From: Blattamonas nauphoetae
Taxonomy: Eukaryota; Preaxostyla; Oxymonadida
Direction of reading: 5' to 3'
Length of the DNA: 64,000 nt
NCBI GenBank assembly: GCA_033064195.1
Contig: JARBJD010000148.1
Coordinates: 62,001-126,000 of the forward strand
Shown: piece after piece, positions 1 to 64,000 of the stretch
Numbering within the stretch: position 1 is the stretch's first letter
How the letters are laid out: each line of letters begins with the position of its first letter
Translations under genes and position numbers: made by a program
The notes under the pieces: generated by a model
Told to the model about the DNA's origin: nothing
What the model saw: only the letters and a program-made list of their open reading frames with translations
Databases searched by the model: none

Positions 1-3000
1 GACGATCCACGACTCTCCAGAAAAGAATACGCAATGGCAGAGCATCTCAGAAAGTTGGAAATCACATTACTATTAACTTTTACAGTTTGTGTCAGAATCG
101 TCGCTTTCTCACATCAACACATTCTGCTCAACAGAATCTCCAAACTAAACAAATGGTGTTTATTGTGGATTATGCTGACCAAGGGGTTGGAATTAAACTT
201 TTTTCCGATATTTCATAGAACCTTGGAAAACTCCTCGAAAATAATCACGAACCAGGCATGCCAGAAGAACTTGTGAGACGAATCATCTTCATGACTGGTC
301 TGACAACTTTCTAGTTTCAGTCCCGTTTCATAGCCCATGGAATCACTCAACTCCATCAACACAATTTTATTCATCGGTTTTTTCACACCTTTTTGATGGC
401 ATTTCCTTAAGGGACATCAAACCGGACAACCTCCTTCTCGCATTTGATCCAGTGACACAGTCAGTGCGTATCATGATTTCAGGCTATAGCCTCCTCCGCC
501 AAATGGACAATTTAACTTCAGGTGAAACAACACTTGACATGACATTCTGTGGGTATGGCTTTCACTCCTCTTTACGTCTCATCAACTTAGAACACCCCGC
601 TACATGGTATTCGTGAATTTTCTTGACTTTCTCCAGCCTCATGAAGCTCTTGATGGAGATTCTTATACTCAATCAATTGATATCTGGGCATTAGGCTGCA
701 TCGCATACGAACTTTTGGAAGGACGGTATTCCGACTGCTCTGTCGCTAATCTCTCTCAGCCATCCTTTTCAGGTCAAAGGAATCCTTAATCTTCGACAGT
801 ATCGTTTTTACTCTTCTTCCATCGTCATTCTTCAGGAAAGTCGGTGAACCTCCTCCTCCCATCACCACCAAACAAGTTTCGCCAGCGTTCCTCGATTTTC
901 TCAACCAAACACTGTCTGTGGATCAGAATCGACGCATTTCAGCCATCGATGGACGCTTGCTTGCTCACCCTTGGTTCGAGGGATTGTCAGAATCAAACTG
1001 TGAACTGGCATGGATGGATTTCTATTTTCTGAAAACAGGAGGGAAGGGAGCATTACAACCATTGCAAATGCATGTTTCACATACTCAACAACTTCCAGAG
1101 TCGCTTCAGGACACAATGACTGATCGACCAACCGACGAAACACAGGTCAGGAACATCGCCTTCACCCATCCTCCCAGCTTCGTCCACACAGCCATCAACA
1201 CTCCTCAGCCACTCTCATCTCCAATCACCCACACACCACCACCGCCCCCACCGCCACCGCCTGATCATCAACCGCCTTACACGATGAACAGATCCGACCA
1301 TCTTTTGTCCCACCCCTCATCGCAGAGTGATCATACTCTCCAACCATCTTTTTATCCACCCCAGCCAGAGCCGTACTGGCCTCCTAATCAATCAATTCTA
1401 CATCATCCGACACTTCAGTATGGAGAAGGGTACAGTTCACATCTCCCCCAGACCATGTTGAATCAATCACCGTCTGACTGGTCACAAAATCCACCAAACG
1501 CACTCCTAAATCCATATCAACCACAAACAATGAATGAGAGTTTGACCGATATGAAACAATCAAGACAAGCCTTCCACCAGAAGAATACATACCACAACAC
1601 AGTTGCTCACAATGTGACATCAACGCCTGAAAAGCTCCCCGTGGCTGACCAACAATCCCTCTTGTCTACAGACTTGCCAGAACAATCCGAGCATTCTACA
1701 GTTGTTCAAACGCATGGCCAGACCAAACAGGAGCAAGCAATGGCTGATATGAATATCAGCGGGAGTTTGGGAGAAAATAAATCCAAGTTGGGCGCGAAAA
1801 GATTTGGAAGGGAGAGGAAAACGATGGAAGAGCGAATGACGTGTGTGTACTGCGGATTGGCCGTGCCGATCAGCCAAATGGAAGCACATATCAGCGAAAA
1901 GCATTCAGAAGAGATATCGATGCACCTGGAAGAACAGCGTCGACAAGAACAAGAAGTCAGACGCAAAAACCACCAATACCTGGAAACGAAAGTTCAGTGT
2001 CCATTCTGTGTGATGCAACACACACGTCGCTCTTTCGCCACCCATCTCCTCTTCAAATGTGAACGAAACTCCATCAAATTGCCTGCCAATTGCCCATTCT
2101 GTGATCGACCATTGCAGACGATTGATGCGTACAACGAACACGTCTCACAGCACAGACCTCTCTTTGATGAAGCAATCGAACAGCGGGCGGGGCAAGTCAA
2201 ATGCCCAACATGCACGACTCTCGTTTCTCTTGACTCGTTTGTTCGACATGCTGTTGATGAATCCCAACCTACAGACAAACGATCTCTCTTCTTCTGTCCG
2301 CTCTGTTTCAAGCTCTGCAGTCAAACAACTGTTTACGATCATCTTCGCCACTCTCACTCCGACCTCATGCCTCTTCTTCCACTTCATCTTCTCCAACCAA
2401 AACTATCTGTCGAACGGCAGAGACCAGAAACACATCCACACCCCAAACCACAGTTTGAACAACAGCCACAAGAACCACAACCAACAAACACCCTCAATGC
2501 TATTCAAACCAAACCATCAACCATCCGATGTCCATTCTGTCGAACAGCAGATATCCCTCCGTCTGCGCTGATCAGACATGTGATTCTGGCCTGCAACAAA
2601 CGCGCAGTCGAAAGGAAAGGTGATTACATCTGTCACCTCTGCCCGGCTTCTCACACAACTCCACTGGACCTTTGGGAACACCTCCAGTTCAGTCATTCAG
2701 ATGTCTTCGATCGTGTGAGTGAGGATGCCTCATTACAACATCATCAGTGCATCTGCGATCAGAAGGTCCATCCGACTTCTTTTGCCGAACACTTCTACAA
2801 CGATCACTGGCTCAATGTGGATGTCAACCAGGTGTTCTGCCATCTCTGCCACTGTTTCTTCGACAAAAGTCAGTTCCGTCTTCACTTGTCTTCTGTTCAT
2901 CAACATGAACTCCAAAATGTTCACGGAGCTTGCCCGTTCTGTCCACAAAAGGTGAAATTGGTGGAAATGATGAATCATTTCGAGGTGTGTGAAGGTGTCA

Positions 3001-3659
3001 ACTCCGCAAGTCGGAATGAAACTCGGAAACTGCCGTGTCCATTCTGTAAGAAGAGCTTTCAATGGTCCAGTTTTGTGTCTCATCTGGATTACTGCAGAAT
3101 CCGCAATCCGTTGATCCCAACACAAGACAATCTTTTGAAAGTTCGTCTGAATCCGGCCCCAGTCACAATTGTCGGGAAGGTAATTGATTACAGGAAGAAT
3201 CATCCCATTACAGCTCCTCAACTAGACACATTGACTCCTCAGCCAAAACTGGTCATCTGTCCATTCTGTTCCCAAGGGAGCAACACAACCACTCTGATCG
3301 GGCACATCCTTACGGAGTGTCGACCAACCAAGAACTGCTTCGTGATGCCATTCTATTGTCCATTCTGCACCAACAAACCCACTTATACATCCCCACTGAG
3401 ACAATGGACTCACTTTCAGAGCGATCATGAGCCTGTATTCCTCGATGGAGTGTCGAGTGTCCTTGACAGCGCAACGTATCGATGTCGCTGGAGCAAGATT
3501 TGTGCTTTTCAAGGAACTCGAATGGAACTGTTCGAACATTATCGACAGAAACAATCTCCTCCTGTGATGTCACATACACTTTGTCCGCACTGTCTCCAGT
3601 TTGTGGAAAAGGACAAAATGATGAAACACATGAAAGACAAGAGAATCTACAAATCCTAA
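1..3659 (+). CDS. Pseudokinase-like protein kinase fused to a zinc-finger array (5' partial)
   Basis: The gene enters from the left edge. Splicing exons 1-53, 86-185, 219-272, 315-376, 412-552, 591-606, 637-725, 760-798 and 836-3659 keeps one frame and gives a kinase: alphaC region, hinge VFIVDYADQGNLGKLL, catalytic loop HRDIKPDN, activation-segment end TPRYMPHEAL, helix F SIDIWALGC and a C-lobe ending AHPWF. The DFG position reads SGY, so the metal-binding Asp is missing and the domain may be catalytically weak or dead. The N-lobe start lies outside the window. After a Pro/Gln-rich linker (about 1140-1830) come about 15 CxxC..H..H/C units (1838-3640), many beginning CPFC. The kinase-finger combination is unusual; partners are unknown. 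The eight introns are 32, 33, 42, 35, 38, 30, 34 and 37 nt. Stop is TAA. Confidence 0.85.
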
Positions 3660-6488
3660 CCACTTTTTCTCGTCCATCAGACCCACACACGTCGTCGTCG
3701 ATCGTCATCTCGGAAATCAGTCGGACGAGCACCTGCTGTTGGACACGCACTCGTTTGCAAATTTTGGAACAAGCAATCTGCAGCATGAATCGGCAGCCTC
3801 ACCGGACCTGTCGAATTCTCTGCAATGTTGTCGATCTCGCTCCATTTTGATTCAGATGCTGTCTTCAGGATGAGATGATGCGGTAGAACTCCATTGAGAG
3901 CACACCACTTTCTTGAAAAGGCAGTGACGAATTGGGGCTGTCTTTTCATTCATGATTTGTTTTAATGTGTCCACTTGAAACCCGTTCTCTTCAGAGAACC
4001 CCTGCAACGTTGAATTGGATAAAGAGTTAGATAAAACATAATTTAATGCGAGGGGAACATTCAAATTGTCTATCAATGGTGTCGTTGTGAATCAACTTGA
4101 TCCGACCATGATTAAAAATCTCCATCTCTCCATCAGATGTATAAGAACAAATCAGACAACTCATCGACCACACCACTTCATTTCGCGATGAGGGAAAAGA
4201 TGCACGACTCTCTGACAATGATTCTCGAACCAGCACACCATTTTGGGGACAAACTGAGAATTCAAACAACTAGCCATCCACCACACTCTCAAAGTGCGGA
4301 ATACTCACATGATGCTCCATAAGGAAGTTCTGGTTTCTTCATAAGCATCCATCCTTCATCTTTCTTCAAACCGATGTTTCACCAACAGTTCCATGTTCGA
4401 AAACACTTCCACGGGTTTGTGGTCAATTCTGTTCCAGTGGAGACCATATATACCGCAAACTGCTCAATTCTGTCCACAAATTCTCAGAATGATGGAAAGA
4501 TCGTCTCTCTCAGAAAACACCGAACAACATCTCAACCGTCCCAAAAGGTTCACCATGGGAGGATAACCACATCCGATTCAAAGCCTGAGACTCCCTTTCT
4601 TGAAGAATGGCTCCTCGATTTGAGATTATTCGTGAGATGCCTTCATTCTACAGAAATCGCTTCTCGGGGACGAAATCTCAGGGGAACAGACCCACATACT
4701 CAACGGTCTCCATCGATCTTCGATGTACCCATCCATCTTTCAATGAAGCTTAGTTCTGTTGGTCTCAATTTCCGCTGTGAAGAATCTTCTCGTCAGATGG
4801 AACACACGCTCTTTCTTCATGAAACTGAATCCTATTCACGATTTCGTCGATCCCATCACTGTAGAACGATATTATTTGTACGATAGCTGCGTTTTCTTGA
4901 GTTATATACAGTTTCTCCCGTCTAAATCGACAAGACAAGATCCCATCAAGTTCTCACTAAACTGTGGATGTACTCCTGTACATTTTCATCCAACGTCCTT
5001 TTTAGCCTCTCATGATTCCATTGAACTGATGACATCCTTCTTCTGGCTCTTTTCGCGATTTTCAAAACGCCTTCGCCAGATCCAAAAAACGACGAAAAAC
5101 GTCATTCCTTAACGACTGTCCACCAACACATTCTTTCCCCAAAAATCCATTCTTCAGACTTTTTTAATGATTTATCTTCTCTTTTTCAGACTTTTCATCT
5201 TCTCCCCCGCGATTGTGATCGTGAAGATCACTCAAGGCTACACTCAGTACAAGGGTCACATTGTCTCCTGTAGTAGGGCTAAATCGCTTGAATTCATTGT
5301 CTCTACTCTATCTAATGCAGTTGTTCGACCCAGAATATTTCTAGTTAGAAGAAATTGATTGCAAGATTTCAGAACTGACAAGATCACGGAATATCTTGGA
5401 ACAATTTTTTTGAACTGTTCTAATCACATGCCACGTATTTGTTTCATCGTTGTGAGTGAACTGAGAATGTTTAAAGAAAAATGTACGAGCAGTATTCACT
5501 TAGACTGTATTTCATTTGACAAAAAGTTGGGGCCTTAAACTCCACAATTTTGGTAAAAATGGAAAAAAAAACTCACGATGAAGATGTGAAATGTTGGGTT
5601 TATTTGGAAGCTCTGAGATAGGACCAGATAAATCTTTGAAGAGGGATAAAATGTCATTTTTGTGGATTGGTTGCGTCAACATGAATGGAGCAAAAGAGAA
5701 ACACAAACATCAAGGATGCTCTCCAAATGAATCTCTGACGATGAATGGTGATACAAACTGTTCACAGAAAAAGTAAGACACACTCTGAGCTTGAGAGATC
5801 GATTTGTCTTGTTTGGTCTCTTCATATCGACAGTAGTGTGTCAGAAATCACAGGAAACATACACCATTCTCTGGTAAGGTACGTTTCTGAGATTATCGCT
5901 CGAATAAAGTCCTGAAGAGAGGGGAATCAGATGGTGATTGTTGTGGTCGATCCAGAAGGCGAATAAGGAGTTTCAACCGTCCTTAAGTGTCAGCTGCCAT
6001 GCAATGCATCTAATTTCGCATGCAAATTGCGATTCTGACAGTGATATTCGAAGAGTGGAGGAATGAACCAGAATCCGGTTGAATGGTCGTGACGAACTCA
6101 AACGAACGAGAAACATTCTTCCTTCCACACGGGAGAACGGAATCAAAGGAAAAGTTGGCGTTGCTGGTTCAATTTGTATCGTGCCCTCTCCGACAGAGAA
6201 CAGCATTGGAGAAAGATGGGGTATGGATTTGGTGCCACAGGAGCACACATCAGTTTCGAAAAGCTTAAATCATCGATCCAGAGGACAATGTTTTCGGAAT
6301 TGGCGGCAGAAATGACATAGTGGCTGATGGAAGAAGGTGGTTGTTTGGTGATCGTGACGGAATGTCCAAAGCACTTCGTTCCTAAAGTTGTCGAGGAGAT
6401 CAGACTGATTGTGAACGCACTGAAATGGTGGGGGCAAGGAAGGCTGTTGGAGGTTTGGTTGAGAAGAAAAGCCAAAGCAACATCAGAT
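3660..6488. other. Stretch without a supportable gene
   Basis: Only short, mutually incompatible reading frames are present. A piece around 4130-4240 (+) reads TPLHFAMREK, faintly ankyrin-like, and minus-strand frames around 3850-4270 look protein-like but could not be chained by plausible introns. From about 5500 to 6490 the sequence is the 3' flank of the minus-strand Arm-like gene. I see no RNA gene, tandem repeat or element ends. It may hold a decayed gene. Confidence 0.4.
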
Positions 6489-7450
6489 CTAACGAGGGAG
6501 TATCTCCAGATTGTTAGTTCCGAAAAATGAAGTAAAGTTTCGAGCACAATTATCATAGCCCAGTATGATGTTTCGGAAAATATCCTGGGTGAAGGTGAAG
6601 AAAGACTGATCAAGCACATCATCCAATCCTTCAGAATTCAGCGCTCTGAGGATTGTCTTACCATTCGCAAAGGTGCGGGGACCTGCGTTGATCCAGCGAG
6701 GGACAATCCATCGTAAATTGGAAAAGAAACGTCTCTCAAATTCGGAGTTGAAAGTCGACAAACAAGTGATGGTGAGAGAGATGGGGAGCGACATAACAAA
6801 ATGAGATATTGGTGAATGGAATGCGCTAATTTCAATCAACTTGGAAAGGAGGTCCAGAAGTGAATGAAGGCATTGACCTTCCATGATGAAATATCGGTTT
6901 AAGCAGAGATATCGAAGATATGCCTCTGAAGGGATGAGAATTCGCTCAAAGATCGCATCATTCAACTGAGATTGTCTGGATGAACCAGAAACGTCAAAAG
7001 AGTCAAGATTTCTGGCCTCGAACAGGCTTGATTTCAGAAGTCGAATGATACGAGTGTGCAGAACATTCCCTGCGGACAGTGAGCTGGTGGGTGGTCGGAT
7101 AACTGTCATCACTCCAGAAATCATGTTACAATTCAGCAGCTTCAGGGTGTTGTCAGTTGAACAACGATCAAATGTTGACTCCAAGACAGCCAATGCAGAT
7201 TCGACTATTCTGTGTTCAGACGAAGCAAGAACTGACCAAAGTGCTTCGATGAAGCCAACCACAGGATCGACATGTTCAGGAACCAATCCAAACAGGAAAT
7301 CATCGACGGAGAAAAAGGGGCTGGCTGGAGAGATGGTCTCGAAGAATACAACTGCCTTCGACACAAGTGCGTCATCAAAGGGAAATCCTTCCTTCATCAA
7401 AGTGGCGAGAGATCGGAAGATGATCGAGGCAGCGTTTATCGACAAGACGT

Positions 7451-9885
7451 GGGTGATTCTAAATCAATTGTTACCCGAAACTAAGGTGCGTCACACCACA
7501 GAAAAAAACTTTTGAAGTTGGAGTGAATTTTTATAGGAGCATGAGGACTTGATTTATGATGCTCTTGATGATGATCGCACTTCATCAGTCAAGATTGGTC
7601 CATTTTTCTTCAAAAAGCTTCGTCGTGACACACCCTAGTGAAATGGTGAGATCAATATGAATTGGAAAAGATTGTGATCCAATAGTGCGAGTTTGTGAGC
7701 CTGGTGGCCCCTTTTCATGATCCGTGAACAACCCTGCTGTTTCGTGACTGATTCTGGGACAAGTAGATTTTATCAATGACTACGGAGTCTGTTCCCTCTT
7801 TCGCCTCGCTTTCGCGAAATGAACGAGCCAAAAAGACACGTCTGGCTTGGGAAGCAATTTCAACCATTTGGCCCTCCGATCCAGCTGAGCTAATATTGCA
7901 CCTTCTAAAAAAGAGTAAGAGGTGTCCATCTGTATTGTCAACGTTTGAGAAGGACCACTCAGGTTTGTCATTCTGAAATTTTTATCTGATTCTCCTTCAA
8001 AAAATTCAGAAAAGAGTACAGACCTCGTGAAAGATTGTCTCCTGATCTGTCAAAAGTCTAAAATCGTGCCACTCGATGTAGAATCTGTGCTGGCTGGGCA
8101 TTTCGCATTGTCTTTCCTTGTGACTGCTGGCTTTCCGAATTCGAAGAGCCGCTATAATTCGGCTCGGCACCACTTCAAAACAGGACGTTACAAAAGAAAC
8201 AAACTAACGCACCCCCCGCCATCTCGTTCACCTCTCAATCATCAGGAGCAGAGGTTGTTTCGAGAATTCATTATGGACCATTCGTCGGAGACGTCCAGAT
8301 CCCAACTCATGTTGCGCCACGACCCTTCAAAATGGATGAAAGAAAGAATGATATGTCAGACAAAATATCAAATATGGCAAGAATTATCAAAAGAAACAGG
8401 CATACATCTGGGATATAGTACATTTTGTCTCATGACGAGAGATCTCCATGAATCTCAAAGGCGAACAGATGTCTGCCCAGACTGTATCCGCCGGAAGGAA
8501 GCTTCTCGCGAACTTGCAGTCCTTCCAGAAACTGAACGAACGAAGATCGAAGCACTAGAGAAAGAAATACAAGCCTTGGATGATCATATTTTTGAAGCAG
8601 AAGATCAACGAAAAGGAATCAAGGAAATTAGAAACACGTTGAAACAAAATCAGTATATGATCATTGCTGACTTTAAAGAAAATTGGAAAATACCGATATC
8701 AACGGAAGAATCGCAGAAAGACTTCTTCAACAAACAACAGCTGACCGATCTTGGCTTCGTGGTCTACTACAGAAATGAAAAAGGATCATTGGACAAAAGA
8801 ACCTACCATTATATTAGTGAGGTCCTGAACCATAATGCTTCTTTTGTTGTAGAAGCTTTGGAATCATTGCTCGAAGAGGAGTTGTTTGATCGGGCCCAGA
8901 CTCTTTTTTTCGTATCAGACTGTGGGCCACACTTTCGCAATAAACAACTTCTCTGCTACCTACTCTCAGATTTAACAACCCTTGATAACACGTTGTCCAC
9001 GTATGCTCTTTTCTTCGTTGAACATCATGGGAAAAATGATTGCGATGCTGAGTTCGGGATCATGACACGGAATTTGCGATCTCACCCGCCTCAAAGTACA
9101 ATCAACACTTGCTCACAGTTTATCGAATACTTCACAGACTTGGAAGCGGCATTGAAGGGACGAATCGTAAAATTTGTCCAATTTTCACCCAATTTCCCAG
9201 GAGAATCGCCGGAAATCGATTTCAACGGCATATCAAAGTATCTATGCTTCACAATTCAGCACTCAAAATTGAAAGTGAGCCCATCAACGTCGATCCCGAC
9301 GAATTCCTGGCAACATCTCCCATTTCGGTTTAAAAGAGTCATCCATGATTTCGAGGTCAAGAGATGGCATCAAGTCATCGTTTCTTCCCGTGTCGCAACC
9401 TCACTTGAGAAACAATGGAAATTTGCAGAGCGAAGAAGGATGATCGATCAACAGTCATGCATCGATTCACCGGATGATACTATCGTCACAACTGTGTGCC
9501 CTTATCGATGTTCTTACTATTTTATTGCAGGAAACAGACACTATTATCAAAATCAAGCGAGAAGGAGAGCACCCACATGGCGTTGATGATGAGGCTCTTT
9601 TGCCTCCGCAACGGAAGTCACGGACGGTCCGAGGCCGGAGAAAGGATGATGATTATCTGGGAGAGGATGATTTGTCACTAAGTGAAGAAGATGAGTGGGA
9701 CAAAAAGATGAAAAGGCTGCCAGAAGAACCGTCATGTAAGAAAAGGACAACGATCGACAAATTGGATTACATTTCAATGATTAATGGTGGACAACTCTGA
9801 GAAATGTTTGTATTTGGAGTTAAGGAAAATGAAATGTCAAATTGAATGAAAAAATACGCGGGTAACAATTCATTTAGAATCACCC
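7451..9885 (+). mobile_element. DNA transposon, 4-bp target duplication, unassigned superfamily
   Basis: Terminal inverted repeats of 27 bp (7451-7477 and 9859-9885, 26/27 identical) start GGGTGATTCTAAAT. Each is bordered by ACGT (7447-7450 and 9886-9889). Taking out the element plus one ACGT leaves the host gene in frame at family length, which supports ACGT as a true duplication despite its being palindromic. The 2435-bp element carries one spliced gene (7776-9800). The near-identical TIRs and open transposase suggest recent activity. Confidence 0.85.
7776..9800 (+). CDS. Putative DDE-type transposase, 646 aa, two introns
   Basis: Exons 7776-7962, 8010-9493 and 9531-9800 join in phase (1941 nt). 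Introns of 47 and 37 nt are GT..AG; the second removes an otherwise in-frame break before an acidic/basic tail. Candidate catalytic acids are Asp283 (MIIADFKEN), Asp366 (FVSDCGPHFRN) and a cluster in EHHGKNDCDAEFG (Glu400, Asp406, Asp408, Glu410). A CPDC motif near residue 150 may be half of a zinc site, and a coiled-coil-like Glu/Lys segment follows. The HGK..CD signature recalls uncharacterised transposon-derived proteins, but I cannot assign a named superfamily. The gene sits centrally between the TIRs, as expected for an autonomous element. Confidence 0.65.
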
Positions 9886-10185
9886 ACGTCAGTTCCGTCC
9901 CAGTCCAAAAATGGACGAGAATCTGAAACAACATTGAGAGAAATGAAGCGCATACTTGTCGGTGAAGTGAATTCAGAGGCTTTGGATACCGTCATCCTTG
10001 TTGTGGAGTCGGAAGGAATTGATCAGACCATGATGACATTTGACAACTCACTCCACGAGATTTATCCCCAACCCACACGGCTCATTGACCGCAGACACTT
10101 TATTTGGTGTAGGCATGGGCAGTGGTCGGTCTGAAAACATCGAGTCCAGTCCCTAAAAATAAAACAGTCGGCGACTTTTTTGAAC

Positions 10186-10258
10186 TGCCCTTTAGTCGAG
10201 TGGAAGCACGACAGCTTTTTGCTCCCCCGACCCAGGATCGAGTCCCGCCAGAGTCACT
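10186..10258 (+). other. tRNA-like split promoter (A and B boxes) inside the hAT-like element
   Basis: TAGTCGAGTGG (10193) resembles a pol III A box and GGATCGAGTCC (10235-10245) a B box (10/11 to consensus), 42 bp apart as in a tRNA gene. The D arm GTCG/CGAC pairs. The acceptor and anticodon stems do not, so this is at most a decayed tRNA or tRNA-derived SINE head. Confidence 0.3.
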
Positions 10259-11118
10259 TTATTATTCTCTTTTTCTCATTTTTGATTCACAGTATCACGA
10301 TAATTAGTTCATCTCAAATTTCTCGAAATTAGTGTTCAACACGTCTTAGATCAAGAGTCCCTGAGTCGGTCTGTCCTTCCCCAACATCGGACAAAAAGTC
10401 GGCCTGTCCAACCGACACCGACTCCTTCTCTTCGTTCTCACACCTTTTCCACTCACCCAGATAATGATGAAATGGTGTTTTAATTCTTTTTCATCATTTC
10501 CATCCTCTTTCTCTTCATTTGTCAGCAAAAGATGACATGATCCAGCCCAACTCGGAAATAAGCATTTTGAGAAGAGAAAACGAACATTCACAACATCAGT
10601 ATGCTTTTACATAGTTTTTACACTCTTATCAACCTCTTTCTCATCATTTATGTGAAGTTGATGTCTTGTCCATCCACTATCGTCGACCATCTCCACGCGA
10701 TCTCTACCCGGTGGTGATGAAGAATGGAATACTGTGTGGATTTGGGGAATGAAGCAGCACCGATTGAGTACCTTGTACTCACTTGATATCGTGGCATAGA
10801 CCTAGACCTTCCTGACACCAGGCAAGAACCAGCAACCGCCGATCAGCTCGCATGTGGCTGTATACTCACCTGTGTCTCGCTCGATGATTGTTTTTGGATG
10901 TCAGACATCGGAACGGGCAGAGAACAAGCTGTGGGATTCCTCTATCTCCCAGAATTCTTGATCGGTCGTGACAACGGAATCGTCGCCTCCCCAACCCCGC
11001 TATTTCTACTCAACGTGCACACAATTCATCACCTCTGCACTTCAAACTTTCTCATTCACTACATTTCCTCTGTCAATCCCAGCTGTGACAGGCAGTCAAC
11101 CCTCCGTTCATGAGCTCC

Positions 11119-13015
11119 GAATTCCACCCTGTCCCACCTGCAGCGGTTCCCAAAGTGGCCTCGATTGATGTGGGGACGCCGATGGTTCGTTTTTTGTGAT
11201 TTCGGGAGGGATGGTGTATGACCACAGCTTCCTCTCCAACATTTAGGTTTTGGAGGAGATCGCAGACTCTAAAACGGATATCCCTACGACAGTGAACGAC
11301 ACTGTCTCGCAGCTGATCAAATAACCTAATTCACAACAGAGATTCATACAAGAGGGTATTTTATGAACTCTTACTGTCAAAAGCGACGATCGACGAACTA
11401 CAAGGGATATACGCAATGATATGAGATTTGGAATTGTCCACACAGCAGCCACATGTTCTTTCGGGCTTCTAAAACACAAGTCTGTGCGAGTTCATCCAAC
11501 CCTTCCGTCAAGTTTGGCAGTCACCTTTCGTCACCATTGTTCTGTCGACACTGTGCCAAACACACGCGAAGTTGTTTCTAATTTCCACACTCTCGATCCT
11601 AAATCGGGACAGTATGCACTTGAGGTGCTCGTTCCTGGGGAAGGTGAATTTGAACAGGGAGCTGACGAAAATGAGCATCATGAACTTTTCCATCGTGCTC
11701 ACTCCTATTTTCTTTGAAGAATCCAACCAAACAGCCCTCTTTTCACAGGCTCTGAAGTTTTGAATGCAAAACACGAACTCTGTTCATGCTTGTATCAGAA
11801 TGCTTGTTCTGCTCCAGCATTGCCTGGTCAAAGCGCTCCACTGATTGGAAGGGAGTGCAGGGGCGTTCATGAAGGAGCAGGGGCTCGAAGCAAGGGAGTT
11901 GTGCTTCAGCTACGCGTTTGACTGGCCGGACGAGAGGTGGATGCTGGGCGAGGTGAAGGGATAGGTTGGGATGCTTACGATGAACTAATTCCGAGTGCCG
12001 TGGATGGGAGAAGAGGCGAGGAAGGGTGAGAAGGAGCGGAAGAGGAAGGAGGAGAAGGAGGAGGAAGCTGTATAGCCGACACTCTCTATCCTGCCTTCCG
12101 ATCGCTTGCCAGACAAGACGCGGCTTCGGAAGTGCTGGCCGGAGTGGGTGTGGGAGGCCGGGTTCCAAGAGACGAAGAGCAGGCATCGCTGTTGCTGTGC
12201 GATCTTCCGAACTGCCTGCACAGCGTGGACAGTGCAAAGGGAAGGAACGAGGGAGTGAGGAACTAAGGAAGGCGAGTGTTCGAACACACAGGCGACGCAG
12301 GCGACAAAGCTCCGAAAGAAGACGCAGCGATGCTGGACCGATTTCGGAAGGAGAGGCCGCACACCATCCGAATGGGCGCGATTGCGCCAGTGGCACTTGT
12401 CGATGTGTGGTTCTGTTTCTTGTTGGGTTGTGGTTGTTGTTTGATTGTGTTTCCTGTTTTTGTGTTTGTTTCTTCATGACGTGTCTTCTTTCTGTGCAGG
12501 CAAAGGCCATCCCACCCGACCCGCGCCACTCTGTGCTCCCTCCACCCCCACCCAACACGCCACCCAGTCTGCCTTCCTCTCTTCCTCACTCTCCCTCTCC
12601 TCCAGCCCTCTCCCTCTCCACCATCTCTCCTTCGTCTTTCCCCGATCTTCTGGCTGAGCACATCCCATACACACCTGATGTGGATTCTCTGCTGACACAC
12701 GTGGCGCCACTGGAGGACGATGTGAAGAAGCAGCAAGATGAGCGGCTGGAGCATCTGAAGCTTCGGGATACGCAGGCGACGCAGCCACCAACAGTGGAGA
12801 CAAGTGTAAATGTGACAGTTTGTTCACAACAGTATCTCCGCGAGAGTGAAAAACGAGGGATGGAAGACAGCTCAGCCATCTTTTTAAGTCAAGAAGTGTC
12901 CATCACTTGTTCTCCCCTTTCATTCAAAACACAACGATTCGCTGTTCCTTTAATCTTCCCAAACATTCACATATATTCTTTTATTGACAATACTTTGGTT
13001 TTTACGAAAATCTGA
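11119..13015 (+). pseudogene. Gene-like spliced sequence carried by the hAT-like element
   Basis: Two pieces look like host exons. At about 11119, MSSEFHPVPPAAVPKV... runs to a 61-nt GT..AG intron and continues VLEEIADSKTD. Near 12066-12404 a frame (SCIADTLYPAFRSLARQD...) broken by one TAA ends at ALVD, joined by a phase-0 95-nt intron (12405-12499) to AKAIPPDPRHSVLPPPPP, a proline-rich run and then a charged segment to 13015. None resembles a transposase. The proline-rich region suggests an SH3/EVH1-type ligand, but no family is recognised. The state is decayed or incompletely modelled. The simplest reading is host sequence captured by the element. Confidence 0.4.
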
Positions 13016-13429
13016 AGGATTAAACACACTGTTTTTGGTGAAAAGGGCACGATCACAAAAAAATGCAGTCGGTCGGTCGACGAGCAGTCGGACCGACCGC
13101 TGCCCATGCCTAATTTGGTGAAGAGGAGAATCAAATCCAAATGAGATACGGGACATGGAGAGCAGATTAAAGATGCCCGAAATGTTCATCCCAAATTCCA
13201 ACTACCGAATGATTGAATCCAAAGAAAAAGACGAATTGTTTCGCATTGTTGACGGTTGTTCCTCCCATCAGTGTTGGTTCTGTCATCTCGTCAACTGATT
13301 CCATCGAAATCGTTCGCATCAACCAACAGACAAGATCCTGAGGGTAAGGATTTCCTTTCACTCAATCCTCTACCAAACCTGTGCCTTCAACAAGTGAGAT
13401 ATCCCTGGTGACGTGTAAGGAAACAATGG

Positions 13430-14632
13430 GTGGCAGATCCAATCATGACTCAGCCTAGTCAACAGTCAGTGTTAATCCAATCCGATGCACTATCTTCGAT
13501 AAATGTTAGTGCTGATCTCATCACAGAGATTACGAAACAAGTAATCAATTCCATTCCTCAATACATATCGCAAGCAACAACTCAGTCAATTGCACGACCG
13601 ATCGAGACTAAAATTGGAAACACGGCAGAACAAGCTCTAGATCCCCTTTCACCGATACACTCACAAGAAAAGATCCTCAAGAGGAAACGTACTTCTCCCA
13701 CTAGAACAGATCGAAGGCACCGAAATCGACCATCTAAAAATCGAAGTATAGCTGTGCATCGTCGGAATAGACGACAACAATCCAAATACGATTACACTGA
13801 CAGTAGTTTCGAAGAATCCTCAGAGTCATATCAGTCGTCAACAATGATATCAGACACTTCTTCGACAGATGATGACTTGATGCGTCTAAAGGAGATTCTT
13901 CGCCACCGAAAGTCGAAATCGCACAGGACTACAAAAAGGAAGAAGAGTTCCCATCGAAATTTGAGCACATCGACACGATCATCATGCAGCGATCGGCGAC
14001 ACAGACGAAGTGGAATCTCCAGCCGACAAAGACAGGAAATGCTAAAGAAACAACTTTTCAAAGATATGAAGAAGCAAGAACCATCTTTTACTAAGAATTG
14101 GCTGCAAACAACATTGCCAAATCAGCAACGTGATTTGACAAATTCACATACGTCTCAGATCAAGAATTTGTTGGGAATTCCCACAGAAATAGCTGCAAAC
14201 CGTGCGATAATCACAGAGGCGCAGAGAATACAAGATCAGGCCTTGATGACAGCAACACATTCAACCTTTTCGTCGATCGGACACATGGCCCAAGTTTATG
14301 ATATGGTCACACATGGAGAGCCGCCAAAACACATCCTGCCAATTATCACGAAGGGTATCTTGGATGCTGCGGACTCTGCAGCCTGCAGCCATCTTGGCCG
14401 ATACGTTACCCCGGTCAATGCGGGACAGGTCGCTTTCACTTTGGGGCTCACTCAACCAGCGACAGCCCCCAATGATCTGCTTCTACCTCCCAATCAATCT
14501 CCAGGGTTCACTCAGTCCAATAATCCACAACAACAGTTTAGTCAAAATTCTTTCTCTCAACAAGGGGGGTCAGTCCGCCTCCCGACTCAACCCAAGGGAC
14601 AACGCAACAGATTCTACCCCAAACGACATTAA
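13430..14632 (+). CDS. DIRS gag-like protein
   Basis: An about 400-aa open frame, Ser/Arg-rich in its first half and Gln/Pro-rich at its end, directly after the left terminal repeat. Its position and composition fit the first gene of DIRS elements; no zinc knuckle is seen. Confidence 0.55.
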   Translation: MADPIMTQPSQQSVLIQSDALSSINVSADLITEITKQVINSIPQYISQATTQSIARPIETKIGNTAEQALDPLSPIHSQEKILKRKRTSPTRTDRRHRNRPSKNRSIAVHRRNRRQQSKYDYTDSSFEESSESYQSSTMISDTSSTDDDLMRLKEILRHRKSKSHRTTKRKKSSHRNLSTSTRSSCSDRRHRRSGISSRQRQEMLKKQLFKDMKKQEPSFTKNWLQTTLPNQQRDLTNSHTSQIKNLLGIPTEIAANRAIITEAQRIQDQALMTATHSTFSSIGHMAQVYDMVTHGEPPKHILPIITKGILDAADSAACSHLGRYVTPVNAGQVAFTLGLTQPATAPNDLLLPPNQSPGFTQSNNPQQQFSQNSFSQQGGSVRLPTQPKGQRNRFYPKRH

Positions 14633-14676
14633 CACAACCATCCAGTCGACCAGTTCCGGAGAGGCTGAGGGATGCC

Positions 14677-16607
14677 TTGGCGAGATGGGAGGAGATAGGC
14701 GGGAAGGAGAGGGTGTTAGCAGGGGCAATGTGGGAGTGGATCAGTCCAGAGTCCCCGCAGAAGTTGCAAGAACTCCCGTGGTCTCCTCCATTCAAGGGCA
14801 ATGTGGAGGAGACGGCGGCTTTTCATTCACTCTTGTTGGAAGAGATCCAGACGGGTGTGGTTGTTCCTGTCCCACAAACGGAAGTCACCCTCTCTCTTCA
14901 TACCTTCCTTGTCCCAAAAACGGGGGGGAGATGGCGGAAGATCTTGAATGCGACGGCACTCAACAAGGAACTGAAGGTCGAGCATTTCAAAATGGAAGAT
15001 GTAAAAACAGCGACCTCTTTCATCAATGGAGGAGAATGGATGACGAGTATAGACCTGAAGAATGCATATCAACATGTCTTGGTGCCTCCACAACTCAGGA
15101 AGTATCTCTGCTTCGAGTTCGAGAAGCAGTTTTATCAATACGTGGGAATGCCGTTCGGGTTGTCGACTGCTCCGCGAACGTTTACGAAGATTATGCGTTG
15201 TGCTGTGAAACATCTCCGCCACATTCTCCAGATTCCGATAATCTTCTATCTAGACGACATTCTCCTCATCTCGCAAACGATGGAGTCGGCAAGGGTCAAT
15301 ACAGAAAGAGCGATGGAAACCCTGACAAACTTGGGTTTTCAGATTGCCGTCAGCAAGTGTCAGACAGTCCCATCCCAATCAATCGAATTCTTGGGATGGT
15401 CGATCGACGCGGTTACACAATCGATCTCAATCACCTCGTCTCGACGCTCCAAACTCCTCCATCAATTGCGGATGACCAAGGCAATCATCCTACATCGAGA
15501 ATCAATCAGAGTGAGGGACTTGGCAGCTCTGATCGGTCGTCTCAACTTCCTTCGAACGGTCATTCCAGCTGCGAGCCTCAACCTGCAGAAATTAAACCAA
15601 TGGAAAGACATGGGTGCCAGGCAGGGTGGATGGGAAGCGAAGGTCCAGCTCAACCGTCTCCACCTGGGAGAGATCACCTTCTGGGCTTCAGCGATAGAAC
15701 GGAACACTCCTCACTCCTTCCGTCAAGTCACACCCACAGCATCTCTCACCACAGATGCGAGCCCATGGGGCTGGGGATGTGTGCTCACGATTGGGAGGAG
15801 ACAACTCTCTTCCATGGAGTCTGGACCGAACAGCAGAAGGTTCAGACGTCCAATTGGAAAGAAACGGCAGCGATTCGTTTCTCCCTAATCAAAGCGACCA
15901 TGCTCCTCAAGCAGAAGGATGTGCGGGCAATCACAGTTCACAGCGACAATACGACGGCCGTTCAAAATGTGAAGAAGCAGAGAGCCACCTCATCCCTTGT
16001 TCAGATCACGAATCAAACTCTTCAAACAATCAGATCGAGTGGGATGATTCTGGCCGACATCCAACACATTGCGGGAGTGAAGAATACAGTAGCGGATGCT
16101 CTGTCAAGGCTCCACCCTCTTGCGGAGTTCATGCTGACCCCTCTAGCGCTTCAGGTATTGAAAGATCGATGGTCTTACGTTCCTCTGATCGATCTCTTCG
16201 CCACAGATCAGAACAGACAATGTCACAAATACTTCTCGCTGAGACCGGAAGAGCACTCAGCTGGCGTGAATGCCCTCGTCGTCAACTGGACAGGGATGAT
16301 ACAACCTCTCTGTCATCCTCCGATTCTCCTCATTCCACGAGTTCTGAAGAAGCTGAGGGAGGAACCAGTGAAGAAGGGAGTCCTCATCACTCCGGACTGG
16401 AGCAATCAAACTTGGTCTCCTCTCCTATCTCTGGTGGAGTTGGACAGCATCGTTCTCGGACCATACTCCACGATGACAGTGAATACGGATCCGACATCGG
16501 AAGCGAGCCTCCCCCCAGGGAATGTACGAGCATCTCTGGTGGGGGAGAGAACCTGGAGGGGAGAGACTTCTTCAGAAGTCTGTGTGATGAGGGAAGAATC
16601 CCAATGA
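14677..16607 (+). CDS. DIRS reverse transcriptase / RNase H region
   Basis: Reverse transcriptase motifs run in order: LVPKTGGRWR, SIDLKNAYQHV, GMPFGLSTAPRTF and the catalytic YLDDIL, followed by RNase H blocks TTDASPWGWG and ADALSRL. The type is DIRS/Pao-side rather than LINE. It overlaps the recombinase frame downstream. Limits are approximate. Confidence 0.8.
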
Positions 16608-17626
16608 ATGTCCGAAATGTGGAAGAAGACGCATACAAACACAAGGGCCCTTGGATGCGGGCTTGGAAGTTATTCAAACAATATTGCGAGAAGTTCAATC
16701 ATTCTGTTTCCTTCATTGTTGCCAAGTCAACAAACATTGAACAACTTCTTTGCAGTTTCGTCGCAGATCTTGCCGAGCGGTTCCCACCTCCGAACCAACT
16801 CCCTCACACAGCAGTTCCGAAAGTCGTCAGATCATTAGGCCTCTTCCACCCAACACTGCACAACGACAGGTCACACCTGAATTCTTTCAGACAGGTTCTT
16901 GCAAAGAGTCACCCAAAGAACAAGTCAAAACGTCACTACACCGTAATGTGGAATATTGATCTGCTCCTGAACTGGGCACAGAAAACAAATGAATTAGCCA
17001 GCGAAGATCCAGAGGTCCAGCAGATGAGAGCGTTGTCTCTCCTCCTTGCAACGACGTGCTGTCGCCGTGCAGAGATTGTCAACCTTCGATGGAGGGACGT
17101 TGACTTCCATGAATCATCGGACTTCATTCCAACGTCATTTGCGACGGTGACAATCAGGGCAAAACAGAATCAATTGCAGGACGACATCAGATTTGTTCGA
17201 GACGAAGGGGATGAATCATTCTCAGCCTTTCGAGCATTGATCGCACATAAGAGAAACATCGAGCGAGTCATTGCAGAGTCGGTTGACACAGACATTGCGA
17301 ATTGCAAGATATGGTATGATTTCAGGAAAGGCGTTCCACTGAAGATGCCGGCCATTGCGTCCATTCTAAAAAGTGTGCTGAAAGAGATCGGTGTCCCTGG
17401 TTCTTACGGACCATACACGGTCAAGCATGCAGCGGTGAGCCACCTCAGGCGTGTGGCCAAGGTTCCGCTGGAAGTAGTCAATAGCCATGTGGGTTGGTCT
17501 CTCACTTCGACAATTGCAGACGTCTACTACTCTGCTCCAATCCTGATTGGAACTGGAGTACCCACACTCGCAGAGAGTTGGTGGCTGCCCTTACGGGTTC
17601 ACGGCCTTCCAACTGTATCGAACTAG
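15755..17626 (+). CDS. DIRS tyrosine recombinase
   Basis: The C-terminal half carries the tyrosine-recombinase tetrad pattern: an Arg in CCRRAEIVNLRW, the HLRR box, HVGW and a terminal Tyr in ADVYYSAP. The N-terminal part of this open frame overlaps the reverse transcriptase region. This enzyme, instead of an integrase, defines the DIRS class. Confidence 0.8.
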   Translation: MRAHGAGDVCSRLGGDNSLPWSLDRTAEGSDVQLERNGSDSFLPNQSDHAPQAEGCAGNHSSQRQYDGRSKCEEAESHLIPCSDHESNSSNNQIEWDDSGRHPTHCGSEEYSSGCSVKAPPSCGVHADPSSASGIERSMVLRSSDRSLRHRSEQTMSQILLAETGRALSWRECPRRQLDRDDTTSLSSSDSPHSTSSEEAEGGTSEEGSPHHSGLEQSNLVSSPISGGVGQHRSRTILHDDSEYGSDIGSEPPPRECTSISGGGENLEGRDFFRSLCDEGRIPMNVRNVEEDAYKHKGPWMRAWKLFKQYCEKFNHSVSFIVAKSTNIEQLLCSFVADLAERFPPPNQLPHTAVPKVVRSLGLFHPTLHNDRSHLNSFRQVLAKSHPKNKSKRHYTVMWNIDLLLNWAQKTNELASEDPEVQQMRALSLLLATTCCRRAEIVNLRWRDVDFHESSDFIPTSFATVTIRAKQNQLQDDIRFVRDEGDESFSAFRALIAHKRNIERVIAESVDTDIANCKIWYDFRKGVPLKMPAIASILKSVLKEIGVPGSYGPYTVKHAAVSHLRRVAKVPLEVVNSHVGWSLTSTIADVYYSAPILIGTGVPTLAESWWLPLRVHGLPTVSN

Positions 17627-18164
17627 CTGTACAGGAGAAAGAATCAAGACATCCTTCTCTTCTTTTTCATTTTCAATGATTCTTCTCCCTTCTTTTAGGT
17701 CCCTTTCAACTCTCACTTGTTGAAGGCACAGGTTTGGTAGAGGATTGAGTGAAAGGAAATCCTTCTACAACAAACCAGTGCCCTTCAACTAAGAACGCAG
17801 CCACACAACTGGGGCTCGTTCGGGGGGACTCTTGTTTTTATGTCGCGGAGCGACTCTGAATATACCTTTTGGTTCTTTTACACTTCATTAGTCACTTTTG
17901 ACCTCTCGTTTGTCCAGTTTTTGTTCCTCGTTGAGGATTTCTGGACGAGAGACATCGTTCTCTCTTTTTGCCCTTCAACTGCCCCCACTTGGGCAAACCA
18001 ACATCGTGACTCTTCAGTCCCTTGTTGTCAATCTTTTTGGGAACAGATAAAGTTGTTTTTGATTTATTCTGTTTGGTTTTTCCTGATTGGATCTGCCACC
18101 CATTGTTTCCTTACACGTCACCAGGGATATCTCACTTGTTGAAGGGCACTGGTTTGTTGTAGAA

Positions 18165-18957
18165 AAGGCTCATGAAACAATCCGAACCATTGTTCGATCA
18201 ACGAATCCAGTTATGTCACAACGTGACGCTTCAAATCGTCGAAGACGATAAACTCAAAAACGAAAAATATCATTCTTTTCCAGACTCAACAGATCAGCTG
18301 GAAATTGTGTCTCGGATGCTGAACGAAGACGACATCCCATCTGCCGTTTATCTCCTCAGACCGAAATGATTGTTCGTCTGTACTGCTCCAGCTTGCGTGA
18401 GAATCAAGAATTCTGTCGAGGGAGAACAGTGGCATCTTTGTTTGGAGGAATGAAAGAAAGATGTCGTTGATTGGCAATATACTCACATCAAGGGAGATCA
18501 TAAAAATAAGGAGATCTCCACGAATTCAACATCGCAGGACATTACCGACACTGTCCAGATTTCTCAAGTGCCTCCATCAGTTTTGAAAGATCTTCCACCA
18601 ATTCATGCCCATCTTGAGATTCACATTTCTTTATCGCGTGTGATTCTCTCGGTGAAGTCCAAATCTTCTGTCCTCCTTATTGGACTGCGTGCATAGAATC
18701 AATTCGTTGTTCGACGCCAATCTGATGAATGGCTTCCTGTGAGATTCACTTAATTATGGGCAGATTTGGAGATTCTCCGAGAACGGATGGACTTGACATG
18801 AAGGAGTCACGAATGGATCTCGTCTGAACGGTATTGCCGTTCGAATGATTTGGTGATGATCCTGGTCTGTACAACACCCTCCATTGAGGACATCGATGTC
18901 GTGATCATCTTGAACTGTGGATTTCGTCAGTCTATGGGACATGGAATCTCAAGAAAC
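18165..18957. other. Intergenic stretch with a duplicated upstream motif
   Basis: A 65-codon open frame (18172-18369) directly follows the DIRS element and may be the end of an interrupted gene; nothing in it is recognisable. At 18757-18797 lies a copy of a 40-bp sequence also found at 20078-20118. I see no RNA gene. Confidence 0.35.
18757..18797 (+). repeat. 40-bp direct repeat, copy 1
   Basis: GGGCAGATTTGGAGATTC then CCGAGAACGGATGGAC; the second copy at 20078-20118 differs at about three positions. The copies lie 160 and 127 bp before two consecutive start codons, so a shared regulatory sequence or a duplicated relic are both possible. Confidence 0.5.
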
Positions 18958-19761
18958 ATGTTCTTCCTCTTCGCTCTTCTCTCAGCCTCCAGCTTCCGCT
19001 CCCCAAACGAACTGGGTGCCGACCCAACCGCTGCAGCAGTCTCAACAGTTGATGTCAAAACCTCAAATGCTGACACTCCCCTCACCATCGCTTTCCGTGC
19101 GACCAGCAAGACGCAGTACACAGCCACGTTCCGCCTCGGCTCAGCCTCAACCCCTGGCGTCACCATCCCAGTTGTGTTTACAGCGGCAGATCACAAGTCC
19201 ACAGTGTCTGTGACATTCGCTGATGGTTCGACGTCAGCCACGAAAGTTATTGACATTGTTGATGTCGCCGATGATGGCAAGCTTGCGAAGAAAACTGCAT
19301 ACACCATCACAGCTGATGGATACTCTTGCAGCCTCAACACTTTCACGCCTCGTGACAACACCATCATTACTGGTTTTTCTTCTCTGTCACACTTCGGGAA
19401 GAAACCAGACGGTGCCAAGGATTCGGTGACCCTCACCCTCGTCAACGACCTCCTCCCAGCGGAACTCCCAGCCGGTGCCAAGAACACCCTCAAGCTCGTC
19501 GCTGAAGCCCCAAACAAGAAAACCACTGAACATGTGCTCGACAAAAGTGATAAGGTCGAGTGGGAGCCACATGCTGGCATGCTTCACGTCGAATACCTGT
19601 TCAACGATTGCAAGATCAAAGCCAACAGCAATGTCCAGGCCACTCTCGTCATCACACCCGACCTCTCTTGGGCTAACCAAACCATCAAGTACGAGGCCGG
19701 TGCCAAGAGCGTTGCTTCTGTTGTTGCTGCTCTCTTCTCTGTTCTCGCCCTCGTCTTCTAA
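18958..19761 (+). CDS. Secreted or GPI-anchored surface protein, 267 aa
   Basis: I chose ATG 18958 over the upstream in-frame start because it opens directly onto a signal peptide (MFFLFALLSASSF). The mature part is Thr/Ser/Ala/Val-rich and beta-strand-like, with only two cysteines (YSCSL and NDCKI) that could pair, and one NQT glycosylation site. The protein ends in a hydrophobic tail (VASVVAALFSVLALVF) with no charged residues after it, the form of a GPI-attachment signal. No named family is recognised. It is intronless, with codon use like its neighbours. A role as a cell-coat protein is inferred from architecture only. Confidence 0.75.
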   Translation: MFFLFALLSASSFRSPNELGADPTAAAVSTVDVKTSNADTPLTIAFRATSKTQYTATFRLGSASTPGVTIPVVFTAADHKSTVSVTFADGSTSATKVIDIVDVADDGKLAKKTAYTITADGYSCSLNTFTPRDNTIITGFSSLSHFGKKPDGAKDSVTLTLVNDLLPAELPAGAKNTLKLVAEAPNKKTTEHVLDKSDKVEWEPHAGMLHVEYLFNDCKIKANSNVQATLVITPDLSWANQTIKYEAGAKSVASVVAALFSVLALVF

Positions 19762-19959
19762 GAACAAAGAAGAACGAAATGTTCTCTTTGAATTTAAATG
19801 TTCCGTTTTAAGAGTCTCCACTATTCAGTCACCTCTGTAATATATACACTATTTCATCGGTACTGTTTGTGGAAAGCGAATTGGTGTACGCTTGGCCAGA
19901 CACTCTTGACGAGAGGAAGAGTATTGCTCTGGACTGAATCGGAGATTTGTGAGATCGTC

Positions 19960-20010
19960 CAGTTTGAGCAGAGAAATCGAAGATACGCTTCTGAACGGAT
20001 GAGAATACTT
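19960..20010 (-). pseudogene. Tiny relic of the Arm-like family
   Basis: On the minus strand this reads ILIRSEAYLRFLCSNW, matching ILIPSEAYLRYLCLNR of the split gene at 6489-9995. No other family blocks are in frame around it, so only a fragment survives. Confidence 0.5.
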
Positions 20011-20077
20011 TATACAGGTTTAGCGTCTCTTTCTTTCTCGTGACAGAGCACTCAGAGAGCATGAGATAAATTCGTTG

Positions 20078-20118
20078 TGGGCAGATCTGGAGATTCACCG
20101 AGAACGGATGGACATGTC
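20078..20118 (+). repeat. 40-bp direct repeat, copy 2
   Basis: Second copy of the sequence at 18757-18797, here 127 bp upstream of ATG 20246. Confidence 0.5.
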
Positions 20119-20215
20119 ATTCATTCTTCAAAAAATCGGGATTATTTTTGCATTATAAACTGCTTAGGAGAAATATTCCAACCAGTTAATCGTTTACATT
20201 TATCCGACGATCTCG

Positions 20216-20222
20216 CCCATAA
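20216..20222 (+). promoter_or_regulatory. CCCATAA motif upstream of the 20246 gene
   Basis: Same heptamer as in front of the five intact Arm-like genes, here 23 nt before the ATG instead of 26-28. Confidence 0.35.
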
Positions 20223-20245
20223 AACATACTTATTCATAGTTTGTC

Positions 20246-21058
20246 ATGCACCAACAAGAACAACAACGTTTCACCATCGTCGGTTCGCCACGCTTTTTCC
20301 TCATATTTTTCTAAGCTCGTGGATGCCATGCTCCGATGTTAATTCTCTTCATCATTGGATTTCTTCTGATGGCGGCAGCCATTCCTGTCTGCATCTACTT
20401 TGAACCGGGTCTCCTCGGTATTGGCATCACTCTACCGCTCTTGCCCATGATTTACGGCCTCATTTTTGGAGTCGGCTATGGTCGCCGTATCACCATCACT
20501 GTCGATGCTGCTGAAAATGCCTTCACAATGACCATTAACGAAGGATGCTTGCGCCGATGCATGACCTGCTGCTGCCCATCAGGTCTACGAGGCACATCAA
20601 CATACAAATTCACCGACGTGATGCGAGTTAACTCAGTCCCGTCTTGTGGCCAGTCACAACTCCAGATTTTGTTTATGAACGGATATATCTTCAATTCCGC
20701 CTCCACTTTCAAAACTATGGATGCAATGCGTTTCGGCCAAGCCGTGAATGGATATTTGATTCAACACGCACCACAAAATCTCGCCAACGCCCAACTCATG
20801 CACCCCATGCAATTCCGTGGCAATCAACCAATGAGCTATCCTCCCCTTGTCGGATATCCACAACAGCCCGGATACACCGCTCAGCCCGGTTATCCCGCCC
20901 AGCCCGTCTATTCTGCCCAGCCACAAGTTGTTCAAGGCTATGCTCCTCCACCAGGCGCTTACGCTCAACCAACACAGCCACCGACTCAGCTGTATTCGCA
21001 GGAATCTCAACCTGCTCAAGCTGGTCCTGTTTCTGGCTCACCTATCGCGAAGGAATGA
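20246..21058 (+). CDS. Two-helix membrane protein with Cys cluster and proline-rich tail, 259 aa
   Basis: Exons 20246-20282 and 20316-21058 are joined across a 33-nt GT..AG intron, giving an N-terminus MHQQEQQRFTIVARGCHAPM. Two hydrophobic segments follow (LILFIIGFLLMAAAIPVCIY and LLGIGITLPLLPMIYGLIFG), then a basic-turn domain containing CLRRCMTCCCPSG, a likely palmitoylated or metal-binding cysteine patch. The region after it has short strands and an amphipathic helix, and the last third is a QPGYPAQP-type repeat ending in SPIAKE. The shape suggests a small hairpin membrane protein with a cytosolic adaptor tail. Without removing the intron the start is ambiguous. No close family is recognised. 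Confidence 0.7.
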
Positions 21059-21223
21059 TCCAACCTTCACTTCACATCCGTGTTCTATGTTCTCTACTGA
21101 GCCTTTTCTTTCGTTCTTCGAGCTTCTATCGAGTGGCGATTCTTGTTTCGCTTCTCTTTTTCATTTCTGCTGAAATATATCATCACACAGCACACCAAAT
21201 TTTGATCAAACCAAGAGAAAACC

Positions 21224-24200
21224 ATGAATAGTCCCAATCATCCACTCATCGTCAAACGCGCATGCGATTTGTGTCGAAAAAAGTTTCTATATCTTCTCTT
21301 CTTATCCTTTATCACCAAATTTCTGATACCACCCTGCTCTCTACTTAGGAAAATAAAATGCTCAGGGTATGTCTCTTTCGAACTCTTTCACAATATCACT
21401 CATTTCTCCCCACTTCAGAACACAACCCTGTTCAAATTGTTCTGCTCGTGGAGTTCAGTGCACATACAAACTCGTCAGTTCGAAAAGTTTGCATCTTTCC
21501 TGATTCATCGCTGCTGAACGCTTTCATTCCGTCTTTCATTGTCCAATCTCTTTCATGATTATCACACACTCTCTCCTTTTTCTTCTGCACAGTGAAACAG
21601 TTCTCAGCAAGCTCTCAACAGAAACAATACCAAACGCCATCTCCCATTCCAAATCCTGCTTTGTCAATCAATACCCCCTTCCCAGCAGGAAATGTCACTT
21701 TCATGCACAACCAGCGAAATCGTCCTCTTCCCCCAATCAATTCATTTTCCAACCAATCATCGTTCCAAAAGACGGATCCACTCCAACACAGACCGCTCTT
21801 TGGTCAAGCACTCCAGTCACAAATTGAATCACAGATGCTCGAGGCTGAGCTCACTGTGCAAACGATGTTTGATGATATTCGCTTTCCTTTCTTGGAGATC
21901 TCGCACTCGTACAAAATGCTCTATCTTGAGATCTTCAGGAGATATCTCAACCAGGCTGATGGTCTCCTCGGCCAGAATATCTCTTACTTCAAATTCTTTC
22001 CTTTTCGGATCCAAGAATTCCTTCGTTTGATGAAACAGAAGAAGAGACAAAGCGAAATCTCTGCTTCTGAAACTGCTTCATTTCCCCATCCCACGGCTCA
22101 GAGAACCGACACCATGGTTTCACCAACACCTCGATTCACCACTCTTGAACAGAGTTGTATTCACTACTTCTTTGCCCTTCACGTCCAGTTTTATGCAATC
22201 ATCGCAATTGCTGCCCATTCAATCGGCCATTTCTGCGCTTCGTCACTAGCAATTCGACAAGCTCGCCTTTATTCATCGATGCTCCACGATGCGATTGAAT
22301 GCATCCCAAATCAAAAGTTAGCAGTTCATCGCCGAATCAAAGCCACTATGCCGGCATACAACCCACTCATCTCGACTATTCACACACACACCTCCAACAA
22401 ATCACATGCTGCATCGATGGAGTTTCTACGCAAGATGACAGATTCTCTTATGTTCCCAACAAACACAATGCCACAACAGGATGCTTCCAGTCCGGAATCG
22501 ACTTCCAATTTATCCAATTCTCAGATATTCAACACACCTATTCCGGGCTCGGTCCTTCTCACATCATCACCATTTTCACTTCTTCTTCATTCACTCATTT
22601 TCACCGACTCTCTCACGACCACTCTCCCTTTCACTGATTCTGAACTCATGGATGCTTGCTTTGTTGTGGACTACTTGACCGGTGAAGAGCTGATCAACAA
22701 ATTTTACGCCTTATCGTATCAATCCACCTTCCGTTCGAACGAAACGACAGATCTTGTTTTTTCGGTCATGAGTTCGCAATTCTGTCAGGATGCACTCTTC
22801 TCCCGCTATTCCCCTCTCAATACAATGGTAATGCCTTGCCATCCAAGAATCAATGAAATTCTCTCTCGAGCTAACAGAGCAGCCAAGCGACCACCGCCGC
22901 CCATCCACCGCGGAGCACCACTAACGCACATGCCATCCGAATTTGATGCAAAGGAGGTGTACGGTTTTCAACAGTTGAGTGTTGGGACGGAATCAGGACA
23001 ATCGATTGAGAAGCTCCTTGACGACTATGACCACGCATGCACGTCATTCTACACATTTCTGGCGACCCACACATCACACCCATCTGCATATCAGAATCAG
23101 CTTGTTGATTTCTTGGGTGAAATGCTCCGGACCATTTTGGAGTCATTTCTGTCCGTTACCCATCCAAACCATCGACAACTTGCTCACCTTCTTTTCCACA
23201 CCGCAAACCAACTTCAATTTCCTGCTCTGACTCCTCCTCAGCCCCACTCATCATCTCATACTTCTGTTTCTCCGGAACGTCCGGTCCAGGAACCACAAAC
23301 AATAAAATCTGAATTGTCACCACCGATCTCTCCCTCTCCGTCTCATCCTGTCACACCAAGCGCTAAACAGATCCAATCAAAACTCCACATAATGGATACT
23401 CTACTTCGACCGTCATCACGATATCTCTCGCTCCTGGATTACGTGATCAAGAATCGATCCCTTGCTTTCCTATTTCCGCTTCTTGTCGATTCGTTCTACT
23501 CCTCAATGAATACCGTGTCTGTAGTATCACATTCCTTCATGCTAACGCACCATCCAATCCTCACAGCAGCCATCCCACCGGACACAACAAAGGTCGCCAA
23601 ACTTCGCCGTCTTGCTGGCCAGTCCGACGATGAAGACTTCCCAAATCCATCTCCAACTCCAATTGAGTCCAAAGTTCTCAACAATTTCCTAAACAGAAAG
23701 AAAATCCCAGAAGAAGACACGGAATTCGGACATCTGTTCTCGCCAGGCAACGTGATCGCCACGGACGGATATGGCTCGTTCTTTTCACGATCCATTGGAG
23801 TGGCATTCAATCTTTATCAGAATTCCGAGGAACCACTGCAGACATCGCGAATAATCATTCACTCATCAATGTACTCCACGATCATGCTGTTCCTGTCGTT
23901 CCTTCCGTCCTGCCTGCCTCTCTTCTCGTCCTCCGTGCAACTTAAAACCCTCTCCCTCTCCCAATACAAGCTCTCCACCACTCAACTCTTCTCTCTCCTC
24001 CTTTCCATCGCCGACACCCAGAATAAACTAGTTGCGGCCGGAATGCGTCTCACCAAACCATATCTTCACATCTGCGTTCCCCTCGACGACACACATCAGT
24101 ATTCCCCGTTCTTCCCGCCGGCAGATGCCAAAATTGTGAGTTGTGAAGCTCGCATGAATGGGACAGAGATGGGTGGGATGGATGGGGAGGCGATGACGGC

Positions 24201-26514
24201 ACACGGAATTCACAGAAATGACGATCCATTCGATGATCTTCACGCTCCCATTCCACTCCTCGTCACTCCCGAAATCCCCGCAGGGTACCGAATCTACGCA
24301 TCGCTGTGTCTCTTCGACGCGTTCAATCCAAGCGCACTGATCACCCTCCATCCGCTGAGCGAGGAAGAAGCAGCAGCGAAAATGACAGGCACAGACCAAA
24401 ATGAGAATCTTTCGTCTTTCTTCTCTTCAACGTTTGCACGCACGCAAGCCACCTCAACCCCTCCTGCCCCGTTTGAGACAACAACAGTGCGGTGTCCGTG
24501 TGGACGACGGCTGACAGATGGGATTGACTTCGAGAATCGGCTGATCGTCAAAATGAGACCCACATTCGTTGACGAAAAAGCGATCATCGCCGACAAACTC
24601 CGACATCGCGAAAAACGCGGCCGAAAGGAACAAGAAGACGACGCGTTGATTGGAATGGACCTGAACGGCGATTCCGAAGCTGATCTCGTCACTCCTGAGC
24701 AGCGGACTGTTCGAAGCCCCAGCGCACAACAACAACCTTGGAATATGCCCAACACACCAGTCCGATTCCCGTCGCTCAACCAGCCTCCGCTCCGAGCATT
24801 CTCCATCTCGTCTGGACAGGTCAATCTGGCGACGTTTGAGAGCGAGTTCTGGCAGAGTCCATATCAAGACACGTACCACTTCATTGAGTCGTTCTTCTTC
24901 CGTCCACAAACAAAGAGGAGACAGACACTGGTGAACATGCTCAAACAAAGAGTGGCACAGAGCATCAATGCGTCTGATGGACAGGCAGGAGTCCTTCCGA
25001 AGACAGAGCAAGCGACGAATGAAGAAGAGGAGAAGACACCGCTTCTTCCCTCGCTCGCTGAGATCATCGATTGGTGTGCGTCGAGTCTGCCGCAACTTGG
25101 GTTTCAGACAACCCCACACCCACTCCTTCCTCCATCTTTCACAGGCGCTGCTTCCGTCTCGCCCCCGCCCTGTCTGTTCATGACAATCAACTCTCTCACT
25201 CTCCTCTCACTCGCTGCCATCATTCTCCACATCACAGAATCGTCGGACGAGAACGTCACGTCGTCTCTGCCGCTACTTCTGTGCATCAACTCAACTTGCA
25301 TTCTGAGAGAGATCATCAGCTCTCTCGGCGTCCTCCCTCTCCTTCCCTCAACACTCACTCCTGTTCCCTTCCTCTCCACCACTCTCCTCTTCTCCCAAAT
25401 CCTCTCTTCCGAAGCCAGGTTGATCAAAAACCCTTCCATCGTCAATCTGGAAGCCATTGAGCACTTCTTCATCCATCTCCAACTTCTCCGCTTTTTCAAA
25501 GACGACCAGCGACTCAATCAATGTCTGACACTCTCTGCGACGTTCTTCGAGCGACTCATAAATCCCAAACAGCCCCAAAACCAGACACTCTCGATGAGCG
25601 CAGATCGGGCTGAACCGAACACGCCTGCCCCAACTGTCCACAACTGTCTGTCCACTCTCCTTTCTCGCACAGCTGCGTTCTATCTGGACCACGCCGACCA
25701 CATCCCTCTTCTTCATCAAACATTCCCAAGTGAGGATAGCCAGGCGCTCTCGCTCAACATTGCACACGGCGATTCTGTCAGTGTCACAGCGTCGGGAGCG
25801 TTTGTGTTTGATGATTTCACTGAAGACGGGTTGTTGGGAGAGCTGCTCGGAGGGAGTGTGCGAGAAGATCGGCAGATTGGAGCAGAGAAGAGGAAGGAAC
25901 TTCGACAGCGATTAAGAAACTACACACGAACACCTCGCTCTGAAAGTGAGGAAACACCGACAGATGAAGAAAGGAGGGATGGGAAGAAGGACAAACTTGC
26001 CATCGCAATTGGACCGAGCAAATACATCTTCGATTCAAACAGCGTGCACGGATGGAACACTTTCACTCACAAATACACCGGAAAGGGCGACGAGAGAGAC
26101 GGGAAGAAAGCGAACAAGAGGAAGACAGCTGCATACGATGCTGAGTCTGGTCAGAATGGAGAGATTACAAAGACGAAACGGGCCAGTGCAGATGAATCTG
26201 ACACTCACATTGAGATGAATCAGGGAGAGATGGAGTGGGGACAAGCAGCAGGATCCTCTCCGCACATCTCTGGCCACATTTTCGCTTCTCCTTCGTCTTC
26301 ATCGTACACCTCCTTCCAATCCCCCTCACTCTTCTCAGCCTTCGTGTCACCACACACCACTCCCCTCCTCTCCTCCTCGTCCTCCTCTCCCGAATTGAAC
26401 CTCCTTGGACATGTCAACACAAACATGTTCCCTGGTGGTCTGTTCTCATCGGTGGACACCTTTGATTTTGATGGATTTTTCACTCCAAGTGAGTTCCAGA
26501 CACTCGGCCAATGA
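21224..26514 (+). CDS. Zn2Cys6 (Gal4-type) transcription factor, 1688 aa
   Basis: Four exons (21224-21282, 21349-21366, 21419-21486, 21593-26514) join in phase across introns of 66, 52 and 106 nt, total 5067 nt. The first three exons encode MNSPNHPLIVKRA followed by a binuclear zinc cluster: Cys14, 17, 24, 30, 33 and 40 in the pattern CX2CX6CX5CX2CX6C, with the basic stretch RKKKIKC that contacts DNA in Gal4-type factors. The 18-nt second exon sits inside the cluster. The long last exon is mostly helical with Ser/Pro-rich linkers, a CPCGRR motif near 24500, acidic and Lys-rich parts at about 25850-26200 and a low-complexity C-terminus. This is close to a fungal architecture; such clusters also occur in some amoebozoans. 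Target genes unknown. Confidence 0.85.
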
Positions 26515-26671
26515 TCTCATTCTCTTTCTTGGTATTGACTCGTTGGGGATAGCTTAATTTGCTGATCATACACTTCATTTGTTTTGTTGCGAATTTTGGT
26601 AGTGTATTCACTTCTAGTTTTCCTTTTTGGAGTATTTTTTTTTGACAGAAATGACAGCTCTTCATTCCTGA

Positions 26672-26678
26672 CCCATAA
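26672..26678 (+). promoter_or_regulatory. CCCATAA motif, Arm-like copy 1
   Basis: CCCATAA within TGACCCATAACGAG, 28 nt before ATG 26707. The same motif lies 26-28 nt upstream in all five intact copies, while surrounding bases differ. It may be an initiator or core promoter element. Confidence 0.55.
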
Positions 26679-26706
26679 CGAGTGATTGATCTCAGAATCC
26701 TTCGGA

Positions 26707-27780
26707 ATGACGACTTTAGACGCGAATCCGCCCCCTTCCACTGATTCTCCTTGCTGTAGTATCTCTTCCCACTTCTTTTCATATTCTCCAGACTGTTCTA
26801 CTTTCCTCAATTGGCAAGACAATCGAAAAGAATCTGTACATGAAAAGACGATTGTACTTCGGTCACTCGTTGCCACTTTGACGTTAAATCCTGCACTTGA
26901 TTACTCTCTGGAAGAGAAGGCCGTGAAATTCCTCAAATCTGTGGATCCTGATGATGAAGAATCAGCGGATGCTTATCTCAGCAGCTTTGCATCGAATTCT
27001 GATACCTCTTTGACCAAATTCCTACAGTTCATTGTAGTGCTCATTTCTTCCCCCAATCTAGTCATCACCGCCGCATCAATGAAGATGCTCCAACGATTTA
27101 CGCTGACGTGTTCAGCTAAACTCCGACTTGCCCTCGTCAGAGCTGATCTGATCACTCAACTCATCGTCACTCTCAATCCACAGTCTCTTTCTTTTGCAGA
27201 AGCGGCCAGTATCCACATCAACGTCATGAAAAGCATCACCTTGTCTTTCTGTCTCTCGACACGGGATGGTCTCGCCTCCCTCGAAATTGAAGATGGTGAT
27301 GAACAACAAGCTGTTCAGGAGACCATTTTTCGACAAGTTGTGGCACCTTCAGAGAAGTATATATGCTATTTGTGCGTACACAGCTATTCGCTCATCCGTA
27401 GACACCTGTCTGGATGTTTTCTGGAACTTCTCGGACGATTCCTCCACATATCTCCTTATTATCAACCGACTTTGGAAATTATTCTTCATATGCCTGTCTT
27501 TCTCGTGATCCCAAGTTGTCTCACACTCATCGAAAATGAATACCCAATCTGGTTTTTTCTGTCTAAATTGAAGGATGCCCAGCGGGAATGGAACAAAGAA
27601 AGGGGAGAAGTGCGACAGATGTGGAAGACAGTGCATCGAATATTGAGAATGGAGGGCATCGAAGATGTGATTGAAGAAAAGCTGCTAAACAACAAACACG
27701 GATCCATCGGAAGTTTTACTGTGACCCACTCGATCGGATGGAACAACTTGCTGGGAGTGAACCTTCCAAAACAGGAATAA
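26707..27780 (+). CDS. Arm-like family protein, 357 aa (copy 1)
   Basis: Family blocks in order: FLNW near residue 40, VLRSLVATLTLNPALD, KAVKFLKSV, FIVVLISSPNLVITAASM, LIVTLNPQSLSFAEA, APSEKYICYLCVHS, HMPVFLVIPSCL, VRQMWKTVHRILRMEGIEDV and a C-terminal IGWNNLLGVNLPK. The spacing of helices is Arm/HEAT-like, but no characterised homologue comes to mind. The ATG after the conserved upstream motif is used rather than the in-frame start 21 nt earlier, giving the family length. It is single-exon, starts 192 bp after the Zn2Cys6 gene and is followed by the conserved family tail. Confidence 0.75.
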   Translation: MTTLDANPPPSTDSPCCSISSHFFSYSPDCSTFLNWQDNRKESVHEKTIVLRSLVATLTLNPALDYSLEEKAVKFLKSVDPDDEESADAYLSSFASNSDTSLTKFLQFIVVLISSPNLVITAASMKMLQRFTLTCSAKLRLALVRADLITQLIVTLNPQSLSFAEAASIHINVMKSITLSFCLSTRDGLASLEIEDGDEQQAVQETIFRQVVAPSEKYICYLCVHSYSLIRRHLSGCFLELLGRFLHISPYYQPTLEIILHMPVFLVIPSCLTLIENEYPIWFFLSKLKDAQREWNKERGEVRQMWKTVHRILRMEGIEDVIEEKLLNNKHGSIGSFTVTHSIGWNNLLGVNLPKQE

Positions 27781-28020
27781 CAGCAGACATGAACAATCGA
27801 CAATTTCGACCTGTTTCTGACTGCTATTTGACAACTCACACTGTTTATATGTGATCTTTGTCGGCTCTGGCATCACATCACGATTTGCCAGAAAGATTCA
27901 GATTTCTCTCGCCAGTTTCGCTCGGTGGTCGCCACACTCGCACTTCACAGCCACACTCGCACTGCTCTTTTGTGGAAGGCGATGCGTCGATGGATCGTCA
28001 TTCCCCAGAATTTGCTAATA
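27781..28020 (+). repeat. Conserved family 3' tail, copy 1
   Basis: The sequence after the stop is shared, often base for base over the first 120 bp, with the flanks of the copies ending at 33134 and 50333, and more weakly with that ending at 30546. So the duplicated unit is larger than the open frame. Confidence 0.65.
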
Positions 28021-28046
28021 ATATGCTGACCCATCTCCTTGCTTAA

Positions 28047-28337
28047 TTCTTCACGCTTCAAAACTTGCACCGGTTGGATATTTCGTTCAATTCGATCGCG
28101 ATCATCTCGCCATCAAACTCTCTCCTCGCATCGCTCGTTTCACCATCTCGGATGCCGAACACACTCTCCCTTGCTTGGAGTGAGATTTCGGAGCTTCCGT
28201 GTCTTTTCTTCCGATCGCTGCCGAACTTGAGTCGCGTGGACTTGTCGTTGAATGAGCTGACTTATCTATCAACATTGACTGGTTGGGAGAACACGAAGCG
28301 GATCTCGGTGGACGTGTGGTTGACCGAACTGACATGA
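28047..28337 (+). pseudogene. Leucine-rich-repeat protein fragment
   Basis: An open segment reads LQNLHRLDISFNSIAIIS and later LPNLSRVDLSLNELTYLS, two clear LRR units (LxxLxxLdLSxNxL). It has no start, signal peptide or continuation; further LRR-like words appear in another frame near 28600-28740. The rest to 29460 is without a supportable gene. Confidence 0.5.
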
Positions 28338-29437
28338 CTGCCTCACTTTCTGGTTGAAACGATGACATTGCTGCACTCGTCGCATTTGCTCTCTCCGCCA
28401 ATGATTCTTCGGAACGTGCTCTCCACACACACCAGCCATACCTACACAGGCCTCTCCCGTCGCACTGACGCTGGACGAGTCTGAGAGTCGTCCACTCCCC
28501 TCCCACACATCTCTCCGCCTGTCTCCGCCGCCTCAAACGAAACTTGGGGTCACTTTTCGTTGCTCTCACGACAACCATCTCGCCACTCGCCTCGCCCGTT
28601 GCAGTTTGGGCATCTGAACGTATCGCTAAACAGGCAGTGTGTGGGTGAAGTGGGGAGGTGGTCCAGGTCGCTGCGTCTGTTGAACGCCAAATTCGAGAGA
28701 CTCCATGCACTGCAACAACTGAATCCGAACTGTGCCCAGAGGAGAAGCTTGTGCAGATATTGGAACAACACGGATTGACTGTGCGAATCACTGACGATTG
28801 TCTCGATGAGGGGATCTCTGCGAGGCTTGAGAGTCAACTGAACTGGACAGATCAGGAAGAAAGCGGAAGAAAAGAGGAAAGACCACAAAAAAATGGAGAA
28901 GTGGAAAGCGAGTGGTCGGATGGCGTCGAGATGGATCCGAGTCTTCTGCTTCCATCGATGGATCGTCGCCAGAAGAAACAAACACGATTGCCAGCCAAAT
29001 CGGCCAGAGGACACAGCACAGACAGAAGCGGTTGTGAAGGCAGACTCGCCGACAGAGAAATGGGAAGGTGCTCAAAGAACCGTGGATGCCGATGTCTTCG
29101 CTGCTCTCCCAGCCATCCTCTCCACATCGCCTTCCCGTCCTTCCACTGAGCAGACGAGCAGACTCAGTTCATTAGACTAAATCTGCTGTCGTTTGCCACT
29201 GTCCATTCGAAGAAATGAACGGCGAACCTCGGCGTCTGCATCTCTTCATCCGTCCTCCTGCGTGGTCTTGCTCTTGTTTGCCATTCAAGAAGGAAATGAT
29301 GATTGTAAAACTACATTTCATCTCGTTGCAGAGCTCATCTTCATTCCTGGATCGTCTCACTAATCACGATGTGATACATTGTTCTTCATTTTGTAAATAT
29401 TGTTCATTTTGGTGTTGTTTGACACTTTTTTGGGTAC
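28338..29437. other. Stretch without a supportable gene
   Basis: It contains protein-like pieces (around 28658-29149, plus strand, charged and Gln/Glu-rich) but no complete frame. Probably decayed tail of the LRR-type gene. Confidence 0.35.
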
Positions 29438-29444
29438 CCCATAA
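29438..29444 (+). promoter_or_regulatory. CCCATAA motif, Arm-like copy 2
   Basis: CCCATAACGAGA, 28 nt before ATG 29473, same spacing as at copies 1 and 3. Confidence 0.55.
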
Positions 29445-29472
29445 CGAGAGTCTTATCACCTAATCTGACGAA

Positions 29473-30546
29473 ATGGGCAATGTAATCTTTAACAAAAGCT
29501 CTTCGTCAAGTACAGCACGCTCTCATTTGTCCTCCCTTCAGTTGTCATATCCCGTTGATTGTTCTGCTTTCTTGAATTGGGACGAAAGCACACTTGAATC
29601 TGAAAACGAAAAGGCCGTTGTCTTTCGATCTCTCGTAGCCACTGTGAAGTTGCAGCCTGCTCTTGATGACTCTCTGGTAGTTAAAGCAGCGAAACTTCTC
29701 AAGTCCGTGGAAATTCACAATTCAGAATCAGCCGATGCTTTTTTCAACATATTTGGGCGAACCCTTGACGAATCTTCAAGAAACTTCGTACAGTCCATTG
29801 TGGTTCTCATTTCTTCCCGCAGTCAGGTCATCACCAAAACAGCAATGAAGATGCTCCATAGTCTGATCAGCTATTGTTCAGCAAAAGTCCGACTTTCATT
29901 CGTCAAAGCCGATCTGGTCTCTCAAATCGTCATCAATCTCAATCCACTGTCTCTTTCATTCGACAAAGCCGTCGATATCCACATCCATTTCATGAGAATC
30001 ATCTCCTTTTCTCTCTGGCTCGCAATTCCGTATGGACTCGAACAACTCGAAATTGAAGAAGACTATAAACAACAAACAGTTCATGAGACTATCTTACAGC
30101 AAATTGTAGCCCCTTCGGAGAAGTATATTTGGCATTTGTGTATGAACCGCTATTCGATCATCGATGGGAAGCTATCCTTAAATTTTCTGGATCTGCTTGC
30201 CAGACTCCTCGAAATATCTCCTTACTATCAACCCACAATGGATTTCGTCCTGAATATACCTTTCTTTCTCACGATACCAAGTTGTCTGACATTCTTCGAA
30301 AATGAACACTCAATCTGGTATTTTTTGTATCAAATAAGCAATGCCCAGCGGGAATGGAACGATCAAGGCAGAGCTGTGCGACAGATGGGGAAGAAATTGC
30401 GTCGAATGTTGAGAATGGAGGGCATCGAAGATGTGATTGAGGAACAGCTGCAAAATGACAAAAACACAACATCAGGAAGATTAATTGTTGCCAAGTCGAT
30501 CAGATGGAGCAACCTGCAGGACATGAACAATCTGGAACCGAAGTAG
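29473..30546 (+). CDS. Arm-like family protein, 357 aa (copy 2)
   Basis: Intact single-exon copy with CSAFLNWDE, VVFRSLVATVKLQPALDDS, SIVVLISSRSQVITKTAM, INLNPLSLSFDKA, APSEKYIWHLCMNRYS, IPFFLTIPSCLTFFE and MLRMEGIEDVIEEQ. It keeps the family length exactly. The C-terminus ends NNLEPK instead of the usual NLPKQE, and the 3' tail is more diverged than in the other copies. Confidence 0.75.
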   Translation: MGNVIFNKSSSSSTARSHLSSLQLSYPVDCSAFLNWDESTLESENEKAVVFRSLVATVKLQPALDDSLVVKAAKLLKSVEIHNSESADAFFNIFGRTLDESSRNFVQSIVVLISSRSQVITKTAMKMLHSLISYCSAKVRLSFVKADLVSQIVINLNPLSLSFDKAVDIHIHFMRIISFSLWLAIPYGLEQLEIEEDYKQQTVHETILQQIVAPSEKYIWHLCMNRYSIIDGKLSLNFLDLLARLLEISPYYQPTMDFVLNIPFFLTIPSCLTFFENEHSIWYFLYQISNAQREWNDQGRAVRQMGKKLRRMLRMEGIEDVIEEQLQNDKNTTSGRLIVAKSIRWSNLQDMNNLEPK

Positions 30547-31937
30547 AAACAGAAATGAACCAGCGACTCTTTCGAACTGTTTCTGACTCCTTTTGGACAG
30601 CAAACACTGTTTTTGGGTGATCTTTGTCGACTCTGGCATCCCCTCATGGTTTCGTTTGCCAGAAAGATTGGGATTCTCTCTCGCCACTCTCGCTCGATAA
30701 TCACTCCTCTCTCCTTCGCCGCCACTCTCACCAAGCTCGCACCACTCCTTTGTGGAAAGCAATCCGTTCAACGATGGATGGATGGTGAAAATTGGTGGGA
30801 GTTTGTGTTTGCGTGATTGTTCTCGAAAATCGATTCCACATCGACCATCGTCCTCGACTCTTCAGAAAGACGAACCAACAAAATTGCTTTGTGGAGCACA
30901 CCAACCAAATCCCGTCCATCTCCCTCTCGAAAAGAGATGAAGAACATGTCACTCCGTCTTCTCCTCAATTCCTTTCCATACGAAGCTGTTTGTGATGGCG
31001 ATTTGTGGTTGGATTGATGATTCGAGGAATCGCTGTTCGGCACACTCTCATCTCAGCCGCAATGCATCGTTCGCTGAAGGATCTTCGTCAGACAGCATCC
31101 CGTTCATTGGGGTGTTCTTTTCGTCGACCTGCCAGATCGTCACCAACTCCACCACGCTCTCCCTCCACACATCGCCCAACACTGTCCTGAATGTCTTCAA
31201 AAGAAACTCGTCAAAGCTGATCTGACACCTCCTTTCGTCATCACTCTCAATCGACTTCCTCTTTCGATGTCAGATTCTCCATGCCTCCCCCTCCTTCTCG
31301 AACATCGTCAGACCTCTCTCCTGCTGCCACTTCTTTCGCGATTTGTCAGAATCAGACGCTTCCCCCACCGACCCTCGCTGCTGTTTATGCCCTGCCCCTC
31401 TTTCTCCCTTTCTCGAGCCACGAATCAACTCCCGAATCCGACATGTCGATTCAAGTCTATTTCTGAACACAATCACGTTGTTGAAAGAACGAAACACGAA
31501 CAATCGAGAACAATGAGCTGGTGACGATCCTTCTTCAAAAGATGTGAATGGAGGGCTCGGAGGACACTCTGGAAGCAAGGCAGCTGAAAGGGCCCTAATT
31601 CGATTGATTCGATGGACTTCCCCTTCTCAACACGTTGCCTCTTCTGCTGTGTGTGCCAGAGTCGATCTCTCGCACACTCTTCCACCAACCAGACATCCGA
31701 ACACATGCCAGCAGAAGGGACGAGAACATGCGAACGCGGGCTGTCAACCACTCCTTCGTCTTGCAATGGATTCGCGTGACTCTCACAACATCACGCTGGC
31801 ACCAAGTTGTGGAAGGGAACGAATCGAGGGAATGAACAACAAAGCAATGAGAAACAACAAAACATGATGCGTCCATCTCTTCTTCTGCGTTCATCATTCA
31901 TCTCACCCCGTTCCCTAGCTTTGTCTTCATTATTGGA
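30547..31937 (+). pseudogene. Diverged 3' tail and decayed Arm-like paralogue
   Basis: The first 130 bp after the stop match the family tail. Further on, short frames repeat family words: SFAATLTKLAPLL near 30720, and KLVKADLTPPFVITLNRLPLS near 31220-31270, which equals LVQADLIPQLIVTLNPQSLS of intact copies. Frame changes and stops separate the pieces, so this is a dead divergent member. Confidence 0.5.
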
Positions 31938-32025
31938 TTGTCTCAATCTTTATTGGTTGAGTTTTATTCTTCCTTTTGGATGTCGCTTTCATCTCAATAT
32001 CTTTCTTTGAATCTTGTTTTTCTGA

Positions 32026-32032
32026 CCCATAA
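32026..32032 (+). promoter_or_regulatory. CCCATAA motif, Arm-like copy 3
   Basis: TGACCCATAACGAAG, 28 nt before ATG 32061. Confidence 0.55.
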
Positions 32033-32060
32033 CGAAGTGTTTTTCACTGAATCAAACAGA

Positions 32061-33134
32061 ATGACCATGATTAACGAGAAAACAGACACCTCTTCAAATG
32101 CGACGTGCGCTACTATGTCCTCCCCTCATGTGGCTTGTTTCATGGATTGCTCACCATACCTGAATTGGAGTGAGGACCAATTTGTGCATGAAGAGGACAA
32201 GGCCGTTATCTTTCGATCTCTTGTTGCGATGGTGAAGTCCCAGCGTGCTCTTGATGGCTCTATGGAAACTAAAGCGGTGAGATTTCTCAAATATGTGATT
32301 CCATGGGATGAAGAATCAGCTGAGGGTTTTCTCAGCGACCTTGCATCGTTTTCTGATGATTTTTCGACAGACTTCGTACAGTCCGTTGGTGTGCTCATTT
32401 CCTTACCCAGTAAGACAATCACAGGTGCGACTGTGGAAATGCTCGACTGTCTGATCATGTGGAGTTCCTTTAAAGTTTGCTATCCTCTCTTCCAAGCTGA
32501 TCTGATGCATCAACTCATCATCACTCTCAATCCACAGTCTCTTTCATTCACCGAAGCAGTCGAGATCCACACTAGTCTCTTTAACATCTTCCGCAAGTCC
32601 ATCTATCTCGCAACTCCACGTAGACTCACACAACTCGAAATTGAAGATGGTTATGAACAACAATCTGTTCTCGAGACTGTTTTGAAGCAAGTTCTTGTGA
32701 CTTCGGAGACCTATACTAACCATTTGTGCGTGAACCGCTTTTCGATCTCCAATTCAAACCTATCTTTTGAATTCATGCGTCTTCTTGTCTGTCTCCTCCG
32801 AGTTTGCCTGTATCATCAACCAACTATGAATTTTATTCTTCATATGCCAGTTTTTCTCACGATCCCGAGTTGTCTCTCATTCCTCGAAAAAGATGACTCA
32901 ATCTGGAATTTTCTGCATGAAATGATCTATTCTCAGCGTGTATGGAACGACCAAGATGGAGAAGTGCGACAGATGTGGAAGACAGTGCATCGAATGTTGA
33001 GAATGGAGGGCATCGAGGATGTGATGGAGGAAAAGCTGCAAAACGACGAAAATGAATACCTCGGAAGATGGATTGTTGACGAATCAATCCAATGGAACAA
33101 CCTACTGGGCATGAACCTTCCAAAACAGGAATAA
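32061..33134 (+). CDS. Arm-like family protein, 357 aa (copy 3)
   Basis: The open frame extends 123 nt further upstream, but ATG 32061 restores the family length and the distance to the upstream motif. Blocks: CSPYLNWSED, VIFRSLVAMVKSQRALD, SVGVLISLPSKTITGATV, LIITLNPQSLSFTEA, TSETYTNHLCVNRFS, HMPVFLTIPSCLSFLE, MLRMEGIEDVMEEK. Its 3' flank is hit twice: a 450-bp MITE 25 bp after the stop and the 15-kb MULE 705 bp after it. Confidence 0.75.
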   Translation: MTMINEKTDTSSNATCATMSSPHVACFMDCSPYLNWSEDQFVHEEDKAVIFRSLVAMVKSQRALDGSMETKAVRFLKYVIPWDEESAEGFLSDLASFSDDFSTDFVQSVGVLISLPSKTITGATVEMLDCLIMWSSFKVCYPLFQADLMHQLIITLNPQSLSFTEAVEIHTSLFNIFRKSIYLATPRRLTQLEIEDGYEQQSVLETVLKQVLVTSETYTNHLCVNRFSISNSNLSFEFMRLLVCLLRVCLYHQPTMNFILHMPVFLTIPSCLSFLEKDDSIWNFLHEMIYSQRVWNDQDGEVRQMWKTVHRMLRMEGIEDVMEEKLQNDENEYLGRWIVDESIQWNNLLGMNLPKQE

Positions 33135-33159
33135 CAGCAGACATGAACAATCGACAATT

Positions 33160-33609
33160 GTGCGATTCTCAATGAAATAAGGGATGCGTGGGTTCGTTGT
33201 ATCCACGAAGACTATAGTCCTCACAATCATAATTCTTCGTCAACAATCCCGAAATACAGTATTTATGAACTTTTTTTCATTTTCAAAAAACATTAAAGTT
33301 GTCTCGATCAACCCAGAAATCTCACGTTTTTTCGGTTTTTCTCTTTAATGGATGATTTATCTCCATTGGATCACATACAAACCTCTTTTTTTGTTGTTTT
33401 ACATCCTTTCTCTGTCTTTGAACATGTTTTGTTACAAAAAAGTGTGCAAAAATGTGCTCATCTTAAAACGGCCATCTCATGCGCGATCATGCTTGAAATC
33501 CTAAAATTCACCTGTACTCTGTCTATTGAACACTTGAACGATATTTAGGTGATTTTTTATTTTTTTCCACACACATATATTGTTTTCCACATTTCAATAA
33601 GAATCGCAC
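33160..33609. mobile_element. MITE, 450 bp, in the family 3' tail
   Basis: Ends read GTGCGATTCT(C/T)A(A/T)TGAAAT inward (17/19 identical), bordered by AATT (33156-33159) and AATG (33610-33613), a 4-bp duplication with one mismatch. The flanks rejoin to the uninterrupted tail seen at 27781-27850 and 50334-50400, so those copies are the empty site. No coding capacity. The TIR start resembles that of the 7451-9885 transposon, and both use 4 bp. Confidence 0.8.
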
Positions 33610-33839
33610 AATGTCGACCTGTTTCTGACTGCTATTTGACAACTCACACTGTTTGTGTGTGATCTTTGTCGACTCTGACATCACATCACGATTTGCCAGA
33701 AAGATTCAGATTTCTCTCGCCAGTCTCGCTCGATGGTCGCCACACTCTCCTTCGCCGCCTCTCTCGCACTCCTCGTTTCGGGAAGACATCCGTCGATTGA
33801 TGGTGACGATTGGTGGGAGCTCGTGTCCGCATTCTGGAT
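33610..33839 (+). repeat. Conserved family 3' tail, copy 3 (left of the MULE)
   Basis: Continuation of the tail after the MITE; reads MVATLSFAASLALLVSGRHPS at about 33734. It is cut at 33839 by the MULE and resumes at 48930. Confidence 0.65.
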
Positions 33840-34163
33840 GGTAGCGTCTAGAGGCAGACCCCATTTTAGCTCGAGGCAGACCCCCGATTGCTAGACACAG
33901 ACCCCATTTTAGCTCGAGGCAGACCCCAGATTGCTAGAGGCAGACCCCATTCTAGCTTGGTGCAGACCCCTCCTGTTTTCCGTTATTATTCACCATTTTT
34001 TCACAATTTTAAACGTATTTTGACAAAAAATCACTTCTTACGCCGTTTTCTCATGGTGTTTTCCAAAAAGATGCTAATTCACCGAAGTCTTCATCAAAAC
34101 ACAAATTCATGGGTTGATCAATCCATTTTGAACAACACATCTCAGCCACAGAAGCAACGGACG
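33840..34163 (+). repeat. MULE left terminal inverted repeat
   Basis: 324 bp, pairing with 48607-48929. The outer 130 bp hold six copies of a GGCAGACCCC core at 20-24 bp spacing (alternating ATTTTAGCTC and GATTGCTAGA spacers); the inner part is unique and A/T-rich. Confidence 0.85.
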
Positions 34164-34238
34164 ACAACGCATGAGCCAATGACGCACAGGGGAGTTCCTC
34201 CAGTCCACAATCCGAGTGGTCCCAGAATCCAGTCGACA

Positions 34239-34640
34239 TTAAATTGGGTTTCCAGCAACGTGAGGATGGAACTCGTACAGCAGCGAAGATGGGTTGGACT
34301 TCGATGCTGGGAGAGACGCATCAAACACCAAAACTTCACCCATTGTGTTCGACAGATTGAACATCCCATCCCAATCGGTCGATGAGAACGATCCTCCATT
34401 CAGTTTCGACAAAAGAATCGCACTCCCGACACCCGAGCTCGAACAATCTGACAAAACTGTGTTCAACACTGAAACACGAGCTGTGTTGCTCGCATCAGCA
34501 CGCAGAACACTTCCATGACTTTCCAACACAACAATCAACGAGAAGCGGCAATTCGACATCGAAACTGAACAGCTCGTCGAAATCAGAGTAACAGACGAGA
34601 GAGACGCTGACGAGACATTCGTCGATTCCAGTGTCACTTG
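34239..34640 (-). pseudogene. Beta-helix surface-protein fragment (MULE cargo)
   Basis: An open segment on the minus strand with Ser-rich, short-strand repeats (SSVTLISTSCSVSMSNCRF, SHGSVLRADASNTARVSVLN) of the kind that form right-handed beta-helices in large protist surface proteins. It has no start, signal peptide or membrane segment, so it is an internal fragment. Confidence 0.45.
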
Positions 34641-34989
34641 GTGAGCTGAACCACAAATCAGTTGGAACGAGAAAGGAGAGAACAGGAAAGAGAGGACAAA
34701 TAAGATACAACACAGAGAGTCGAGTTCAGAAGCGCACAGTCTTCCTGAAACAGGACAGTTCTGAGATTCCTGATCAGTGTCTTTCCGATCGAGTTAAGTG
34801 TCTTGTCTTGCGATTGCTCGTGGGTCTTCCCGACTGTGGACATTGAAACTGGAGTGTTGGCACCAGAGGGCGACGAGAAGTGACTTTTATGTTTCGATGA
34901 TGTGTCCAGATTTCATTGCAGTCGTGCACAATCCGAAACGACAAGTGCTCCAAAATGTTGCAGATAGCCATCTGCCTGGTGTTTTGTAG

Positions 34990-36068
34990 ACTTTGGGATT
35001 ATTGGATTCGTCAGGAACTTGAGTTGCTTGATGAACGACTTAGCGTTTCGGATTGATTGGCCTTCGTCTGTGTCTTTCGTTCTTCTTTCTTCGTCGCCAG
35101 TTTCTCCTCTTTCAGCGATTCGGGCTTCTCCTTTTTCGTTTCTTCAGTCTTTGGTGTTTCAGTCGCTTGAGCATTTGCCCGTGGAGGTGGGGATGAACAA
35201 CTTTGCCAGCATCGGGAGCAAATGGGTTGATGACCAATTTTGATGCGAAGGGAGAAGCGAAAGATGTGGTTGTGTTTGGTCTGCACACCCCTCGGAGATC
35301 TCGGAGATGGACCTGAGACCCGTGTTGACTGCTGCAACAACAGACATGTTGAGTCGGATCGATTGTCGGAGGGGTGACAGCGGGATGGAAGAGAACCCGA
35401 GCTTGTGCATCTCGGAGTCCAATAAGTCGAAGAGGATCCGCTGAATCAGCTGGAGAAATTTGTGGGGCTTCCATTTCTCCTTCGAGAACATGTTCAGTCG
35501 CAACGCCAACATAGACTCGGCGATGGAGTGTCTCTCTTTGCGAGGGAGAGTGGCGGGAAGGAAAGAGAGGTTGGACTGTGACTGCTTCGTCTTGTCACAG
35601 GCTGACGACCGTTGAGCAGCGAGGGAGACGATGTTGCAGAGGAGCATGGCGATGAAACGGGAGGAGGCGGCAGAGGGATTCGTACAGAACGTTTGGAATG
35701 AGCGAGTGGTTGTGGGAGGAGACGAGGGAGAGGAGAGTGGGTGATTTCGTGTCTTTGCCTTCTTCTGGCGAGATGACATCAAGTTGTGGGGAGGTGAAAG
35801 GAGTGTCGAGAGAGCGGAGGTGGACGAGGAGCGACTTGTGGATGAGCGTTTTGACTGTTGAGAGTAGCAGCCCTTCCACCGCTCATGACGGGATTGGCGA
35901 AGAAGTGGTCGATGTATTGGCGAAGGACAGGAGCAAGTTCGGAGTTGTTGGTGAACGACGGCGAGGTTGCGATTTGGAGGGACTGATCTTCCGGTCGGGG
36001 AAACCTTCCTCGTGTCGCTCGATGGTTGCGAAAAACCAATCGAAATAGAATTCAATTCGAGAACTCAT
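34990..36068 (-). pseudogene. Decayed minus-strand gene fragment, possibly DOCK middle part
   Basis: Protein-like segments follow one another in different frames: EFYFDWFFATIERHEEGF (36060-36000), SELAPVLRQYIDHFFANPV, LLSTVKTLIHKSLLVHLRS, and RFIAMLLCNIVSLAAQRSS onward to 35159. The first resembles the WFFFE helix after the C2 domain in DOCK proteins, which would fit the DHR-1 piece at 38213-39690. At least two frame changes without plausible introns argue for decay. Confidence 0.35.
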
Positions 36069-38215
36069 GGTTCGTCATCAGAAGAGGCGATTGGGTGGCC
36101 AGACACGGTCAAATTTGACACGTCGTATCCAGTCGTCTCTGTGGTGAGGAAAAGCTCCCCGATCTTTTCCATCCCCTGCACTGGTCTGGTTCTCTCAACA
36201 GGATCACAACCAGATCCTCTCACTGTGTTTGCCAACGACTCTTCGCATCAGAATCCCAAGCTGTGTGGAAATTCAGCTCGTCCTTGCTCGTCGGTGGATG
36301 TTGCGTGGATGATCGTCAATGCATACTCAGTCCAAACAATCGTCCTCAAAATTGTGACGAAAGTCTCTCTCTCCTCGTCGATCGTCATCGAAAGTGGGCA
36401 GGTTGCCTCGTTTGAGAAGCACGCTGTTCCTCCCACACTCGTCATTCCGTCAACAGCTTCGCATGATGACTCACCTGGTCTCGTTTCTGTTGCTGGCACG
36501 CTTACCATCGACAAAGTTAGTATTGTTGTCCAAACAGACGATCTCTCATTCGTTCTCTTTGACGTGAATGGTGGAGAGTTGGTGCTGGATTCAGTTCACA
36601 TTTCTGGTGTTCCATCCTCATCTGATCTTGTGGATGATGCGGATGAACTGTGTTCGTGGGAGACAGGGCTGATCAAGTTGCACGATGCCACGATGAGCAC
36701 TCATTCGTGTGAATTCTCGTCGATTGGGATGGGTGAGATTTGGATGGAGTCGAGCAATCTTTCACTGAAGTCGACGCAGATTCTGAGCAATGGACCACGA
36801 TTCACGCGCTTCCCTTCGGCTCAGCAAGATGTGATGTGCAAATCGGGAAACATCACGATTCTTCCTTCTGCTTCCGACATGATCGAAGATCATTGGATCT
36901 CGTCGTTGATGGAATGTTCGGTATTGTTGAATGGAAGTGAACTGAAATCGCCGCATTTTGTTGCTTCGCTGGACGTGAAGAACAGCACAAGCACGCAGTC
37001 GAAACAGAAAGACTCGTTCTCCGTTGTGCTTGTTGGATCGAAGCTGATTCCGTGTGGTCTTTCATTGGAAGTGTCCGAATCGTCATCGTCCCAATCGTCG
37101 AAAGCGAACAAGCCTGCTTCGATTGCTCTCTCGTTGTCGTCTGTGGAATCGTGGAATGAGACTCACATCGCTCTTTCCGTCGCCTCCTCCTCTCTGTCGT
37201 CGCTCTCGTCGGATGCGAAATGGGATGCGTGCCTGGTCTACGGACACGACCTCCGAACCTCCTCGTTCACGTTCCTTCCGAGTCTTCGAGATCGAAAAGC
37301 TCTCACGCTTCAGAAAACGCTTCCGTGGCTGATTCCTGTGATTGTCTGCTCTGTGGTTGTGCTGCTGGCCATCATTTTTGTGGTCCTGGTGGTGCTCTGG
37401 CGCCGAAAGAAGAACGGAGCGTCGAAGGGATCCTCGCAACTTCTGAATGAGAAAGAGATGGACTTCGCTGACGAGGTGGCGAAGGTGGACGTTGAAGTCG
37501 CGGCAGGCAGCACGATGGATGAGATTCGCCATCCGGAAGAGTCGCCGCTTCGACATGCGAATGTGACGAACCCCTCTCCGCCGACAGACTGTGACGTGGA
37601 TCGAGAAGCGAATGGAAGACCGTTTGTTGCCAGTTCTGTGGAAGCGATGCAATGTGAAGGAGCGTTTGGGATTGTGTCAGTGGATGCGCACGATACTCTG
37701 TTCAATCGACTTCACAAAGGGGATGGGATTGCAGAAGCGAAGAGGAGAGGGATTGAGAGGAAGATCGTGCTTGGGATGATGAAGATGATTGAAGAGAAGC
37801 GACACATGTCATCTGGGACGCGAATGTCGCCACACTGGATCCTGCTGAATCGAAACGACTCGGTGTTCCTTCGTGTGCAATCGGAAGTGGAGAAGAGACA
37901 AGGGGAGAACTCAACGACGCTGAATCAAGGTGAACGATCGCTGTCTCACACGGCAGGGAAGGGTGGGATTGAAGAGATCCGTTGGCGAGCACCCGAGCAA
38001 GGCGAGAAGGAGGGAGAAATGAATGAATTCGTGGACGGATCGAAAGTGATGGTTTTTCGGCTCGGCCTGATCCTGTTTGAAATTGAGACTGGTGTTGTGC
38101 CGTTTGGGGAGATTGACGCAGTGAGTGCTCATCGGAACTTGGCAGCAGGAATTGGACTCCCTCTGCAGCGAGTGACGAACCCAATGACTCGCGAAGTGAT
38201 TGAAGGATGTCTTCA
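36060..38215 (+). pseudogene. Receptor-like pseudokinase fragment (MULE cargo)
   Basis: The frame is open from 35967 to 38420, but only about 36060-38215 reads as this protein: an ectodomain beginning near CGNSARPCSSVD, many short Ser/Val strands, one membrane helix (LIPVIVCSVVVLLAIIFVVL followed by WRRKK), and a cytosolic kinase C-lobe with SPHWILLN in place of the HRD loop, RWRAPEQ for the APE motif, and VFRLGLILFEIETGVVPFG. It lacks a signal peptide and stops short in the last helices at VIEGCL; the remainder of the open frame is antisense of the DOCK-type gene. Both ends are therefore truncated and it lies between two pieces of another gene. Catalytic residues are absent. Confidence 0.6.
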
Positions 38216-39690
38216 TCTCGTGTGCTTGGTTGTTGGGGAAGAGGGAGTGTATGGCGAGCCAGGAGTTGACGAGGAGTTGGGGGTGGGCTTGGCTGACGGG
38301 ATGATTGAGATGAGGTCGGTCAGTGTGGACAGGGCGAGTGTCTTCGCATCTGACACTCCATCTTTCCAGATCGCGTCGGGAGCGAAAAAAGTGCCGTTCC
38401 GAGTGGTGAACAAGCTCTGACTGAGATCAATCTGACGCAGCTCCCTCGTGGGCTGGTGGGCGAGATATCCGTGTTCCAGCCCCTCCTGGAAGCACAGCGA
38501 AGGCATCTTCTGGGACGGGTCGATGTGGGACGAAAAGAGGTTGAGGGGGTACACACAATGGCCGATGAGCTGGAGAGTCACTGGCTCCCCATCCTTCACG
38601 TTTTTGCATTCCAGATGGTAGAACTTGAAGAGGGCGTGGAGTGTGTTTGGGTTGCAGTGGGCTTCGGAGGGGAAGTATGAAAGGGGGAGTTTCACTTTGA
38701 TCTCGTCACCGAAGGTGTGGCCCTGTTCGTGGTACCTTACACAGCTCTTGTGAACTGTCAGCATTTCATTGCTTCCAATGCCCTTATTGTTGAAAATGAG
38801 AGGAAGACCAGGTGAAGAAAGATTGTCTGTATCTCTGATTTCTGTTTCGATGAGAATAGTTCTCATGGAGAGATCTGTTTTGAGAGATGTGAAGTCGATG
38901 CTTTGTGGGTATAGAAACAGGATGTGAGTGGCTGATAGGGAAGGACTGTGAGGACTGTGGAGAAATGGAGTGAGGACACGATGCGTATCCGATTGATGAT
39001 GCGCAACAACCGTATTCTGATTGTTGGATGTTGGAAGAACTGGAGCTGTGCTATAATTAGTCTTGCTTGAATTATGTCCGCCTATAGGAGATTTAGAAGG
39101 AGTGTTGAGCGGACGGGTTGATATTGAGTATGCATCCGCAGCGATGGGAGGTGGTCGAGAAGGTTTGGTTGGTGGTGGGCGATTTGGCACAGGTTAGCAT
39201 TGTGAAACACAAAGTTCTGACGGTACTTTGCAATTATAGTCACGTTGAATTTGATAACATCGCGACGAGACTCATCAAAAGCCGACTGGGTGTCAGGTCG
39301 GGATTTTTCGATCGGTTTCAGATTCAGAGCCTTCAATTGGTCAAAGAAGCTATCATCATCGAGTTTATCATCCATTTTCCGCAAGTTTTGAATTTGAAAG
39401 GTAAATTCTTCTTCGAATAGTTCTTTTCCTTGAGGACAGAAGCGAGTTTCAGTCTGGTACTTGTCTGATTCCACATCTCGATAATCGAATGGCAGTGTCG
39501 GCGTTCCAACTTGCGATAATGTGCCTCCATCGAATAGAGTCTCTGTTCCAGGTGACCCTGTCGATACTCGTCTTTCTCTTCCACTAGTTGAAGCTGAGCG
39601 TAGATCCAAAGGGTTCCCTTCAGAATTATCGAACGACTAAAGTGGAGTGGTCCAATACCCAAAGAATTGCCAGGTGTCTGCAAAAGATTG
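38213..39690 (-). pseudogene. DOCK-family N-terminal part with C2 (DHR-1) domain
   Basis: Minus-strand frame 39190-38213 contains a DOCK C2 domain: ILFLYPQSIDF, IETEIRDTDN, LPLIFNNKG, VRYHEQGHTFGDEIKVKLPL and LHALFKFYHLEC, the last two being the strongest DHR-1 signatures of zizimin-type Rho/Rac exchange factors. An upstream frame (39690-39260) with FQIQNLRKMDDKL and FFDQLKALNLKP is probably the preceding exon, with the junction near 39200 unresolved. The catalytic DHR-2 domain is absent; the gene is cut at about 38213 by the pseudokinase fragment. DHR-1 binds phosphoinositides in the family; this copy is likely nonfunctional. Confidence 0.6.
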
Positions 39691-41372
39691 TCTTTTTTGA
39701 GAAAATGGCCTGGATTGGATCGAATTACTTTCAGGAGGGGTTGGAGGAATAAACAGAGGTTGCAACAAAGCAGAAAGAGTCAACCTCGATGCTCCATTGT
39801 TATTTGACATGAACCAAAGAAGCTAAGTCGGGCACATAGGCAATTCACAGAGAATATGGATCCCCACTCCAGATCGATGTCATGTCATACAATAATCTTC
39901 ACGACGTCGCCACGAAATTTCTGAAGTTCATAGAAACAAGCAACTTTCTCCATGTACAACTACCTTCAAGTCGTGTTCTCCGATGGGAAGGAAGAAAAGT
40001 CCTGTCCAGCATTTCGTCTGATTCAGCCACGGAAATGATGGTGAGAAAGAGAAATCCTTTAAATAAGGGAACTGTCCGAGAATTCCATCATGTGAACGAT
40101 CCAACAATGCAATACCCCTCTCCCAGATGAGGTAGAACGGACCACAAAAATTGACACGATAGTTCGCAATAGAAGAAGCAGAAGTGGTCAGATCGGCCTA
40201 TCTCGACGACTACTTCAATCCACGCATCGAAGCTGGAACGGAGGCTGAATCGAATAAGAATAAAAAGACAAAATCAAAGCGGGTCAAACAAAGTGATGCA
40301 CCAATTCAGGATGAACCAAAATCTCCCTTTAAGAAGACAAGTACAATACATTCCAACTGCACGATTGTTGTGCTGGAACATCACGTTGACGGTATCCGTT
40401 TTCCGATATTCAGTTATTCAGCCACACTCCTTCCACAAAGTACACGCAGAAGTCGGATCCTTCATCTCCCTGAATCCCCTTCACTTATTGAGTATCGATT
40501 TGTTAATGTGGACTCAGTCGCAGGTTTGCTCAAATCTCATCTTTTCCTCTGCATTTATTCCTTTTTGTTATTAAATGAGAAGCCATCTTCAGCACCTTTC
40601 TTCAAAAAGGACCTATTCTCCTCATTTCTGCTCTTTTTCTTGATCAGTGAACGAGATTGAGAGATCGGAAGAAGGAGGTCGATTTAAAGTATGAATAAAC
40701 CGAAAGACGATCAAATTGTCTGTATTAAATCTTTCATAACGCTTAACAGGTAATTCATCTTCATTTCTTTATCGACTGTCACACTATCTCACTTGTTCAA
40801 GCACCATCTATTTGGTCTGTCTCTCTCTTGCGCCAATGATTTGTCCCAGAGTCCCAATCATCAATTTCTGATCTTACTTCAAGAACAAAATGAAACTGCA
40901 GGTAATTGCCTTGAGAAGAAGCAACGAATCGGTATTTGTCATTCACGAACTTCACAGTCATCGATCTGTAACTTTCGTACATTCAACATTTATCAGCATT
41001 CACCCAGCTTTATATCTCACCGGATCCCGCCACTACCGATCGATATCGAACTCGCTTGAGTAAAGGAGTCCGAAGCGGAAGGATGCCGAGCTGAAGAAGG
41101 CTGGTCTCCAAGCGTCAGGCGAAGAGGCATCGTGAGCTGAAGAGCCGACCAAAAACGAGTAACAAAAGCGTTTGGTGATGGTTGAAGGCAAGCAGTTTGC
41201 GGATGGTCGACGAGATAGCAAAGAAAGGACCCTTGTTTGTGACTCGTCCGAAGACGATGCTAAAAATGGATGACATGGCAGAAACACACATATATCTCGG
41301 CCCAACCCGTCAGCACCTACCAACACCGAGTACCACTCCCTCTTCAATCACCAATCTCCGAACGATCACTGA
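39691..41372. other. MULE interior without a supportable gene
   Basis: Short open frames only (for example 39882-40130 and 40184-40660, plus strand; the second is Lys/Ser-rich). No start-to-stop gene, RNA gene or repeat is recognised. Confidence 0.35.
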
Positions 41373-44300
41373 TAGTGCCCGGATAAACCCGCACAAAATA
41401 CATAAACCCGCACAAAATACATAAACCCGCACAAATTCTAGTTTTGAGAAATCAAGTTGAAATAATTGCACTGATCTTGAAATTTGCATTTTTATCTCAC
41501 CACATCACATATTAAATCTGTTGGTATCACTATTTTTTTAATGGTTGTGATCAAGATTGGATTCCACAAAAAAGCGTCTCACGAGATTGATATTTCATGA
41601 AATGAAAAATACAATTCAGATAATATAGTAGCAATTGTGATTACAAGGAGTTGACGCCATTTGCATCACACGGTGAGCGAGTGGGTTTCCCTCTTGCAAT
41701 GGTAGCCGAGAGCCAGCAGGATGGTCTGGAACTCAATGGTGAGAGGCTTGTGCGTGGGCAAGTTGCAGAGTGTGAGTGTGGTGTCAATATGGGTTGGATG
41801 GTTCATATCTTGCTGATAATTAGCTTTGTGGTTGTGGAAGGCATTGAAAACTAATGAAACAGGAGCTGAAAGAAGAATAATAGAAGTGAGAGAAGATTGA
41901 CAAGAACGTTGAAACAAAAGAAAGATTGAATGGAATGAAGAGGAAGGCGAGTATATTGACAAACCGAATGGCCTTGTCATCGAATGTGTATCATGTGTCA
42001 TCCGTTCAGTGTGCTCCGTCGACGTCTTCGGCTTGGATTTCATCAGATCGAGGTTGATGTCCTCCTCGAATTTCCGCTCTGCGCAACATGTCAGCCTGGG
42101 ATCCTGTGTTCATAGGGAAAGACTGGATGTTGAGTCGACACAAGTGACTGTGTCATCTTGAGCGGGCATGGCCTCATCAGCTGTCCTGAGATGGAGAGGA
42201 CGGGATGATGAACAATAGTTGAGTGGTGAAAGGAGACTACAAACTGATTCATCGATAAACAGAATTGTGATCTGACTTCAGAACATGATCATCCCACTTG
42301 CACCATTGCCTTTGATCCTTTCGAGAAAGCCTGGTTCTTCCCGTTATCTATCTGGAAAGATGAGGAGAAGAAAAGCACTCATCAAATTCCATCGAATGCT
42401 GAGCTGACGAGGATTTCATGAGTGGTACTGCGCTCAGGTAGAGAAGACACTTGGCGTTGATTATCCTGTTTATGTGTGTGGAAAAACTTGAGAGAGAATG
42501 AAGTTGTTTCTCACATTCTCCGCCAGACACAGCTCCACAATCGAAACTGCCAGTCTCGACTCCATCGCCTGCTGTCGCTTCACAAAACTCTCTGCAAGTT
42601 AAGTCGGATTGGTAGCGACATAGCACAATGACGTGTCGAGATCCAACAGAGTGTGGATGTCTTACGGGTTGGGCTCACACGGATATCGGTAAACCCCGCT
42701 GTTCTTCCCAAAACGATCACTGTTGACAACTACGTAGCGGAAGGAGACTCCATCCATCTCTTCGATCCCGATGTGGGGGGAATGCTTCCTTCCGTGGAAC
42801 TTCACAACGGTCCGCTTTCGGAGCAAGACAGCGTGCTGAGAGCGAGTGAATGCGATTCCATTGGTCTGGGATGCGGTGAATAGTAGAGACGAGATCCACT
42901 GGAGGATCTTCTGTTGGATGCGGAGCTGTTCGATGTCCTTAATCTGGCTGGGCCTGCCTTATGTCGTCGTTGCGGAGGTACGTGATGAGGAGGAGATGAA
43001 GTTTGAACGAGTCGGTTCGTGTTTTGAGGGCCTTCCACTGTTCGATGTGTCCACAACCTGTCTTTCCTTGTTTGAGATCTGTGTTGAAGCGATGCGCGGC
43101 GTCATCCATTCCTTTCGCGTTGAGGTCGTTGAACTGCCCAGTTTTCCAGTGATCCCACAATCTCTGCCTTTCCGCCTTCTGCCCCCAACCCAAACAACTT
43201 GAAGTCGACCATGCGAACCCCCTGCTGTGCAATGAACTGCTTGTAAGCTTGGAACTTGGAGGGCGGGGAACTCGGTGTATGTTTCGAATCTGTTCATAGA
43301 ACGAGAGTTGCTGCGAACTTGCGTGCTCCGGATCGTCGGGCTGGTGTTCTGAGCTGATTCGATAGACTTGGTGTCGTTGTCTTCTTCGTTTTCGGTGAAG
43401 ATACGAGGGAAGGCTTGTGCATTCATGATTACCTCTTCTCACGTCGAACACAATCTTCGTCAAGTTATTGATCACTGGATTCCACTCAGTCTTCTGTCCA
43501 GTGAGGATGGCGTTTCACGGAGAGAAGAAGGGCTTCGAGGACCAAAGAGAGAATCAGTTTGAGGCATTCGTTGAAAAGAGTGAACGCGTTTTGGAGCAAG
43601 TCTTGCAGTCTGGAACAATGGCAAGAGTCGATGAAGATGAGTGGAATGCGGGCGAGGCACATGATGATCATCTCCACGCATGTTTATCTGCCTCTTTGAA
43701 GCCGAGACCAGCTTCAGCACATTCGAGCACATCTTGTGAGCATTTGAGCAGAATGTGAGGGTGCTGGGAGCGAGGAGCAGCTCGTTCTCATATGCTTCGA
43801 CACAGTCGACCACCCTCGAAGAATCTGTTGTGATCCCCTCTCTGTTGCGTGGTCGAACACGATGACGATCGTTCCAACTGCGTTCTCTTCAACAATCTCC
43901 ATCTTCTCTTTCCGTCGATGATGAAAGGGTCAGGTTGGACGAGACACCTTTCTGGATGCTAATTTGGGGTGCATTGCAAACTATGAGAGGTCAGAGTTAA
44001 GCACAACTTCGGGAGTGTCAGACTCTTGACACGGAACTTTTCCACCTGTCTGAAGATGCACAGATCCTCTTCACTTCCGTCTTCAGAGTGAGGTCATTCA
44101 GGAGCGGTATCATCTCGCCAATGTGTGTGATGACAAAGTTCACAACGTGGAGGACAGTCTGGATCAGCTTGATGCACGTGCCGTGGTTCAAATTGCGTCC
44201 CATTCCTTCACTTTTGGCGTCCACTTCAATCACCGTTCTGTCGTTGTCGTTCGTTTCGTATTCGCTGTCTTTTGCTTTCATTAGCAACTTCTTGTCGAGA

Positions 44301-46458
44301 GGGCTCTCTTTGATGGCTTTCTCATTCTTGCCCGGCTTCTGGCCTTCCATTGCCTGTGTGACAGTCAAACTGGCGTCGTCCATCCGCATTCCTTTGTAGC
44401 TGGATCGGTGTAGCCGCGAGGCATGAACATCGCCAGAGACAGAAGGAGAGATGGGTTGCTATCAGCAGTGGCTGTCAAAAACGGATCCTCGTCTTGGATG
44501 ACTTGGAGAAGACTGAGAACTGGAGCGATTCGGACTCCCGTCAGCATCGATCCTGTCTCCACCATCAATCCAATGTTATTTGGACGGATGACAACCGATG
44601 CGCAAACGTCTGAGAGATTTGCTGTGATGAGTGTCTTGCTAGTCTTTGCGGAGTGACCTGACTTGGCAATGCCACAAGAAACAGAGTTGATACGGATGTC
44701 GAGTTGTGGGAGGTGAGCTTCGAGAGCAAGAGACGTGACGAAGAAGGCGAGGAGTCTCTTTCGAGCTATGAAGGTGTTGAGGTTTCTCTTTTCTTCTCTT
44801 TTCAACTGATTCGAGAGCTCCTTCTTGTCTTTCTCCTGATCCTGGTCAGCTGGTCCTGCCAAACAACATGCCTCCATCATCTTCAGAATCACCGGAATCA
44901 TGCGAAGGGCTTCCTTGAGAAGAGGGACGAGAATTGTCATGAGATCTCGCAGCCCACCCTCCGCGATGTTCACAAAAGCTGCACTCACATCGACTCTCAG
45001 TGTGGTCCTTGGAGAGTACTTGTTCATCAGCTCGTTTCTGATCGCGTCTTCCAATACTCGCATCTTTGCCACGGCAAGTGCGATCTTCGCTGCTGTCTCG
45101 AAGCGAAGTTCCTCTTCATATGAAGTGGAGATGATGATGAGCGGGATGATGACAGAGATTGAGTCGATGAATGAGCTTGTCGGGACAGTATTCTCGTCCT
45201 CTCGATGAACCCACGCGGAGAACTGGCTTGTTGTGACGATGCTGGTTCCGGTCAACTGGACGGTCAGAAGCTGAATGTCTGACTTGTTCGGCAGCACGTG
45301 GTGGTCATGTTTGGTTGGGCCATCGTTCCTGGTACGCCAGTGTCACACAACTTGGTGTGGACAGAGAATAGCAGATCGGTAAACTCACACACGACGGTGT
45401 TGACCAACTCTCCGCCCAAATCTGATGTGATGAGGGAGTCGATGGGGATTCGCATGCTGCCAGCCTTCCCGCCGAGTGTCATGACAGGAGGAAGGAAGGA
45501 TGTTACACTCGATCTGTCACTCGCTGTCCGTTTCTCACTTCTGGCTATTCTACGCCGAATGGATGGTCAAGCATGTCTAACTTATCGACTCCAGAATGCA
45601 CATGGACAGATGGGATCGACTTGTTGAAGAGGGAGTTGGCGAGCTTAATTATGTGCAATATGAGAGAGAAGAGTTCCTTTGGACAAACAATCCCAGCGTA
45701 CAGATTCTTGCGATGGCAGAGCAGTGTGACAGTGATTCCCTCGTTCATCACTATCTGGTTGTCCTTGCTATCCAATTTTCGCAGTCCCTCGTCGAATTGG
45801 GTGTGCATTTCTGGATACCGAGATAGTATTGTTGCAATTGAGCGATTCAGAGTGGAATTGATTCTTTTCTGGTTGGGAGTAAGATTCGCGAGATGCTCGG
45901 CGAAATTCAAAATAGAACGATTATCGTCGTTCACGCCCATAAAGCAATCAATCATATGCATCCGCATGTTCATTACGTCCGCTCCAAGTGATAGGTTAAG
46001 TTTTCCTTTCGACATTGCGAGTGAAAGTTTGGTGTCTGGAGCTCCGAGACAAGAATGATGGAATGAGATTGCAAGCGAAATTGTAGTTGGTGTAAGAAGT
46101 GGAAGGTAGTCGACAGCGTTATCTGAAAAGTTCGATCAAGAGCTGCGTTTTGTTCAGCGATCTTGGATTGTGTCTGAGAGCTAGGATGGCGGGTTCAGCA
46201 AGTTCTCGCGTTGTCTGGTGTGAGTGAAAGTTGTGAGGAGGAGGTGTTGAATGTGATAGAGCACAGTTTATCATTCTTCAAGTGTTCTGCACAAATGTGA
46301 CCCACTTTTTGATTTTGAACTGACTCCCTTTTAATCAATTTGGAGTAACTAGTTCTAAAAAGTGAAAAAATGAAATGGAAGGAATTAATCCATAAAGATG
46401 ATCAACATTTTGGATTTTGTGCGGGTTTATGGATAAAAGCGGGTTTATCCGGTGACTA
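41373..46458. mobile_element. Nested TIR-bounded element inside the MULE, 5.09 kb
   Basis: The ends are inverted copies of TAGTG(C/A)CCGGATAAACCCGC (about 18/20). The left TIR continues with a roughly 19-bp unit (ATAAACCCGCACAAAATAC) repeated about three times; the right has two related units. TGA borders both ends (41370-41372 and 46459-46461), a possible 3-bp duplication. The right end is 30 bp upstream of the MULE transposase ATG. The interior is filled by one minus-strand gene in pieces. Superfamily not assigned. Confidence 0.55.
41666..46015 (-). pseudogene. Large unrecognised protein gene filling the nested element
   Basis: Consecutive minus-strand segments look like one protein of over 1000 aa: start MSKGKLNLSLGADVMNM at 46015, then 45482-44365 (TTLRVDVSAAFVNIAEGGLRD, LDIRINSVSCGIAKSG, GLMVETGSMLTGVRIAPVL), 44389-44018, pieces at 43902-43486, 43475-42939 (YKLFGLG-type words in other frames; AHRFNTDLKQGKTGC) and an end at 41666 preceded by a plausible intron. 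The alternating strand-rich segments and short helices recall VPS13-like repeating beta-groove proteins, but this is weak. Several frame changes lack obvious introns, so it is probably decayed. Whether it is captured host sequence or the element's own gene is open. Confidence 0.4.
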
Positions 46459-46488
46459 TGAGGAGTATTGGTTCGAACTAGTTGTGGG

Positions 46489-48486
46489 ATGAGCGGTTTC
46501 AATTCTTCAAACACAATGCATGACGAACAATTGGAGGAAGACTTAGAACTTGAGATCGACAACCAGCAAGTCTCTCTCCTTCCTCCCCCGGACACAGAGT
46601 ACACTACGATGGATACAGCGATCAAAGAAACAAAAAACTTTGCTATTCAACATGGCTATGTACTTTCAGTGACGGGTGGGGAAAATGAACAAAAGAAAAT
46701 CCTACAGTGCAGACACGCACCTCACCGAAAGTCAATGCAACGTTCAGAAACCGCAGAGCAACAACAAAGAAAGTCGATGTCCGGAACTTGTCCGTTCAAA
46801 GTGTACGTGAGAAAAACAAAAGAAGGGACCTTTCGAACACATTGGAACGGTCAACATCATGATCATCCAAAGCCAACTACGATGGCGATGTACCACCAAT
46901 GCCGTAGTCTTGATGAGGACCAAGATATACTCGCAACAAAACTCCTTTCCGAAGGAGCTGTTGTGAAGGAGGTGGTGACCATTATCAACAAGGGAAGGGA
47001 AGTTCCGATTGCGCCCAAGGATATGTCCAATCGCAGACAGGCTCTTGAAAAAGCTCGAAATGCAGGAAGACCCCCTATTCAAGTACTCCTGGACAATCTC
47101 GAACAAGAACGTTGGATATACGTTGTGGAATACGAGCCAAATGGACCTCTCACGCATTTGTTTCTTGCACATCCAGATTCAATCACAAGATTTCAATTTG
47201 CTCCCACTGTGGTGTTTCTCGATGCCACGTACAAAACAAACAAATATGGAATGCCTCTGCTTCATTTCTGCTCAAGGACGGCTACAGAAGATTGTTACAC
47301 AGTTGCGTTCGCCTTCTTGCGTGGCGAGGCAGAAAGTGACATATCTTGGGCGTTATCTCAGTTTCAGGAAAGAATTGGTTTTCGAAACACGTTTTGTATC
47401 CTTACAGACCGAGCGTTAGCACAGATAAATGCCATTCACAACGTCGTCCCAGAGATGAAGATTGTGCTTTGTCGCTTTCACCTGCTGGCTGCAGTGAAAG
47501 CCCACTTTTCTCAGTTAGTCGATCTCGAAACACTCGATGATTTTATGACAGAATTCTCAAATACAATCGATCAGCCGTCAAAAACTCGGTTCGAAGCTGC
47601 GTTTTCAGAACTCGAGTCCAAATACAAATCAATTCCTCAAGGTTTTGAGTATCTTCGGAAAACATGGTTACCTTTCTCAATTCATTTCTGTAAGTTTGCA
47701 ATCGATACGTTCACTCATCTCGGGCAGTATACAACATCACCGGCAGAAGGGCTCCACAGGGTGCTGAAGGCCTATATTCTCTCATCAAAATCGAAGATAC
47801 CTTCAACACAGAGATGCATCTCGAATTATGTCGTCAATCAAGACAATGAACTCAAGAGAAAAATCGAAACAGAAATATTTGGACAGCCAGGATACCTCCG
47901 TGATGTTCCCATTTTGAAGAAACTTCTCGGTAAAGTATCTGTGGCTTGCTTACGATATCTGTACACCAACCTCAAAGCGATAAAAGCTCATCCAGAAGAT
48001 CACTGCGATTGTAAAATCCATACAACTCACCAATTACCTTGCAGATGCGTACTCTCAAAAACACTCCGAAAGGGACAAAAACTTACACTCCTTCATATCG
48101 GCCGATGTTGGTGGCTTCAAGCTTTTGACATCGATGTTGATTCCGAAAGTTCTTCTGATGCGGCAGGAATGCTTGAACCACTCACACAAAAAGAACTATA
48201 TAAAGAGAAAAAAATCAAAGGAGGAAGCACGAAGGCTCAAGTACCTCGGGCCATTCGAATAGCCAAGAAGGTGGAAAAAAAACAGAAACCTTTCCCAAAG
48301 ATTGATAACACAACAAATAAAAGCAACATTCCTCATCGACAAATCAGACCGCATTCTGTCCCGACCGCAATGACACAAATGGATCGAGAAGAAAGCGACA
48401 CGAATTCCTTCCTCCCTGTGTCACTTCTTATGCCATTCGATAAAAAAGCGAAGCAGAGAATGGACGCGTTCGACAACATCGACTAG
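46489..48486 (+). CDS. MULE transposase, 665 aa
   Basis: The N-terminal part has a WRKY-GCM1/FLYWCH-type zinc finger (LQCRH ... GTCPFKVYV ... QHHDH, residues about 70-130). The DDE core follows: Asp245 (FLDATYKTNKYGM), Asp307 (ILTDRALAQINAI), the CRFH motif and Glu420 (SPAEGLHRVLKAY), the standard MULE transposase (pfam MULE) layout. A SWIM-like CxC..CxC cluster lies near residue 506 (CDCKIH ... PCRC), then a basic tail. I use ATG 46489, the first in the open frame. It is intact and intronless, reads toward the nearby right TIR and is the expected mobilising enzyme of the 33840-48929 element. Confidence 0.9.
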   Translation: MSGFNSSNTMHDEQLEEDLELEIDNQQVSLLPPPDTEYTTMDTAIKETKNFAIQHGYVLSVTGGENEQKKILQCRHAPHRKSMQRSETAEQQQRKSMSGTCPFKVYVRKTKEGTFRTHWNGQHHDHPKPTTMAMYHQCRSLDEDQDILATKLLSEGAVVKEVVTIINKGREVPIAPKDMSNRRQALEKARNAGRPPIQVLLDNLEQERWIYVVEYEPNGPLTHLFLAHPDSITRFQFAPTVVFLDATYKTNKYGMPLLHFCSRTATEDCYTVAFAFLRGEAESDISWALSQFQERIGFRNTFCILTDRALAQINAIHNVVPEMKIVLCRFHLLAAVKAHFSQLVDLETLDDFMTEFSNTIDQPSKTRFEAAFSELESKYKSIPQGFEYLRKTWLPFSIHFCKFAIDTFTHLGQYTTSPAEGLHRVLKAYILSSKSKIPSTQRCISNYVVNQDNELKRKIETEIFGQPGYLRDVPILKKLLGKVSVACLRYLYTNLKAIKAHPEDHCDCKIHTTHQLPCRCVLSKTLRKGQKLTLLHIGRCWWLQAFDIDVDSESSSDAAGMLEPLTQKELYKEKKIKGGSTKAQVPRAIRIAKKVEKKQKPFPKIDNTTNKSNIPHRQIRPHSVPTAMTQMDREESDTNSFLPVSLLMPFDKKAKQRMDAFDNID

Positions 48487-48606
48487 TTGACATCTTCGAA
48501 GGACCGTTATTCCCAAATTTATCAAACAAACACTTCAGACATATTTGCGTTGAAAGTGTTTTTTTGGTGAAAGCGAGAGAGATTATAGTGAAGATGTATT
48601 GTGATC

Positions 48607-48929
48607 CGTCCGTTGCTTCTGTGGCTGAGATGTGTTGTTCAAAATGGATTGATCAACCCATGAATTTGTGTTTTGATGAAGACTTCGGTGAATTAGCATC
48701 TTTTTGGAAAACACCATGAGAAAACGGCGTAAGAAGTGATTTTTTGTCAAAATACGTTTAAAATTGTGAAAAAATGGTGAATAATAACGGAAAACAGGAG
48801 GGGTCTGCACCAAGCTAGAATGGGGTCTGCCTCTAGCAATCTGGGGTCTGCCTCTAGATATAAGGGGTCTGCCTCTAGATATCAGGGGTCTGCCTCTAGC
48901 TAAAATGGGGTCTGCCTCTAGACACTACC
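48607..48929 (-). repeat. MULE right terminal inverted repeat
   Basis: 323 bp, inverse complement of 33840-34163, again with six GGGGTCTGC cores in the outer part. Spacers differ slightly from the left copy, so the tandem part evolves faster than the inner part. Confidence 0.85.
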
Positions 48930-48938
48930 ATTCTGGAT

Positions 48939-49229
48939 CTCCCTCGCTCATTAACTTGCTCATGTAACGCTGATCGGAAGGATCGGAAGATGTCGATGCC
49001 GAATTCATGGCCGTTCTCGATCCCTGCTCCCTTGCCACACACGCCCTCCCACTCCCCTCTGCCTCTCCCCTCACCACACTCTGCGTAGTGCGTGCTGGTG
49101 GCTGCCGTTCGAAGCACAGGCGATACTCGCCTCGACTGACTTCCCTTTTCGCTTTCTTTGACTCTTTGTTTTTCTTCCTTTTGAACATTTGTTTCATCTC
49201 AATCTCTTTCTTTGACAATTTGTTTCTGA
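48939..49229 (+). pseudogene. Family tail resumed to the right of the MULE
   Basis: Starts with CTCCCTCGCTCATTAAC, equivalent to CTCCCTCACTAATCATC after 50600, and later matches 50990-51080 (THALPLPSASPLTTLCVV versus THAFPLASACPLATLGVV). So this is the continuation of the sequence ending at 33839. Confidence 0.65.
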
Positions 49230-49236
49230 CCCATAA
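49230..49236 (+). promoter_or_regulatory. CCCATAA motif, Arm-like copy 4
   Basis: TGACCCATAAAGATTG, 26 nt before ATG 49263. Confidence 0.55.
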
Positions 49237-49262
49237 AGATTGTTTTTTCTGAACCAAATTGA

Positions 49263-50333
49263 ATGACCGAGATTGACAGAAACACAGACACCTCCTCTTG
49301 TACAGCAGGCTCTGATTTGTCCTCCTCTCAGTTCTCCTTTTCGACAGATTGCTCACCGTTCCTGAATTGGACCGAAGATCATGTTTCTGAAGTTCCAAAG
49401 GGGGTTGTCTTTCAGTCTCTCATTGCCACTGTGAAGTCACAACCTGCTCTCGACGTCTCTTTGGAAGCAAAAGCCGTCAAATTTCTCGAATATATGCACC
49501 CAAAACCTCTTTCAACAGTCCATGAAGTTCTCGGCCGCCTCACCTCATATTCTGATGATCCTTTACCAGTTTTCGTGCAGCGCGTTGTGGTACTCATTTC
49601 CTCACCCAATCTTGTCATCACCGCAGCATCAATGAAGTTGCTCAGAAATCTGATCGAACTATGTTCAGCTGAACTCCGACTTCCCCTCGTCCAAGCTGAT
49701 CTAATACCTCAACTCATCGTCACCCTCAATCCACAGTCTCTTTCCTTTGCAGAAACTGCCGATATCCACACCTATCTTTTGTCAAACATAAATGGGCTAG
49801 TCTCGCTGGCCACTCCGGATGATCTTGCAGAACTCGGAATTCAAGATGAGAATGAACAACAAGCTATTCACGAGACAATCGTAAAGCAAGTTCTCCTCCC
49901 ATCGGAACAGTATATCCGCCATTTGTGCGTCAATCGCACTTCGATCATCGACGGTGACCAATCGAATGAATTCATGACGATACTTGCCCAACTCCTCGAT
50001 ATCTCTCCGTATTATCCACCAACGATGGAAATTGTTATTCATATGCCCATCTTTCTCGCGATCCCAAGTTGTCTGACATCCTTCGAAAACGATGAGTCAA
50101 ACTGGTCTTTTCTGTATGACATGAGCAATTCCAAGCAGGAATGGAACAAAGAAAGGGGAGAAGTGCGACAGATGTGGAAGACAGTGCATCGAATGTTGAG
50201 AATGGAGGGCATCGAAGATGTGATTGAAGGAACGCTCCGAAACGACAAAAATGAATACTTCGGAAGCTTGATTGTTGACGAATCAATCGGATGGAACAAC
50301 CTACTGGGCATGAACCTTCCAAAACAGGAATAA
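49263..50333 (+). CDS. Arm-like family protein, 356 aa (copy 4)
   Basis: Intact: CSPFLNWTED, VVFQSLIATVKSQPALDVS, RVVVLISSPNLVITAASM, LIVTLNPQSLSFAET, LPSEQYIRHLCVNRTS, HMPIFLAIPSCLTSFE, MWKTVHRMLRMEGIEDV, IGWNNLLGMNLPKQE. The last 60 codons and the 3' tail are nearly identical to copies 1 and 3, while the middle is more diverged, suggesting gene conversion or a recent block duplication at the 3' end. Confidence 0.75.
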   Translation: MTEIDRNTDTSSCTAGSDLSSSQFSFSTDCSPFLNWTEDHVSEVPKGVVFQSLIATVKSQPALDVSLEAKAVKFLEYMHPKPLSTVHEVLGRLTSYSDDPLPVFVQRVVVLISSPNLVITAASMKLLRNLIELCSAELRLPLVQADLIPQLIVTLNPQSLSFAETADIHTYLLSNINGLVSLATPDDLAELGIQDENEQQAIHETIVKQVLLPSEQYIRHLCVNRTSIIDGDQSNEFMTILAQLLDISPYYPPTMEIVIHMPIFLAIPSCLTSFENDESNWSFLYDMSNSKQEWNKERGEVRQMWKTVHRMLRMEGIEDVIEGTLRNDKNEYFGSLIVDESIGWNNLLGMNLPKQE

Positions 50334-51487
50334 CAGCAGACATGAACAATCGACAATTTCGACCTGTTTCTGACTGCTATTTGCCATCTCACACTGTTTG
50401 TGTGTGATCTTTGTCGGCTCTGGCATCACATCACGATTTGCCAGAAAGATTCAGATTTTCTCTCGCCAGTTTCGCTCGGTGGTGCCACACTCTCCCTCGC
50501 CGCCTCTCTCGCACTGCTCCCACTGCCACTTTCTGAAAGTCGATGCGTCGATTTGGGACACTTTGTACATCTCGCTCTCCTCCCACCCTCCGCATTCTGA
50601 ATCTCCCTCACTAATCATCTCGATCCGCAGGTCGCACTCTCTGGCAGTCACCCCCATCATGTCACACGGATCTCGCTATCGATGATTCCTCCGACGACTC
50701 TGATTGCATCTGACTGTGCTCAATCGAGTTCTCGGCATCTTGATTCGCACCTCTTCGTTTCTTCATCTTCCACACAGCACTCTCCAATCGTCTCTGTTCC
50801 GCCTCTTCCAACTAATCGACATCAGTGCACTTGTCGCTGTGCCAACGCATCAGCAAAGTGAGCACGAAGAAGCGAAATCCCAACGCTGTCAATCGCTGTG
50901 GTCGTCAGTCCAGTTTTCGGGTCTGAACGAGCAAGCTTCCCGGAAGGAGAGGAAGAAGGAAAGCACAATTTGAACCGACACCATCGCCACCCACGCCTTC
51001 CCACTCGCCTCCGCCTGCCCTCTCGCCACACTCGGTGTTGTGCGTGGTGATAATCAGTCATTCGAAGCGAACTTCCACCTGAATGCGCCTTTCTTCGTCT
51101 CGTCATCCTCACAGCCATGCCAGACACGGGGTGTGATGGAGATGATTCTGAAAGCGACAAGAAAAGACGATTCGCAGAAGCAGCACGTTCACAAGCTGTT
51201 TGGAGAAGTGATGTTGGTGCTTCCGACTCAGCGGAGGCATCAGCCAATCTCTGCTTTCCCTATCTCCTTCTGCATCCCTATCGATACTGGGCGCATGCAT
51301 CTCTTCTTCTGCATTCATGTTGCACCATTCGTCCAGGCATTGTTCTCCGACATGTCATCTTTCATTTTCTCTCCTTCACACACTTGCTCTTCATTCATAA
51401 ATCATCTGAATATTCGTTAGTTGTTGTTTTATGTTCCTTTTGGGCAATAGTTTCGTCCAAATCTCATTGTTTCACCCACAATTGTGA
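50334..51487 (+). pseudogene. Family 3' tail and decayed segment holding the MULE empty site
   Basis: The first 200 bp equal the family tail. At 50590-50620 the sequence CCGCATTCTGAATCTCCCTC is the uninterrupted counterpart of the MULE insertion point. Further protein-like pieces (about 50700-51400) share words with 48939-49140 but hold no complete frame. Confidence 0.6.
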
Positions 51488-51494
51488 CCCATAA
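51488..51494 (+). promoter_or_regulatory. CCCATAA motif, Arm-like copy 5
   Basis: TGACCCATAAGGACG, 27 nt before ATG 51522. Confidence 0.55.
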
Positions 51495-51521
51495 GGACGT
51501 TTATCCGCAAAAGCAAACAGA

Positions 51522-52595
51522 ATGACCGAGATTGACAATAAAACAGCCCCCTCATCAAGTCTAGCACGCTCTGGTTTGTCTTCCCACCACTTTTCATGTT
51601 TTCCAGACTGTTCTGCTTTCCTGAATTGGAACGAAGAAGAACTTGAATCTGTACAAGAAAAGGCCATTGTCTTTCCGTCTCTCGTTGCCACTGTGAAGTC
51701 CCAACCTGCACTTGATGACTCTCTGGAAGCGAAGGCCGTGAATGTTCTGGAATCTATGTCTTGGGATGATGAAGAATCAGCCGATGCTTTTCTCAGCACC
51801 TTTGCGTCAGAATCTGGCGATTCTTCGACAGTTTTCGTACAGTGCATTGTAGTGCTCATTTCTTCAGCCAGTAAGACAATCACCACCACTGCAATGGAGA
51901 TGTTCGATAATTTGATCACGAACAGTTCAGCTCGAGTTCACTATACTCTGGTCCAAGCTGATCTGATCCCTCAACTCATCTTCACTCTCAATCCACGATC
52001 ACTTTCTTTTGCTGAAGCAGTCGATATCCACATTCACCTCTTGAAAATCATTTTGATCTCTCTCTGGCTCGCAACTCCGGATGGTCTCGAAGATCTCGAA
52101 ATTGAAGATGAAAATGGACAACAAGTCGTTCGCGAGACGGTTTTGAAGCAAGTTCTCGTCACTTCGGAGAAGTATACTTGCCATTTGTGCATGAACCGCT
52201 ATTCGATCGTCGATGGAGACCAATCAAAGTATTTTCTGGAAATCCTCGCCCAACTCCTCGAAATCTATCCTTATCATCAACCCACTACGGAAATTGTTCT
52301 TCATATGCCTGTCTTTCTCGCGATCCCAAGTTGTCTCACATTCTTCGAAAATGACGAGTCAATCTGGTGTTTTCTGTCTTCAATGGTCAATGCCCAGCGG
52401 GAATGGAACATTACAAGCGGAGAAGTGCACCAAAAGTGGAAGAAAACGCATCGAATGTTGCGAATGGAGGGCATCGAAGATGTGATTGAGGAAAATCTGC
52501 AGAACGACCAAAACACATCCCAAGGACTCCAAATTGTTGTAAATTCGCTTCAATGGAACAATCTGTTGGGCATGAACCTTCCAAATCTATGGTAG
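51522..52595 (+). CDS. Arm-like family protein, 357 aa (copy 5)
   Basis: Intact: CSAFLNWNEE, VFPSLVATVKSQPALDDS, CIVVLISSASKTITTTAM, FTLNPRSLSFAEA, TSEKYTCHLCMNRYS, HMPVFLAIPSCLTFFE, MLRMEGIEDVIEEN, LQWNNLLGMNLPNLW. It ends with TAG and, unlike copies 1, 3 and 4, is not followed by the common tail; the hAT-type element lies 327 bp downstream. Confidence 0.75.
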   Translation: MTEIDNKTAPSSSLARSGLSSHHFSCFPDCSAFLNWNEEELESVQEKAIVFPSLVATVKSQPALDDSLEAKAVNVLESMSWDDEESADAFLSTFASESGDSSTVFVQCIVVLISSASKTITTTAMEMFDNLITNSSARVHYTLVQADLIPQLIFTLNPRSLSFAEAVDIHIHLLKIILISLWLATPDGLEDLEIEDENGQQVVRETVLKQVLVTSEKYTCHLCMNRYSIVDGDQSKYFLEILAQLLEIYPYHQPTTEIVLHMPVFLAIPSCLTFFENDESIWCFLSSMVNAQREWNITSGEVHQKWKKTHRMLRMEGIEDVIEENLQNDQNTSQGLQIVVNSLQWNNLLGMNLPNLW

Positions 52596-52922
52596 AATCC
52601 AATCTGAAAATCAGATCCAGCGATCAGGATTGCGAGCGACTGGTGAATGTTCTGTCGAACCGGAACAAGACGGGACTTTCCTCGCACAGACTCGACATCG
52701 TCCGAACTTCATTCAGACCATGAAGCATGTCCCGACGTGCGTGAATACTTCATTTGTTGTGTGGCGTCTTTTGGTTGTGTTTTCACTTCTAGATTTCATT
52801 TTAAGAGTCTTTTTTTTGACAGAAATAGCAGCGATTTCAGCGTGGAGAACGAGTGAATTGCCTGTGATGAAAATCAGAAATGTGATTCAGTTCGGTTGAT
52901 CATCCCACTCTCTCCCTCTCAT

Positions 52923-53892
52923 CAGGGTTGTCGGAATGACTTAGTAGTAAGGTTTTTGACTTACTTTTCGCTTTTTTCTCGTGACTTAAGACTAAGTCGT
53001 TTTTCTTCGAAAGTAAGTAATTTCACTTTTTTTCCACTTTTTGTGGTCTTGATCAAAGGGTATACAATAACCGTTCGTCGACAGAATCTCAAATCGTGCA
53101 CAAAAGTATTGCTCTCCGATAAGAATTAAATATCTTATGAGTAAACATCTTTAAGGTCCAAGAGAGGTTATTTGTGGAATAGAGAAAAAGTCTGTGTGGG
53201 TCAGATCTTGATTGAATGAAAAGAATCTTTCATTGTACGTTCAATCACAGAATCCTCTACATTCAATTTGCTGTTTCTGACAGAGCGGGAGTACAGACTT
53301 GACAAAAATGCAATCTCTAGACACAAACATGAAACTCTCCCATTCTTCCTGGTTAGACTCGAAGACTGTTCCACCGACTTGCTTTTGTCACAGTAGTGAG
53401 TTCAGCAACTATTATTCAAAGATTTCGATCGATGATCACCTTGTACGACATCACTTCCAGAATCACTTCGAAACAGACCAGACCACGACTGACAAGTGGT
53501 TTTTCTTCGAGTATCGTCATTCTGGTCGGGAGATGCGGAGTTTTCATCGACAGAGATTGCATAATTTCGTTCTTCTCGCCCGTTATTTCCTGTTTTCTGT
53601 ATGATTTATGTTCGACAGATTATTTCTTTCCCTTCTTCCCTTTCTTCAGTTTCACTTCAACCCTGCTCTTTGCTTTATCTGCTTCCTCTTCCCCATCGCC
53701 CAGGAGCACAATCCAACATGAGAAGTATCGGTTTTCTTCACGTTCGTCTCATTTCATCGAAAAAAACACAATATTTTGCTCAAAAATGATCTTACATATG
53801 TAATAACTTAGTAGTAAGTCGTTTTTCCTTACTTCTTACTACTAAGTCATTTTTCCACGACTTAAGTCAACTCAGAGGGCCCGACAACCCTG
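52923..53892. mobile_element. Non-autonomous hAT-type element, 970 bp
   Basis: Ends are perfect 12-bp inverted repeats CAGGGTTGTCGG, flanked by a perfect 8-bp direct repeat CCTCTCAT (52915-52922 and 53893-53900). Both sub-terminal regions are packed with ACTTAGTAGTAAG / ACTTAAGTC motifs in both orientations. No transposase frame. CAGGG starts plus 8 bp are typical of hAT. Confidence 0.85.
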
Positions 53893-54054
53893 CCTCTCAT
53901 TCTCATTTCACTCGATCTCAATGCAATCAGCTCTCTCCAACAAATTCGATCGTCGTTGATGAATGTTTGCGTTACAGTTGTGCCAGTGTATGGATTGTTT
54001 TTATCCAACACGAACATGCAACACACCAGAGTGGCTCAATGCCTTCAAGATGAA

Positions 54055-56981
54055 TCAAGTGTTTTGATCATTTTTGAGAAACCAGTGCCATCGCTGCATC
54101 ATCAGCGTGTTCATCGCAAACGCGAGAGCTTGACAATCGTCGTATAAGTCTGTCCATGTGAGAGATTTGTCTGGATTGTCTGAAAAACAGAAGGAGAGAA
54201 GAGAGAAATGAATAAAAAGGAGAGAAACACGAAGAAAGCGAAAACGATCACAAAATTACCAAATCTTGATCTCAAACCTTTCTCGGCAAGCACAAAAGGC
54301 AGCGTGGCTGTCAGGAACGCAATCAACACATCTTTTGTGAACAATCTCAACTCAAACAGGATCAGTGCGTGTTTGAGAAGTCCCATCCACTTCTGTAATC
54401 GTGAGAGAAGCTCACTTGATCGATTGGAAGGGTTGGCAGACAGCGAAGGGGATGAGGACGATGAAATGATCATCGCTGGCGAGTGGGATTTGGGGGGAGG
54501 GTGAGGAGAGGAAGGAGGGAGGGAGGGGGCAGATGGAGGGTGAGGAGGAGAGGCGGGAAGGGAAGGATGAGGAGTGGTGGAGCGATGAGGAGGTGAAAGA
54601 AGATGTGCGAGGGATGGAGGGATCAAGGAGAGTTGTCGAACCGACGGAACAGGAAGAACAAGACTATGTTCATTCATCCTGTCCACAACACTCTGAACGA
54701 TCGACACACCCCGAGCCACTCTCTCTCCCGAGCTGACCTCTTCCTGCTCGTCGTCGGTGGTGTCAAAGAACATGCTGCTCTTCGAATCGTCGTTCCGGCT
54801 GCTGTCTGCCTCGTCGGATGTATCTTCGATGATTGTTGCTTGGATGGCCATCAGTGTCTCGTTCTCCTCTTTTTTCACATCGTTCTCGTCTGCCTCACTC
54901 CACCACTCCATTTCTTCACTCTCCTTCTCTTCCACCTTCCTTCCCAGCCTCCTCCTTCGTCTCCTCCCTTTCCCTGCTCGCTGTCTGCCTTTTGCTTTCA
55001 CAACCTTCAACTTCCCCAGAGGCAGGATGGACAAAGGTGGGTTGAAATGAGGGAGAGTGGGTGTGGCAGACAGCCGCGGAACTGTCGCAATGTCAATCGT
55101 CCGCCGTGGTAGCTGTGTCCATTTTGAGTCCTCGTCCTCTCCACTCCACGTCGACGACACTGTTTCTGGTGAGAACGGCGAGTCAAACAATGAATCAGCA
55201 CTCGAGTCCTCCTTTCCCTGTCCACCGAACAGACGAGGCTCGGCGGTTGCGGGTGAGTGGGTGGGGATCACTGGTGTGGTTTGTTGAAGTTGTTGTCGTT
55301 TTGGAGTCTTTTGAATGGTTCGACGTGGATAGAGCGAGAAAGTGACGTCGTTGTCAGATGAGGAAGGAGTGGAAGACGAGACAAACGAATTCGATCCAGA
55401 TCCAATTTCTTTCACATCTGAGCTGTCCGAAAGCGACGACGACGAATCAACCACAATCCTCACCTTCGTTTCCATCATCTTCACCTCTGCCTGCCTCTCC
55501 TCATCTTTTTTCTTTCGTTGCGTGACTCTTCTTTTCCTGTTCCGCTGCACGGTCCTCTCCTCTCGTTTCTGTCTCTCCTTCTCCTTCTCTTCAGTTTGTC
55601 TTGCAATAACCGCTGATAAGAAGTCGTTGGAAAGAGAACTCACTTTGTCCACACACGCTGCAATCAGAACATCGCAACAGCAAACAAACTTTCTGACAAA
55701 CGAAAGGTTGGATGTGAGGAAGAAACAGTTGATGGGATGGGGACAGCGACAGTAGCCTTTGCTGGTCTGTGGTTGGTGAAGGAAGGAGTGGAAGAGGGAA
55801 GGGAGAGTCGCAAAATCGAGTGCAGCTTGAAAGACGAGGAAAGGGGAGGGTGAGAAATGGGAGACCAACGTGAACGGAAGGGGGTGTGTGGTGGACGTAG
55901 AGGGGATGTCAAAGGATGGATGGAAACTGAAGAATGATTCATGCATGGGCGATCTGTTTTGATTCGTTTTTATTGTGGCTGTGAGCGGCTGTTTCATCGT
56001 CCGTTTAAGTTTGTTTGATGACAAGAGTTGATATGTGCGGGCGTAACGGGAATATGCATCTGATGTGAGAGCAGAAAAAGATTGGTGGGATAAAGATAAT
56101 ATCTGTTGGGATAGTGTTGATCCAGTCCCCACATTTGTGACGGGCTTCTCTGGCAATACTTGAAGAACTTTAATTAACTTGGATGAGCTAGGACGGATGG
56201 TCATTCGAGGGACGTATGAAAAAACCGGTTCTGCTTTGCAGAGTTTGACTTCTCGTTTGAAGAAGCCTTGAGAACCAGTCGCTTTTTCCCAGAGTCTAAG
56301 TTCGCGAAAGCATGGAAATAAGTAGAAAGCCTGTTCATGGAAACATTCTTCTGTGATTTCCACTTCTTTATCTGTCAGTGATCCATTTTCAGTGGGATTG
56401 AGATCGCGTGAATGTCTGGGGAGCTGAAATGCATTTATTAGGAATATAATCCGGTTGAAATCTAACGACTGAGTTATATTGAACTGTTCTACTAACTGGA
56501 ACAAATTCAAATCTTGTTCAGAAGCTGCTGATAACCAAGGAAGCGACGATTCTGAAGCTGCTTGTGACAAATGTTGGTCAGCACTATTAGTCGATGACAT
56601 CGTAAAATTGCCTCCAAGATGTGATTCTTTCGATGTATCTCGGCCCAGAATATCAGAAACTGTCTTGGCTATGCTCAGTTGGATGTCCATCTCCTTCGTG
56701 TGGACTGTCAGCAAGTATTGATTCTGCCTGGGGTTGTGCCTGTCCATACAATCAGCAAGAAGAGGATTTCCGACCAGTTCAGCGAGCAGTTTCGCCTTCG
56801 GCCAACACAAACACCACAAGAAATCGACGAATTTTGTTCGGAAAGGTTCTTCCCCATCATATGGTGGATAATGAAACCAATCATGGTCTCGCGATGAAAG
56901 GAAGACGAGAGGAGGTGTGGGCATTTTGGGAGGAGAACGATTTGATTCTCCGAGAGAAGGAGGAGCTTCGTCTTTGATCAT
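54055..56981 (-). CDS. Large protein of unknown function with disordered middle
   Basis: The open frame runs 56981 to 54111, but an 80-nt GT..AG intron (54259-54180) replaces its last hydrophobic stretch by DNPDKSLTWTDLYDDCQALA..., ending at TGA 54055. The N-terminal 300 residues look folded (HDWFHYPPYDGEEP, FQLVEQFNITQSLDFN, EITEECFHEQAFYLFPCF), the middle is Ser/Glu/Lys-rich with an Arg/Lys patch (KGRRRRRRLGRK) and a polyproline run, and the C-terminus is helical with one apolar segment (DVLIAFLTATLPFVLAEKG). Two further apolar stretches around 55850 and 55730 are also GT..AG bounded and could be introns left in frame. No family recognised. Confidence 0.65.
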
Positions 56982-57108
56982 GATACTGCTGAGTGGTTTG
57001 ATATCTCGTGGATGAGAGAGTATATTCGGGTGCTTTTGCGAACAAAAATGCCTTTTGTCAAATTTTGAACACTAAATGATTGTAATTCACACAATAAGAA
57101 AGGAAATA

Positions 57109-57610
57109 TCAAACCGCTGTGATGAGTGGGAACACGGAAGGTGACTCATCATCCATCATTGTTACATCGTTTGAACACGCTTCAAACCAACCTCTGGCGC
57201 GCTCTTCGAGGAAGTTTTCACGCGAACGCACAGAAACTGACTGGAAATGTGTTGGCGACGATTGATTGACGGGTGACATGGGTCGAGGGAAGACGAAAGG
57301 CTCAAACGACGGAAGATCGATCTGTCGTGTTGGTGTTGCTTGAGGAAGCAAATCCAAACCCTCAATTTCATGGGACAGAGGTAACTTGATCGGCTTCTTG
57401 AGAAACAAGGTAAGAGCTTTTGATCTCCGGTGATGAATCAAAGTAGGATGTATCTAGGGCGTTTATTTCCACATGAACAATAATAATCAGCCAGACACGA
57501 TGAATAGGGCGTTTTTCCTTTTGGGCGCGAAACTGCCGATACTTCGGATTCATGAGTTTATCAGGTCCTCGACGTCCTTTCATTGGATTCCAATCTTCCT
57601 GATCATCCAT
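57109..57610 (-). CDS. Small hypothetical protein
   Basis: Start ATG 57610 gives MDDQEDWNPMKGRRGPDKL then NPKYRQFRAQKEKRPIH; the end, in another frame, reads LPLSHEIEGLDLLPQATPTR ... ESPSVFPLITAV and stops at 57109. At least one short intron in about 57510-57400 must join them, but several GT..AG choices exist. Its start and that of VPS45 are divergent, 66 bp apart, so they share a promoter region. Confidence 0.5.
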
Positions 57611-57676
57611 TTCAACCACAGAGACCCCTCGTTAATATTTCTGTCAAAACAAGATCCGACCGTAATTAATTCACTC

Positions 57677-59981
57677 ATGCATTCAACACACTCAACGTTC
57701 CTCATCGAGGCGTGCCGAAGCTATATCCTCGATGCCATCAAAGGAGATGAGATGAAAATTCTCCTTGTGGATGACGCCTCGGTATTCGTCGCTTCTTCTC
57801 ATTCTCACTACAAAAGAGCTCCATCATTTCTTTAGTCATTGGACAAACAGAAATATTACAGCACAATGTCCTCCTTATCCAACGGTTATCCGATCTCAAT
57901 CGCGAACGTCTTCCAACAATGCAGGCTGTCGCCTTCATTTTCCCGACAAGCATGAATATCGAACAGCTGTCGAAGGAGCTTCGTGAACCGTTATACAAGG
58001 ATTATCGCATATGTGTGATTTAATTGATTTCATCCCATCTTTCCTTCAGTTTTCATTGGTGGCGTCAGAAACGAAGATCTTGACGAACTCGCAGGCACCG
58101 ATGCGAAGGAAGTTGTGTCACATGTTCGAGTTTGTGTCCATCGCTTGTTATTTTCTGTTTAGGAGGATTGGTGCAACTTCCACGCGATTAGTCCAACACT
58201 TTTCACCGCCATTCCACTCACTCTCGCAACACCAGAATCTCTCCATGTCCCACCGATCGCATCATTAATCTACTCAATCCCTCTTCATTGTACGAAGACA
58301 CGCGTATCGAATGACCAAATCACAACCTTTAGAAATTGGTCAGCGTCGGTATGATCGCCTTTTTCTCACCGGCTCAGATCGCATCGTCAATGCTCTCACA
58401 ATTCCTCCGTCCGACCTTTATCAGATATGTTGGGAAGTCACCAATCTGTACTCAGCTTGCAGATCATGTTTGGGATCATATTGACAGGAATGACGCCCTC
58501 TGGAAAGGAAAGCAATTCAAACCCTGCCAACTTGTCATTTTTGATCGCCGTGAGGATCCAGTTACCCCTCTCTTGTTCAATGTCTGTTATCTTCCCTTCT
58601 ATTGCATTATATAGTGGAACTATGCGTCCATGCTCAACGACGTCTTCGGACTTGAAGAGCAAATGTGTCTGATTGTCAAAAAAGGGAAATTCGCACCTGA
58701 TCCCGACCAACCAGTCTGTTTTTACTATTTTCCTGCAAATTTTGAATAGCCTGCTGTTTTTTCACCAGTTTACGATTCGTTCTTCGCCGAGAATTTCGAC
58801 ACTGATCTTCCCACCCTCTGCGAGACAATTCAGAAGTTTGCAAAGGAATACCAAACCAAGAACAAGGAAGGGCGTCAATCAAATTTCGAGTCTGTCGAGG
58901 TATCTTCATTCTACTTCGTCATCTCCATCTTTCTCTCCCACTCAAAGGACATGATGGCGTACCTTGACACGATCCCAGAATTCAAGAGAATGGGCTCGTC
59001 TGTCCAAAAGCACTTTGAAACTGTCGAAGCACTCACTCAACGCATCGGTCGTCGAAACCTCTATGACGTGTGACCCATTTTATAATTATTGATCACCTTG
59101 ACTACGGCAGATTTCTGAGGTCCAACAGCATCTCGCTTGCATAGACAGTCATTCAGAAGCTGTGAGACTCGTCGAAGGAGCTCTCAATGACAATCAGAAC
59201 GATCTGAATGATAAACTGAACATTGTATGGTTTCTCTTGGATTCAATCCGTTTCTATCAACTTTTTCGGATTTATTATCTTCTTTCTTTGATCTACTTCC
59301 TTCTTAATGTCCTTTTTCTTGTCCAGGTCATGCTCTACGCTCTCCGATACGAAACAACACAAGGAAACCGTATCAAAGAATTCAAATCAGCCTTAGAATC
59401 TGAGGGTTGTGAAAATGCGTCTGCTGTTGATGCATTACTCGAGTTTGCGGGCCATGAACAGAGATCCGGCGATCTCTTCAAGACGAAGACAGCCCTTGAT
59501 AAATTCAAGACAAAGCTGACTCAACGATTCAAAGACGTTAAGAATGTTCTCCAGCAGCACACTCCCCTCATTTACGATGGTTTTTCCCATCATTTTCTTC
59601 ATATGTCGATCTCTCCCCTAATCCTCAGTCGTGGAACAATTACTTGATCAGAAACTCCCTTCAACCACATTCGCCCAAAAAGCTGTTCGATTCTATCAAT
59701 TTCGTGTCTGTTCCCACTTTTTCACCATTTTTCTTCATCCAGACCGCCCAAGGTGAACCTGAGCCCAAAAACATCGTCATTTTCATTGTCGGCGGTGCTA
59801 CGTTTGAAGAGGTATCGATTTCCCCCTTTTATTTTGATTTTTCCCCTTTTTCAAGTCTTCATGCTTCAACACAATGAGGGAGAAGGGTATTAATGTGTTT
59901 GTCGGTGGCACGCATATGTCAAGCAACAGCAAGTTCATCAGCACTGTGTCTGAGTATGGGAGGCTCACAGGACGACGATAA
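57677..59981 (+). CDS. VPS45: VPS45, Sec1/Munc18-family vesicle fusion regulator, 585 aa
   Basis: Thirteen exons join in phase to 1758 nt: 57677-57781, 57817-58012, 58050-58129, 58163-58348, 58378-58581, 58615-58713, 58750-58899, 58948-59067, 59111-59224, 59327-59579, 59629-59684, 59743-59811, 59856-59981. Length fits the family (yeast and human about 570-577). Diagnostic pieces are MKILLVDDAS, SLVIGQTEILQ, LVIFDRREDPVTPLL, DLNDKLNIVMLYALRYE, RGDLF-like SGDLFKTK, and NIVIFIVGGATFEE before GINVFVGGT. VPS45 binds Tlg2/syntaxin-16-type SNAREs and controls endosome-TGN fusion. Introns are 29-102 nt; the fourth is only 29 nt. A single-copy housekeeping gene, useful for species placement. Confidence 0.92.
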
Positions 59982-60227
59982 GATGGTGGGGAGGGGATGA
60001 GAGGAGAGGAAGAGAGGATTTTATTCTGTGGACGGTTTTTCATCTCAATATGTCATATTTTCGATCATACCAGACACAAGACACGAAATTGGGAGGTATT
60101 TATCATGGTGGATTGCTCACTCCAACAGATGGAAAGGATTGTGTTTTGATCGACGTCCCACTCATAATTCAGACGTTCACATCGTTTCCAAAGTTGTGAA
60201 AACCTCAAAACTTCTTCATTTTTCATC

Positions 60228-63200
60228 ATGAGTCGCTTCTCACCATCCAAAGATCGTCGAATTGGACAGGCGACATCCACAAGATCCCGCTCATCTCTTT
60301 CCCAAAATGCCGTTAATTCCCAACAGGTTGGCCCCCCAAAAGGAACTTTTACTGACGAAGAGCTTGCTGAGAAATCTAAACGACTGAGTGTATGATTTCT
60401 TCACATTTCAACATCTCAAACCAGGAAACTCACACCATTGCGACACGAGAAGCAATCAAAGCTAATACATCACGAATTATTGCCGCGAAACTCAAGGGTA
60501 CCGTCTTCACTACTTTTATTTCCCTTATTTCCCAGTTCTTGGAACACAGTCAGCATCCGATCCATTTGAAGAAGATACCAAACTATGGAAGAAGAGTTCA
60601 CAGATCAACGCTCAACTGAAGGAACTCCAACAGGAGAAGCACGGTGGGGGTTCGTATTCATCAGTCCCATCCCACGCCAAAAGACAGGAGAAGCTCTGGA
60701 AATTGACGCTTCCCATAAAACCTGACAGTGATGCGACATTGTCCCTAAATGATCAAATAATCGACCAAGCTCGTACAGAATTTGCTGTCCATTATTTGGA
60801 AACATCAAATATCCCTCCGACCCATGACAACATCAACTTGATCCGCGATCGAATAAAGATCGGAAAAGAGAATGTTCAACTTAGGACACTTTCACGTGGC
60901 TACCTGGAGAACTCTATTTTAATAGAAGCCAGCGGAATTAGGGATATTGGAGAAGTTCTTCAGCGAAAATCTCAGGACACAGTTAAACATGTGATCAAAG
61001 TCGCCTCGATGAATGAATTGGCGCCCTTATCTGGTTCAGCGTCTCCGATGGGTCAATCAAGCTCAACACAATCGTTTGCCCAATCTCCATCCGGTACATC
61101 ACGTCAAAGGGCCATCGAAAGATTGGAAAAACGGGAGGCAAAGAAAAAGCAAGATTCGACGTCTTTAAAGATCCAATTAGCGAATGACCCAACACACGTG
61201 AAGAGAATGAGCAATGGGCTGCTCTTACCAAACGAATGGCTCCATGAAGTGCCTGATATCTCATCTCACCTGTACACGCAGACTGTGTCGAGGATGGACG
61301 ACCATTGGGAGTTCCAAAGGCATCAGCAGATGGAAAGAGGGGAGAAGACACCCGATGGGAAAAGAAGGAGAGGGGCGGAGAAGAGACAGCATCTGAATGA
61401 ACAAGAAAGATGGAGGAGGAAGATCCGAACAAAGGATCAACCAATGTTCGTAAATGACATGAACAAACCAAAAAGCGAGGATCTATTGGAGAGGGAGAGG
61501 AGGACTAGAGAGCAACAACAACAACTCGAAACAAAGCAGGTTATGTTCGACAGAATCCATCGGATGAAGGAGGAAAAAAGTTACCTGAAGGGGGAATCGA
61601 AGCCCCCTTTGGATGGTACAGCCAAAGCAAAAGAACAACACGATCCCACACACACTGTCATCCTTTCCGAAGACCCACAAATCATGAAAACGGCCAACAC
61701 TCCTCTCCCAACTGCGAAATCGATGACATCAGGCACGGCATCTGCTCTGATCTCAGCGATGAACACGACACGCCCTGACAACACCCCAACACGACGCGAA
61801 ACCATCGGAGAATCATTTTTGGGGCATTTGGCGTCACTGGACTTGATCATCTCGCCAGAACTGATCGAGCGAGTGTGGGTGGAGTTTGGGCATCCTGGGG
61901 AGGACGTGGCTGAAGACACAAAATCGCAGACTGGACACGTCTCGTTCGAAATGGCATCGACTCACTCGATTTCCAACCACTCCAATCATCAGTCACTCCC
62001 AATTCCTTCTCCTTCACCCTCTCTCCCCCTCCTCCAAGCTCTCCAAATCGACACACTGGGTGACGATCAACAACCTCTCAATTCCGACTCCGATTCTCCC
62101 CACAACGTGATCCAATCGTCTTCAATGCTCGCAAAGCAAGCCAAAGACAAACAAGCAACAGCAGCGTTCATGCTGGCATCTTCCAAATCCCCCAACGTGT
62201 ACCTTCGATTCAAACAGATTTTGGAGAACGACGAAGCAGCCAAGGGTGGACACTTGCCGTCCGCTGGGATGATGTGGGAGTGGATTGAGCAGCATTTTGT
62301 GTATCCGTTCAGTTTGAGGGATGACAGAGAGTTGAATAGTGAGTATTTGAGTTATATCAAAAGGAAGAGAAGATCACGGGTGGGAGTGAGAGAGAAGGAG
62401 ATTAGGGAAGAAGAGGAGGAGGAGAGAGTGAATGAAGATGTGACGAGTGAAGAGTATTGGATGCGACAGCTCAAACAGATGCAGGACGAGATTGAGAGAG
62501 AGCAGAGAGAGATCCGACTTGAGCTTGACGAGGCACAAACACAAAACACAGCCAAACCAACATCGTCAATGTCTGGCGACACCTTCTCGTCTTTCTCTCT
62601 CTCCACTTCCCAATTCTCAAAAAAACACGAACACACCGAAACACTCCATCCGATCACCAATCGCGATGCCGAGGAAAATGACGAAGAAGACGACTCTGCT
62701 TCGTTCGACGAGCTCCGCACAATCGTCCCCGACCCAACACCCGACGAGCTCTCCGTGTATCTCAAAGCGTTTGTTGCTGAGTTTCCATTTGATCGGCTGA
62801 ATCATCGTGTGAATCGACAGTTCGTCACAACAGCGATTCATCTTCTGCACCATCCACTCTTCAACAGAACACTCCGAATGACCATCCGACTTGTGTATTT
62901 CCTGTTTGTCATGCCTCTCTTCTTCCCCACTGTCGAGCCATCCAACCCACAAATTCCGAAATATGGGGCAGACCGGTTCGGATACAACGACGACCCAACA
63001 TGGATGGATCCACGCTTCTCGTTCTGCTTCATGTCGAACGCAGACAAAGAACAGTTCATCTCCGAACTCTCTCCCCCTCTCCGCTTGCTTCTCGAAGAAA
63101 CGCCACATTCAATCCATGTCATCTCTCATCCACCCACTGATCATCAAACTCCACAGAAAAGAGCAACATCTTCCGTCACAAGTGTCCGACTTGTCACTGT

Positions 63201-64000
63201 CCCAAAAGGAGCCAAGAGAGGAGGAGAGAGATATGGACAGCAGGAAGAGGATGATGAAAGGGAGGAGAACGTGTTTCAGATGGAGACGAGGGAGGAAGAG
63301 GGAGGCAGACCACTCACACCCGTCTTTCAAGACGACGAAACTGATTTTGGTCACATTGTGGGCAATGTCGCGTTCAAACAACACAAACCAGCTCGACTGG
63401 ACATTCACACCGACTCGAAAGTTGAACTGTACACTCCATCGCGCTCCCCTTTCTATCCTCCCGTCTCCCCACAAATCGTTCTGTCGTTGATTTCTCCGAC
63501 ATCTGTGAACAGCCGACACTTCCCCCCTCACACTGCACACAGTCAGCATTTCCCACTCTCGCCGGCGATGGAGACGATGCGAGCAGTGGCTTCCTCTTCA
63601 CCGTTCTCAGCTCTTCCTGAAGTCATCCCTCCTTTCTCATCTTCGTTGATTGACCAGACGTTCTTGTCTCTCGCCCATTCCTTCGCTCCTCTCTTCCAAC
63701 TCATCTCCTCCTTCCGCGAGGCCGGTTTGACCCTCTTTCTTCCACTTGCCATCCTCGCCATTCAGAGCATCACACGCGCTGTTCTCGAACGGACTTACGG
63801 AACAGGCATTTCTGAAAACAAAAGCAAGTTGGACGGCTGCATCGAATGGAAGTTCACGCTCAAACAGATCACTCACTTTCTGTCTTCTGTTTTCGATCCA
63901 TCCAAATCAGCTCAACGCTTCTCGGCGCTTGAATCGTCCATCCAGTCCATCACTCTCCTTTCACACGAAGGCCCCCGACAATCTCAGAACAGGATGTCGA
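60228..64000 (+). CDS. Large hypothetical protein, open at the right edge (3' partial)
   Basis: Exons 60228-60389, 60425-60497 and 60536 onward join in phase (introns 35 and 38 nt) and the last exon stays open to base 64000, over 1200 aa in all. The N-terminus is Ser/Arg-rich (MSRFSPSKDRRIGQ), followed by a helical region (LAEKSKRLS ... AREAIKANTSRIIAAKLK), long charged coiled-coil-like stretches (about 61300-61600 and 62340-62540), acidic linkers, and folded-looking segments such as YLKAFVAEFPFDRLNHRVNR with a hydrophobic helix (RLVYFLFVMPLFF) near 62890 and another near 63740 (LTLFLPLAILAIQSI). No known family is recognised. It lies 246 bp after VPS45 on the same strand. Confidence 0.7.

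Follow-up and report, generated by a model that had tools for sequence, protein, structure and literature searches.

The stretch analysed, called the window here, is 64 kb of the Blattamonas nauphoetae genome (contig C55:62001-126000), an assembly of 88.3 Mb in 837 contigs made from nanopore reads and polished with Illumina data (PMC10703272). It contains a MULE of 15,090 bp (Table 1), bounded by long inverted ends and flanked on both sides by a perfect 9-bp duplication, ATTCTGGAT. An inverted-repeat search of the window returned an inner pair of arms of 261 nt at 98% (33903-34163/48607-48867) and an outer pair of 75 nt at 87% (33831-33905/48864-48938), the latter taking in the duplication. 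Aligned with each other, the left and right ends (324 and 323 bases) agree at 96.6%, and the element terminates in GGTAGCGTCTAG and GGTAGTGTCTAG. Both the 323-bp inverted ends and the perfect flanking repeat had been proposed by a sequence-only reading of this DNA, and both are confirmed. Neither an Rfam scan of the whole window nor a Pfam scan of four frames lying outside the element gave a match, and Pfam likewise found nothing in most of the remaining open stretches within it.

Table 1. Features of the C55 element and of the transposon nested in it, in window positions
Feature	Positions	Strand	Evidence
Left target site duplication, 9 bp ATTCTGGAT	33831..33839	.	flank alignment
Element, 15,090 bp	33840..48929		
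Left terminal inverted repeat, ~324 bp	33840..34163	+	inverted-repeat search, end alignment
Open stretch, 184 aa, near left end; no Pfam match	34239..34793	-	ORF and Pfam scan
DOCK-type fragment, first part; ordered C128 matches, 73-86%	34715..35982	-	genome search, alignment
Receptor-kinase-like fragment, 95.8% to C31:130901-133149 over 2,249 columns	35974..38219	+	genome search, alignment
DOCK-type fragment, second part, DOCK-C2 domain	38214..39689	-	Pfam, genome search, alignment
TGA, 3-bp duplication, left of nested transposon	41370..41372	.	copy alignment
Nested second transposon, 5,086 bp, inverted ends TAGTGCCCGGATAAACCCGC / TAGTCACCGGATAAACCCGC	41373..46458	.	copy alignment, genome search
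TGA, 3-bp duplication, right of nested transposon	46459..46461	.	copy alignment
MULE transposase ORF, 665 aa from first ATG	46489..48486	+	ORF, Pfam, genome search, alignment
Right terminal inverted repeat, ~323 bp	48607..48929	-	inverted-repeat search, end alignment
Right target site duplication, 9 bp	48930..48938	.	flank alignment

The target site before insertion is represented elsewhere in the genome. When the two flanks were joined through one copy of the 9-bp duplication and searched against the genome (best 40 of 480 candidates scored), the matches listed included some on C160 (4 places) and C445 (10 places) that run unbroken across the junction at 85-87%, covering the query from base 1-3 to 299 of 321. 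Four further matches, on C37, C728, C450 and C834, span the junction at 71-75%, and at C55 itself the query matches as two separate halves. The uninterrupted matches are related sequences and not the same locus from another strain. The empty site had earlier been placed in the tail of a paralogue running uninterrupted through 50590-50620 of the window. That tail agrees with an empty site but is weak alone, with joining of the flanks lifting its alignment score only from 282 to 284; it was dropped as adequate proof, and the joined-flank genome search, whose C160 and C445 matches are stronger, was used instead.

A genome search with the left end gave at least 43 matching places (40 of 59 candidates scored). 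Sixteen inverted pairs of 5.8 to 22.9 kb were taken as elements, 15 from elsewhere plus the window element, with shorter pairs and single ends set aside. A perfect 9-bp duplication flanks 13 of the 16, which together with the number of end matches is more than chance. MULE ends are usually inverted repeats of 100-500 bp and their duplications usually 8-11 bp long (PMC4858842), ranges that include the ~323-bp ends and 9-bp duplications found here. Among the pairs lacking a perfect duplication, C745 has had its left end replaced with other sequence, C113a combines a left duplication like that of C113b with a right flank like that of C605, and C125a has flanks without a match. C578 and C15 represent a single insertion (500-bp flanks 98-99% alike) and C690 is located in tandem-repeat DNA; setting aside this redundancy and C690 leaves 11 informative duplication sites. 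Flanks were compared among the copies other than C734, C125a, C745 and C113a. One class of relatives is 7.5 kb long, its copy on C2 aligning end to end with C113b, C142, C605, C578 and C15, and a sister subfamily (C579/C125a) has ends about 77-80% similar to those of the family. The search with the ends that had been recommended thus recovered further copies with their own 9-bp duplications and an interior common in part, as in C76 and C90. That the locus instead consists of two unrelated MULE ends bracketing host DNA, or is an assembly chimaera, is barely credible. The mismatched flanks of C113a do indicate that rearranged copies or misassemblies occur, but the window element has a matching duplication and uninterrupted target relatives, the same core lies at two other places with its own duplications, and the assembly joins nanopore reads with Illumina polishing (PMC10703272).

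The frame adjoining the right end has no internal stop and encodes a MULE domain (PF10551, E=9.9e-21), as expected of the intact transposase predicted there. Its DATYKTN block, which we take to contain a catalytic residue, is conserved in alignment with plant proteins bearing the same domain. The closest protein, at 99% identity, is a 'putative MULE transposase domain protein' of B. nauphoetae, and a PDB sequence search gave two weak matches (E about 0.6). In a genome search in which 66 of 158 candidates were scored, matches more than 80% identical were found only on C55, C90 and C76, and none of the 66 fell in the 7.5-kb relatives. The transposase frame of C90 is open as in C55; the C76 version has stops and frame breaks. 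The window element's transposase is presumably active, and transposition of the family may be read indirectly from similar cores that sit beside different duplications. Together, the domain, the ~323-bp ends and the oxymonad host support the earlier suggestion of a MULE with long ends in a microbial eukaryote.

The two transposase-bearing sister copies are close to the window element in its core, C76 at 98.8-99.9% over five segments and C90 at 98.6% and 99.5% in two. C90 is irregular, with 3.1 kb of the core absent, 10.2 kb of other DNA in its place, and a 451-bp segment beside the replaced part that is only 91.6% alike. Both run continuously through the exact point at which the window element carries a 5,086-bp insert (element positions 7534-12619). 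This insert has inverted ends of its own (TAGTGCCCGG.../TAGTCACCGG...), lies between two copies of TGA, and recurs as a full, near-identical copy at no fewer than seven other places, with one further copy split on C701 (40 of 143 candidates scored). Base-by-base comparison of three copies gave 2-4 mismatches plus 4-5 gap positions over ~5,039 bases. Of three further copies, two are flanked by a matching 3-bp duplication (TGA in L038, TAA in L039), and the third, L040, has no match. The hallmarks of PIF/Harbinger transposons are a 3-bp TWA duplication and a Harbinger transposase; no transposase domain was found by Pfam in the open stretches scanned of the nested transposon, and a short match to dynein heavy chain on its minus strand (E=9.4e-7) falls below the Pfam cut-off. 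The insert stops 30 bp upstream of the first ATG of the transposase and may have cut that gene off from its promoter. Minus the insert and one TGA, the element measures 10,001 bp: the core unit is about 10.0 kb, and the 15.1 kb is this core plus a nested second transposon.

C76 and C90 also bear on what the family can mobilize. In both, a 2.2-kb MULE flanked by a 9-bp duplication of its own (GATTGTCTG) is nested at one and the same internal point, whereas the outer duplications of the two copies differ and their flanks have no similarity. A loaded unit of about 12.2 kb thus seems to have transposed, if the ancestor of C76 and C90 had the full core. An alternative reading is that the 2.2-kb insert spread by recombination between copies.

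The analysis gives no support to the proposal that all 15 kb moved together. A single natural unit of this length was rejected in view of the nested insert's own ends, its TGA duplication and its absence from both transposase-bearing sister copies. It is also unlikely that the 15.1 kb, nested transposon included, jumped to this site together. The nested insertion would be compatible with an earlier site of this copy, and the ~12.2-kb units of C76 and C90 seem to move with a 2.2-kb MULE aboard; however, the 5.1-kb insert is present in one of three transposase-bearing copies, no independent 15-kb transposition was seen, and the near identity of the insert's copies elsewhere points to a recent spread. 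The nested insertion more probably came after the element had reached the C55 site.

Within the core lie pieces of host genes, one set inside another, which the sequence-only reading had not recognised. A DOCK-type fragment (DOCK-C2 domain, E=2.4e-17) matches C128 in ordered pieces at 73-88%; the C128 gene is an uninterrupted frame of 1,933 aa and holds stretches absent from the fragment. Between the two DOCK parts sits a receptor-kinase-like fragment of 2.25 kb, carried whole by C55 and C76, partly replaced in C90 and absent from the 7.5-kb copies. The related gene on C31 extends past both borders of the fragment; its end encodes part of a kinase domain (PK_Tyr_Ser-Thr, E=2.7e-7), which an in-frame stop precedes. 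Over the 1,001 bases read, C31 has three host-only stretches (195, 124 and 23 bp) relative to the nested element; introns were rejected as their cause, as no GT...AG was seen by eye at the printed borders. The 7.5-kb copies have an extra 3.1 kb, which extends the DOCK match (C128:16402-17596, 81-87%) and also matches another gene family on C133, C823, C690, C108, C77 and C96 at 69-78%. Members of the C579/C125a subfamily contain part of a dynein heavy-chain gene (DHC_N2, E=7.1e-49), 92-95% like C339:53156-56269. MULE ends thus enclose host fragments, and loci related to these fragments lie outside the family on C31, C128 and C339, where no family end occurred among the matches listed. The nearest relatives found for the window element's captured pieces stand at 95.8% (C31) and 73-88% (C128). 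Neither was accepted as a direct donor, given this divergence (about 4% for C31) and the in-frame stop in C31, and the sources may be lost paralogues or genes of another species.

The order of the two captures can be read from the 7.5-kb relatives. Where the kinase-like piece would lie, C2 instead has about 120 bp that form part of a longer stretch collinear with the DOCK gene on C128. The C31 match ends at both borders of the piece. The kinase-like fragment thus replaced about 120 bp of the DOCK fragment. The 7.5-kb relatives preserve the state before the kinase capture, with DOCK first and kinase second. C2 and C31 share CATCTC at the right capture border; at the left border exact microhomology amounts to 1 bp, inside a weakly similar 10-bp stretch. 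Microhomology at the borders, the short interior replacement and the presence of the donor relatives on separate contigs are consistent with template switching during break repair, which was probably the capture mechanism. The same process has been argued for Pack-TIRs in animals (PMC8277862).

Four segments of the DOCK fragment compared with C128 gave dN/dS of 0.09-0.34 (dS 0.28-0.86), with one in-frame stop in the element, and the kinase-like piece compared with C31 gave 0.21. Low values against C31 and C128 are also readable as retained function. Comparison of six DOCK segments between C55 and seven copies of the 7.5-kb type, over 542-647 codons, yielded 12-17 non-synonymous and 5-7 synonymous codon differences, 0-19 indels and no change involving a stop; the seven comparisons share ancestry and amount to nearer one test than seven. 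These differences are near the ratio of non-synonymous to synonymous sites (2.8-3.6 to 1), which suggests that the constraint predates capture. For the kinase-like piece, 0 and 2 differences in 464 codons among C55, C76 and C90 are too few for a selection test. The simplest reading is that the DOCK sequence was constrained while still part of the host gene and that the fragment has drifted neutrally since capture. It is highly unlikely that the captured genes are working cargo under selection instead of dead fragments. The kinase-like fragment does lie within an open frame of 821 aa, and the low dN/dS values of both pieces would suit such cargo, but the kinase-like fragment is truncated at both ends, the DOCK fragment is interrupted, and the DOCK differences from the 7.5-kb copies lie near the site ratio.

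We consider it very probable that this is a MULE with a core of about 10.0 kb that captured host-gene pieces serially and was then hit by a 5.1-kb transposon. The transposase presumably binds the ~323-bp ends and mobilizes whatever lies between them, transposase-less relatives included. Host pieces would most likely have been copied into the interior by template switching during repair of breaks inside the element. A DOCK-type fragment came first, beside which the 7.5-kb branch has a piece of another host gene family; the transposase-bearing branch then gained the receptor-kinase-like fragment in place of about 120 bp of DOCK. The core landed at C55, downstream of a host gene at a distance of about 0.7 kb, making the 9-bp duplication, and the different 5.1-kb transposon would have inserted last, just upstream of the transposase ORF, giving 15.1 kb.

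Several observations fit this explanation less well: the core is copied imperfectly in C90, the left border has only 1 bp of microhomology, the DOCK fragment has an in-frame stop, C31 and C128 are too divergent to stand as direct donors, and dN/dS against them is low. We also speculate, as a rather unlikely extension, that oxymonad MULEs form a gene-shuffling engine in which transposase-bearing elements serially take up kilobase-long host pieces, pass them to non-autonomous offspring and may carry genes of other oxymonad species. Gene copies from such species would explain the DOCK constraint relative to C128, at its dS of 0.28-0.86, with no close donor found.

Oxymonads are deep-branching and known for mitochondrial loss. 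No report of MULE gene capture in them was found, judged from titles and abstracts in a search that most subscription literature lay outside, and the string 'transpos' does not occur in the main text of the paper on the Blattamonas genome (PMC10703272). MULE gene capture is documented here in an oxymonad; the mechanism is known, and the group is new for it as far as found. Because one genome contains the earlier state (in the 7.5-kb copies), the later state and a donor relative at 96%, the capture border is directly readable. The locus is also a warning that, in such genomes, nesting can inflate the length of an element.

Gene capture by MULEs is already known from plants and a mosquito (PMC5225508). 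As in the Pack-MULEs of rice and other plants, MULE ends and duplications here enclose fragments from several loci, and there are multicopy non-autonomous members, represented by the 7.5-kb class. Pack-MULEs are described as lacking a transposase (PMC6446971, PMC4858842), and none of those first reported is given as longer than 7 kb (PMC6431247); the present family differs in having fragments in its transposase-bearing copies, a 10-kb core and an oxymonad host. Arthropod MULEs range from 1.4 to 10.0 kb (PMC13359780). Kaonashi (KI-)MULEs of plants likewise have a transduplicated host domain (Ulp1) beside other coding genes (PMC13317346), but they are non-TIR elements with one protease domain, whereas the ends here are long and inverted and the captured fragments are several and broken. 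Outside plants, host gene fragments are also carried by MULE-type or other TIR elements, namely Muta1 of Aedes aegypti, one derivative of which has a piece of a kinase gene (PMC5225508), and animal Pack-TIRs, with microhomology at many capture borders (PMC8277862). The fragments in these elements are short, 276 bp in that Muta1 derivative (PMC5225508) and 224 bp at the median (PMC8277862), compared with 2.2 kb and more here. The TvMULEs of Trichomonas vaginalis are also MULEs of an excavate protist, and differ in their length of 2.1-3.0 kb, ends of 20-38 bp and single transposase ORF (PMC2725143). Giant DNA transposon families of the brown alga Ectocarpus are similarly enlarged and have accessory genes, and their authors liken the transposase-less ones to Pack-MULEs (PMC12477816), although the 21.5-kb example is a Sola1 and not a MULE (PMC12477816). 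Because it has a transposase, the window element is not a strict Pack-MULE but a fragment-carrying, transposase-bearing MULE, and its 7.5-kb relatives fit the term. The lineage is Pack-MULE-like, with transposase-bearing members that are themselves loaded.

One family copy, C113a, carries a left flank like that of C113b, a 7.5-kb-type copy on the same contig, and a right flank like that of C605, a 7.5-kb-type copy elsewhere in the genome (25 bases compared per flank; loci L021 and L018). On these flanks, C113a may be a recombinant between insertions, or it may reflect misassembly close to the contig start.

The 22.9-kb copy on C90, a transposase-bearing sister of the window element, contains an insert of 3.66 kb whose ends are TAGACATGTT and whose duplication is 8 bp long (GGAACTTG). 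In this copy, 3.1 kb of core is replaced by a 10.2-kb stretch, three open frames of which gave no matches in a Pfam scan. The 18.6-kb copy on C376 comprises a 7.5-kb-type element and an extra insert of ~11.1 kb; by eye, the end of this insert resembles the sequence replacing the left end of the C745 copy. On C734, a 12,280-bp relative has diverged ends, a duplication (CTGTTCCCG) and a 751-aa open frame with weak matches to DUF659 and a zinc finger, both below cut-offs.

Coordinates of family copies and associated features
Feature	Position	Loci
C113a copy	C113:1-8300	L020
22.9-kb copy	C90:337700-361700	L011-L013
18.6-kb copy	C376:4000-23900	L014-L015
12,280-bp relative	C734:21434-33713	L026-L027
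Neighbouring paralogous frames	window 31938-33134, 49263-50333, 51522-52595	
Cargo and nested-transposon relatives	C31:130901-141735	

Pfam scans of two of the paralogous frames neighbouring the window element returned no matches. On both C160 and C445, sequences related to the element's target flank occur repeatedly, arranged in arrays. The kinase-like cargo and the nested transposon belong to two different transposon families, yet a single contig, C31, holds relatives of the cargo and of the transposon's interior less than 11 kb apart.
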